DNA from: Phenylobacterium sp.
GTDB lineage: Bacteria > Pseudomonadota > Alphaproteobacteria > Caulobacterales > Caulobacteraceae
Reading direction: 5' to 3'
DNA length: 41,110 nt
Assembly (NCBI GenBank): GCA_003136395.1
Contig: PLEH01000019.1
Location: 1 to 41,110 of the forward strand
In this document: positions 1 through 41,110 of the stretch, piece after piece
Numbering within the stretch: the stretch's first letter is position 1
Layout of the letters: each line of letters begins with the position of its first letter
Made by a program: the position numbers and the translations under genes
The notes under the pieces: generated by a model
Databases searched by the model: none
What the model saw: the letters and a program-made list of their open reading frames with translations, nothing else
What the model was told of the DNA's origin: nothing

Positions 1-102
1 AGAGAAGCACGAGCCCCGTGCGGCGACCTCAACCCGGCGAGCTCACCAACAAAGGGAGCTGGCAATGCGATGATCCAATCGTGATTGACTGGAGCCGCGA
101 TA

Positions 103-177
103 GAGAAGCGGTCTTAGCCGACCTTCCCGAAAGCGGACTCCGCTAGGGTCGGGATCGGGGGGAAACCGGACGTTGGC
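103..177. repeat. GTCCGCTTT-type palindromic repeat, copy A
   Basis: A degenerate copy of a dispersed repeat whose units read GCGGTC...CCCGAAAGCGGAC...GGGGGGAAA-CCGGAC; related copies lie at 3534-3626, 7830-7938, 13636-13780 and 14384-14435. It lies just past the 3' end of the minus-strand gene at 206-1024. The first 205 bases otherwise hold no gene I can defend: an open plus-strand frame runs from the window edge to a TAG at 144-146 inside the repeat, and it could be the tail of a gene that starts outside the window, but it matches nothing I recognise. Confidence 0.6.
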
Positions 178-205
178 GGCTAGGCCTGGGCGGCAGCCAT
201 TGGCC

Positions 206-1024
206 TTACTTGAGCGCCTCGTTACGGAGGCCCATAACGTCCATGTCACCACCTCCGAAGGAGCGTATCGGCGCTGCCAAGGTTGCTGAGTTCTCGTCCC
301 CGCCAGGTGTGAAGTCCCTCGGAATGGGCTTGCAAAGCGGTCCGGACATCACCATTCGCCCGATCGCCTGAATGCCATCGGTCCGAGCCGCCTCAAGCTG
401 GGCCCGCGGAAGCAGCTCTGTCTGCAGCGCGAACGTCTCGATGCGCTCTGCACTTACCCGCAGGCCGTTGGCTTGCTCTCGGGCGTCATAGACCGCCCGG
501 CGGAGCGCAGCGACCTCCTCACGGCTGATTTGCCGTGCCGGACCCCCCATCGCCCGGAGCGTTTCCCACTGCTCCGACAGTTGGACGGCGGACTTGTTGG
601 CGCCTTCGACGGCCAAGGCGAGGCCCGAGAGGCTGATCTGCTCACGATTGGACATGTGTCCGAGTACCTGGCCGTACGTCAGCGCCGACCAGCTGCGCAA
701 CACCCAGGAGGCGCGTCCCAAGCGAGGTATGTGACCAACGTCTGGCAGCCGACCGGTGGTCTGCGCCTGTTCGAGGAGCTTTTCGATCTCATCGAGCCGC
801 GCGCCGACACAGGGAGTTACGGCCTGCTGCGCCCCGTCCCATGCCAAGGTGCGCGTCATGTCGAAAGTGAGAGACTGACGGGCCACCTCAACCTGATGCT
901 GCCAATGCAACCATTCAGCGCCCTGCTCGGCGCCCAGCGCGGTCAGCACGCCGACTACGATGATGACGTACTCCTTCAGGAATTCCCGAAGGCCATGCCA
1001 GGGCTTGGGTTTGTGGAGGTCCAT
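206..1024 (-). CDS. Hypothetical membrane-anchored protein, MDLHKPKPWHG family
   Basis: A 272-residue protein of unknown function. The N-terminus MDLHKPKPWHGLREFLKEY is followed by one hydrophobic segment (about residues 19-33), then a long, mostly helical region without a catalytic motif that I recognise. This suggests a protein anchored by its N-terminus. The next gene upstream (1035-1557) begins with nearly the same 35 residues, so the two are tandem paralogues. The start is 11 bp after that gene's stop, and the TPR gene lies before it, so all three are probably co-transcribed. The strong conservation of the first 35 residues compared with the rest suggests that the N-terminus is the functional signature. 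No function is claimed. Confidence 0.75.
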   Translation of the reverse strand: MDLHKPKPWHGLREFLKEYVIIVVGVLTALGAEQGAEWLHWQHQVEVARQSLTFDMTRTLAWDGAQQAVTPCVGARLDEIEKLLEQAQTTGRLPDVGHIPRLGRASWVLRSWSALTYGQVLGHMSNREQISLSGLALAVEGANKSAVQLSEQWETLRAMGGPARQISREEVAALRRAVYDAREQANGLRVSAERIETFALQTELLPRAQLEAARTDGIQAIGRMVMSGPLCKPIPRDFTPGGDENSATLAAPIRSFGGGDMDVMGLRNEALK

Positions 1025-1034
1025 GGCGGGTTCC

Positions 1035-1557
1035 TCAGCCCGCCCAGTCGGCGGGCACGTCCTTGACGCAGGCCGCGCCGTAGCGGTCGCGCGCGCGGCC
1101 CAGGAACAGCTTCATGCGCGTCGCATCCAGCGGCCCCAGCTTGCGGATCTCCGGCAGGACCCATGCGGCTGCGCGCCACATGCTGTACTCCTGCACGCGC
1201 AGGGCCTCGACGGCGTCCAGCACGTGGGCCTGCTCCGCCTCGCTCAGAGCGCCGCCGCTGTGGCGCAGCGCGTGCAACCGCCCGACCGCCTGGGCCTCCT
1301 CGGCGTTCGTCCGCTCCATGTAGGGCATCATCGAATAGGCCTTGGTCCAGATGGCCGCCGCACCCTGGGACATGTGGTCGGCCACCCCGGCATGGGTGGC
1401 GTCGTCGTGCGCCAGGGTGTCGTAGGACAGGCGCCCACTCCAGGCGCTCCACCGCCTGCTCGCCGCCGAGCGCGGTCAGCACGCCGACGACGATGATCAC
1501 GTACTCCTTCAGGAACTCGCGGACGCCGTGCCACGGCTTGGGTTTGTGGATGTCCAT
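1035..1557 (-). pseudogene. Frameshifted paralogue of the MDLHKPKPWHG-family gene
   Basis: The reading frame starts MDIHKPKPWHGVREFLKEY at 1557, 5 bp after the TPR gene's stop, and runs through the same hydrophobic segment to about residue 41 (...VERLEW). It then leaves frame. The homologous continuation (RLSYDTLAHDDATHAGVADH..., ending ...VPADWAG at 1035) is in another frame, and 523 bp is not a multiple of three. Against the paralogue at 206-1024, roughly 8-12 residues are missing at the break near 1425-1440, so a small deletion with loss of frame explains it better than a single-base error. Without the break it would be a protein of about 174 residues. A sequencing error or programmed shift cannot be excluded. 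Confidence 0.7.
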
Positions 1558-1562
1558 CGCCG

Positions 1563-3452
1563 TCAGACCTTCTGCGCCGCGAGTTCGGCACGTTCGGCCA
1601 AGGTAAGGTCTAGGGCAGCGGCGGTGGCAAACTGCGCTCTCGCCTCGGCGGCCTTGCCCTGCTTCGCCAGCGCCTCGCCCCACTTCAGGTGGAGGCGACC
1701 CCAGCGGGGGGCAAAGTGCTGAGCTTCGGCGAACTTCGCCGCTGCGGCCTTGGCGTCGCCCTTGGCCAGCAGGGCCTCGCCCCAGGCCTCCAGCGGGTCG
1801 GCCCACCGCGGCGCCGAAGCGCTGGCCGCTTCGAAGTCGGCGCGGGCGGGCTCGACCTCGCCGCGCGCCAACCGCACACGCCCTCGCCTGACGAGAACAT
1901 CGGGCTGCTTCGGATCGAGCCTGAGGGCGGCGGCGAACTCGCGTTCGGACCGCGCCGGGTCGCCTTCCAGCGCGGCGACCACGCCGCGGACGCCGAAGCA
2001 AGGTACGCAATCGGCGGGCAGGGTCCGGCCTATGGCGTCGGCCTCGGCGAAACGGTCCAGGCGGGCGAGCGCTTCCATCCGGCCGGCCTGCGGCGCCGGC
2101 TGGGCGAGGACCAGGGCCGAGTCGGGCCTGGCGTTCCAGTCGCGAATGACGGCTGGCCAATCCTCCAACGCCGCGTCCAACCGCGTGTTGGGGATGTCCA
2201 TGATCGCCCGCGACGACGGGTCGTGAATGAAGGCGAGTTGAAGTGCGTAGTCGCGATGAGAGTCGCCACCTCTGCCGGCGAGGTGGCGGCGCATGATGGG
2301 ACGAATGAGGTCGGCCGAGCCCCGGTAGTCACTAAGCAGATACAGGCCCTTCGATTGCCATGCGTCCAGGTCGGCGGCGTTCGCCCGGGTCCGCGGAACC
2401 TGCGAAATCAGCTCCATGCTGCGGCGGGCCGCGGCCCGAGCCGCCGCCGTGTGCCCGAGCAGCAGTTCGGCGTTGGACAGATTGCCCGCGCCAACGGCCG
2501 CCAGCCGCCGGTCCGGCGACGCCGTCGTCGCCTGGAAATGAGGGATCGCCTTCGCGAGATGGCCCTCCTCCTCGTCGATGAGGCCCAGCAGGTCTTCCGC
2601 AAGGCTGATCTGCGCCGCGTCGTCGCTGGCAGCGAGCAACGTGTCGAGAAGGCGCCGCGCGTCGTCCAGCCGGCCCTGGCGGGCCGCCCCTTCCGCCACC
2701 CGGGCCTGACGGATGTAGAGTTCGGCGACGATGTTCGGGCGCGCTTTGGCGAAGATCTGCTCAGCGACCTTGCCGGTGAGCGCGGCGAGTTGGTCGGGCG
2801 GGCCTTCGGCGGTCGCGGTCTCACCCAACTCCGTGCGGGCGATGACCTTCAGACCCGTGGGCGTCTTCAGCACCTCGCCGGAGAGGTGGGTCTCATGGCC
2901 CAGCCAATCGCGAAGGGCCTTCTGCACCTCGCCTAGCGACAGACCCGTCTCGGGCAACTCGATCTTCGTGCCTTGAGTAAACGCGTCGGACGTCTTTACC
3001 TCGAACAGCGAGTTGGCGCCGCGGTCGAGTTCGCGGAGGTAATCCAGCACCTCGCGCGCTACGACCGGGCCGGTGGCGCCTTGTGCGGCGAGGTCCGGCG
3101 GGACGGAGAAGGCCTCAACGACCAGGCCGTCGGCGTGGGCGGCGTCCCAGGCCATCCAGGCCAAGCCGCCAGCCACCGCCAGCCCGAGTGCGATGGTCAT
3201 GGCCTGCAGCGCCAGCCGCAGGCGCTTGGACCAGCGGTCCAAGCCCATGTGGCGCATCTGTTCGTGCAGGTGGCGGCGCTGTTCGGCGATCAGGCCGCGC
3301 TGGTCTTCGAGGAAGCGGTCGGCGGCGTCATCTGTGCGTTTGCCGCCGCGCCGGGCCCGCACGCGCTCCAGGGCGACGCCGACGCCGGCGTTTTCGGTCT
3401 GGACGGCGGCTTCCGACGCAGCTTCGCCTTCAGCCTCCAGGAACTCCCCCAT
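1563..3452 (-). CDS. Membrane-anchored tetratricopeptide-repeat protein
   Basis: A 629-residue protein. Residues 1-78 are charged and probably cytoplasmic. One transmembrane helix follows (about 80-102, rich in Leu/Ala/Gly), then a periplasmic part. Residues from about 240 to the end form helical pairs rich in Ala, Leu and Arg, with TPR-like periodicity (for example the units ending ...AWGEALLAKGDAKAAAAKF and ...LKWGEALAKQGKAAEARAQF). TPR arrays hold protein partners; no enzyme domain is visible. The ATG at 3452 is preferred to the GTG three bases upstream because GGGGGAG at 3461-3467 is at better spacing from it. It is the first gene of a three-gene minus-strand operon with the two MDxHKPKPWHG paralogues, whose hydrophobic N-termini suggest they share the membrane with it. 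Confidence 0.8.
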   Translation of the reverse strand: MGEFLEAEGEAASEAAVQTENAGVGVALERVRARRGGKRTDDAADRFLEDQRGLIAEQRRHLHEQMRHMGLDRWSKRLRLALQAMTIALGLAVAGGLAWMAWDAAHADGLVVEAFSVPPDLAAQGATGPVVAREVLDYLRELDRGANSLFEVKTSDAFTQGTKIELPETGLSLGEVQKALRDWLGHETHLSGEVLKTPTGLKVIARTELGETATAEGPPDQLAALTGKVAEQIFAKARPNIVAELYIRQARVAEGAARQGRLDDARRLLDTLLAASDDAAQISLAEDLLGLIDEEEGHLAKAIPHFQATTASPDRRLAAVGAGNLSNAELLLGHTAAARAAARRSMELISQVPRTRANAADLDAWQSKGLYLLSDYRGSADLIRPIMRRHLAGRGGDSHRDYALQLAFIHDPSSRAIMDIPNTRLDAALEDWPAVIRDWNARPDSALVLAQPAPQAGRMEALARLDRFAEADAIGRTLPADCVPCFGVRGVVAALEGDPARSEREFAAALRLDPKQPDVLVRRGRVRLARGEVEPARADFEAASASAPRWADPLEAWGEALLAKGDAKAAAAKFAEAQHFAPRWGRLHLKWGEALAKQGKAAEARAQFATAAALDLTLAERAELAAQKV

Positions 3453-3533
3453 CACGCCACTCCCCCAATGCGGTCATGGGATGCCAATGCACGGCTACCG
3501 TCAACGCGACACTCAGCGCGCGGGTCATAGCCC

Positions 3534-3626
3534 TGAACGTCCGCTAAGGGTCGAAAGCGGTCTTAGGCTTCTTGCCCGAAAGCGGACCCGCTGAATGTCA
3601 GCTCCGGGGGGAAAGCGGACATTGCC
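3534..3626. repeat. GTCCGCTTT-type palindromic repeat, copy B
   Basis: Contains inverted units GTCCGCTaa/GGGTCGAAAGCGG and CCCGAAAGCGGAC. Bases 3548-3620 (73 bp) are identical to 7859-7931 in copy C and in the same orientation, so the two form a direct repeat around the lanthipeptide locus. The surrounding gap 3456-3924 holds no intact gene; it contains this repeat, a scrap resembling the start of the MDIHKPKPW genes and a TetR remnant. Confidence 0.8.
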
Positions 3627-3650
3627 AGGGCTTGAGTATGTGGATGCGCC
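3621..3650 (-). pseudogene. Possible relic of a third MDIHKPKPW gene start
   Basis: Read on the minus strand, this stretch gives ATCCACATACTCAAGCCCTGG (21 bases, written here only to show the match in its parts ATCCAC and AAGCCCTGG). The start of the gene at 1557 reads ATCCACAAACCCAAGCCGTGG over the same span, about 18 of 21 bases equal. The match ends where repeat copy B begins, as if the repeat replaced the rest of the gene. The start codon is not conserved. The match is short and chance is possible. Confidence 0.25.
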
Positions 3651-3768
3651 CGCGAGTAGGTGACTGCCGGCGAGATCGCCAGCTGCCGCATTGCCCTAGA
3701 TGAAATGGCGATGGACAAGCGTCGTTCCAGGCTTGCCCCACCTCGTCAGGCTCGCCGTCGCCTACACC

Positions 3769-3912
3769 TTACGGGAATCTGCCCCGGCTACCACCCAGGG
3801 CATGGGCCAACTGGGCCACCGAGGCGCCCAGAAAGCTGCCCCACGCATAGAGCGCGGGCCGCCGCCTCGACGATCGCCGCGCCTCGTAGTCGGCCGCCTG
3901 CGTGCGCGCCAT
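3769..3912 (-). pseudogene. Remnant of a TetR/AcrR-family regulator (N-terminus only)
   Basis: From the ATG at 3912 the frame gives MARTQAADYEARR, a typical TetR-family opening. The next expected helix, AIVEAAAR, is present but in another frame; then the first frame resumes with LYAWGSFLGASVAQLAHALG, which matches the helix-turn-helix core of TetR proteins. It stops at 3769 right after the recognition-helix region (GGSRGRFP). Two compensating frame changes plus loss of the whole ligand-binding domain mark it as dead. It lies 12 bp downstream of the lanthipeptide precursor gene, on the same strand, and may be a lost local regulator or a fragment left by rearrangement. The TetR assignment rests on sequence pattern only. 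Confidence 0.6.
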
Positions 3913-3924
3913 CACGCCTTCGCC

Positions 3925-4203
3925 TCAAACGCAGCTCTCGTGTGTATTTCTGAGGAACATCGCCGCCATCCCACCCACGGCGATGTCAAGGTCGGCATCC
4001 AGCATCTCGTCCGCGGGCGCGGGCAGGACCAGATGCACCTTCGTCGCGGTGTCCTCGACGACCTCTATCGTGACGCCTTTGGGAACTTCCACGCCCGCGC
4101 CTTTCAGGGTGCCGGCCGGATCGGCCAGCAGCCGCTTGCGGAAGGCCGGATCGCTCATGGCCTGCCCGATCACTCGGGACTGGGGGTCTGGTGCGGGAGA
4201 CAT
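3925..4203 (-). CDS. NHLP-leader (proteusin-type) lanthipeptide precursor
   Basis: A 92-residue precursor. Residues 10-62 match the nitrile-hydratase-alpha-like leader (NHLP) pattern: SDPAFRKRLLADPAGTLK, then a GVEVPKGVTIEVVEDTATKV segment and the HLVLPAP strand typical of that family. The leader ends DLDIAVGG (Gly77-Gly78), a double-glycine cleavage site. The predicted core is MAAMFLRNTHESCV, with one Cys (C91), one Thr (T87) and one Ser (S90). LanM would dehydrate Thr/Ser and join one of them to the Cys; a T87-C91 methyllanthionine ring is geometrically reasonable, whereas S90 is adjacent to C91. GGAG lies just upstream of the ATG. The gene diverges from lanM at 4390. Leader and GG are seen directly; the modification is inferred from the neighbour. 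A non-product NHLP protein is the main alternative. Confidence 0.85.
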   Translation of the reverse strand: MSPAPDPQSRVIGQAMSDPAFRKRLLADPAGTLKGAGVEVPKGVTIEVVEDTATKVHLVLPAPADEMLDADLDIAVGGMAAMFLRNTHESCV

Positions 4204-4389
4204 ATCCGTTCTCCAGAATGGATGGGATTTGCTGCTGGATTCTCAGGAACGCGCGCGCTCATCTCTATCGAAACGTCAAAGCAACGCCTTACAGGCGGAT
4301 CAGTCAAGGTTGCACGCGACAACTGGAGGATCACCGGGGTAGCGTTGCGGCCTGTTCTACTCGGCCGGCGCGGTGACGAAGCTTCCATC
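4204..4389. promoter_or_regulatory. Divergent promoter region between precursor and lanM
   Basis: These 186 bp separate the two divergent start codons and must carry both promoters unless transcription enters from outside. On the minus strand TTGACG (reading from about 4278) could be a -35 element for the precursor, but no good -10 follows. No convincing operator palindrome was found. Confidence 0.4.
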
Positions 4390-7300
4390 ATGAGCCCATC
4401 GACTTTGTCCGACGACGACGTTCGCGATATCGCCGGGCGAGCCAGCACGATCGACGAGCGCCTGGCGGGCTTGGCCGTCGTCGCGCCGCCGGCCGATGAC
4501 GCCGGGCGCGAGCGGGATCAGCGGCTTTTTTCCGACTGGCGCGACGCCGCCACGGCCGGCGACGATGCGATGTTCGCCAAGAGGCTGCGACGCGACGGGC
4601 TGGACGAGCAAGCCGCGCGCGATCTGCTCGGCCCCGCGCAGCTGCCCGCCGGCTCGCCGCTGCCGGGATGGGCCGTCACCTTCCAACGGCTCGTCGCCGA
4701 AGCCGGCGAGCCGGCCTCGCCGCCCCCGCCGGGCGAGGACGCCGAGCCGGCGCCGTTCGAGGAGCTGCTGTGGCCGATGGTCGTTTCGGCGCGGCGGCTG
4801 TTGGCCGAGCGGGCGGGGGATGAAGCGGCGCGGCTTTTCGCGCCCTCCGCCATCGCCACCCTGGAGCGCAGCCTGCTGCTGCGGCTGGCCGCCCTGTGCG
4901 GTCCCGGACTGTTCGGCGACTTCAGTCTCTATCGCCACCTGGCGCGTCACCGGGGCGACCGGTTCTTCCTGCCCTTCTCCGCGCCCGGATCGCGGCTGAT
5001 CTACGAGGCCTATGTGGAGACCTGGCGCAGCGGCGGCAAGCGCGACTTCTTCCTGGCCCACCCGGTCGCCGCCCGGCTGATCGGCGTGGCGGTTTCCCAT
5101 TGGGTCGACAGCACGGCCGATCTGATCGCGCGGCTAGCGCGCGACCGCGCGGCGATCGGCGAGAGGTTTTCATCGGGCGACGAACCGGGCCTGGTGGAGG
5201 CTGTCGCGACCGATCTCTCCGACCCGCACCGCGGCGGCCGGACGGTGTCGATCCTGACCTTCGCCGGCGGACTGAAGGTGGTCTACAAGCCCAAGGACCT
5301 GCACATCGACGCCGCCTGGGCGAGCCTGGTGGACTGGATGGGCGACCACGCCGCGCCGGTGGCGCTGACGCCGGTGCGGGTGCTGGTGCGCGACGGCTAT
5401 GGCTGGTGCGAGTTCATCGCCGCCGACCAGAACAGGGCCGACAGGGACCAGGCGCTGTTCTACCGGCGGGCCGGCGGCCTGCTGGCGATGCTGCACCTGT
5501 TGCGGGCCTGCGATTTTCACCATGAGAACGTGATCTCCGCGGGGGGCTTCCCCGTCCCGGTCGATCTCGAAACCCTGGTGACGCCGGATCTGGCCAAGCC
5601 CGAGGGCGGCGAGCGCGCCGGCGCCGCGGCCGGCCTGGCCCAGTCGCTGTTGAACGACTCGGTGCTGACGACGCTCTATCTGCCGACCTGGGTGCTCGGT
5701 CCAGGCGGCTTGCTGAACATGATCGGCGGCATGGAGGAACGGGACGATCCGGGACTGACCTGGACGAGTTTTCGGGAGACCAACACCGACGCGATGGCCG
5801 TCGGGGGCGCCGTTTTCTCCGACGAGGGTGACTCGCCGCTCGGCTGGACGGCCCAGGTCGCCACACACTTCCGGGATTTCATGGGGGGCTTCGACGACCT
5901 CTACGCGTTTCTGGTCGCAAACCGCGCGGCGCTCCTCGAACCCGGCGGCCCGCTGGCGCCGTTTCGCAACGTCGTGATCCGCGTCCTCCTCAGGGACACC
6001 CGCACCTACGGGCTGGTCCAGCGGCGCGCGCGCGCCTATGGCGCCCTCACCGACGGCGCGGCCTGGAGCCTGAATTTCGACTATCTGCTGCGCGGGGACA
6101 CGATCGTCGAGATGGCGCCTGCAACCTGGGCGATGCGCGCGGCCGAGCGCGAGGCCGCGGCCGCCTGCGACATCCCGATGTTCACCGCGCGCACCGACGC
6201 CACTTGGCTGGAGGCCGCGCCGGGCCGGCGGATCGAATCCAGCCTCGCGGCGGCGCCGTTCGAGCGGGTCCTGGCGCGGGTCCGGCGGCTCGGCGACGAG
6301 GACCGTGCGTTCCAGGCGCGGATCATCAGCAGCACGATCGCCCCGCCCCGCGACGAACAGGCCGAACCCCCGGCCGCCCGCGACGACGGGCCGGATCCGA
6401 CGGCTTCGGATCTGACGGCCCCCGATCTGACAAAGATGGCGATCCGGCTCGGCGATATCGTGGACGCCGCCGCGATCCGCGCCGGCGACGGCGCCGCCTG
6501 GTACGGCCTCGTCCCGCTCGATCACGACCACCTGCAGGTCTCGGTGCTGGGCCTCGACCTGATGAGCGGCACGACCGGCATGGCGCTGTTCTGCGCCGCC
6601 CTGGCGCGGGTCACCGGAGAAGCGCGGTTCCGCGATCTGGCGCTCGCCGCGACGGCGCCGGCGCGCGCGGCCCTGACGTCCGACGTGCGCCGGCTCAACG
6701 CCAAGGCGCTGGGGCTCGGCGGCGGCCTGGGTCTCGGATCGATCATCTATGGCCTGGTGCGCGTGGGCGGATTGCTGGACGAGCCCAGCCTGCTGGAGGA
6801 GGCCCGCGCGATCGCCGGCCTGATCGACGCCCCGCTGATCGAGGCCGACCGTTCGGCCGACGTGATCCTGGGCGCCGCGGGCGCCATCCTGGGCCTGCTC
6901 GTCCTCCATCGCGCCACCGGCGACGCCGCGGCGCTGGCCGCCGCCGCCGCCTGTGGCCGGCATCTGCTGGCCATCCGCGTCCCCGACCCGAATGGCGATC
7001 TCGGCTGGGGGTCGCCGCGGACCTACCAGGGCCGCCACCTGACCGGGTTTTCCCACGGCGCCGCCGGCTTCGCCCTGGCCCTGCTGCGGCTCTACCGGGC
7101 CACCGGCGACACCGCGTTTCGCGCCGCCGCCGAGGACGCCTTGGCCTATGAGCGCAAGCTGTTCATGCCCGACGTCAACAACTGGTCCGATTTCCGCTAC
7201 CGCCCTCCGCCCGACGGCGCCCAAAGGGCGTGCCAGTGGTGCCACGGCGCCACCGGCATAGGCCTGGCGCGGGTCGGTTGCCTGGACCTGATCGACGACA

Positions 7301-7629
7301 GCCATATTTGCGAGGAGATCGAGGCCGCGCTGTCGTGCACTCTGGCGACGGCGACCAATAACCTCGACCACATGTGCTGCGGCAATTTCGGCCGGTTCGA
7401 CTTTTTGTTCACGGCCGGGCTGCGGCTCGATCGGCCCGATCTGGTGGCCTCCGCGCGGGACGGCGCGAGCGCTCGCGTCGCGCAGGCCACGGCGCGCGGA
7501 GAGTTCTTCTGGGGCAGCGGCGACGACCGGATGAATCCCGGCTTCTTCCAGGGCGTCTCCGGCATCGGCTATGAACTGCTGCGGCTCACCGCGCCCGAGA
7601 TCCTACCGTCGGTGCTGCTCTGGGACTAA
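4390..7629 (+). CDS. lanM: Class II lanthipeptide synthetase LanM, CCG type
   Basis: A 1079-residue bifunctional enzyme that would phosphorylate and dehydrate Ser/Thr in the precursor core and then add Cys to make (methyl)lanthionine. The N-terminal DUF4135 dehydratase (about 130-600) has a kinase-like site: K301 in VVYKPKDL, D375/H377/N380 in CDFHHEN, D392/E394 in VDLETL, and RDTRTYG near 535-541. The C-terminal LanC cyclase (about 715-1079) has FSHGAAG (887-893) and zinc ligands C951 (WCHG) and C996-C997 (MCCG). Two adjacent Cys instead of Cys-His place it with the three-Cys (ProcM-like) group. The frame is open further upstream, but the ATG at 4390 gives the usual family length and leaves room for a promoter. 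The partner precursor diverges at 4203. No LanT exporter or protease is nearby. Confidence 0.93.
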   Translation: MSPSTLSDDDVRDIAGRASTIDERLAGLAVVAPPADDAGRERDQRLFSDWRDAATAGDDAMFAKRLRRDGLDEQAARDLLGPAQLPAGSPLPGWAVTFQRLVAEAGEPASPPPPGEDAEPAPFEELLWPMVVSARRLLAERAGDEAARLFAPSAIATLERSLLLRLAALCGPGLFGDFSLYRHLARHRGDRFFLPFSAPGSRLIYEAYVETWRSGGKRDFFLAHPVAARLIGVAVSHWVDSTADLIARLARDRAAIGERFSSGDEPGLVEAVATDLSDPHRGGRTVSILTFAGGLKVVYKPKDLHIDAAWASLVDWMGDHAAPVALTPVRVLVRDGYGWCEFIAADQNRADRDQALFYRRAGGLLAMLHLLRACDFHHENVISAGGFPVPVDLETLVTPDLAKPEGGERAGAAAGLAQSLLNDSVLTTLYLPTWVLGPGGLLNMIGGMEERDDPGLTWTSFRETNTDAMAVGGAVFSDEGDSPLGWTAQVATHFRDFMGGFDDLYAFLVANRAALLEPGGPLAPFRNVVIRVLLRDTRTYGLVQRRARAYGALTDGAAWSLNFDYLLRGDTIVEMAPATWAMRAAEREAAAACDIPMFTARTDATWLEAAPGRRIESSLAAAPFERVLARVRRLGDEDRAFQARIISSTIAPPRDEQAEPPAARDDGPDPTASDLTAPDLTKMAIRLGDIVDAAAIRAGDGAAWYGLVPLDHDHLQVSVLGLDLMSGTTGMALFCAALARVTGEARFRDLALAATAPARAALTSDVRRLNAKALGLGGGLGLGSIIYGLVRVGGLLDEPSLLEEARAIAGLIDAPLIEADRSADVILGAAGAILGLLVLHRATGDAAALAAAAACGRHLLAIRVPDPNGDLGWGSPRTYQGRHLTGFSHGAAGFALALLRLYRATGDTAFRAAAEDALAYERKLFMPDVNNWSDFRYRPPPDGAQRACQWCHGATGIGLARVGCLDLIDDSHICEEIEAALSCTLATATNNLDHMCCGNFGRFDFLFTAGLRLDRPDLVASARDGASARVAQATARGEFFWGSGDDRMNPGFFQGVSGIGYELLRLTAPEILPSVLLWD

Positions 7630-7645
7630 GGCGTCGCTGGGAGAT

Positions 7646-7682
7646 AGTCCGCGTCGGACTCTATGGCCCTCCCCGTGGGCCA
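7646..7682 (+). terminator. Two small hairpins downstream of lanM
   Basis: Seventeen bases after the lanM stop, AGTCCG (7646-7651) pairs with CGGACT (7655-7660) across a 3-base loop; then TGGCCC (7664-7669) pairs with GGGCCA (7677-7682) across 7 bases. There is no T-run, so intrinsic termination is uncertain. Confidence 0.3.
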
Positions 7683-7722
7683 CTCTCAGCCTCTGCTCAC
7701 TGGCAGTCGGCGCACCGGGTCG

Positions 7723-7740
7723 CAAGATCGCGCGATCTTG
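7723..7740. promoter_or_regulatory. Perfect 18-bp palindrome CAAGATCGCGCGATCTTG
   Basis: An exact palindrome in the gene-free stretch 7630-8085, between two converging genes. It could be an operator, a bidirectional terminator stem or part of a mobile element; no protein that would bind it is evident. Apart from this, the hairpins at 7646-7682 and repeat copy C, I see nothing in the stretch. Confidence 0.35.
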
Positions 7741-7829
7741 CCCATTCCTGGTGTCGGCCTCTGGAACGAATCCAACAATTCTTGCCACTTTTCGACCAAA
7801 ACGCGGTCTTCCAACCGCGGATGGTTTCC

Positions 7830-7938
7830 CCGAAACGGACTCTCCGAAGGTCCGCTTTGGGTCGAAAGCGGTCTTAGGCTTCTTGCCCGAAAGCGGACCC
7901 GCTGAATGTCAGCTCCGGGGGGAAAGCGGACGTTGGCG
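7830..7938. repeat. GTCCGCTTT-type palindromic repeat, copy C
   Basis: Contains the hairpin GTCCGCTTT-GGGTCG-AAAGCGG and two further AAAGCGGAC units. Bases 7859-7931 are identical to 3548-3620 in copy B, same orientation. An imperfect unit (CGAAACGGAC) precedes it at 7831-7840. Confidence 0.8.
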
Positions 7939-8085
7939 CCCCGACCCTCTTTGCGTTGCGAGGTTACAATCCCCGCTTAAGAAGCCGGTAGAGAGTTGGG
8001 TCGCGCAGGATGTCCATCTCCTCCTGTGGCGGAACGCGACGCCGGGGAGCATCCCCATCGGGGGCATGCGGCGCATTGATGCGGA

Positions 8086-11000
8086 TCAGGCGTCGCCGGG
8101 ACTTTCCCAACTCGCCGCGACGGCCAGGCGGATCAGTTCGGACAGCGACTTCGCGCCAGTCTTCGTCATGATCGCCGCGCGGTGGCCCTCGACGGTGCGC
8201 TGGCTGATCCCGAGGTCGCTGGCGATGATCTTGCTCGGTTGGCCCGCGAGGACCATGTCGAGGATTCGGCGCTGGCGCACGGTGAGGCCGGCCAGCCGCG
8301 CCGCGCTTTCCGCGCTTTGCGCACGCGAGGGGGCGACCTGGCGGGACCGCGCCAGTGTGCGCTCGATGCTGGCAAGCAGTTCCTTCTCCCCGACCGGCTT
8401 CTCGATGAAGTCGAGGGCGCCTGCGCGCAGAGCGTCGACCGCCATGCTGACATCGCCGTTGCCCGTGATCACGATGGCCGGCAGCTGGTAGCCGGCGGCC
8501 TGGAGGCGTTCCAGTAGCGCGACGCCGCCCATGCCGGGCATCATGGCGTCGACCAGCAAGACGCCCCTGGCGTCGGCGCGGTGGGCGGCAAGGAACGCTT
8601 CGGCGCTGGCGAAGTCCTCGACCGCTCGGCCCCCGGCTCTCAGGAGGTCGCGCAGCGTTTCGCGCAAGGCGTTGTCGTCGTCGACCAGGAAGATGACCTC
8701 GTCATGCGCAGCGACGGCGACCGGGGACGGCGGCGAGGCGTGATCCGGCGCCGTCGACAGGCTGGTCGCCAGCAGGCGTCGCACGAGATGGCTCAAATCG
8801 TCGGTGGCCACGGGCTTGGTGCGATGGTCGTACCCTTGGGCTGCGATTTCGCGCAGGGTGCCCGTCGATATGTCCCCGGTCAGGATCAGCGCCGGCACGG
8901 CGCGTCCGAGCGTCGGGCGAAGGCGCGCCAGAACCTGCAGGCCGGTCAAGTCCCTCGGCAGGTTGTAGTCGACAATTAGCAGGTCCGGACGAAGACCCTC
9001 TCGCTCCACGAGCCGGATCGCATCTTCGCCGTCGATGGCGGAATTGATCCGATAGCCTTCAGCCTTCAGGAAAAGTTCGAGCGACTCCCGCAGGCTTGGA
9101 TCGTCCTCCACGATAAGGATCGAGCCATCCTGTTGGGCAATTTCGGTCAGCTCCACGGCCGCGCCCTTGGGCGCCAGGCGCGCCCCGGCCGGTGTCAGCG
9201 GGACATCTATGGAGAACGTCGACCCGCGGCCCTCTCGTGAGCGGGCATCGACCTCAAGCCCCAGCAGATCGGCCAGCCGTTGGACTATGGCCAGTCCAAG
9301 ACCCAGGCCGCGGCTCAGCTCGCGCGCCGGATTATCGACCTGGTGGAACTCTTCGAATATCGCGCGCAGCTGGCCGGCTGGAATGCCGAGGCCGGTGTCG
9401 TGAACCTCGATCCGCAGCATTCCACCGCGGCGGCGGCAGCCGAGCAGGATCTTGCCTTTGTGCGTGTACTTCACCGCATTGGAGAGCAGATTCCGCACCA
9501 TCTGGTCTAAGAGGCGAGGATCTGTGCGGATCACGTGCGAGCACGGACTCACCCGCCAATCGAGCCCCTTGGCCTTGGTGTGGTAGCCGAACTCCGTCTT
9601 CAGGCTTTCGAGCAGGTCGTTGACCGGGAAATCGGTGATTTCCGGGCGGATCACGCCGGCTTCCAGCTGATTGATGTCGAGCAGCGTGTTGAGCATGCCT
9701 GACATCGCCATCAGCGCCTCATCACAGCGGGCGATCAGTTGCAGCGCCTCGCTGTCCTTGATCTTCTTCGCCAGCACGCCCTGCAGCAGGCTAAGCGTCT
9801 GCAACGGCTGGCGCAGATCGTGGCTGGCGGCGGCGAGGAACCGTGACTTGCCCAGGTTCGCGCTCTGGGCGTGGGCCTTGGCCGCGTTCGCCAAGTCTTC
9901 GGCGCGCTTTCGCGCGCTGATGTCGGCGAAGGTGATCACCACCCCTTCGATGCGGTTGTCCTTGGTCCGATAAGGCAGGGTCCTGCAGTTGAACCAGGCT
10001 CCGCTCTCGGCTTGAATCTCGCGGGTGACCGGCGCCAGGGTCGAGAGTACGGCGCGTGCGTCGCGCAACAGGGTCGGGTTGGCGAAGTGGTGCACGAGAT
10101 CGGTGAGCGGGCGGCCGACGTCCGAAGCGATCACGCTGAACAGCGCCTTGGCCGCCGGCGTGAAGAAGCGGATGTTGAGATCCGCATCGAGGAAGATCGT
10201 CGCCAGGTCGGAGCTGATGAGGATGTTCTGCAGGTCGTCCGCGGTGGCCCGTTGCTGGGTCAGGGTCTCCTGGAGCTGTCCGTTGAGCGCGGTGAGCTCC
10301 TCGTTCAGCGACTGGAGCTCCGCATGTGACGTCTCAAGTTCCTCGTTGGTGGTCTGGAACTCCTCGTTGACCGACATCGCTTCTTCGTTGATCGCGCGAA
10401 TTTCTTCCTCGGCGATTTCGCGATCCCGGATAGCGTCCTCGAGCTCCTTGCGGGTCGCTTCCAGTTCTTCCTCAACGCGGGCGGAATGTGACGTCTCGGC
10501 GGGCGCCTCGGGCGGCGTTTCGGCTTCGACCTTCGCCTGCGGCTGATCCACGAAACTGAGGAGAACCATCTCCTGGCCGGCATTGGTCACCGCTCGCGCG
10601 GAGACGTTCACGGCGACAAAGCCGCCGTTACGCCTTACCCGTCTTGCGAGGACGGTCCGGTCCTCATCTCCGGTCGCGGTTTCGAGCAAGGTCCGGATCG
10701 TCGGGCGCAATCCCTCCCGCGCCGCGGCGAGCACATCGAGATTGGGTTCTCCGGTGGGCATCTTCAGATAGAGGTCGGTCGGGCCAAAGTAGTAGAGCCC
10801 CTGGCGCCTTCGATTGACCAGGACCGACGCCGGCGCAAAACTCTTGAGCAATAGCCGCTGTGCGAAGTCCCCGAGGCTCCCGTGCGATTCAGTTGTCGGA
10901 CGCGGAGGTCGCGACCATAGGGTCCGCGCCGCCTCGCCACGTCCAAGAGGTAAGTCGATATCGCCAGGCCGGCTTCGGCCAATATGGCGAAAGACGCGGT

Positions 11001-12462
11001 GCGCCTTGGAAATCGGATCGAAACGGTCGCCGGCCGCGCCAACCGTTTCAGATCCGCCAAGGAACAGAACACCGCCCTCGCCGAGCGCGAAATGGAACAG
11101 CGAAATGACCTTCTGCTGAACCTCTGGCCGCAGATAGATCAAGAGATTGCGGCAACTTACGAGGTCCAGCCGCGAGAATGGCGCGTCGGCCACGACGTCG
11201 TGCACCGAGAAGACAATCGAGTCGCGCAGCTCTCGCGAGACCCGAAAGCCACGGTCTTCGCGCACGAAGAAGCGGCTGAGGCGCTCGGCGGGCACATCTG
11301 CCTCGATCGCCTGCGCATAGAGCCCTTCGCGCGCAAAGGCGACCGCCTCGGCATCGACGTCGGTTGCGAAGATCTGCAGCCTGATGCTCCGGCGGGTTTT
11401 CGCGATCTCGTCGAGGAGGAGCATGGCGATCGAATAGGCTTCTTCCCCAGAACTGCAGCCAGCCACCCAAACCCGGATGGGCTGGTTCGGAGGTTGGGTG
11501 CGCACCATCTCCGGAATGACCTTTTCCTCGAGCAGTTCGAAGGCCTTGGCGTCACGGAAGAACCGCGTGACGTTGATCAGCAGGTCGTCGGCAAGGCGCT
11601 GGAGTTCCGTCGCGTCCTGGGTCAGCTTTTCCAGATACCGGTGACCGTCTTCGATGCCGTGCAGGGCCATCCGCCGCTCGATCCGGCGCTTCTGGGTGCC
11701 TTCCTTGTAGAGGGCGAAGTCGTGGGGCGTCTTCTTGCGCAGCAGATCGATGATCTGCGCGAAGGTGTCTTCCGCCGGAGAGGCGGCGCCCTGCGGAGAC
11801 TGCAGGTATCGATGACCGCCGTATCGGGCCAGGGCCTTGGGGATTTCCGCCAGCGGAAGCACCAGGTCCACGGCGCCAGCGGCGATGGCGCTTCGCGGCA
11901 TCCCGTCATACTCGGCCTCCTCCGGATCCTGGGCGACGACCAAGCCCCCCGCCGCCTTGACCGCGGCGGCGCCGAGCGTGCCGTCGTTCGCGGTTCCCGA
12001 CAGGATGACGCCGACAGCGCGCTCACCGAATTCATCGGCCAGGGATTGCAGCAGGAAATCGAATGGCATTCGCAGGGCCGGTCTGCGGGGCGGGCTGGAG
12101 AGCCGGATTGCGCCATCACGGATCGCCAAAAACTTGCCTGGCGGGATGACGTAGACATGGTCCGGTTCGAGCCGGGCGGCGTCCGTCGCCTCGACGATCG
12201 GCATGGCGAGATGCGGTGACAGCAGTTCGACCATCATGCTGACATGCGTTGGGTCGAGATGTTGCACGATCAGAAAGCCCATGCCGCTCCTGGCGGGCAA
12301 CGCGCCGAAGAGCGTGCGGATAGCTTCCAGGCCACCGGCCGAGGCGCCGACGCCAACCACGGGAAAGTTGACCTGGGGCTTGGTGGTCCGCGTTGCGCGA
12401 CGCGCGCGCTTGGACCCGTCCCGATGACCAGCGTTACCCGTTGGCGAAATACGCTTCACCAT
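8086..12462 (-). CDS. CheB-CheR-PAS-histidine kinase-REC-REC-LuxR fusion
   Basis: A 1458-residue signalling protein with whole pathways in one chain. Domains: CheB methylesterase (about 33-215; S41 in GASAGG, H68 in QHLD, D160 in GTANDG); CheR methyltransferase (about 230-495; SAM site WVAGCSSGEEAY, SCRNLLIYL); a PAS-like segment (about 535-640); a coiled coil rich in Glu (about 660-745); PAS (745-855); HisKA with H881 in AASHDLRQPL; HATPase with N991/N995, DTGLGIP and GLGLGLAIV; receiver 1 with D1165; receiver 2 with D1305; and a FixJ/LuxR-type HTH (about 1390-1450, LTVRQRRILDMVLAG...GISQRTVEGHRA). No transmembrane segment is seen. CheB-CheR-PAS-kinase chains are known; here a FixJ-like regulator with a DNA-binding domain is joined to the same chain. 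The ATG at 12462 is preferred to a TTG at 12525. A receiver-only gene lies 104 bp upstream. Confidence 0.92.
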   Translation of the reverse strand: MVKRISPTGNAGHRDGSKRARRATRTTKPQVNFPVVGVGASAGGLEAIRTLFGALPARSGMGFLIVQHLDPTHVSMMVELLSPHLAMPIVEATDAARLEPDHVYVIPPGKFLAIRDGAIRLSSPPRRPALRMPFDFLLQSLADEFGERAVGVILSGTANDGTLGAAAVKAAGGLVVAQDPEEAEYDGMPRSAIAAGAVDLVLPLAEIPKALARYGGHRYLQSPQGAASPAEDTFAQIIDLLRKKTPHDFALYKEGTQKRRIERRMALHGIEDGHRYLEKLTQDATELQRLADDLLINVTRFFRDAKAFELLEEKVIPEMVRTQPPNQPIRVWVAGCSSGEEAYSIAMLLLDEIAKTRRSIRLQIFATDVDAEAVAFAREGLYAQAIEADVPAERLSRFFVREDRGFRVSRELRDSIVFSVHDVVADAPFSRLDLVSCRNLLIYLRPEVQQKVISLFHFALGEGGVLFLGGSETVGAAGDRFDPISKAHRVFRHIGRSRPGDIDLPLGRGEAARTLWSRPPRPTTESHGSLGDFAQRLLLKSFAPASVLVNRRRQGLYYFGPTDLYLKMPTGEPNLDVLAAAREGLRPTIRTLLETATGDEDRTVLARRVRRNGGFVAVNVSARAVTNAGQEMVLLSFVDQPQAKVEAETPPEAPAETSHSARVEEELEATRKELEDAIRDREIAEEEIRAINEEAMSVNEEFQTTNEELETSHAELQSLNEELTALNGQLQETLTQQRATADDLQNILISSDLATIFLDADLNIRFFTPAAKALFSVIASDVGRPLTDLVHHFANPTLLRDARAVLSTLAPVTREIQAESGAWFNCRTLPYRTKDNRIEGVVITFADISARKRAEDLANAAKAHAQSANLGKSRFLAAASHDLRQPLQTLSLLQGVLAKKIKDSEALQLIARCDEALMAMSGMLNTLLDINQLEAGVIRPEITDFPVNDLLESLKTEFGYHTKAKGLDWRVSPCSHVIRTDPRLLDQMVRNLLSNAVKYTHKGKILLGCRRRGGMLRIEVHDTGLGIPAGQLRAIFEEFHQVDNPARELSRGLGLGLAIVQRLADLLGLEVDARSREGRGSTFSIDVPLTPAGARLAPKGAAVELTEIAQQDGSILIVEDDPSLRESLELFLKAEGYRINSAIDGEDAIRLVEREGLRPDLLIVDYNLPRDLTGLQVLARLRPTLGRAVPALILTGDISTGTLREIAAQGYDHRTKPVATDDLSHLVRRLLATSLSTAPDHASPPSPVAVAAHDEVIFLVDDDNALRETLRDLLRAGGRAVEDFASAEAFLAAHRADARGVLLVDAMMPGMGGVALLERLQAAGYQLPAIVITGNGDVSMAVDALRAGALDFIEKPVGEKELLASIERTLARSRQVAPSRAQSAESAARLAGLTVRQRRILDMVLAGQPSKIIASDLGISQRTVEGHRAAIMTKTGAKSLSELIRLAVAASWESPGDA

Positions 12463-12565
12463 GGTGCGGCCCCCGAGAAAACCCGCAGAACGCCTCCGCC
12501 TCTCGGCCAAGGTCCACACCGCCAAGTAGTATATGTCGGCGCGGGCTATTCAATAGGGTAGGGCT

Positions 12566-12967
12566 TCATCGGCCTGTGGGGGCGGGTCCCGCACGAGGCA
12601 GGAATGCGGCGGCCATCGCCTTTTCCAGCCGCTGCGCGTCGAAGGGTTTGCTCAGGCAGGGCGCCCGCGCCAGCAGGGCGGGAAGACAGCCCGGGCTTCT
12701 ACCGCCGGTCGTCAGGATGAAGGGGATTTCGCGCGACGCCAGTTCGGCCGCCGCCGGAAGAATGTTCGCATCACCGAGATGAATGTCGAGCAGCGCGGCG
12801 TCGAAGCCGCCAGCCTCAATCGCACTCATCACCTCGTCGAGCTCGGCGACCGGACCCATGGCAACGCACCCTAGACCCACCAGGATCTCGCGCAGCGACT
12901 CGCCGATGATCCAGTTGTCCTCGGCGATGAGGACCCGCAGGCCTTGAAGGGTGTCGGTGACGTTCAT
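12566..12967 (-). CDS. Single-domain response regulator (REC only)
   Basis: A 133-residue stand-alone receiver. Acidic pocket E16-D17 (LIAEDNW), phospho-acceptor D61 in ALLDIHLGD, T86/T87 in ILTTGG and K107 in LSKPFD are all present, so it should be phosphorylated. It has no output domain, so it would act by binding a partner or as a phosphate sink. It is transcribed in the same direction as the large hybrid kinase that starts 104 bp downstream, so a shared transcript and phosphotransfer from that kinase are plausible but unproved. The ATG at 12967 (MNVTDTLQG) fits the family start better than codons upstream. Confidence 0.9.
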   Translation of the reverse strand: MNVTDTLQGLRVLIAEDNWIIGESLREILVGLGCVAMGPVAELDEVMSAIEAGGFDAALLDIHLGDANILPAAAELASREIPFILTTGGRSPGCLPALLARAPCLSKPFDAQRLEKAMAAAFLPRAGPAPTGR

Positions 12968-12992
12968 GGGCCCCTGGAGAGAAATCAGCAGA

Positions 12993-13010
12993 CCTCCCGG
13001 TCGCGGGAGG
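12993..13010 (-). promoter_or_regulatory. Hairpin in the leader of the receiver gene
   Basis: CCTCCCG (12993-12999) pairs perfectly with CGGGAGG (13004-13010) across GTCG, 26-43 bases upstream of the receiver's ATG. It could affect transcript stability or translation. The rest of the gap 12968-13299 holds the divergent promoters for the receiver and the small gene at 13300, plus a second hairpin CTGTCG...CGACAG near 13201; I see no gene there. Confidence 0.3.
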
Positions 13011-13299
13011 AACCGGCGACCCAATCCGGGCCCCCTCCGGTCGCGGTCAGCCTATCCGATCCGTCAAGGCCGTCTGAATGATCCATATCAAGCGACGCCA
13101 CCGAATTCGCCGGCTCGGGATGCCTTTGCTCGCAGGCCCGTGGAACGACCGGGATACGGGGGTAAGGCGTCGTTGCGCCGCGAAACACGTAGATTCCGAG
13201 GCTGTCGGGCCCGGCGACAGAGCGTCATTGTGAAACAGTCGGCGAAGGATGTGCGGCCGAGAAGGCGGTGATCGCGTCGGACGAGGGAGGCCTTGGCAG

Positions 13300-13527
13300 A
13301 TGCAGAAATTCATAGCACGGGCGAACGTCGCGCGTTTTGAAGCCCTCATCGCTGGCGAGCCCGATGAAGCGAAGCGGCAGCTTTTAGAGCAGATGCTCGG
13401 TCGCGAGAGGGAGACGTTGAATGGCCTCGGGGATGCTGGTGTTGCGGCGGTGGCGAAGGGTGACCATCATGCCCCGGCCCCAGTGCCCCAGTTGCGGCGC
13501 GGCGGCCTCGAACGGCCTGCTGACTGA
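13300..13527 (+). CDS. Small conserved alphaproteobacterial protein (MQKFIARANVARFEALI)
   Basis: A 75-residue protein. The first 40 residues (helical, MQKFIARANVARF..., DEAKRQLLEQMLGRERE) resemble short proteins common in alphaproteobacteria that begin with a RANI/RANVxxF motif followed by a KRxxLxxLLxxE helix; I know of no function for them. The rest, from about residue 42, is rich in Ala and Pro and may not be conserved. GGGAGG lies 10 bases upstream of the ATG. It stands alone and diverges from the receiver gene. Confidence 0.6.
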   Translation: MQKFIARANVARFEALIAGEPDEAKRQLLEQMLGRERETLNGLGDAGVAAVAKGDHHAPAPVPQLRRGGLERPAD

Positions 13528-13635
13528 AGGCGCGGCGAGCGACGCTTGAGCTAGACCCTGCATCAGATCCCACTCAAGCATGCTCCGCCAACTTCCTCTC
13601 TTTGCCCGATGCTGAACTGGAAATTCGATCTCTTC

Positions 13636-13780
13636 AATGTCCGCAATGGGTCCTAGGCGGACATCTGGCGTCATCCCGAAGCGGACTCACCGAAGGTCCG
13701 CTTTGGGTCGAAAGCGGACATAGGCTCCTTTCCCGAAAGCAGACCCCGCGAAAGGCAGGATCGGGGCAAAGCGGACCTAG
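13636..13780. repeat. GTCCGCTTT-type palindromic repeat, copy D (multi-unit)
   Basis: Several units in a row: ATGTCCGC...GCGGACAT (13637-13663), GTCCGCTTTGGGTCGAAAGCGGAC-type hairpin (13696-13719, stems GTCCGCTTT and AAAGCGGAC), then CCCGAAAGCAGAC and GGGGCAAAGCGGAC up to 13776. The stop of the DUF805 gene lies in CCTAG at its right edge. The gap between 13527 and 13777 holds nothing else. Confidence 0.75.
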
Positions 13781-14328
13781 TCTTGATGTGGTCGCACTGA
13801 TCGATCTGGCGAGGTGGGGATAAGTCCAGCAAGCTTCAGACTTGGCGGCTGAGGCCCAAAGCGATTTTCGCCGTCCTGCCCCTTTTGCAACCCAAGCCAA
13901 AGCGTAAAACTGTGCTGAATGAGGAGGCTAGCCAACACCGCCGCCATGTACCAAATTGTCCCTGAGGCAGTGTGGCCAGCGTCCTTGTTGAGCAGTTCGG
14001 CGGAATATCCGTCGCCGCCGAGTATGAAGCCCAACACTAGCGGTAGGCTGCTTAGAACAAGCACTGTGACTGCTAGCCACCCGCTTCTGCCGGTGTCGTG
14101 AAGGCGCCGCCAATACGCCATCAGCCACAAGATCAGGCTCACATCTCCCAGGGTGTCCGTATGAAGGACATAGGGGGAGCCATAGATAGCGACCAGGGTG
14201 AAGGCGACCCACAGCCAGTACTCGGCTTGGCCACTCCGCGTGCGCCAATATTTCACGAGGAACCTCAGACGCCCCGAGGCCCTCGGAAAAAGGGTCTCCT
14301 TTGCCCAGGCTAGAGGCAGCTCGCGCAA
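13777..14328 (-). CDS. DUF805 family inner-membrane protein
   Basis: About 183 residues, with four hydrophobic segments. The family hallmarks are FLVKYWRTRSGQAEYWLW near the start, the motif AYWRRLHDTGRSGWLAV in the middle and GQDGENRFGPQP near the end. DUF805 proteins are small integral membrane proteins of unclear function. No ATG precedes the first helix; the TTG at 14328 is chosen because GAGGAG ends 6 bases upstream. A longer frame reaching into repeat copy E is less likely. The C-terminal tail (...LIPTSPDRSVRPHQD) ends at a TAG at the edge of copy D, so repeats touch both sides of the gene and may have trimmed or replaced its ends. Confidence 0.75.
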   Translation of the reverse strand: MRELPLAWAKETLFPRASGRLRFLVKYWRTRSGQAEYWLWVAFTLVAIYGSPYVLHTDTLGDVSLILWLMAYWRRLHDTGRSGWLAVTVLVLSSLPLVLGFILGGDGYSAELLNKDAGHTASGTIWYMAAVLASLLIQHSFTLWLGLQKGQDGENRFGPQPPSLKLAGLIPTSPDRSVRPHQD

Positions 14329-14383
14329 TATCAACTCCTCGCTTTGGGCTGACGATAGGTTTGCGCTGTAGTCGCCCCCGCCG

Positions 14384-14435
14384 AGGTCCGCTATGGGTCG
14401 AAAGCGGACATTGGCTCCAGGCCCAACAGCGGACT
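14384..14435. repeat. GTCCGCTTT-type palindromic repeat, copy E
   Basis: GTCCGCTAT-GGGTCG-AAAGCGGAC hairpin (14386-14409) followed by a degenerate GCCCAACAGCGGACTC unit. It lies upstream of the DUF805 gene, about 55 bp from its likely start. Confidence 0.7.
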
Positions 14436-14580
14436 CTTGCAATCCCTCCGGAGTGACTGGAAGGAGCTGCTGTCAGCGCTCGGCTATCGGGCGTTTTTGG
14501 GGACAATGCACCGTCTTCGCCAGCGCCTGTCGGCAGGGAAGGGGCCAGCGCAGCTGCAAAAGGATCAGCGGGCCGGACCG

Positions 14581-14657
14581 TGTTGGTACATTTGTTGGTA
14601 CTTAGTCCAACTCGAGGCGAAATTCCCTCGTCCGTTCGAGTCCTGCCGTGCCCACGA
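14581..14657 (+). other. tRNA 3'-end-like scrap with TGTTGGTAC direct repeats (possible att remnant)
   Basis: TTCGAGTCCTGCCGTGCCCAC at 14635-14655 (21 bases; parts TTCGAGT, CCTGC, CGTGCCC, AC) has the order T-loop, T-stem strand, acceptor strand and discriminator of a tRNA 3' end, but no T-stem partner, anticodon arm or D-arm precedes it. Just upstream the 9-mer TGTTGGTAC occurs twice at a 12-bp period (14581-14589, 14593-14601). Tyrosine integrases often leave tRNA 3' ends at island borders. No integrase is in the window. The stretch 14329-14675 holds only this and repeat copy E. Confidence 0.4.
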
Positions 14658-14675
14658 GTGGAAGCGGACCCGTTC

Positions 14676-14858
14676 CTACTCATGCTCGGGCAGCACGCCG
14701 GTTTTCTTAGGCGTCGCCAGCGAGGCGGCGGTCAGACACTGCGCATCGAACTGGCGCATCGTGGCCTCGTCGACAAGCCCTATCCGGTGCAGTCCAGCCA
14801 CGGTGAGATGGACCGAGCGAAGAATGCTGCTCTCATATTTTCGCGCCGACTTCGCCAT
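14676..14858 (-). pseudogene. Truncated HigA/NadS-like antitoxin (N-terminal part)
   Basis: A 60-residue frame, MAKSARKYESSILRSVHLTV..., with GLHRIGLVDEATMRQFDAQCLT, which resembles the N-terminal part of Xre-type antitoxins of RelE/HigB-like modules (pattern LHExGxxDxxTMREFDxLCL). Such proteins continue into a helix-turn-helix of about 50 residues; here the sequence turns into unrelated residues after CLT and stops. No toxin gene is intact beside it. It is probably the remnant of a toxin-antitoxin pair in the accessory region, although a short expressed protein cannot be excluded. Confidence 0.5.
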
Positions 14859-14908
14859 GAAACCTGGCCTCAAAATGCTATTCGGTGGCGCCTGCTATGT
14901 ACCCACCC

Positions 14909-14931
14909 GTCCACGTGTGGACATCCCCACA
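14909..14931. promoter_or_regulatory. Overlapping inverted repeats upstream of the antitoxin remnant
   Basis: GTCCAC-GT-GTGGAC (14909-14922) overlaps TGTGG-ACATCC-CCACA (14916-14931), about 50-70 bases upstream of the antitoxin fragment's start. Antitoxins of this kind bind such repeats to repress their own operon; this could be the old operator. Confidence 0.3.
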
Positions 14932-15041
14932 AGTCTACATTTGCACGCGACTTCGCGTAAGTCTTTGAAAATGCTATTGAGTCCGTCCAGTCCGACATTG
15001 GACGGATTCCTAAGAAATTAGATCAACAAAATCAATTAGTT

Positions 15042-16085
15042 ATGACCATATTTTCCGTGGCCCCTCTGATGGACTGGACGGACCGGCATTGTCGGGTCCT
15101 GCACCGGACCCTGACGGCCCGCGCCATGCTCTATACCGAGATGCTGACGACGGGGGCGATCCTGCACGGGGACCGCCGGCGCCTGCTGGGCTTCGATCCG
15201 GCAGAGCATCCGGTGGCGCTGCAGCTTGGCGGGTCGGAGCCCGCGGACCTGGCCGAGGCCGCGCGGATCGGCGAGGCGGAGGGCTATGACGAGATCAATC
15301 TCAACGTCGGCTGTCCGTCGGACCGGGTGCAGTCGGGACGCTTCGGCGCCTGCCTGATGCGCGAGCCGGAACTGGTGGCGCAGTGCATGGCGGGCATGGG
15401 CGCGGCGGTGACGATCCCGGTGACCGTCAAGTGCCGCATCGGCGTGGACGACCAGACGCCGGAGGAAAGCCTGTTCCGGCTCGTCGACCTTTGCGCGGCC
15501 GCCGGCGTCCGCCACTTCGTGGTCCATGCCCGCAAGGCGCTGCTGAAGGGCCTGTCGCCCAAGGAAAACCGCGACGTCCCGCCACTCGACTATCCGCTGG
15601 TCTGGCGCCTGAAGGCCGAGCGGCCGGATCTGACCATCGTCATCAACGGCGGCATCGGCTCGCTGGACGAGGCTGAGAAGCACCTCGCCCATGTGGACGG
15701 GGTGATGCTGGGCCGCGCGGCCTACCATACGCCGGGCCTCCTGGGCGAAGTGGACGCGCGGATCTTCGGGTCGGGCGAGACCGTCACCCCGGGCGAGGCG
15801 GTGGCGCGCTATCGGCCCTATGTCGCCCGCGAACTGGCGGCGGGGACCCATCTGGCGGCCATGACTCGGCACATGCTGGGCCTCTTCCATGGGAGCCCCG
15901 GCGCCAGGACCTGGCGGCGGCTCCTGACGGTGGAGAGTGTGAAGGCCGGCGCGGGTCTCGAGGTCGTGGACGCCGCCCTGGCCGCCGTCACATCCCGGTT
16001 AAGCGGCGAGCCTTCAGAGGAGAGGGCTCTAGGGCTGCAGGATCAGCGCCTGGCGCGTCGCCTGGAAGCTGGCGAGGCGGCCTAG
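15042..16085 (+). CDS. dusA: tRNA-dihydrouridine synthase A
   Basis: A 347-residue FMN enzyme that reduces uridines in the D-loop of tRNAs with NADPH. Seen: the N-terminal SVAPLMDWTDRHCR signature of DusA, catalytic C91 in NLNVGCPSDRVQ with SGRFGACLM behind it, VKCRIGVDD, HARKALLKGLSPKENR and the NGGIGS and MLGRAAY flavin-phosphate motifs of the TIM barrel. The last 57 bp overlap the convergent protease gene. The leader before the ATG is unusually AT-rich for this genome, and no good Shine-Dalgarno is seen. The family is a known integration target near its 5' end, and the DNA upstream is full of remnants, so the promoter and first codons may come from an inserted element. Confidence 0.93.
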   Translation: MTIFSVAPLMDWTDRHCRVLHRTLTARAMLYTEMLTTGAILHGDRRRLLGFDPAEHPVALQLGGSEPADLAEAARIGEAEGYDEINLNVGCPSDRVQSGRFGACLMREPELVAQCMAGMGAAVTIPVTVKCRIGVDDQTPEESLFRLVDLCAAAGVRHFVVHARKALLKGLSPKENRDVPPLDYPLVWRLKAERPDLTIVINGGIGSLDEAEKHLAHVDGVMLGRAAYHTPGLLGEVDARIFGSGETVTPGEAVARYRPYVARELAAGTHLAAMTRHMLGLFHGSPGARTWRRLLTVESVKAGAGLEVVDAALAAVTSRLSGEPSEERALGLQDQRLARRLEAGEAA

Positions 16086-16559
16086 GTAGGTCATGCCGAG
16101 CAGCGAGGTGTCGAGGCCCTTTTCGATCACCAGGGCGTCGACGTTCTCGAGTCGGGCTCCGGACACGGTCAGGCTGGCGAGCCTCACGGACGCTGCGCGC
16201 GCCTGGCCGGCGGCGGTCGTCACCCGGTTGGAATAGCTGAGCGCGGCGGTGTCGAAGCCCAGCCTGCGCGCGTCGTCGGGGGTGAGCGACACCGCGCTCG
16301 CGCCGGTGTCGACCAGGAATCGGACGCTGGCGCCGTTCGCCCGGCCATTGGCCCAGTAGTGGCCGTCGCTGGACTTCGGGATGCTGGCGCGGACGCCGCC
16401 CCGGGCGGCCTCGGCGTTCGCCGCGGAGATCTCCGCCTGGGCGCTGGCGGCGCGGTAGACCGGGGTCCGATCGGCAAGCGTCACGACGGCCTCGGCGCAG
16501 GTCAGGCCTGACATGCCGGTCACGAACACGACGAACAGGAACTTCCAGAAACTCGTCAC
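16029..16559 (-). CDS. Retropepsin-like aspartic protease, membrane-anchored
   Basis: About 176 residues from the GTG at 16559. An N-terminal hydrophobic segment (FWKFLFVVFVTGMSGLT, about 4-20) anchors or exports it; a linker follows, then a clan AA domain with the catalytic motif FLVDTGASAVSLT (D84-T-G-A-S) and a C-terminal MTYLGRLASFQ segment typical of this bacterial family (TIGR02281 type). A single-domain protease of this sort must dimerise to make an active site with two Asp. The substrate is unknown. The frame is open up to 16721, but that part lies in hairpin repeat R1, so it is unlikely to be coding. It converges with dusA and overlaps its 3' end by 57 bp. Confidence 0.83.
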   Translation of the reverse strand: MTSFWKFLFVVFVTGMSGLTCAEAVVTLADRTPVYRAASAQAEISAANAEAARGGVRASIPKSSDGHYWANGRANGASVRFLVDTGASAVSLTPDDARRLGFDTAALSYSNRVTTAAGQARAASVRLASLTVSGARLENVDALVIEKGLDTSLLGMTYLGRLASFQATRQALILQP

Positions 16560-16642
16560 GGAGATCTCGGCCGCGGCGGCCCGTTGGGGCCTGTCACTCG
16601 CCGGCAAGGTTAAGAGCTGGGGTTTTAGAAGCGGTGAACAGG

Positions 16643-16718
16643 CTAGTGTCCCGATTCCGAAGTTCGCAAACGCTCGCGGCGGGCGCCGGACGAACTTCGG
16701 AATCGACGAGGACACTAG
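16643..16718 (+). repeat. CTAG-ended bulged hairpin R1
   Basis: CTAGTGTCC at 16643 pairs with GGACACTAG ending at 16718; inside, CGATTCCGAAGTTCG pairs with CGAACTTCGGAATCG; a bulge of about 4 bases lies in the right arm only. The loop is about 23 bases. R4 (18092-18166) has the same plan with the bulge in the left arm, meaning the opposite orientation. Confidence 0.85.
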
Positions 16719-16731
16719 CAAGTCTATGTTT

Positions 16732-16808
16732 CTAGTGTGCTTCTTTGGATTTGAAGTTCGCTCAGCGCTTGATCCCGGATGGGGCGAGCTTCAAATCCAG
16801 CACACTAG
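16732..16808 (+). repeat. CTAG-ended bulged hairpin R2
   Basis: CTAGTGTGC pairs with GCACACTAG; inside, TGGATTTGAAG pairs with CTTCAAATCCA; a TTCTT bulge lies in the left arm. It is nearly the reverse complement of R3 (18002-18077). It ends 1 bp before the stop codon of the minus-strand gene at 16810. Confidence 0.88.
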
Positions 16809-16809
16809 C

Positions 16810-17043
16810 TTAACCAAACATGGCGAGTTTTTCCGGACGGATCCGGCTGCGGCGGGCTGGGAGCTCGGTCATGATCCGCGCGCGGTCCTCGTCGGTCAGA
16901 CGTTGCCAGCCGGCCACTTCGGAGAGCTGGCGGTAGCAGCCAAGGCACAACCCGCTCTCTCCATCGACGACGCAGACCTTGATGCAGGGCGTGGCGATCG
17001 GGCGGGGTGGGCCATCAGGGGGAGTGCCGGTTTCTTCGCTCAT
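16810..17043 (-). CDS. DUF1289 family protein (four-cysteine)
   Basis: A 77-residue protein with the DUF1289 signature: IATPCIKVCVVDGESGLCLG and CYRQLSEVAGW, with C20, C24, C33 and C36 set to bind a metal or an iron-sulfur centre. The function of the family is not known to me. Its ATG overlaps the stop of the thioesterase gene by 4 bp (ATGA), so the two are translationally coupled. The stop codon abuts hairpin R2, which may form the transcript's 3' end. Confidence 0.9.
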   Translation of the reverse strand: MSEETGTPPDGPPRPIATPCIKVCVVDGESGLCLGCYRQLSEVAGWQRLTDEDRARIMTELPARRSRIRPEKLAMFG

Positions 17044-17468
17044 TGCGGGATAGCGTAGGTGACGACGGCCTGCGCCGCCAGCCGCTCGGGCCCCTCGGTC
17101 CACAGGCGCACGTCGCAGACGGCGTTGCGTCGGCCGAGCCGCAGCATCTGCGCCTCCGCATGGAGGTCGCCGGGCCGGGCGCCGCGCAGGAAGTTCATGT
17201 GCAGCGAAGACGTCACCGCCATCAACTGGTCGCCGATGTGCGCCAGGACAAGGGCGTAGGCCGCCGTGTCCGCCAGCGACATCAGCACAGGTCCCGAGAT
17301 CACCCCGCCGGGCCTGAGCAATCCTTCGCGGTAGGCCGCGACCACCTTCACCCGGCCGGGCGAGACCTCGGTCACGGTCGGGAAGCCGACCGGCGCGGCG
17401 TCCGGAAAGGCCTTGCGCAGGAGCGCGTTGACGCCGGCGGCGTCCAGCACAGGGGTCGGCATGGCCAT
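17040..17468 (-). CDS. PaaI-type hotdog-fold thioesterase
   Basis: A 142-residue protein of the hotdog acyl-CoA thioesterase family: GGVISGPVLMSLADTAAYAL holds the conserved helix, followed by VTSSLHMNFLRGARPGDL and strands up to VVTYAIP. Members hydrolyse aryl- or acyl-CoA thioesters and work as oligomers in the cytoplasm. The substrate is not deducible. It is first in a two-gene operon with the DUF1289 gene and diverges from the secreted protein gene at 17646. MAMP at the start offers two ATG codons (17468, 17462). Confidence 0.87.
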   Translation of the reverse strand: MAMPTPVLDAAGVNALLRKAFPDAAPVGFPTVTEVSPGRVKVVAAYREGLLRPGGVISGPVLMSLADTAAYALVLAHIGDQLMAVTSSLHMNFLRGARPGDLHAEAQMLRLGRRNAVCDVRLWTEGPERLAAQAVVTYAIPQ

Positions 17469-17585
17469 GGCCCTTCATGCCAGTCCGCGCAGCTGGCGGA
17501 CAAGTAATTTGCAGTCATACGCGAGAGTAAAGTAACGTATCAGCAGACGTAACATTAAATACTGTTCATTGCTTCTAATTCATTT

Positions 17586-17600
17586 GAGTCATTTCGATTC
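17586..17600. promoter_or_regulatory. Paired GANTC (CcrM) sites upstream of 17646
   Basis: GAGTC (17586-17590) and GATTC (17596-17600) lie 10 bp apart, 46-60 bases before the start codon, in an AT-rich spacer. GANTC is the CcrM methylation site in Caulobacterales and can couple transcription to replication. Confidence 0.35.
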
Positions 17601-17645
17601 TGGCGTCAATTTCAACTCGGGGACTGTTTTGAGGGAGAAATAGAC

Positions 17646-18005
17646 ATGAAGACCACCGCCGTCCTTCTCGCCGTCATCGGCCTGGCCGTCGCCGGCGCCG
17701 CCGCAGCCTCTGACCATCTCACCGACCTGGACTATCTGAAGGCCAACCGCTGCCGGGGTCTCGCCGAGGGCCTGGGCTCCGGCGACGTCGCGGGCCTCGA
17801 CGCCCTGATCAAGACCGAGGGCCGCAGCCGGGTCGAAGCCATCTATTCCAGGGGCCAGGAAGAGCTCAATCGTGGGAAGAAAGAGGCCAGCCACACCGAC
17901 TCCCGCGACCGGCTCAGCGCCGAACTGAACGGGTCCTGCACGGCCTATCTCGGCGGCGCCCAGGCCAGCGTCTCGGCCGGCAAGAACGCCTCATCCTCGC
18001 ACTAG
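17646..18005 (+). CDS. Small exported protein of unknown function
   Basis: A 119-residue protein. MKTTAVLLAVIGLAVAGAAAA is a clear signal peptide with likely cleavage before SDHL; the mature part is helical and polar, with two Cys (RCRG and GSCTAYLGG) that could form a disulfide in the periplasm. No family is recognised. AGGGAGA is 8 bases upstream of the ATG. The spacer before it is AT-rich and carries two GANTC sites. The TAG stop lies inside the CTAG end of hairpin R3. Confidence 0.75.
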   Translation: MKTTAVLLAVIGLAVAGAAAASDHLTDLDYLKANRCRGLAEGLGSGDVAGLDALIKTEGRSRVEAIYSRGQEELNRGKKEASHTDSRDRLSAELNGSCTAYLGGAQASVSAGKNASSSH

Positions 18006-18077
18006 TGTGCTGGACTTGAAGTTCGCTTAGTCCTGGATCAAGCGCGGAGCGAACTTCAAGTCCAAGAAGCACACTAG
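18002..18077 (-). repeat. CTAG-ended bulged hairpin R3
   Basis: CTAGTGTGC...GCACACTAG ends; inner stem TGGACTTGAAG/CTTCAAGTCCA; the bulge (AAGAA) is in the right arm. It is almost the reverse complement of R2. Its first CTAG contains the TAG stop codon of the gene ending at 18005. Confidence 0.88.
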
Positions 18078-18091
18078 AAAACAGGGACTTG

Positions 18092-18166
18092 CTGGTGTGG
18101 CTGGAGATTCCGAAATTCGCTCGGTCCATCCCCAGGCTCAGGCGAATTTCGGAATCGCCACACCAG
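18092..18166 (-). repeat. CTGG-ended bulged hairpin R4
   Basis: CTGGTGTGGC pairs with GCCACACCAG; inside, GATTCCGAAATTCGC pairs with GCGAATTTCGGAATC; the bulge (about TGGA) is in the left arm. It is R1's plan in reverse. The remainder of the gap to 18335 shows no gene. Confidence 0.82.
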
Positions 18167-18335
18167 GGCAATTGCCCCAACTCGGCTGATTTTCTGCCAG
18201 CGCGCTGTTCCCCAGATGGCGCGCTTCTTCTTGTGGCCCACTTGCCGCCTTGCGATTGGCGCGGCGGGAACCCAACCTTAGCCGCGCGCCTTTCGTGGAT
18301 CGGGCGTCGCAGGCCAGGGAAGGGCGCTGACTATC

Positions 18336-19817
18336 GTGAGCTCTGTTCTGAAGCCCGGAGACACCTGCTGGCGCACGGCGCGGGCGGACCGGGCGGCCTT
18401 CCTCGTCGACACCGAGGCCTATTTCGCCGCGGTCTTCGACGCCCTGCAGAAGGCCCGCCGCTCGGTGCTTCTGCTCGGCTGGGGGTTCGATCCGCGCACG
18501 CGGCTGTTCCCGGACGGCTACGACGGCCCCGACGACCCGGACGAGGTGGGCCGCATCCTGGTGGAGCTGGCCTGCGCCAAGCCCGAGCTCGACATCCGTC
18601 TCTTGATCTGGCGATCGGCCTTCCCCATCGCCGCCCAGCAGGAGTTCTTCCCGCACAAGGCGCGGACGTGGTTCCGGAACACGCCGGTGAAGTTCCGGCT
18701 CGACGACCAGGTGCCGTTCGGCGCCTGCCACCACCAGAAGGTGCTGGTGATCGACGACCGCGTGGCCTTCTGCGGCGGCGGCGACATCGGCGTCGACCGC
18801 TGGGACACCGCCGGGCACCAGGACGACGACCTGCGCCGGATCATGCCGGACCAGGAGTGCCATGCCCCACGTCACGAGGTGGTGATGCTGGTGGACGGGC
18901 CGGCGGCCAAGGCACTGGCCGACCTCGCCCGCGAACGCTGGACGAAGGCCACGGGCGAGACCCTCCAGCCCCCCGAAGACGCCGGCGGCGACCCCTGGCC
19001 CGAGCATGTCCCGCCGGCCATGACCGGCGTCGAGGTGGGCGTCGCGCGCACCGTGCCCGTCTGGAAACGCCAGCCGGAAGTCGATGAGATCCGCCGGCTC
19101 ACCCTGGCCTCGATCGCCCAGGCCCGGGACACGATCTACCTGGAGAACCAGTACTTCACCTCTCCCCTGATCACCGAGGCGCTCGCCGCGCGGCTGGCGG
19201 AGCCCGACGGGCCGCAGGTGGTGCTGATCTCCACCGGCCATGCGCCCAGCTGGTTCGACCACCTGACCATGGATCGGGCGCGCGGCGCGATGATCTGGCG
19301 GCTGCGTTCGGCCGACATCTTCGGGCGCTTCCGCGCCTTCTGGCCGGCGACCTCGGGCGGGGACACGATCATCGTCCACTCCAAGACCAGCATCTTCGAC
19401 GACCGGCTCGTGCGGGTGGGCTCGGCCAACCTCAACAACCGCTCCTTCGGCTTCGACACCGAGTGCGAGCTGGCGGTGGAGGGCGAGGATGAAGACACGC
19501 GCCGCGCCATCGCGGCCTTCCGCGACCGGCTGGTGGGGCACTTCCTCGGCCATACCGGCGACGCGGTCGCCAAGGCCCGCGCCGACCACGGCGGCCTGGT
19601 CGGCGCCATCGAGGCGCTGAACCGCGACGGCCGCCTGCAGCCCATCGAGCCGCCCAAGGTCACCGCCTTCGGGGAGTTCGTGGCGAAGTACCATCTGGGC
19701 GATCCGCAGGACCCCCGGGACTCCTGGAACCCCGGCCGCCGCCGCGAGCGGCTCTACGAGGCCGTCCGCAGGATGCAGGTTCTGGAGGGGCCCGAAGCGG
19801 ATCCCGCGAAACCCTAG
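18336..19817 (+). CDS. Phospholipase D family protein
   Basis: A 493-residue protein with two HKD motifs: H133-x-K135-x4-D140 in CHHQKVLVIDD followed by GGGDI, and HSKTSIFDD near residues 348-356 followed by VGSANLNNRS. The two motifs form one active site that transfers phosphatidyl groups or hydrolyses phosphodiesters through a phospho-histidine. No signal peptide or transmembrane helix is seen, so it is cytosolic or peripheral. It could be a phospholipase or a cardiolipin-synthase-like transferase. It starts with GTG, with AAGGG about 12 bases upstream. It converges on an EEP-family gene, with only a repeat between them. Confidence 0.9.
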   Translation: MSSVLKPGDTCWRTARADRAAFLVDTEAYFAAVFDALQKARRSVLLLGWGFDPRTRLFPDGYDGPDDPDEVGRILVELACAKPELDIRLLIWRSAFPIAAQQEFFPHKARTWFRNTPVKFRLDDQVPFGACHHQKVLVIDDRVAFCGGGDIGVDRWDTAGHQDDDLRRIMPDQECHAPRHEVVMLVDGPAAKALADLARERWTKATGETLQPPEDAGGDPWPEHVPPAMTGVEVGVARTVPVWKRQPEVDEIRRLTLASIAQARDTIYLENQYFTSPLITEALAARLAEPDGPQVVLISTGHAPSWFDHLTMDRARGAMIWRLRSADIFGRFRAFWPATSGGDTIIVHSKTSIFDDRLVRVGSANLNNRSFGFDTECELAVEGEDEDTRRAIAAFRDRLVGHFLGHTGDAVAKARADHGGLVGAIEALNRDGRLQPIEPPKVTAFGEFVAKYHLGDPQDPRDSWNPGRRRERLYEAVRRMQVLEGPEADPAKP

Positions 19818-19819
19818 TT

Positions 19820-19946
19820 CCGCTCATCCCGGCGAAGGCCGGGACCCAGATCGTCAAGCGCCGATGCGGGCTGGTCTTCCGCTGAGCCCTTCGAACCCGC
19901 ATTCCAGCCATCCCATCTGGGTCCCGGCCTTCGCCGGGATGAGCGG
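19820..19946. repeat. CCGCTCATCCCGG-type inverted repeat, copy 1
   Basis: CCGCTCATCCCGGCGAAGG and GGGACCCAGAT on the left pair with ATCTGGGTCCC and CCTTCGCCGGGATGAGCGG on the right, around a middle of about 65 bases. It fills the space between two convergent genes and begins 3 bases after a TAG stop. Copy 2 is at 25238-25364. Confidence 0.88.
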
Positions 19947-19953
19947 GTTTTGG

Positions 19954-20688
19954 CTAGCCCACCACCTCGAAATCCATCACCAGCGGCAGGTGGTCCGAGG
20001 CCACGCGGGTGAGCGGCGCGAAGGGGGCGAAGACGTCGGTGACCCGGATCTCCGGGCTGACGAACAGGTGGTCGATGCGCAGCACCGGAAGGGGCGAGGG
20101 GAAGGTGGCCGTGGGCGTCTGGACCCTGGCGAGCGCCCGGGCCGGCGACAGGCTCTTCAGGAAGGTCCGGTAGACCACGGAGGTCGCGGTCGCGTTGAAG
20201 TCGCCCAGCAGGATCCTGGGCCCCCGGCAGTGCGGATGGCCGAGCCAGTCGGGCCCGGCCAGATGGTTCGCCTGGGTCTGCTGCTCCTTGGGCACCAGCC
20301 CAAGATGGGTGTTGATGATATGCACGGGCACGCCCTCGACCTCGACCTCGACCCACAGGGCGCCGCGCGGCTCGAGCGCCCGGAAGCCCGGATGGCCGGG
20401 GAGGGTACCCACCTTCACCAGCCGCTCGGGGTAGGTCGTCATGATCGCGTCGCCGTAGAGCTCCTCCTCGACCTTCAGCGCGGCGTGGAAGTGGCAGGCC
20501 ATGTCGAGGCGGCGGCCGATCTCGTGGGCCTGGTCGACGTGGTTCGTGCGCCGGCGTCCGACGTCCAGTTCCTGCAGCGCCACGATGTCCGGCTTCAGCC
20601 CCGCCAGCACCTCGACGATCCGCCCCACGTCCAGCCGCCGGTCGTTCCCGACGCAGCGGTGCACGTTGTAGGTGACGATCCTTGGCAT
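19954..20688 (-). CDS. Endonuclease/exonuclease/phosphatase family protein
   Basis: A 244-residue metal-dependent phosphohydrolase of the DNase I-like fold. Seen in order: MPRIVTYNVHRCVG (metal-binding Asn), IVALQELDVGRRR (metal-binding Glu), NTHLGL (catalytic His), LLGDFNATATS (Asp and Asn) and RIDHLFVS...VASDHLPLVMDFE (Asp-His pair). All catalytic positions are present. The substrate may be DNA, RNA, an inositol phosphate or a phospholipid. Family members are often found beside phospholipase D genes, as here. The ATG at 20688 gives the family's usual start; a GTG upstream would add an unconserved Arg-rich stretch. Confidence 0.9.
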   Translation of the reverse strand: MPRIVTYNVHRCVGNDRRLDVGRIVEVLAGLKPDIVALQELDVGRRRTNHVDQAHEIGRRLDMACHFHAALKVEEELYGDAIMTTYPERLVKVGTLPGHPGFRALEPRGALWVEVEVEGVPVHIINTHLGLVPKEQQTQANHLAGPDWLGHPHCRGPRILLGDFNATATSVVYRTFLKSLSPARALARVQTPTATFPSPLPVLRIDHLFVSPEIRVTDVFAPFAPLTRVASDHLPLVMDFEVVG

Positions 20689-20732
20689 CGGCGGCAGGCG
20701 TGCACGGCTTCCGCGGCGGGAGCAAGGCCGTG

Positions 20733-20757
20733 GGAACACCGGGACGGCGCGAAGGTT
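20733..20757 (+). promoter_or_regulatory. Possible ECF (EcfG-like) promoter of the first TonB-C-like gene
   Basis: GGAAC (20733-20737), 16 bases, then GGTT (20754-20757), close to the general-stress sigma consensus GGAAC-N16/17-CGTT. The -10 has G in place of the first C. It lies about 40 bases before the start codon and is kept in the duplicated copy at 21509. Confidence 0.35.
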
Positions 20758-20795
20758 CGCGGCTAGGTTGTCGCGGGGATTCTGCGGAGCGCCAA

Positions 20796-21494
20796 ATGCC
20801 GATCGTCCTTGCCTATGCCGAGCCGCCTGCCGCCGTTGCGCCGGCCGCCGCGCCCATGGGCCCGATCACCGATCCGCAATGGGAGAACGTCAGGGCCTAT
20901 CCCGGCGAGATGGAAAAGTACTACCCGCCCGGAGCTTTGGCCGAGGCGGCAAGCGGGGTGGCGGTGATAGAATGCACGGTCTCGCGCAAAGGCGCGCTCG
21001 AGGCCTGCAAGGCGTTGCGGGAGTCGCCGGAAGGCATGCAATTCGGCGATGCCGCCGTGAAGCTCGCCGCCCGGTTCAGGATGAAGACGACAACACGGTC
21101 AGGCGCCTCGGCGGTCGGGCGGGTCGTGCGCATGCCCATCGAATTCAACTTCGCCTGGGCCATGTTCGAGCCCATTAATCCGCGGCCCAGCTTCGACATC
21201 CTGGTCTCGCCGAAGTGGTCGAAGCGGCCGTCGGGCGACGACTTGGCGCGTTTCTATCCGCAAGAGGCCTCTCGCACGGGCATCCAAGGCCTTGTGATCC
21301 TGGAATGCCAGGTTCAGCCGGATGGCAACCTGACGCCCTGTTCGGTCGCCAAAGAAGACCCCGAGAAATACGACTTCGGGGGTGCCGCGCTGAAGCTCGT
21401 GACCAAACTCCAGATCGATGTCACGCGCGGTCCGGGGCTGAAGGCGCCTGGCAAGCTGATCAATATCCCGGTGCGGTTTCTTCTCCCGCACTGA
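20796..21494 (+). CDS. TonB C-terminal-like protein, two domains
   Basis: A 232-residue protein. After a short N-terminus (MPIVLAYAEPPAAVAPA) come two TonB-C-like units: about 45-110 (GVAVIECTVSRKGALEACK...FGDAAVKLAARFRMK) and about 150-230 (GLVILECQVQPDGNLTPCS...FGGAALKLVTKLQI...INIPVRFLLP). Each has the pattern V-x-C-x-V-x2-x-G-x-L-x2-C of the TonB-like domain in Caulobacterales 'energy transducer' proteins. No membrane anchor or Pro-Lys spacer is present, so ordinary TonB action is unlikely. GGAG lies 8 bases upstream of the ATG. The first 17 residues and about 60 bp upstream are repeated before the next gene. Confidence 0.75.
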   Translation: MPIVLAYAEPPAAVAPAAAPMGPITDPQWENVRAYPGEMEKYYPPGALAEAASGVAVIECTVSRKGALEACKALRESPEGMQFGDAAVKLAARFRMKTTTRSGASAVGRVVRMPIEFNFAWAMFEPINPRPSFDILVSPKWSKRPSGDDLARFYPQEASRTGIQGLVILECQVQPDGNLTPCSVAKEDPEKYDFGGAALKLVTKLQIDVTRGPGLKAPGKLINIPVRFLLPH

Positions 21495-21508
21495 GTTTCC
21501 GCGGCGAG

Positions 21509-21534
21509 GGAACGGCCGGGACGGCGGTGAGGTT
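21509..21534 (+). promoter_or_regulatory. Possible ECF promoter of the second TonB-C-like gene
   Basis: GGAAC (21509-21513), 17 bases, then GGTT (21531-21534), in the copy of the 5' region described at 20733. The spacing differs by one base from the first copy, yet both fall in the EcfG range. Confidence 0.35.
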
Positions 21535-21572
21535 CGCGGCTAGGTTGCCGTGGGGATTCTGGAGAGCGTCAA

Positions 21573-22244
21573 ATGCCGATCGTCCTTGCCTATGCCGAGC
21601 CGCCTGCTGCTGTTGCGCCTGCGCCGCTGCGGCCGAGTGTGATCACGATGCCCGACTGGCTCCGCAAGCCGACCGGCGCGGACATGGCCAATTTCTATCC
21701 CAAGGCAGCCGCGGCGGCGCGGGTCGAGGGCCGCGCCACGATCCACTGCAAAGTGGCGGTGACGGGAGACCTCACCGATTGCGCCACGTCGAATGAAGAC
21801 CCGCTGGGCCAGGGTTTCGGCGCGGCTGCGCTGAGCCTTGCTCCCTTCTTCAAGATGCGGCCGCAGACCAAGGACGGCGTCCCGGTTGCCGGCGGCCAGA
21901 TCAACATCCCGATCCGCTTCATGCTGCCGAAGCAAGAGGCGCCGCAGTCTGCCGAAGTCGTCCTGAGTTGCTACGGGTACGCCGCGGCGGAGGCCGAGCG
22001 GAATCCCAGCTCGCAGGACGCCCAGACGGCGGTGTTCGCCTTTGGCCTGCTCCTTCAGATCAGACTTCTTGGTGAGCACCCCCGACCCTCGGAGGTTGCT
22101 CAGGTTCTGGCGTCTCAGCGGAATATCGCCGCCGGAAAGCTCGACGACCCGAAATTTGAGGGTGAACGCGATGACTGCGCTGTGATCTTGTCATCCAGAG
22201 CCGGGGCAGGCGTGGAAAGGATGATTGCCGCCCTTGAGCAATAG
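21573..22244 (+). CDS. TonB C-terminal-like protein, paralogue with a different C-terminus
   Basis: A 223-residue protein. Residues 1-17 are the same as in the gene at 20796 (MPIVLAYAEPPAAVAPA). Residues about 40-115 form one TonB-C-like unit (VEGRATIHCKVAVTGDLTDC...FGAAALSLAPFFKM...INIPIRFMLP). From about 120 to the end is an unrelated helical region (ESAEVVLSCYGYAAAEAER-like, with Cys residues), which matches nothing I recognise. It has no classical signal peptide or transmembrane helix. The gene lies 78 bp after its paralogue and seems to have its own promoter in the duplicated 5' region. Confidence 0.72.
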   Translation: MPIVLAYAEPPAAVAPAPLRPSVITMPDWLRKPTGADMANFYPKAAAAARVEGRATIHCKVAVTGDLTDCATSNEDPLGQGFGAAALSLAPFFKMRPQTKDGVPVAGGQINIPIRFMLPKQEAPQSAEVVLSCYGYAAAEAERNPSSQDAQTAVFAFGLLLQIRLLGEHPRPSEVAQVLASQRNIAAGKLDDPKFEGERDDCAVILSSRAGAGVERMIAALEQ

Positions 22245-22251
22245 CTTCCGC

Positions 22252-22265
22252 TTACGTTAACGTCA
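22252..22265. promoter_or_regulatory. Operator-like palindrome TTACGTTAACGTCA upstream of acyl-CoA dehydrogenases
   Basis: A perfect ACGTTAACGT core (22254-22263), 83 bases upstream of the dehydrogenase start. Paired ACGT half-sites of this kind are bound by regulators of branched-chain and fatty acid catabolism such as the MerR-family LiuR; TetR-family regulators are another option. Confidence 0.4.
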
Positions 22266-22345
22266 TCTTCCCTTAAGCGCCCCTTCCAGCTTATGGTCGG
22301 GGCCGGGCGGATACGCCGTAAAGTAGGCGTCCCAGGGAGACGGCC

Positions 22346-23548
22346 ATGAACCTCGACTTCTCACCCGAAGAGAACGCCTTCCGCCAGGAAGTCCGGGCGT
22401 TCATCAAGGACAACTACCCGGCCGACCTGCGCGCCGCCCAGAATAGCGGCCAGCCGCTCACCCGGGACCTCTACCTCGCCTGGCACAAGGTGCTGGCCAG
22501 GAAGGGCTGGGTGGCGCCGTCGTGGCCGAAGGAGTTCGGGGGAACCGACTGGACGCCCACTCAGAAGTACATCTGGTCCGAGGAATCCGCCGCCGCCGAG
22601 ACCCTGCCGCCGCTGCCGTTCGGCGTCTCGATGCTGGCCCCAGTCATCTACACCTTTGGCGCCGAGGAGCAGAAGAAGCGCTTCCTGCCCGGCATCTACA
22701 ACGGCGAGGTCTGGTGGTGCCAGGGCTACTCCGAGCCGGGCGCGGGCTCCGACCTGGCAAGCCTCAAGACCAAGGCCGAGAAGATCACCGCCGACGACGG
22801 CAAGGAGTACTACATCGTCAACGGCCAGAAGACGTGGACGACGCTGGGCCAGTTCGCCGACTGGGGCTTTTTCCTGGTCCGCACCGACCCCGACGCCAAG
22901 CCGCAGGCCGGCATCTCCTTCCTGCTGATCGACATGAAGAGCCCGGGCATCAGCGTCCGTCCGATCGTCACGCTGGAGGGTGGCCACGAGGTCAACGACG
23001 TCTTCCTGGATAATGTGAAGGTCCCCGTCGAGAACCGTATCTTCCACGAGAACCAGGGCTGGACCTGCGCCAAGGCGCTGCTGGCCCATGAGCGCTCGGG
23101 GATCGCGGGCGTCGCACGCTCCAAGCGCAACCTCGAAAAGCTGCGCGAGATCGCCACGACCGAGCGGTCCGACGCCGGCGGGAGCCTGCTGTCGGACGCC
23201 TTCTTCCGCCGCAAGGTCGCCGAGCTGGAGATCGACCTGACGGCGTTGGAGTTCACCGAGCTTCGAACGCTGGCCGGCGAATCCAGCGGCAAGGGCCCCG
23301 GGCCGGAAAGCTCGATCCTCAAGATCAAGGGCACCGAGATTCAGCAGCGGCTGCAGGAACTCGCCCTGGAAGCGGTCGGCCACTATGGCGCCCCGTTCCT
23401 GCGCGACCTCGGCCACAACGCCCAGATCGGCCCGGACTACGCCGCGGGCCTGGCGGGCGAGATGTTCAACGGCCGCAAGACCTCGATCTACGGCGGCTCC
23501 AACGAGATCCAGCGCAACATCATCGCCAAGATGGTGCTGGGGCTCTGA
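22346..23548 (+). CDS. Acyl-CoA dehydrogenase, large-type subunit (PimC-like)
   Basis: A 400-residue flavoprotein that would desaturate an acyl-CoA at C2-C3 and pass electrons to ETF. Seen: N-terminal helical domain, WWCQGYSEPGAGSDLASLKT (FAD/substrate loop, about 123-142), QKTWTTLGQFADW, then the C-terminal helices with YGGSNEIQRNII at the end. The catalytic Glu of the MCAD position (YEGT) is Gly here; E249 in LLAHERSG is the likely base, as in LCAD/FadE26-type enzymes. AGGGAG is 8 bases upstream. The next gene encodes a second dehydrogenase chain, as in the PimC-PimD and FadE heterotetramers. The substrate (dicarboxylic, branched or sterol-derived acyl-CoA) cannot be told. Confidence 0.92.
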   Translation: MNLDFSPEENAFRQEVRAFIKDNYPADLRAAQNSGQPLTRDLYLAWHKVLARKGWVAPSWPKEFGGTDWTPTQKYIWSEESAAAETLPPLPFGVSMLAPVIYTFGAEEQKKRFLPGIYNGEVWWCQGYSEPGAGSDLASLKTKAEKITADDGKEYYIVNGQKTWTTLGQFADWGFFLVRTDPDAKPQAGISFLLIDMKSPGISVRPIVTLEGGHEVNDVFLDNVKVPVENRIFHENQGWTCAKALLAHERSGIAGVARSKRNLEKLREIATTERSDAGGSLLSDAFFRRKVAELEIDLTALEFTELRTLAGESSGKGPGPESSILKIKGTEIQQRLQELALEAVGHYGAPFLRDLGHNAQIGPDYAAGLAGEMFNGRKTSIYGGSNEIQRNIIAKMVLGL

Positions 23549-23614
23549 GTTCAGCTCCGAAGGAGGACTCCCCTCCCGCTATCCCGCCAACGCTCACACG
23601 GACCTAACCGACCG

Positions 23615-24757
23615 ATGGATTTCAGCTTCACCGAAGAACAGTCGATGCTGCGCGACACGGTCGCCAGCTACCTGGCGGACCACTATTCGTTCGAGCAGAG
23701 GCGCGCGATCCTGGGCCAGGAGCCCGGCTGGAGCCCGGCGATCTGGAAGGCCTTCGCCGAGGAGCTGGGCATATTGGGGGCGCCGTTCTCGGAGGCGCTC
23801 GGCGGCCTGGGCGGCGGGCCGGTCGAGAACATGATCGTCATGCAGGAGATGGGCAAGGCGCTGGTCGTCGAGCCCTACCTGGGCACGGTGGTGATCGGCG
23901 GCGGCTTCCTGAAGCACTCGGGCCATGCGGGCGCCGAGGCGCTGATCGCCCAGATCATCGCCGGCGAGGCGATCTTCGCATTCGCCTACGCCGAGCCGCA
24001 GGGCCGCTACAACCTGGCCGACCTGAAGACCACGGCGGCCAGGGACGGCGCCGGCTGGGTGCTCAACGGCCACAAGGCGGTGGTGATCGGCGGCCCCTAC
24101 GCCACCCACCTGATCGTCACGGCGCGCACCGGCGGCGGCCAGCGCGATGCGCAAGGCGTCAGCGTCTTCATCGTCGAGACGTCCGCCCCGGGCGTCACCC
24201 GGCGCGACTATCCGACGGTCGACGGCTTCCGCGCCTCGGAGATCACCTTCGAGAACGTCAAAGTGGGCGCCGAGGCCCTGGTCGGCCCCGAGGGCCACGG
24301 CCTGCCGCTGGTGGAAAAGGTCGTGGATGAGGCGCTCGCCGCCACTTGCGCCGAGGCCTGCGGGGTGCTCCAGAAACTGCACGAAGGCACCCTGGAATAC
24401 ACCCGCCAGCGCAAGCAATTCGGCCAGCCGATCTCGGCCTTCCAGGTGCTGCAGCACCGCATGGTCGACATGTTCATCCAGGTCGAGCAGGCGGTCTCCA
24501 TGACCTACATGGCGACCATCAAGCTCGGCGACGACAAGGAGCGGACCAAGTCGGCCGCGGCCGCCAAGGTGCAGATCGGCAAGGCCTGCCGGTTCGTCGG
24601 CCAGAACGCCATCCAGCTGCACGGCGGCATGGGCATGACTGACGAAATGGCCATCGGCCACTACTTCAAGCGCGCCACCATGATCGAGAGCGCGTTCGGC
24701 TCCACGGACCACCATCTGGCCCGCTATGAGTTCCTCAGCCTGGGACAGGCCGCTTAG
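23615..24757 (+). CDS. Acyl-CoA dehydrogenase, small-type subunit (PimD-like)
   Basis: A 380-residue chain of the same family: MDFSFTEEQSMLRDTVASYL, FAYAEPQGRYNLADLKT in place of the usual Ser/Thr-rich FAD loop, GFRASEITFENVKV, and RKQFGQPISAFQVLQHRMVDM and QLHGGMGMTDE near the C-terminus (FAD-pyrophosphate contacts). The position of the catalytic Glu at the end reads AFGSTDHHL, and no LxxHER motif is seen, so this chain is probably the non-catalytic partner of the gene just upstream, bringing FAD contacts. The gap is 66 bp and the same transcript is likely. The GGAGG at about 23561 is too far from the ATG to serve it. Confidence 0.9.
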   Translation: MDFSFTEEQSMLRDTVASYLADHYSFEQRRAILGQEPGWSPAIWKAFAEELGILGAPFSEALGGLGGGPVENMIVMQEMGKALVVEPYLGTVVIGGGFLKHSGHAGAEALIAQIIAGEAIFAFAYAEPQGRYNLADLKTTAARDGAGWVLNGHKAVVIGGPYATHLIVTARTGGGQRDAQGVSVFIVETSAPGVTRRDYPTVDGFRASEITFENVKVGAEALVGPEGHGLPLVEKVVDEALAATCAEACGVLQKLHEGTLEYTRQRKQFGQPISAFQVLQHRMVDMFIQVEQAVSMTYMATIKLGDDKERTKSAAAAKVQIGKACRFVGQNAIQLHGGMGMTDEMAIGHYFKRATMIESAFGSTDHHLARYEFLSLGQAA

Positions 24758-24819
24758 TGCTATAGGCCACCGCTCGTCCCGCAAGGCCATATGGCTTGCG
24801 GGGTTGAGCGGAGATCTGA

Positions 24820-25236
24820 ATGGCCGTCGCCAGCACCAAGAGCCGAATGGACAAGATCGGCGTGAAGGGCGGCATGCGTGTGGCCGTCATGGGAGTCAAG
24901 GACCCGACCCTGAGCGGCGAGCTTGCGCAAGAGTGCGCCCAGCCGGTCACCGAACTCGCCAACCTCGACCTCCTTTTCTACGCCGCCGACAGCGCCTCGG
25001 AGCTTGCCCGCATCGACGCGCTCGTCCCCATGCTGGCCGAGAAGGGCGCGCTCTGGATTGTCTCGATCAAGGGCAAATCCGCCACCGTCCAGCACGCCGA
25101 CGTCATCGGGGCCGCCAAGGCCCACGGCCTGATCGACAACAAGATGGTCGCCTTCTCCGATACCCAGACCTCGCTGCGCTTCACGCGGGCCAGACTCCCC
25201 GCTCCCGCTGCGCCCGAAGCCGAGACTTCAATCTAG
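24820..25236 (+). CDS. DUF3052-like protein
   Basis: A 138-residue protein. GMRVAVMGVKDPTLSGEL is followed by NLDLLFYAADSASELARIDAL, a helix, and then GALWIVSIKGKSATVQHADVIGAAKAHGL, a strand-loop-helix pattern like that of DUF3052 proteins (which read GGVIWxxTPK...DIxEAAxxAGL). The function is unknown; the fold suggests a nucleotide-binding-like alpha/beta domain. It is probably cytoplasmic. GGAG lies 10 bases before the ATG. Its TAG stop is followed within 2 bases by a CCGCTCATCCCGG-type repeat. Confidence 0.72.
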   Translation: MAVASTKSRMDKIGVKGGMRVAVMGVKDPTLSGELAQECAQPVTELANLDLLFYAADSASELARIDALVPMLAEKGALWIVSIKGKSATVQHADVIGAAKAHGLIDNKMVAFSDTQTSLRFTRARLPAPAAPEAETSI

Positions 25237-25237
25237 T

Positions 25238-25364
25238 CCGCTCATCCCGGCGAAGGCCGGGACCCAGATCGCCAACCGCCGAAATGGGCTGGTTTTCCGC
25301 TGAACTCTTCGAGCCCGCATTCCAGCCATCCCATCTGGGTCCCGGCCTTCGCCGGGATGAGCGG
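25238..25364. repeat. CCGCTCATCCCGG-type inverted repeat, copy 2
   Basis: Same arms as copy 1 at 19820-19946 and about the same length (127 bp), in the same orientation, with a few differences in the middle. It starts immediately after the TAG stop of the DUF3052-like gene. Repeats with these arms are, to my knowledge, common in Caulobacterales and related genomes. Confidence 0.88.
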
Positions 25365-25401
25365 AGATTGTATGGAGGCTTGGGGCTAGTCGGGGTCGGC
25401 C

Positions 25402-25683
25402 GTGTTCTACACCTACATCGTGGCGAGCAAGCGCAATGGCACGCTCTACACGGGCTCGACCGACGATATCGTCAAGCGCGCTTGGGAGCACCGCGAAAAG
25501 ATTCGGCCAGGCTTCACGGCCAAATACGGCGTGTGGATGCTGGTCTGGTACGAGCCACACGAAACTCGGGAAACGGCCTTCCGTCGTGAGCGCCAGATCA
25601 AGGAATGGCGTCGAGTCTGGAAGCTGCGTCTGATTGAAGATCAAAATCCGACGTGGCGGGACCTCTACGACGAGGTGATCTGA
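25402..25683 (+). CDS. GIY-YIG superfamily nuclease-like protein
   Basis: A 93-residue single-domain protein. YTYIVASKRNGTLYTGST (residues 3-20) is the GIY-YIG core in its small-protein form (YIV and LYTGST), followed by VKRAWEHRE, the TAKYGVWMLVWYE strand and FRRERQIKEWRR, which carries the conserved Arg/Glu. Stand-alone proteins of this type (UPF0213-like) are widespread; nuclease activity is unproved for most. GTG start. It sits alone between a repeat and the EamA gene. Confidence 0.9.
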   Translation: MFYTYIVASKRNGTLYTGSTDDIVKRAWEHREKIRPGFTAKYGVWMLVWYEPHETRETAFRRERQIKEWRRVWKLRLIEDQNPTWRDLYDEVI

Positions 25684-25727
25684 ACCGCGGGCGTGACCCG
25701 CGCAGCGACACGCACTAATCCCGACCT

Positions 25728-26621
25728 ATGTCCCTGCGCGACTTCGGGCTCCTGGCGCTGGTCTGCCTGGTCTGGGCGTCCAACAACATCGTCTCGAAAT
25801 ATGTGGTGAGCCACCTGGGCTCGCCGCCGCTGTTCTATGCGACGGCGCGGTTCGCGGTGGTCGCGATCGCGACCCTGCCGTGGCTGCTGCCGATGCCCAG
25901 ACCGCGCCTGCGGCTGATCACCGTGGCCCTGTTGATGGGCGGCGGCAATTTCGCGCTGATCTTCATGGGCCTGAAGTACGCCACCCCGTCGTCGGTGGCG
26001 GTGGTCAGCCAGCTTGGGGTGCCGATCACCACCCTCTTGTCAGTGATGATGCTGGGCGAGACGATCCACTGGCGGCGCGCGCTCGGCATCGCGCTCACCT
26101 TCGCGGGCGTCGTGGCGGTGATGTGGTCGTCCGCCGGCCTCAGCGCCTCGGTGGGCCTGGTCTATGTGATCGCCTCGGCCGTCGCCTCGTCCCTGGGCGC
26201 GGTGATGATGAAGCAGATCGAGGGCGTGAAGCCGCTGCAATTCCAGGCCTGGGTGGGCTTCGCCTCGGTCTGGCCGCTGATGCTGCTGTCGCTGGTGTTC
26301 GAGCCGGGCGCGCTGCAGGCCGGGGCCGCCGCCGGCTGGCCGTTCCTGGCCGCGGCGCTCTATTCCGGCCTGGTGGTCTCGGTGGGCGCCCACACCGGCT
26401 ACTACTTCCTGATCGGCCGCTATGAGGCCAACCTCATCTCGCCGTTGACGCTGATGACGCCGCTGGCCACGATTGCGCTCGGCGTGGCGATCTTCGCCGA
26501 TCCGTTCGGGGTGAGGATGGCGGCCGGTTCGGGGCTGGCGCTCACCGGCGTCCTGATCATCGCGCTCCGCAGGAACCAGGTCATGCCGCTGCTGCTCGCC
26601 ATCCGGAACCGCGCGCAATGA
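25728..26621 (+). CDS. EamA/DMT-family transporter
   Basis: A 297-residue membrane protein with about ten hydrophobic segments in two EamA halves: residues 1-125 (CLVWASNNIVSKYVV, GLKYATPSSVAVVSQLGVPITTLLSVMMLGE) and 140-285 (ASSLGAVMMKQIEG, ANLISPLTLMTPLATIALGV). Members export or import small metabolites such as amino acids or purines; the substrate cannot be told. It overlaps the amidase gene by 4 bp and begins a four-gene operon (EamA-amidase-PaiB-GNAT). Confidence 0.9.
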   Translation: MSLRDFGLLALVCLVWASNNIVSKYVVSHLGSPPLFYATARFAVVAIATLPWLLPMPRPRLRLITVALLMGGGNFALIFMGLKYATPSSVAVVSQLGVPITTLLSVMMLGETIHWRRALGIALTFAGVVAVMWSSAGLSASVGLVYVIASAVASSLGAVMMKQIEGVKPLQFQAWVGFASVWPLMLLSLVFEPGALQAGAAAGWPFLAAALYSGLVVSVGAHTGYYFLIGRYEANLISPLTLMTPLATIALGVAIFADPFGVRMAAGSGLALTGVLIIALRRNQVMPLLLAIRNRAQ

Positions 26622-27337
26622 ACATCATCGAGGCGCCCAGCCCCAATTTCGACGCCCGCACCGCGCCGCCGGAGATTCTGGTGCTGCACTACACCGGCAT
26701 GAAGACGGGCCCCGAGGCGCTCGACCGCCTGCGCGACCCGGAGGCCAAGGTCTCATCGCACTACATGGTCGAGGAGGATGGCCACATCTTCCGCCTGGTT
26801 CCGGAGGAGCGCCGCGCCTGGCATGCGGGCGTCTCCTACTGGAAGGGCGCGCGAAACATCAATGGCGTCTCCGTTGGGATCGAGATCGTCAATCCCGGCC
26901 ATGAGTGGGGCTACCGGCCGTTTCCCAACGTCCAAATCGCCGCGGTGATCGACCTGATCGCCGACATCCGCACCCGCTGGACGATCCCCAATGACCGCAT
27001 CGTCGGCCATTCCGACGTCGCGCCGGGTCGCAAGGACGATCCCGGCGAGCTCTTCCCGTGGAAACGGATCGCCGAGGCCGGCCATGGCCTGTGGGTGGAC
27101 GCCCCGCCCGCGCCCGGCGAGCCCCTGGCCGAAGGCGCGGAAGGGGTCGACGTCTTCGCCCTGCAGGCCGGGTTCACCCGGCTGGGCTACGATCTGCCGC
27201 CGTCGGGCAAGTTCGACGCGGCCACCAAGGCCGTGGTTGTGGCTTTCCAGCAGCACTGGCGGCAGGACAAGGTCGACGGCATTGCCGACGGCAAGACCCG
27301 CGCCCAACTCATGGCGCTCCTGAGGCTAGCCGGCTGA
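26618..27337 (+). CDS. N-acetylmuramoyl-L-alanine amidase with peptidoglycan-binding domain (AmiD-like)
   Basis: A 239-residue protein. Amidase_2 domain (about 1-150) with zinc ligands H24 (LVLHYTG), H131 (GHSDVAPGRKDDPG) and D141, plus the family's SSHYMVEEDGHIFRLV and VGIEIVNPGHEW. A PG_binding_1 domain follows (about 170-238: VFALQAGFTRLGYDLPPSGKFDAATKAVVVAFQQHW). It cleaves the MurNAc-L-Ala bond of peptidoglycan or of anhydro-muropeptides. No signal peptide is seen, which favours cytoplasmic muropeptide recycling, although the binding domain hints at an envelope role. Translationally coupled to the transporter before it. Confidence 0.92.
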   Translation: MNIIEAPSPNFDARTAPPEILVLHYTGMKTGPEALDRLRDPEAKVSSHYMVEEDGHIFRLVPEERRAWHAGVSYWKGARNINGVSVGIEIVNPGHEWGYRPFPNVQIAAVIDLIADIRTRWTIPNDRIVGHSDVAPGRKDDPGELFPWKRIAEAGHGLWVDAPPAPGEPLAEGAEGVDVFALQAGFTRLGYDLPPSGKFDAATKAVVVAFQQHWRQDKVDGIADGKTRAQLMALLRLAG

Positions 27338-27341
27338 CCTG

Positions 27342-27941
27342 ATGCACCCCGCCCCGTACCACCAAGAACCGGACGCCGGGAAGCTGGCCGCCCACCTCCA
27401 GACCTATAGTTTCGCGACCCTGTGTGTCGTGGGCGAGGGGCGGCCGCTGGTGGTGCAGGTCCCGGTGGTGCTGCGTCGGATGGCCAAGGGTCTGGCGCTG
27501 GATTTCCACGTGGCCAAGCGCAACGCCATTGCGCCATTCCTGACCGAGGGAGCCGGCGCCGTGGCGCTGAGCGCCGGGCCGCACGCCTACGTCAGCCCCG
27601 ACTGGCTGGCTGGCAAGAACGAGGTGCCGACCTGGAACTATGTGTCGGTTGAGGCCGAGGGACCGCTGACGCCGCTGGGCCGTGAGGATCTCATCGCCCT
27701 GCTGGACGACCTGTCGCTGCAGGAAGAGGCCCGTCTCGCGCCGAAGACGCCTTGGACCCGCGACAAGGCCGACCCCGACTACATCGAGCGCCTGGTCGGC
27801 GCCATCGTCGGCGCACGGCTGCACGTCGAACGGCTTGAGGGGACCACCAAGCTCTCGCAGAACAAGTCCGAAGCCGACCGGGCCGCCGTCGTCGCCGCCC
27901 TCGGCGACAACGCCGTCGCCAGCCTGATGCGGGGCGCATGA
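27342..27941 (+). CDS. PaiB-family FMN-binding regulator-like protein
   Basis: A 199-residue protein of the FMN-binding negative transcriptional regulator family: MHPAPYHQEPD start, LVVQVPVVLRR, FHVAKRNAI, AYVSPDWLAGKNEVPTWNYVSVEAEG (the family signature) and GTTKLSQNKSEADR near the end. PaiB in Bacillus represses sporulation and degradative enzyme genes, but many homologues may simply bind flavin. In Bacillus PaiB is paired with a GNAT acetyltransferase (PaiA), and here the next gene is also a GNAT enzyme overlapping by 4 bp. Confidence 0.9.
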   Translation: MHPAPYHQEPDAGKLAAHLQTYSFATLCVVGEGRPLVVQVPVVLRRMAKGLALDFHVAKRNAIAPFLTEGAGAVALSAGPHAYVSPDWLAGKNEVPTWNYVSVEAEGPLTPLGREDLIALLDDLSLQEEARLAPKTPWTRDKADPDYIERLVGAIVGARLHVERLEGTTKLSQNKSEADRAAVVAALGDNAVASLMRGA

Positions 27942-28441
27942 GCGGCGTTTCGATCCGCCCGTCCACGCTTGCCGACGCGCCGGCGATCCTGGCCCTGCAC
28001 CTGGCCGCCGCGTCGCGGGGCGGCGGGCTGGCCCGCGAACCGGACGAGATGTCGCTCGAACCCATCCAGGCGGTGCTGGCCAAGGCGCTCGCCAGCGGCG
28101 TCGCGCTCAGCGCCTGGTCGGACGGCGCCATCGCCGGCGAGATCCACGCCTCGCGCCTGGGCCCGCGCCAGTTCGACAACAGCCTCACCGAGCTCACAGT
28201 CGCCGTGCACCCGGATTTCCAGGGCCAGGGCGTCGGCGCGCAGCTCTTCGAGGCGCTGTTCGCCAAGGCCCGCACGCTCGCCGGGATCACCCGGGTCGAG
28301 TTGATGTGCCGCGAAGGCAATACGCGTGCGGTGCGCCTCTACCAGCGCCTGGGCTTCGTCATCGAAGGCCGCTTCATCCGCCGGGTGGTTCTGGCCAACG
28401 GCACGGTCGAGGACGACCTGGCGATGGCGAAGTTCCTCTAG
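27938..28441 (+). CDS. GNAT-family N-acetyltransferase
   Basis: A 167-residue acetyl-CoA-dependent transferase. The pyrophosphate-binding motif A is LTVAVHPDFQGQGVGAQLFE (Q-x-x-G-x-G/A type), followed by VELMCREGNTRAVRLYQRLGF (motif B) and EGRFIRRVVLANGTVEDDLAMAKFL. The substrate may be a polyamine, an amino acid or a protein N-terminus. Coupled to the PaiB-like gene by ATGA overlap, which recalls the paiA-paiB pair of Bacillus in reverse order. Confidence 0.9.
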   Translation: MSGVSIRPSTLADAPAILALHLAAASRGGGLAREPDEMSLEPIQAVLAKALASGVALSAWSDGAIAGEIHASRLGPRQFDNSLTELTVAVHPDFQGQGVGAQLFEALFAKARTLAGITRVELMCREGNTRAVRLYQRLGFVIEGRFIRRVVLANGTVEDDLAMAKFL

Positions 28442-28487
28442 GCGTCGCCGCCACAATTTCGCCGGGAGGCTGAACGGCGGGCCAAGC

Positions 28488-28595
28488 GTGACCTCAGAGG
28501 CCGTTCAAAAGGCCCGGCGCAAATTGCGCGGGCCTGGCGGCGATCCCCCGACCGACGCGCAGGCGGAACGAATCAAAAAGGACTTCACGTCATGA
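28488..28595 (+). CDS. Possible 35-residue leader ORF
   Basis: From a GTG at 28488 the frame reads VTSEAVQKARRKLRGPGG... and ends ...RIKKDFTS with its TGA overlapping the next ATG by 4 bp. The coupling and charged helical content hint at a real small protein, but the Shine-Dalgarno (GGGAGG) is 19 bases away and no family is recognised. Confidence 0.3.
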   Translation: MTSEAVQKARRKLRGPGGDPPTDAQAERIKKDFTS

Positions 28596-28900
28596 ACCTC
28601 AAGCGCACCGCTCTCGTCCTGATCCTGGGCGCGGCCAGCCTGGGTGCGATGAGCGCCACGGCCAACGCCCAGCCCCGGCGCGAGCCCGCCCGCTACGAAG
28701 CGGTCACCCACATCGACCGCCAGCGCCAGGAAATCCGCCAGGAAAAGCGCCGCGGCGAGATCGGCCCGATGCAGGCCCACCGCATGCTCGCCACCGACCG
28801 GCATATGGTCCGCCACGCGCGCATGCACGGCGGCCACCTGACCCGCGTCGAACATCGCCGGCTGCACCGCCAGGAGGTCCGCCTCCACCGCCACAGCTAG
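28592..28900 (+). CDS. Small basic His/Arg-rich exported protein
   Basis: A 102-residue protein. The signal peptide MNLKRTALVLILGAASLGAM ends with a cut near ANA-QP. The mature part is very basic and helical, with many Arg and His (RQRQEIRQEKRRGEIG, MQAHRMLATDRHMVRHARMHGGHL, LHRQEVRLHRHS). It might bind acidic polymers, metal or nucleic acid in the periplasm; that is inference from composition. AAGGA lies 9 bases upstream. It stands directly before rnpB. Confidence 0.75.
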   Translation: MNLKRTALVLILGAASLGAMSATANAQPRREPARYEAVTHIDRQRQEIRQEKRRGEIGPMQAHRMLATDRHMVRHARMHGGHLTRVEHRRLHRQEVRLHRHS

Positions 28901-28989
28901 GCTGATCCGCGCGCGCCGGGCCGTTTCCCCCGCGGTCCGGCGTGTCGTTGGCGTGTCTTGACCCCACGCCCCCGAACCCTCAGGTTCCG

Positions 28990-29398
28990 CGCGGACCAGA
29001 CGGCTGGGCGGTCGCGGTCTCCGCAAGGAGGTCGAGGAAAGTCCGGGCTCCACGACGACATGGCGGCGGGTAACGCCCGCCGGGGGCGACCCCAGGGATA
29101 GCGCCACAGAAAGCAAACCTCCCTCCCTCGCCTCGGCGACGGAGGGGAAGGGTGAAAGGGTGGGGTAAGAGCCCACCGCGTGCCTGGCAACAGGGACGGC
29201 ATGGCAAGCCCCGCCAGGAGCAAGACCGAATAGGGACCGTGCGCCCTTCGCAAGGAGGGTAGGGCTGTCGTAGGCCCGAGCGGTCCGGGTAGGTCGCGAG
29301 AACCGTCCCGCGAGGGGCGGTCCAGAGGAATGATCGCCGATGTCCGGGGTTTCGGCCCCGGGCGGCACAGAACCCGGCTTACAGGCCGTCTGGTCCCA
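28990..29398 (+). ncRNA. rnpB: RNase P RNA, class A
   Basis: The RNA subunit of ribonuclease P, which trims tRNA 5' ends. The terminal helix forms from GGACCAGACGGC (from 28992) with GCCGTCTGGTCC near 29385-29396. Conserved cores are present: GAGGAAAGTCCGGGCTCC (about 29032-29049, CR-I), ACAGAAAGCAAACC (about 29105), and near the 3' end ACAGAACCCGGCTTACAGGCC (about 29366-29386; parts ACAGAACCCGG and CTTACAGG), the alphaproteobacterial form of CR-V. A protein-sized frame on the opposite strand across it is a coincidence. It lies upstream of mraZ. Confidence 0.95.
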
Positions 29399-29416
29399 CT
29401 TCCTCCACAGGCTCTC

Positions 29417-29662
29417 GACTCCATTCGTTAACAAGCCCGGCAGTAGTTCGCTGTATGTTCTGTGGATAAGAACTTCTGATTAACCATACTTGGCCGCGAC
29501 ACATTGGTTTCTCTAATAAAAGGTCAATCAGAGTCATTGTGTCCCATTTAGGCCCATGTTATCCCGTTCGTACTTCGCTAACCATCTCGCGCTGTTGGGG
29601 CGGGCGGCCGGTTAAGCGAGGCGGGAAGCGGCTGGTGGGGTCGCTTGGTGCAGGGGCTGGGC
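29417..29662 (+). promoter_or_regulatory. mraZ upstream region: GANTC, TTAACCAT and TGGG sites
   Basis: This spacer is AT-rich for the genome. GANTC sites occur at 29417-29421 (GACTC) and 29531-29535 (GAGTC). CtrA-like half-sites occur at 29480-29487 (TTAACCAT) and 29579-29585 (TAACCAT). Just before the mraZ start, TGGGG (29636), TGGTG (29646) and TGGGC (29658) resemble a MraZ box, where MraZ binds its own promoter, but the second unit is imperfect and the spacing is 10 then 12. All are pattern matches. Confidence 0.4.
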
Positions 29663-29663
29663 G

Positions 29664-30131
29664 GTGTTTCTCTCGACCTTCGAGAAACAATTGGATGGGA
29701 AGCGGCGCATCGTCGTGCCGCAGGACTTCCGCGCCCAGACCGCCGGGCCGTTCGACGGCGTCTTCTGCTTTCCCTCCATCGAGGCCGACTGCATCGAAGG
29801 TGGCGGCAAATCCTTGTTCGACCGTTACTCGGGCGTGATCGAGGAGCTGGAGTTCGGCGACCCGATCAGGAGCGCGCTTGAGGTCTCGGTCCTGGGCGGC
29901 ATGGCGCAGCTCTCCTACGACACCGCCGGGCGCATCACCCTGCCGGAGCTCCTCTGCACGCAGTTCGGCCTGTCCGACTGGGTGGTGGTCGTGGGTCTCG
30001 GCGACCGTTTCCAGATCTGGAACCGCGACGCCTTCCAGGCGCACCGCGCCACCCAGCGTGAGGTGGCCCGCGAGGGCCTGTCCACGATGCGCGCCCAGCA
30101 GCGCGCTGCGAAGCTGAGTGCGGCTGGATGA
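29664..30131 (+). CDS. mraZ: Transcriptional regulator MraZ
   Basis: A 155-residue DNA-binding protein with two SpoVT-AbrB-like swapped-hairpin units: about 1-60 ([18 protein letters not shown]) and 75-130 ([19 protein letters not shown], reading [20 protein letters not shown]). MraZ forms ring oligomers and represses the dcw operon through TGGG repeats. GTG start. Its TGA overlaps the rsmH ATG by 4 bp, and it heads the cluster. Confidence 0.95.
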
Positions 30132-31060
30132 ACGCACCGCATATCCCCGTCCTGTTGAACGAGGTCGTGGACGCGATGCAGCCCGCTGCGGGCAAGACCC
30201 TGGTGGACGGGACCTTCGGCGCCGGCGGCTACAGCCGCGCCCTCCTGGCCAAGGGCGCCAGCGTCATCGCCTTCGATCGCGACCCCAGCGCGCGCAAGTT
30301 CGCCGAAGGTCTGCCCGCCGATCGTTTCCGCCTGGTGGAGCGCCGGTTCTCCGAGCTGGACGAGGAGACAGGACCCAGCGCCGTCGACGGTGTAGTGCTC
30401 GACATCGGCGTCTCGTCCATGCAGCTCGACGAGGCCGAGCGCGGCTTCTCCTTCATGCGCGACGGCCCCCTGGACATGCGCATGGCCGCCGACGGTCCCA
30501 CCGCCGCGGATCTGGTCAACGAGGCCGAACCCGCCGAGATCGCCCGCATCCTCTATGTCTATGGCGAGGAGCGCGAGAGCCGCCGGATCGCGCGGGCCAT
30601 CGCGCGGCGCCGCGAGGAGCAGCCCTTCAGCCGCACCCTGGAACTGGCCGACTTCATCGAGAAGACCCTCGGCGGGCGCCGAGGCGCCAAGGTGCATCCC
30701 GCCACGCGGTCGTTCCAGGCGATCCGTATCGCGGTGAACGAGGAGCTCGCCGAGCTCGAGGCGGGTCTTGCCGCCGCCGAGCGGGCGCTGAAGACCGACG
30801 GGCGGTTGGCCGTCGTCACCTTCCATTCGCTGGAAGACAGAATCGTGAAGACCTTCTTCGCGGTGCGGGCGGGCAAGGCCCCGGGAGGATCGCGCCATGC
30901 GCCGCCGGTGAAGACTGCCGCGGCGCCGAGCTTCCGGCTCCTGTTCAACGGCGCACAAGGGGCGTCGGCGGCGGAGCTGGCGGCGAACCCCCGGGCGCGC
31001 TCGGCGAAGCTGAGGGCCGCGGTGCGCACCGACGCCGCGGTCTGGAGGGCGGCGGCATGA
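30128..31060 (+). CDS. rsmH: 16S rRNA (cytosine-1402-N4) methyltransferase RsmH
   Basis: A 310-residue SAM-dependent methyltransferase (MraW) that modifies C1402 in the 30S P-site. Motifs: [27 protein letters not shown] (SAM loop), [31 protein letters not shown] with DGPLDMRM, and [13 protein letters not shown] near the C-terminus. Full family length. Coupled to mraZ and to ftsL (ATGA overlaps at both ends). Confidence 0.96.
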
Positions 31061-31476
31061 ACTGGCTCAATCGCAGGGTTCGCGGGTTCCGGCTGGTGGA
31101 CATCGTCGCACTCGGCCTGCTCACCGTCCTGATCCTCGGCGTCTACCTGGCCAAGACCATCGCCGGCGGCGAGCGCACCAAGATCGCCAGTGTCGAGCGC
31201 CAGATCGGCGCCGAGAAGGCCCGCATCCGCCTCCTACAGGCCGAGGTCAGCCACCTGGAACAGCCGGCGCGCATCGAGCGCCTCTCCGAAACCTACCTCG
31301 GCATGGCGCCGGTTTCTTTCAAGCGCGAGGCCGACCCCGAAGCCCTGCCGGACCTGGCCCGCAAGCCCCTGACGCTGCCGGCCAAGCCAGTCGAGGCGAC
31401 CCCCGACCCGATCGCCGTCGCCCCTGCCGCGCCCGCCGCCCCGCTCGCCACGACCACCCAGGTGGCCCAGCGATGA
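31057..31476 (+). CDS. ftsL: Cell division protein FtsL
   Basis: A 139-residue bitopic protein. Short N-terminus, one transmembrane helix (about 13-33, [20 protein letters not shown]), then a coiled coil (about 40-72, [24 protein letters not shown]) ending in [12 protein letters not shown], and a Pro/Ala-rich tail. It is identified by topology and position between rsmH and ftsI, as FtsL sequences drift. With FtsB and FtsQ it links the divisome and activates FtsWI. The tail beyond residue 90 is longer than in E. coli. Confidence 0.92.
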
Positions 31477-33227
31477 GCCTCGGACAATCGACCTTCGGAC
31501 CCTCCTGGCTGTCCGGCCGCCTCTCCGGCCTGATGTGGCGCTTCGAACATGCCTTCGAGCGCGCGCGCGCCTCCGGCCGGGCCGAGGACGACACCCGCAT
31601 CCGCATCCTCTTTGTGCTGGCGCTGTTCTCGCTGGGCTTCGTGGTGCTGGCGGTGGGCGCCACCCGCGCGGTGCTGTTCTCCAAGGTCTCGGTCTCCGAC
31701 TACGCCCCACCGCTGGGAGCCGCGCGCGCCGACCTGGTGGACCGCAACGGCCAGATGCTGGCCGCGGACCTCTTGCATTACGGCCTCTACATCGACCCGC
31801 GCGAGATCTGGGACACCGCCGAGACCCGCCGCGCGCTCACCGCCAACCTGCCGGACCTGACCCCCGAGCGCCTGGAGCGGGCGTTACGCGCCGGACGCCG
31901 CACCTTCGTGATCGGCGGCCTGACGCCGGAAGTCCGCGCCCAGGTGCATGACCTGGGCCTGCCGGGCGTCAGCTTCGAGCCGGAACAGAAGCGGGTCTAT
32001 CCGCTGGGCTACACCGCCGCGCATCTGGTGGGCTTCGCCGACACCGGCGGCGAGGGCCTCGCCGGGGCGGAAGCCGCGCTCAACGACGACATCCGCAACG
32101 CCGCCGCCAGCCAGGGCTCGGTGCCGCTGTCCATCGACCTGCGCATCCAGGCCGCGCTCGAGGACGAGCTCTACAAGGCGACCGCCCAGTTCCATCCCAA
32201 GGGCGCGGCGGGCGTGGTGGTCAATGTCCACACCGGCGAGATTCTGGGCCTGGCCAGCTACCCGACCTTTGATCCCAACAAGCCGGGAGCCGCCAGCCTT
32301 GACGCGCGGCTCAACCGGGCGGCAGGCGCCGTCTACGAGATGGGTTCGACTTTCAAGGGCTTCACTGTCGCCACCGGCCTCGACACCGGGGTCGCCACGC
32401 CCACCTCGACCTTCGACGCGACCCATCCGTTCCAGCTCGGCTACCGGACGATCACCGATTATCACGCGACCCATGCCGTGCTGACCCTGGTGGAGGTGTT
32501 CCAGCATTCGTCCAACATCGGCACCGCGCGGCTCGGCGAACAGATCGGCCCGGAACGCCTGCACGCCTATTTCGACCGCTTCGGCCTGACCCAGCCGGCC
32601 AAGACCGAGCTGATCGAAAGCGCCCGGCCGCTGACGCCGAAGGTGTGGAACCAGGACGCCATCGCTTCGACCTCCTTCGGCCACGGCATCAACGTCACCC
32701 CGCTGGCCGTGGCGCGCGCCTACTCCGGCCTCATGAACGGAGGGGAACTGCTGCCGCTGACCATCAGGAAACTGCCGCCGGGAACTGTCGTCCACGGTCC
32801 GCGGATGATTCAAGAGAGCACCGCGCTGACGCTGCTGCAGATCATGCGCTCCAACGTCAGCTGCACCTGCGGCTCGGGCAAGTCGGCCAATGTCCCGGGG
32901 CTGAATGTCGGCGGCAAGACCGGCACCGGCGACAAGTGGGACCCCGCGGCCCGCCGCTATTCGGGCACCAAGCAGGTGTCCTCCTTCGCCGCCGTATTCC
33001 CCACCGACGGCCCCCTGACCGCGCCGCGCTATTTCGTGCTGATCCTCCTGGACGAGCCGCAGCGCGGGAACGGCCCCGATCCCACCGGCGGTATCGTCGC
33101 CGCGCCCGCCGCAGGCCATGTGATCGAGCGGATCGCGCCGTTCCTGGGCGTCCAACGCCGGGCGGAAACCAACCCGTTCACGCCGGTCGACGCCACCACC
33201 AAGACCGACGCGGCCGAGGAGCACTGA
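31473..33227 (+). CDS. ftsI: Septal peptidoglycan transpeptidase FtsI (PBP3)
   Basis: A 584-residue class B penicillin-binding protein. N-terminal cytoplasmic tail, transmembrane helix (about 44-65), dimerisation domain (about 80-235) and transpeptidase domain with S292-T-F-K295 (EMGSTFKGF), S346-S347-N348 and K482-T-G-T. It cross-links septal peptidoglycan with FtsW. CTCGSG near 464-469 is an unusual Cys pair before the KTG motif. Overlaps ftsL by 4 bp. Confidence 0.96.
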   Translation: MSLGQSTFGPSWLSGRLSGLMWRFEHAFERARASGRAEDDTRIRILFVLALFSLGFVVLAVGATRAVLFSKVSVSDYAPPLGAARADLVDRNGQMLAADLLHYGLYIDPREIWDTAETRRALTANLPDLTPERLERALRAGRRTFVIGGLTPEVRAQVHDLGLPGVSFEPEQKRVYPLGYTAAHLVGFADTGGEGLAGAEAALNDDIRNAAASQGSVPLSIDLRIQAALEDELYKATAQFHPKGAAGVVVNVHTGEILGLASYPTFDPNKPGAASLDARLNRAAGAVYEMGSTFKGFTVATGLDTGVATPTSTFDATHPFQLGYRTITDYHATHAVLTLVEVFQHSSNIGTARLGEQIGPERLHAYFDRFGLTQPAKTELIESARPLTPKVWNQDAIASTSFGHGINVTPLAVARAYSGLMNGGELLPLTIRKLPPGTVVHGPRMIQESTALTLLQIMRSNVSCTCGSGKSANVPGLNVGGKTGTGDKWDPAARRYSGTKQVSSFAAVFPTDGPLTAPRYFVLILLDEPQRGNGPDPTGGIVAAPAAGHVIERIAPFLGVQRRAETNPFTPVDATTKTDAAEEH

Positions 33228-33229
33228 CC

Positions 33230-34702
33230 ATGCGCCTCTCCGAACTGGTGAAACGCGACCTCTCCAACGATCCGCAGATCGAGGGCGTCACCGCCGATAG
33301 CCGCAAGGTCCGCCCCGGCTGGCTCTTCGCGGCGCTGCCCGGCGCCAAGGTCGATGGCCGCAGCTTCGCGCCCAAGGCGGTGGAGCAGGGAGCCGTCGCA
33401 GTCCTGGCCGGCCGCGAGATCGAGGGCATGACCGCGCCGCTGGTGATCGCGTCGGACCCGCGCCGGGTCTATGCGCTGGCCGCCGCGGCTTTCTGGGGCG
33501 CTCAGCCGGCCACCTGCGTCGCCGTCACCGGCACCAACGGCAAGACCTCGGTCGCCGCCTTCTGCCGCCAGATGTTCGCGTCCGCCGGGTTCAAGGCCGC
33601 CAGCATGGGAACTCTCGGCGTGCGGGTCAGCGCGCCCAGGACTGGAGGGGTGGGCCTGGACGACGAGCAGGTCACGCCGCCCGGCCTCACCACCCCGGAC
33701 GCGTCCGATGTGGCTGAGCTGATGGCCCGTGTCGCCCAGTCGGGCGTCACCCACCTGGCGCTGGAAGCGTCCTCGCACGGCATCGACCAGCGGCGTCTGG
33801 ATGGCGTGAAGCTGGCGGCCGCCGGGTTCCTGAACCTGACCCAGGACCACCTCGACTATCACGGCACCATGGGGGTCTACCGGGCGGCCAAGCTGCGGCT
33901 CTTCGAGACCCTGCTGGCGCGCGGCAGGACCGCCGTCCTCAATGCCGACAGCGACGCCTACGCCGCCTTCGCCGCGACCGCGGTCAGCGCCGGCCAGGGG
34001 GTGATGAGCGTCGGCGAGGCGGGCCAGGGCCTGCAACTCCTCGACCGCGCCCTGCTGCCGCACGGCCAGGCGCTGAAGATCGCCCACGACGGCAGGATCT
34101 ATGACGTGCGCCTGCCGCTGGCCGGGGCGTTCCAGGCGTCCAACGCCCTGGTGGCCGCAGGCCTCTGCATCGCCGCGGGGCTTTCGCCGGAACAGGCCTT
34201 CGCCGGTCTGGAGACGATCGAGGGGGCGCCCGGACGGCTGCAGCGAGTCGGCCAGGGCCCGCGCGGCGGCGAGGCCTATGTGGACTACGCCCACACTCCG
34301 GACGGACTGGAGACGGTCCTGAAGGCGCTCCGGCCCCACGTGCGCGGCCAGTTGATCGTGGTGTTCGGCGCCGGCGGCGACCGCGACCGGACCAAGCGCC
34401 CGCTGATGGGCAAGAGCGCCGCCGAGCTCGCCGACGTCGCCATCGTCACCGACGACAATCCGCGCGGCGAAAAGCCCGCCGCCATCCGCGCCGAGATCAT
34501 GGCCGGCGCAGCAGACCTCAAGGAAATCGGCGACCGCCGCGAGGCGATCCGGGCCGCCGCCGCGTTGCTCTCAGAGGGCGACATCCTGGTGGTCGCCGGC
34601 AAGGGGCACGAGCAAGGGCAGACCGTTGGCGACACCGTCCATCCCTTCGACGACGTCACGGAAGTCCAGGAAGCCTTGGAAGGGGGCGCTCTCCATGGCT
34701 GA
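33230..34702 (+). CDS. murE: UDP-MurNAc-tripeptide synthetase MurE (meso-diaminopimelate adding)
   Basis: A 490-residue ATP-dependent ligase that adds the third stem residue. Seen: N-terminal VTADSRKVRPGWLFAAL (UDP site), P-loop VTGTNGKTSVAAF, LEASSHGIDQRRL, NLTQDHLDYHGTM (carbamylated-Lys region), YAHTPDGLETVL and TDDNPRGEKP. DNPR marks the meso-A2pm-specific enzymes. The ATG at 33230 is 2 bp after the ftsI stop; the end overlaps murF by 8 bp. Confidence 0.96.
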   Translation: MRLSELVKRDLSNDPQIEGVTADSRKVRPGWLFAALPGAKVDGRSFAPKAVEQGAVAVLAGREIEGMTAPLVIASDPRRVYALAAAAFWGAQPATCVAVTGTNGKTSVAAFCRQMFASAGFKAASMGTLGVRVSAPRTGGVGLDDEQVTPPGLTTPDASDVAELMARVAQSGVTHLALEASSHGIDQRRLDGVKLAAAGFLNLTQDHLDYHGTMGVYRAAKLRLFETLLARGRTAVLNADSDAYAAFAATAVSAGQGVMSVGEAGQGLQLLDRALLPHGQALKIAHDGRIYDVRLPLAGAFQASNALVAAGLCIAAGLSPEQAFAGLETIEGAPGRLQRVGQGPRGGEAYVDYAHTPDGLETVLKALRPHVRGQLIVVFGAGGDRDRTKRPLMGKSAAELADVAIVTDDNPRGEKPAAIRAEIMAGAADLKEIGDRREAIRAAAALLSEGDILVVAGKGHEQGQTVGDTVHPFDDVTEVQEALEGGALHG

Positions 34703-36092
34703 GCCGCTCTGGACCTCGGAAGAGATCGCAGCGGCCACGAACGGCAAGCTGGCCGGGCGGCGCTTCACCGCCACCGGCGTTTCCATCGACACCCGGACCC
34801 TTGAGCCCGGCGACCTGTTCGTGGCGCTGGGCGGCGTCCGCGACGGCCATGAGTTCGTGGCGCAGGCCTTCGAAAAGGGCGCCGCGGGCGCGCTGGCGTC
34901 TCGCCAGGTGTTCGGCTCAGCGGTGATGGTCGACGACCCGCTAAAGGCGTTGGAGCGCCTGGGGATCGCCGCCCGCGACCGGGCGCCCAACGTCCGCCGC
35001 GGCGCGGTCACCGGCTCCGTCGGCAAGACCAGCGTCACCCAGGCGATCATGGCGGGGCTGACGCTGGCCGGGAGGGCCCATTCCTCGGTCAAATCCTACA
35101 ACAACCACATCGGCGTTCCCCTGACGCTGGCCCGGATGCGGCGCGACACCGAGCGCGCCGTCTTCGAAATAGGGATGAATCACGCTGACGAGATCCGCCC
35201 GCTGACCAACATGGTCCGCCCGCACGCCGTGGTGGTCACCACAGTGGGGCCTGTCCACACCGAAAATTTCCCCGACGGCGAGACCGGCGTCGCCCACGCC
35301 AAGGCCGAGGTCTTCGAAGGCCTCCTGCCGGGCGGCGTTGCGGTGTTGAACGCCGACGACCGCTGGTTCGGCCTCATGAAGACCCAGGCCGAGAAGGTGG
35401 GCGCCGAGGTCCGCGCCTTCGGCCGCGCCGAGGGCTGCGACGCGCGCCTGATCGACTTCCAGGGCGCGGATGGCCATGCCGTCATCCAGGCGCGGTTCCA
35501 CGGCAAGGGCCTGGATTTCCCGATCCTGCAGACCGGCTTCCACTGGGGCCTCAACTCCATGGCCGTGCTCCTGATGCTGGAGGCCCTGGACGTAAGCCTC
35601 GGCGACAGCCTGGCCGCGCTCGGGTCCTTCGAGCCGCTGGAGGGCCGCGGCGCCGAGCGGGACGTGCGCCTGGCCAAGGGCGGCTTCACGCTCATCGACG
35701 AGAGCTACAACGCCAACCCGATCTCCATGGCCTCGGCCATCGCCACCCTGGGCGCGCGGGCCGCGACCGGCCGCAAGATCGTGGCGCTGACCGACATGCT
35801 CGAACTGGGCGGCGCAGCCCGCAGCTTCCACGCCGCGCTCGCTGAACCGCTGGCCGACGCCAAGGTCGATCTGGTGTTCGCCGCGGGCCCCTTGATGAAA
35901 TCCCTGTGGGACGCCCTTCCGCCGACTCGGCGGGGCGGCTACGCCGAGACAGCGGCGGAGTTGGCGCCGCAGGTCGCCCGGGCCGCAGAGCCCGGCGATG
36001 TGGTGATGGTGAAGGGCTCGAACGGATCGAAGGCGGGGCTGATCGCCCAGGCCTTGGGTCGGCTCGACGTCCGGCCAGGGGAGGCCGGCTGA
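34695..36092 (+). CDS. murF: UDP-MurNAc-pentapeptide synthetase MurF
   Basis: A 465-residue ligase that adds D-Ala-D-Ala. [18 protein letters not shown] in the UDP domain; P-loop [46 protein letters not shown]; and [11 protein letters not shown] in the C-terminal domain, all typical of MurF. Its start lies inside the end of murE, and its TGA shares one base with the mraY ATG. Confidence 0.96.
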
Positions 36093-37207
36093 TGTTCTAC
36101 TGGCTCTACGAGCATTTCTCGATGGGTGGCCACGGCCACGTCTCGGTGCTCAACCTGCTGCGCTACCTGACCTTCCGCACCATGATGTCGATCCTCACGG
36201 CCCAGGTCATCGTGGTGGCCATGGGGTCGCGCTTCATCCGCTGGATGCAGGCCAAACAGGGCAAGGGCCAGCCGATCCGCGCCGAGGGCATCCAGCGCCA
36301 CATCACCGAAAAGGCCGGAACCCCGACCATGGGCGGGGTGATGATCCTGGCGGGACTGATCATCGGCACCCTGCTCTGGGCGGACCTCTCCAACATCTAC
36401 ATCTGGGCCGTGCTTCTGGTGACCTCCGGCTACGGCGTCTTGGGCTTCCTCGACGACTATTCCAAGGTCACCAAACAGACCACCGAAGGCATTTCTGGCA
36501 AGATGCGCCTGCTGCTGGAGACGCTGATCGCCATGGCGGCCATCGCCCTGATCATCCTCTTCGCGGCCAAGCCGCCGGCGACTCCGGACCTGCTGACCTC
36601 GGTGACCTTCCCGCTGTTCAAGAGCGCCATGCTGAACCTCAACTGGTTCTACCTGCTGTTCGGGGCCTTCGTGATCGTCGGCGGGGCCAACGCGGTGAAC
36701 TTTACCGACGGGCTGGATGGCTTGGCCACCGTGCCGGTGATGATCGCGGCCTCGGCCTACGGCCTGATCGCCTACCTGGTCGGCAACTTCGTCTTCGCCA
36801 ACTATCTGCAGCTCCACTTCGTGCCGGGCGTCGGCGAGATCGCCATCTACTGCGGCGCCATGATCGGCGCCGGTCTCGGCTTCCTCTGGTACAACGCCCC
36901 GCCGGCCCGGATTTTCATGGGCGACACCGGCGCGCTGGCGCTGGGCGGCGGCATCGGGGCGGTGGCGGTGGCGACGCGCCAGGAGATCGTGCTCGGCATC
37001 GTCGGCGGTCTTTTTGTCGCCGAGCTGCTGTCGGTCGTGATCCAGGTGGCGTGGTTCAAGCGGACCGGGCGACGGATCTTCCTGATGGCTCCAATCCACC
37101 ATCACTTCGAGAAGCTCGGCTGGTCGGAGTCGACCGTCGTGATCCGCTTCTGGATCGTCTCGATCATGCTGGCCCTGCTGGGGCTGGCCACCCTGAAACT
37201 GCGGTAG
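36092..37207 (+). CDS. mraY: Phospho-MurNAc-pentapeptide transferase MraY
   Basis: A 371-residue inner-membrane enzyme that makes lipid I from UDP-MurNAc-pentapeptide and undecaprenyl phosphate. About ten transmembrane helices. Motifs: [22 protein letters not shown] (catalytic Asp pair), [26 protein letters not shown] and [14 protein letters not shown] (the HHH motif). The ATG overlaps the murF stop by 1 bp. Confidence 0.97.
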
Positions 37208-37226
37208 GGGAGGGCACGCGAGCGCC

Positions 37227-38636
37227 ATGATCCCGGTCCGCGGCTTCGAGGGAAAGACGGTCGCCGTGTTCGGCCTGGCCCGCACCGGCCTGGCCGCGGC
37301 GCGCGCGCTGGTGGCCGGCGGCGCCCAGGTCGCGCTCTGGGACGAAAACTCCGCCTCCCGCGACGCCGCCGCCGCCGAGGGCTTCCCGCTCGTCGACCTC
37401 GCCACGGCCGACTGGAGCCAGTTCGCCACCCTGATGCTGTCGCCGGGCGTGCCGCTCACCCATCCGGCGCCGCACTGGACCGTGGAGAAGGCCCGCGCCG
37501 CCGGCGTCGAGATCGTCGGCGACATCGAACTCTTCGCCCGCACGGTCAACGCCGCGCCGGACCACAGGCGTCCGAAGATCGTCGCGATCACCGGCACCAA
37601 TGGCAAGTCCACGACGACGGCCCTGATCGGCCACGTCTGCGCCCAGGCCGGCCGCGACGTGCGCATCGGCGGCAACATCGGCGTCGGCGTCCTCGACCTG
37701 GAGGACATGCACGGGGGCGCCGTCTACGTCCTGGAGATGAGCTCCTACCAGCTCGACCTGACCTCCAGCCTGCACGCCGACGTCACGGTGATCCTCAACC
37801 TGTCGCCCGACCACCTGGAGCGCCACGGCTCCATGGAGGGCTATGTCACGGCCAAACGTCGGATCCTCATGAACCAGGGCAAGGGCGACACCGCGGTGAT
37901 CGGCGTCGACGACATGTGGGGCCAGCAGATCTGCACGGAGATCACCGCCGCCAACCGCCGCACCATCGTGCCGATCTCGGCCAACAAGGCCATGGGCCGT
38001 GGGATCTATGTCCTGAACGGCCTGCTCTACGACGCCACCGGCGAGCGCGCCCACGAGGTGGCCGACCTCAACCGCGCCCGATCCCTGCCCGGCCGCCACA
38101 ACTGGCAGAACGCCGCGGCCGCCTACGCCGCCGCCAAGGGTCTCGGCATTCCCGCCGAGGAGGCCGCCGAGCACCTCTTGACCTTCCCGGGCCTGGCGCA
38201 TCGCATGGAGACCGTGGCGACGCTCGGCCGCGTGCGGTTCGTCAATGACTCGAAGGCCACCAACGCCGACGCCGCCCGCCAGGCGCTGTCGAGCTATCCC
38301 AAGTCCTTCTGGATCGCCGGCGGCCAGGCCAAGACCGACGGCATCGCGCCGCTGGAAGACCTCTTCCCGCGTGTCGCCAAGGCCTATCTGATCGGCGAGG
38401 CCGGCCCCGCCTTCGCCCAGACGCTGGAGGGCAAGGCGCCCGTGGCGCCAGCCGGAACCCTGGAGGTCGCCGTCGCCCAGGCCTACGCCGACGCCGCGGC
38501 CACCGGCCAGGACGCCATTGTGCTCCTGTCGCCGGCTTGCGCCTCCTTCGACCAGTACGCCGACTTCGAGGAACGCGGCGAGGCGTTCCGGGCGGCTGTC
38601 CAGCGCCTCGCGCTAGCGGCGCGCGGGGCTGCATGA
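37227..38636 (+). CDS. murD: UDP-MurNAc-L-Ala:D-Glu ligase MurD
   Basis: A 469-residue ATP-dependent ligase that adds D-Glu. VFGLARTGLAAARAL in the N-terminal Rossmann domain, P-loop ITGTNGKSTTTALIGH, EMSSYQLDLTSSLH, LNLSPDHLERHGSMEGY, GRHNWQNAAAAYAAAK, FVNDSKATNADAARQAL and LLSPACASFDQYADFEERGEAF are all MurD hallmarks. It follows mraY by 19 bp. Confidence 0.96.
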   Translation: MIPVRGFEGKTVAVFGLARTGLAAARALVAGGAQVALWDENSASRDAAAAEGFPLVDLATADWSQFATLMLSPGVPLTHPAPHWTVEKARAAGVEIVGDIELFARTVNAAPDHRRPKIVAITGTNGKSTTTALIGHVCAQAGRDVRIGGNIGVGVLDLEDMHGGAVYVLEMSSYQLDLTSSLHADVTVILNLSPDHLERHGSMEGYVTAKRRILMNQGKGDTAVIGVDDMWGQQICTEITAANRRTIVPISANKAMGRGIYVLNGLLYDATGERAHEVADLNRARSLPGRHNWQNAAAAYAAAKGLGIPAEEAAEHLLTFPGLAHRMETVATLGRVRFVNDSKATNADAARQALSSYPKSFWIAGGQAKTDGIAPLEDLFPRVAKAYLIGEAGPAFAQTLEGKAPVAPAGTLEVAVAQAYADAAATGQDAIVLLSPACASFDQYADFEERGEAFRAAVQRLALAARGAA

Positions 38637-38673
38637 CGCAGCCCCGATACTCTTGGCGAAGAGACCGCGCCGC

Positions 38674-39873
38674 ATGAGCGCCGCGACCCCGCATTCCCAG
38701 CCTCATCCCCAGGCGCACCACGCCTTCGCCCGATCCGACCGCTCGCCGGTGGGTGTGTGGTGGTGGACCGTGGATCACTGGATCCTGGGCGCGGTCCTGT
38801 TGCTGATCGCCATCGGCATGGTCATCGCCTTCGCCGCCAGTCCCGCGGCCGCGGCGCGAATGAACATCGGCGACCCGTTCCACTTCGCGGTGCGCCAGTG
38901 CGTCTTCGCCGCCGGCGCCTTCCTGATCCTGATCGTCGTCTCGATGCTGGACGTGAAGACCGTCCGGCGAAGCGCCTTCCTGATCTGGCTGATCGCCATC
39001 GCCATCATGGTCGCCCTGCCGGTGCTCGGCCACAACGCCAAGGGCGCCACCCGCTGGGTGGAGATCGGCGGCTTTTCCTTGCAGCCGTCGGAGTTCATGA
39101 AGCCGGCCCTGATCATCCTGGTCGCCTGGATGTTTTCCGAGGGCCAGAAGGGTGACGGCGTGCCCGGCGTCTCCATCGCCTTCGCCCTCTATTTCATCTC
39201 CATCGCGCTCCTGCTGATCCAGCCGGACATCGGCCAGACGGTGTTGATCACCGTCGCGTTCGGGGCCGTCTTCTGGATGGCCGGCGTGCCGATCTCCTGG
39301 GTGATGGGGCTGGGCGCAGCCGCGGTCGCGGGCCTGTCGTCGACCTATTTCCTGTTTCCGCACGTGGCCAGCCGCGTCGACCGGTTCCTGTCGCCTGACA
39401 AGGCCGACACCCATCAGGTGGACGCCGCCGCCGTGGCCCAGGCCGCCGGCGGGCTCTTCGGGCGCGGCCCCGGCGAAGGCATCCTCAAGCGCGCCATCCC
39501 CGACGCCCACACCGACTTCGCGCTCTCGGTCGGGGCGGAGGAGTTCGGCCTGATCTTCCTGTTCCTGGTGGTCTCGCTGTTCTGCTTCGTGGTGGTGCGC
39601 GGGCTCTACCGGTCGATGAAGCTTTCCGACCCCTTCGAGCAGGTGGCGGCCGCGGGCCTCTTCGTGCTGGTGGGCCAGCAGGCGATCATCAACATCGCCG
39701 TCAACCTCGACCTGATCCCCACCAAGGGCATGACCCTGCCGTTCATCAGCTATGGCGGCTCGTCCATGCTGGCCATGGGCCTGACGCTGGGCATGGCGCT
39801 GGCGCTTACCCGCCGTCGGCCCGGGGCCTATACGGTTGGCGAGGGCCTCGCCAAGGCCGGCGCGTTCGCTTAA
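38674..39873 (+). CDS. ftsW: Septal glycosyltransferase FtsW (SEDS family)
   Basis: A 399-residue SEDS protein that polymerises lipid II at the septum with FtsI. Ten hydrophobic segments; NAKGATRWVEIGGFSLQPSEFMKPALI, LIQPDIGQTVLI, and the large loop with HTDFALSVGAEEFG, whose Asp is the likely catalytic residue; then TKGMTLPFISYGGSSMLAMG. The N-terminal tail is His/Pro-rich (about 35 residues). The ATG at 38674 (38 bp after murD) is preferred to a TTG at 38653. Confidence 0.95.
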   Translation: MSAATPHSQPHPQAHHAFARSDRSPVGVWWWTVDHWILGAVLLLIAIGMVIAFAASPAAAARMNIGDPFHFAVRQCVFAAGAFLILIVVSMLDVKTVRRSAFLIWLIAIAIMVALPVLGHNAKGATRWVEIGGFSLQPSEFMKPALIILVAWMFSEGQKGDGVPGVSIAFALYFISIALLLIQPDIGQTVLITVAFGAVFWMAGVPISWVMGLGAAAVAGLSSTYFLFPHVASRVDRFLSPDKADTHQVDAAAVAQAAGGLFGRGPGEGILKRAIPDAHTDFALSVGAEEFGLIFLFLVVSLFCFVVVRGLYRSMKLSDPFEQVAAAGLFVLVGQQAIINIAVNLDLIPTKGMTLPFISYGGSSMLAMGLTLGMALALTRRRPGAYTVGEGLAKAGAFA

Positions 39874-39885
39874 GCGCGGGGGCTC

Positions 39886-40980
39886 ATGCGCAAGATCGCC
39901 GTACTCGCCGCCGGGGGCACGGGCGGTCACCTGTTCCCCGCCCAGGCCCTGGCCGAGGTCCTGATCTCGCGCGGCTGGTCGATCGTGCTGGCCGCCGACG
40001 AGCGGGTGGCGGGCCTGGCTCAGGACTTCCCCGCCGAGCGCCGCATCGGCCTCAGCGCCGCCACCTTCAAGTCCGGCGATCCCGTCGGCATGGCGCGCGC
40101 CGGCGTCGCGGTGATGCGCGGGACGGCCCAGGCGCGCGCCCTCTACCGGGAGATCGGCCCGCGCGTGGTGGTGGGTTTCGGCGGCTACCCGTCGGCGCCA
40201 GCCCTGATCGGCGCCATCATCGACAAGCGCCCGACCGTGATCCACGAGCAGAATGCGGTGATGGGCCGGGCGAACCGGTTCCTCGCCACCCGCGTCACCC
40301 GCGTCGCCTGCGCCTTTCCGACGCTCCTGAAGGCTCCGCCCAGGGTCGCCGGCCAGGCGATCCGGGTCGGCAATCCGGTGCGCCCGCCGATCCGCGCGCT
40401 CTACGACCTGCCCTACGATCCGCCGGGCGCCGAGGGGCCGATCCGCCTCCTGGTCACCGGCGGCAGCCAGGGCGCGCGGCTGCTTTCCGAACTGGTCCCG
40501 GAAGCCATCGCGGCCCTACCGGACGAACTGCGCACGCGGCTGGTCGTCCAGCAGCAGACCCGCGCGGAATCCATGGAAACCGCGCGTCGCGTCTACGCCA
40601 ACGCCGTGGTCGACGCCGAGATCGCGCCCTTCTTCCGCGACATGGCCAGCCGGCTGGCCGCCGCCCATCTGGTGATCGGCCGCTCCGGCGCGGGCTCGGT
40701 CTGCGAATTCGCCGTGGCCGGCAAGCCCTCGATCCTGGTGCCGCTTGCCGTGGCGCTCGACGACGACCAGGGCCAGAACGCCAAGTTCCTCGCCGACGTC
40801 GGCGCCGCGGAGGTGGCCCGCGAGAGCCAGCTCACCGTGGCCAGCCTCGCCAATGCGCTGGAAAAGCTGCTGACCAACCCGGCGCGCCTGGCCCGCATGG
40901 CCGCCGCGGCCCGCTCCGTCGCCATCCCCGACGCCGCCGAGCGCCTGGCCGACGTGGTGGAGGAGGCCGCCCACGTCTGA
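39886..40980 (+). CDS. murG: Lipid II-forming GlcNAc transferase MurG
   Basis: A 364-residue GT28 enzyme that adds GlcNAc from UDP-GlcNAc to lipid I on the inner face of the membrane. Motifs: LAAGGTGGHLFPAQALAE (first G-loop), VVGFGGYPSAPAL (second G-loop), IHEQNAVMGRANRFLA, VTGGSQGARLLSEL, and VIGRSGAGSVCEFAVAGKPSILVPL (UDP-GlcNAc pocket). Starts 13 bp after ftsW. Confidence 0.97.
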   Translation: MRKIAVLAAGGTGGHLFPAQALAEVLISRGWSIVLAADERVAGLAQDFPAERRIGLSAATFKSGDPVGMARAGVAVMRGTAQARALYREIGPRVVVGFGGYPSAPALIGAIIDKRPTVIHEQNAVMGRANRFLATRVTRVACAFPTLLKAPPRVAGQAIRVGNPVRPPIRALYDLPYDPPGAEGPIRLLVTGGSQGARLLSELVPEAIAALPDELRTRLVVQQQTRAESMETARRVYANAVVDAEIAPFFRDMASRLAAAHLVIGRSGAGSVCEFAVAGKPSILVPLAVALDDDQGQNAKFLADVGAAEVARESQLTVASLANALEKLLTNPARLARMAAAARSVAIPDAAERLADVVEEAAHV

Positions 40981-41026
40981 AGCCGTGGCGGTTCCCCGGC
41001 ATTCGGGAATACGCTAGCACCTAGCC

Positions 41027-41110
41027 ATGACCCGTCGCCCCGTGCCCTTCGACATCGGCCCCGTGCATTTCATCGGCATCGGCGGCATCGGCATGAGCGG
41101 CATCGCCGAG
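41027..41110 (+). CDS. murC: UDP-MurNAc:L-alanine ligase MurC (5' end only)
   Basis: The first 28 codons, to the window edge: [20 protein letters not shown] then [22 protein letters not shown] is the MurC N-terminal dinucleotide-fold signature. MurC adds the first stem residue, L-Ala, and commonly follows murG. Confidence 0.93.

What the first reader, a model, noticed from the sequence alone, without database searches (positions are those of the whole stretch)
3769..7629. Compact NHLP-leader lanthipeptide locus in a Caulobacterales-like genome
Seen: a 92-residue gene with an NHLP-type leader ending in GG and a short C-terminal tail, divergent from a LanM with intact dehydratase and cyclase sites. 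Known: NHLP leaders (proteusins) can be modified by LanM enzymes, as with the OspA/OspM landornamide pair. Inference: this pair makes a lanthipeptide. It is the strongest candidate here for an undescribed system.
Basis: partly seen in the sequence, partly recalled or inferred. Interest (0 to 1): 0.85.

Follow-up and report, generated by a model that had tools for sequence, protein, structure and literature searches.

The report
Lanthipeptide gene pair with nitrile-hydratase-like leader
Two neighbouring bacterial genes encode a small peptide with a nitrile-hydratase-like leader and the enzyme that should close a ring in it, and database relatives of the peptide keep the leader almost unchanged while the end that becomes the product differs, which looks like a natural library of ring peptides.

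Summary
Window 3925-4203 (-) encodes a 92-residue precursor that passes the NHLP model TIGR03793. Divergent from it, 4390-7629 (+) encodes a full LanM (TIGR03897, DUF4135, LANC_like) with conserved dehydratase residues. They are the only NHLP precursor over cut-off and the only LANC_like match found in this draft genome.

(1) The cyclase zinc motif is CCG, as in substrate-tolerant ProcM, not CHG as in most NHLP-linked LanMs of one published survey. (2) The precursor has 36 database relatives. Leaving out one outlier, median pairwise identity is 0.79 in leaders and 0.30 in cores, barely above shuffled letters (0.28); all 37 cores differ. Our core, MAAMFLRNTHESCV, has one Cys; a Thr87-Cys91 ring is predicted.

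No C39 exporter was found on this contig. An NHLM export set lies on another contig, beside its own short double-glycine peptides. A same-family genome joins NHLP precursors, a CCG LanM and an NHLM set in one locus; three other LanMs of the family are CHG and lack NHLP precursors.

Best reading: a class II lanthipeptide pathway of diversity-oriented type with an NHLP leader. New variant of a known kind; chemistry untested.

The parts
3925..4203 (-). NHLP-leader precursor peptide, 92 aa: leader residues 1-78 ending in GG, core 79-92 MAAMFLRNTHESCV
   Evidence: TIGR03793 65.9 bits vs cut-off 50.9; translation; 36 relatives
3928..3969 (-). predicted core (14 residues) with Thr87, Ser90, Cys91; the NTHESCV end is shared with P0122 from a Phenylobacterium MAG
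   Evidence: cleavage after GG inferred from the double-glycine motif
4204..4389 (.). divergent intergenic region (186 bases, GC 0.575), presumed to hold both promoters
   Evidence: GC; no sigma-70-like site found by the simple scan
4390..7629 (+). class II lanthipeptide synthetase LanM, 1079 aa: dehydratase DUF4135 (residues 225-600) and cyclase LANC_like (719-1077), CCG zinc motif
   Evidence: TIGR03897 703.5 bits, Pfam, alignment A2, motif
3535..3624 (+). dispersed intergenic repeat, left of the pair
   Evidence: repeat has at least 42 matches in the genome
7846..7935 (+). dispersed intergenic repeat, right of the pair, 96% identical to the left copy

Best explanation
A two-gene class II lanthipeptide pathway. 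The precursor's NHLP leader brings it to the LanM. The dehydratase domain phosphorylates and eliminates water from Thr87 (perhaps also Ser90). The CCG-type cyclase adds Cys91 to dehydrobutyrine-87, giving one methyllanthionine ring over THESC. A C39 peptidase-exporter encoded elsewhere then cuts after GG and exports the peptide. Across relatives the leader is held nearly constant while the core changes freely, so the LanM lineage is probably substrate-tolerant. Shown by sequence: both genes, their families, active sites, leader/core contrast. Inferred: pairing, ring position, trans export, tolerance. Function of the product: most likely a secreted antagonist or signal, a guess. The confidence given is for pairing and ring chemistry; tolerance is rated under the novel case.
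For: Families over cut-offs. Active-site residues invariant in 21 of 21 rows. Only TIGR03793 match over cut-off in the genome (two weaker matches lie in one nitrile hydratase alpha frame, PF02979 300 bits) and only LANC_like match. CCG in 119 of 120 database LanMs listed, P0002 included; the other, P0016, was not read (mending 108 of 120 read by the narrower pattern). Leader versus core: 630 pairs of 36 sequences (our own included, outlier P0157 left out), median identity 0.79 versus 0.30. Of 135 pairs with leaders at least 85% alike, median core identity 0.33, against 0.28 for shuffled letters; 1 pair reached 0.7. Same-family G145 (L075): three NHLP precursors, CCG LanM, NHLM ABC1, ABC2 and HlyD together. 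NHLM set in the own genome over the cut-offs of TIGR03794, 03796 and 03797. Solved relatives: LicM2 443.7 and CylM 233.2 bits; NHLP leader chimera 8tb1 75.2 bits.
Against: No dehydration or thioether has been measured. The core has one Cys and two Ser/Thr, a small substrate; one of the 36 relatives (P0156) has no Cys. One precursor over cut-off in this genome, unlike ProcM hosts. Of 12 LanM loci inspected with the precursor profile (window, L075-L078, L083-L089), only the window and L075 show a clear NHLP precursor; L085 and L088 have weak hits, eight have none at E <= 1e-3. Six of those loci have a CCG LanM without a clear NHLP precursor, so CCG does not imply this leader; the other four are CHG, three of them (L076-L078) from the same family. 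The NHLM set on contig C62 has short GG peptides of its own and may not serve this precursor.
Confidence: 0.8

Rival explanations
1. Same chemistry, but one specialised product: a fixed one-ring peptide with no role for substrate tolerance. Core variability among relatives is then ordinary divergence between species.
For: One precursor over cut-off in the genome. P0122 from a Phenylobacterium MAG keeps NTHESCV, so this core end is conserved in at least one relative.
Against: Cores differ widely even where leaders are at least 85% alike: median 0.33 over 135 pairs. Several precursors share one longest-contig length (five at 2525 bases, two at 5937, two at 1117), as expected of arrays, though not shown.
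Confidence: 0.3
2. The precursor is matured by another enzyme (for example YcaO cyclodehydratase or radical SAM), and the LanM acts on something else.
For: NHLP-type precursors also occur with YcaO enzymes (passages of PMC10783134) and radical SAM enzymes (landornamide epimerase OspD, passages of PMC10028609).
Against: Adjacent and divergent; only LANC_like protein and only NHLP precursor over cut-off in the genome; same-family locus L075 joins NHLP precursors and LanM. YcaO and radical SAM genes were not searched for in this genome.
Confidence: 0.07
3. A decaying remnant: a LanM locus that lost its exporter and partners and makes nothing.
For: No C39 exporter on this contig; no LanM in the 100 other genus genomes searched; repeat-rich surroundings.
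Against: LanM open over 1079 residues with the catalytic residues kept; precursor intact and 80% identical to P0122.
Confidence: 0.1

Closest known systems
Prochlorosin system (ProcM/ProcA; SyncM/SyncA)
   Same: CCG zinc motif; strongly conserved leader with diverse cores. CCG and promiscuity of ProcM and SyncM from passages of PMC10027976 and PMC10783134
   Different: Leader is NHLP, not Nif11; closest named host is Phenylobacterium, not a picocyanobacterium; one precursor over cut-off in this genome, beside the LanM
Landornamide (OspA/OspM/OspD/OspR)
   Same: Proteusin precursor whose lanthionine bridges are installed by OspM (passages of PMC10028609)
   Different: No epimerase or arginase hit among the window ORFs scanned, whereas OspM is reported to depend on the epimerase; one Cys in the core; zinc motif of OspM not compared
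Roseocin-family and other NHLP/LanM clusters
   Same: NHLP leader, usually a single LanM, cores not conserved outside actinobacteria (passages of PMC10027976)
   Different: In that survey, which started from a CHG enzyme, NHLP precursors went with CHG LanMs, except two cyanobacteria with both motif types and both leader types; here the LanM is CCG
G145 locus in the same family (L075)
   Same: NHLP precursors plus CCG LanM
   Different: Three precursors, a peptide-arginase-like gene and the NHLM export set in the locus; LanM 33-35% identical

Membership tests
Class II lanthipeptide synthetase (LanM) | TIGR03897 over its cut-off, DUF4135 plus LANC_like | tested here: met
   703.5 bits vs 304; PF13575 and PF05147
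Class II lanthipeptide synthetase (LanM) | Dehydratase Lys/DxH/Asn/Asp residues and three zinc ligands | tested here: met
   K300, D375, H377, N380, D392, C951, C996, C997 invariant in 21 rows; CylM residues from passages of PMC4550811
Class II lanthipeptide synthetase (LanM) | Installs lanthionine in its partner peptide | not testable with these tools
   needs co-expression and mass spectrometry
NHLP precursor (proteusin leader) | TIGR03793 over its cut-off, leader ends GG | tested here: met
   65.9 bits vs 50.9, residues 8-78
Prochlorosin (ProcM/ProcA) system | CCG-motif LanM | tested here: met
   HMCCGN at residues 994-999; CCG in 21 of 21 rows and 119 of 120 listed database LanMs
Prochlorosin (ProcM/ProcA) system | Nif11-type leader | tested here: not met
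   four NCBIfam hits at E <= 1e-3, all NHLP or nitrile-hydratase related, none Nif11
Prochlorosin (ProcM/ProcA) system | Many precursors for one LanM in one genome | tested here: not met
   one TIGR03793 match over cut-off in the own genome, a 92% complete draft
Prochlorosin (ProcM/ProcA) system | Conserved leader with hypervariable cores | tested here: met
   across database relatives, not within this genome: 0.79 vs 0.30, 135-pair test
Landornamide-type proteusin lanthipeptide | Epimerase and arginase in the cluster | tested here: not met
   no such hit among the window ORFs scanned, which include the neighbours on both sides; not every window ORF was scanned
NHLM export locus | NHLM ABC1/ABC2/HlyD next to precursor and LanM | tested here: not met
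   C39 matches only on contigs C62 and C196; the only TIGR03796 match at 1e-150 in this genome is on C62, with ABC2 and HlyD beside it

The most novel reading that the evidence does not exclude
A diversity-oriented lanthipeptide system outside the cyanobacteria. Phenylobacterium-type bacteria use one CCG LanM lineage and one near-invariant NHLP leader to make a population-wide set of ring peptides whose cores turn over from strain to strain, some strains carrying arrays and this one a single cassette.
Probability: 0.5. Interest if true: 0.65.

Novelty: new variant of a known kind. Interest (0 to 1): 0.5.

Why it matters
ProcM is prized because one enzyme closes rings in many peptides. One paper says that so far prochlorosin-like clusters are the only example that evolved a highly promiscuous CCG LanM for diverse lanthipeptides in marine cyanobacteria (PMC10027976, passage); the same paper also mentions archaeal CCG clusters. 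A further lineage with another leader family, in a Phenylobacterium-like host, would let one ask whether tolerance comes with the CCG site or with the leader, and would give another enzyme for making peptide libraries. I saw no paper tying this to Phenylobacterium or Caulobacter in the listings (2 papers; 0; 20 listed of 100; 20 listed of 24; 1). Only titles and starts of abstracts were seen there, and only open-licence papers are held.

Tried and rejected
Named-genome scan with the LanM alone: 31 pattern matches, none confirmed; only close relatives are found that way. With the precursor alignment: 16 NHLP loci from mostly other phyla, best identity 62% over a short segment, none close over the whole leader. 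Viral contigs: 55 pattern matches, none confirmed. Plasmids: 18 records, all under 60% identity. Rfam over window 1-15000: none. Promoter scan: none; one terminator-like site, chance level. The genus-level hits (22 genomes besides our own, frames of 440-605 aa, query residues 818-1069 only, 28-41% identity) are too short to be LanMs and were not identified.

Genus-level precursor hits (29 of 101 genomes, our own included): apart from our own 105-aa frame, the listed frames are 212-510 aa, except one of 98 aa in G091 close to a contig end. Ten frames, nine from other genus genomes and one our own, were scanned and all are nitrile hydratase alpha; the rest are taken to be so by length.

Mobile-cassette idea: two repeats flank the pair, but the repeat has at least 42 matches in the genome (40 of 113 candidates scored), and no empty-site comparison was made because the left neighbour belongs to a multi-copy family (16 matches in the own genome). 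Set aside, not refuted.

Export link: I expected the C62 NHLM set to be the partner. Its ABC1 is no closer to that of G145 (44%) than to those of G079 (47%) and G017 (43%), and it has peptides of its own. The link stays a guess.

Contig length as linkage evidence: precursor and LanM of this window both show 65873, and P0004 with P0154 both show 3947. But P0033, only 37% identical, also shares 5937 with P0123/P0132, so coincidence may occur. Suggestive only.
Full report
What is there. The window is contig C218 of a draft genome of 4.9 Mb in 336 contigs, 92% complete. Between a TPR-repeat protein (1563-3455, minus) and a large hybrid histidine kinase (8086-12525, minus) lie two divergent genes. 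The first, 3925-4203 minus, is a 92-residue peptide whose residues 8-78 match the NHLP leader model TIGR03793 at 65.9 bits, over its cut-off of 50.9, and nitrile hydratase alpha in Pfam. The second, 4390-7629 plus, is a LanM of 1079 residues: TIGR03897 at 703.5 bits, DUF4135 and LANC_like.

Is it the only one here? A search of the genome with TIGR03793 at E <= 1 gave three matches: this one over the cut-off, and two weaker ones in one 248-aa frame on C152. That frame is a nitrile hydratase alpha chain (PF02979, 300 bits). LANC_like matched once, this LanM. The genome is a draft, so further precursors may be missing.

Active sites. In an alignment of the LanM with 20 database relatives, K300, D375, H377, N380, D392 and C951, C996, C997 are invariant (positions checked). 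CylM uses K274, D347, H349, N352, D364 and zinc ligands C875, C911, H912 (passages of PMC4550811). From the DxH motif on, the dehydratase spacing is the same. The third zinc ligand differs: Cys here, His in CylM. That is the CCG motif, linked to highly promiscuous LanMs such as ProcM and SyncM (passages of PMC10027976; PMC10783134). A first, narrow pattern read CCG in 110, CHG in 3 and nothing in 19 of 132 entries, our LanM being counted twice among them. A wider pattern reads CCG in 119 of the 120 listed database proteins, P0016 being unread, and, among 12 LanM loci, CCG in eight (window, L075, L083-L088) and CHG in four (L076-L078 of the same family, and L089) (partial second look).

Leader and core. 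A search of 5.8 billion proteins found 36 relatives of the precursor among 46 candidates; the letters of all 36 were fetched. P0157 was left out of the pairwise counts as an outlier with 37% identity; 36 sequences including our own gave 630 pairs. Six of the relatives lack the first part of the leader and were kept. Median leader identity is 0.79, median core identity 0.30; all 37 cores differ, P0157 counted. In the 135 pairs with leaders at least 85% alike, median core identity is 0.33, one pair reaching 0.7, against 0.28 for shuffled letters; mean column entropy is 0.58 bits in the leader and 2.78 in the core. Cys is 12.9% and Thr 11.4% of core letters, against 0.1% and 6.2% in the leader. 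The database is clustered at 90% identity, which removes near-duplicates and so overstates diversity somewhat; it does not explain why the change sits in the core. Against a wholly free core: some cores fall into groups (P0142, P0143 and P0150; P0129 and P0135), and ours shares its last seven residues with P0122 from a Phenylobacterium MAG, which suggests selection on the ring region.

Ring prediction. One Cys, Cys91, with Thr87 and Ser90 as possible partners. Ser90 is next to the Cys, so Thr87-Cys91 is the likely methyllanthionine (inference from spacing).

Kin loci. No LanM in the other 100 genomes of the genus (the 22 genomes with weaker hits match only part of the cyclase domain). In the family 5 of 390 genomes have a match at 1e-40, this genome included; in an order sample, which overlaps the family, 1 of 398, this one; in a class sample 9 of 385, this one included. 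Stretches were fetched around all four other family LanMs and around one LanM in seven of the eight other class genomes; G952 was left out. The precursor profile found in the genus nothing like our precursor: 29 of 101 genomes match, our own included, and the ten further frames scanned, one of them our own C152 gene, are nitrile hydratase alpha. In G145 of the same family (L075), three NHLP precursors, a protein matching the peptide arginase model below its cut-off (215 against 350 bits), a LanM, and NHLM ABC2, ABC1 and HlyD over their cut-offs lie together. The ten other LanM loci inspected (L076-L078, L083-L089) have no clear NHLP precursor within the stretches fetched; L085 and L088 have weak hits. 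So the pairing is seen twice in the family, both times with CCG, and is not general for such LanMs.

Export. Two C39 peptidase matches exist in the genome, on C62 and C196, none on this contig. C62 carries a full NHLM set over the cut-offs of TIGR03794, 03796 and 03797. Four small frames beside it end a leader-like stretch with GG (seen by eye, not tested), so that set may serve other peptides. The NHLM ABC1 model is matched at 1e-150 in 3 of 101 genus genomes, this one included, 2 of them over the cut-off. That the C62 set also processes this precursor is a guess.

Mechanism proposed. The leader docks on the LanM; Thr87 (perhaps Ser90) is dehydrated; Cys91 closes the ring; a C39 protein acting in trans cuts after GG and exports. 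Solved relatives by sequence: LicM2 and CylM for the enzyme, an NHLP leader chimera, a second NHLP leader and nitrile hydratases for the leader. No predicted fold was used.

Known or new. NHLP/LanM pairs are known. Class II families with NHLP leaders and non-conserved cores are described (passages of PMC7268733). One survey, begun from a CHG enzyme, found NHLP precursors with CHG LanMs, except for two cyanobacteria that have both LanM types and both leader types; it calls prochlorosin-like clusters the only example so far of a highly promiscuous CCG LanM for diverse lanthipeptides in marine cyanobacteria (passages of PMC10027976). It also notes that an earlier ProcM-based survey found varied leaders, so NHLP with CCG may have been seen before. 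I therefore call this a new variant of a known kind: NHLP leader, CCG LanM, hypervariable cores, Phenylobacterium-like host. The paper searches showed no description of it in the titles and abstract starts listed (lists capped at 20). Only open-licence papers are held.

Noticed in passing
L026 (G000:C62) 3570-13410: A separate NHLM export set (ABC1, ABC2, HlyD) with a cNMP-binding protein and four short frames ending leader-like stretches in GG (for example ...VELTVTQLDEVTGG); a methyltransferase with a regulatory domain lies farther off at 622-2010. G079 (L073) also has NHLM genes with small GG frames nearby. Looks like a second, non-NHLP peptide export locus.
   Followed up: partly
L075 (G145) 3651-17138: NHLP/LanM/NHLM locus in the same family with a peptide-arginase-like gene (NF052474, below cut-off) and three cores that begin Arg-Cys right after GG: a possible ornithine-bearing lanthipeptide, closer to landornamide than the window locus is.
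   Followed up: partly
window 86-175, 3535-3624, 7846-7935, 13692-13781, 14384-14434: Dispersed intergenic repeat; at least 42 matches in the genome to the copy at 7846. The two copies flanking the pair are 96% identical; the next best match to the right copy is 84%.
   Followed up: partly
G000:C152:34506-34913: A nitrile hydratase alpha gene whose two halves both match the NHLP leader profile, so a relative of the leader's presumed ancestor is present in the same genome.
   Followed up: partly
window 29664-40980: Cell wall and division cluster: MraZ, MraW, a transpeptidase, Mur ligases, FtsW-type protein, a family 28 glycosyltransferase. Ordinary.
   Followed up: yes
window 922-1027 and 1455-1560: A 106-base direct repeat, 89% identical, at the starts of two related reading frames (MDLHKPKPWHG and MDIHKPKPWHG): a small duplicated gene family of unknown function.
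   Followed up: no
L085 (G1039) 7623-11778: A LanM that reads in two overlapping frames beside a small peptide with a weak NHLP match and a Cys-rich end; a frameshift, an assembly error or a split gene.
   Followed up: no
L007-L025 (19 loci; 22 genus genomes in all): Frames of 440-605 aa that match only the cyclase part of the LanM at 28-41% identity; family not identified.
   Followed up: no
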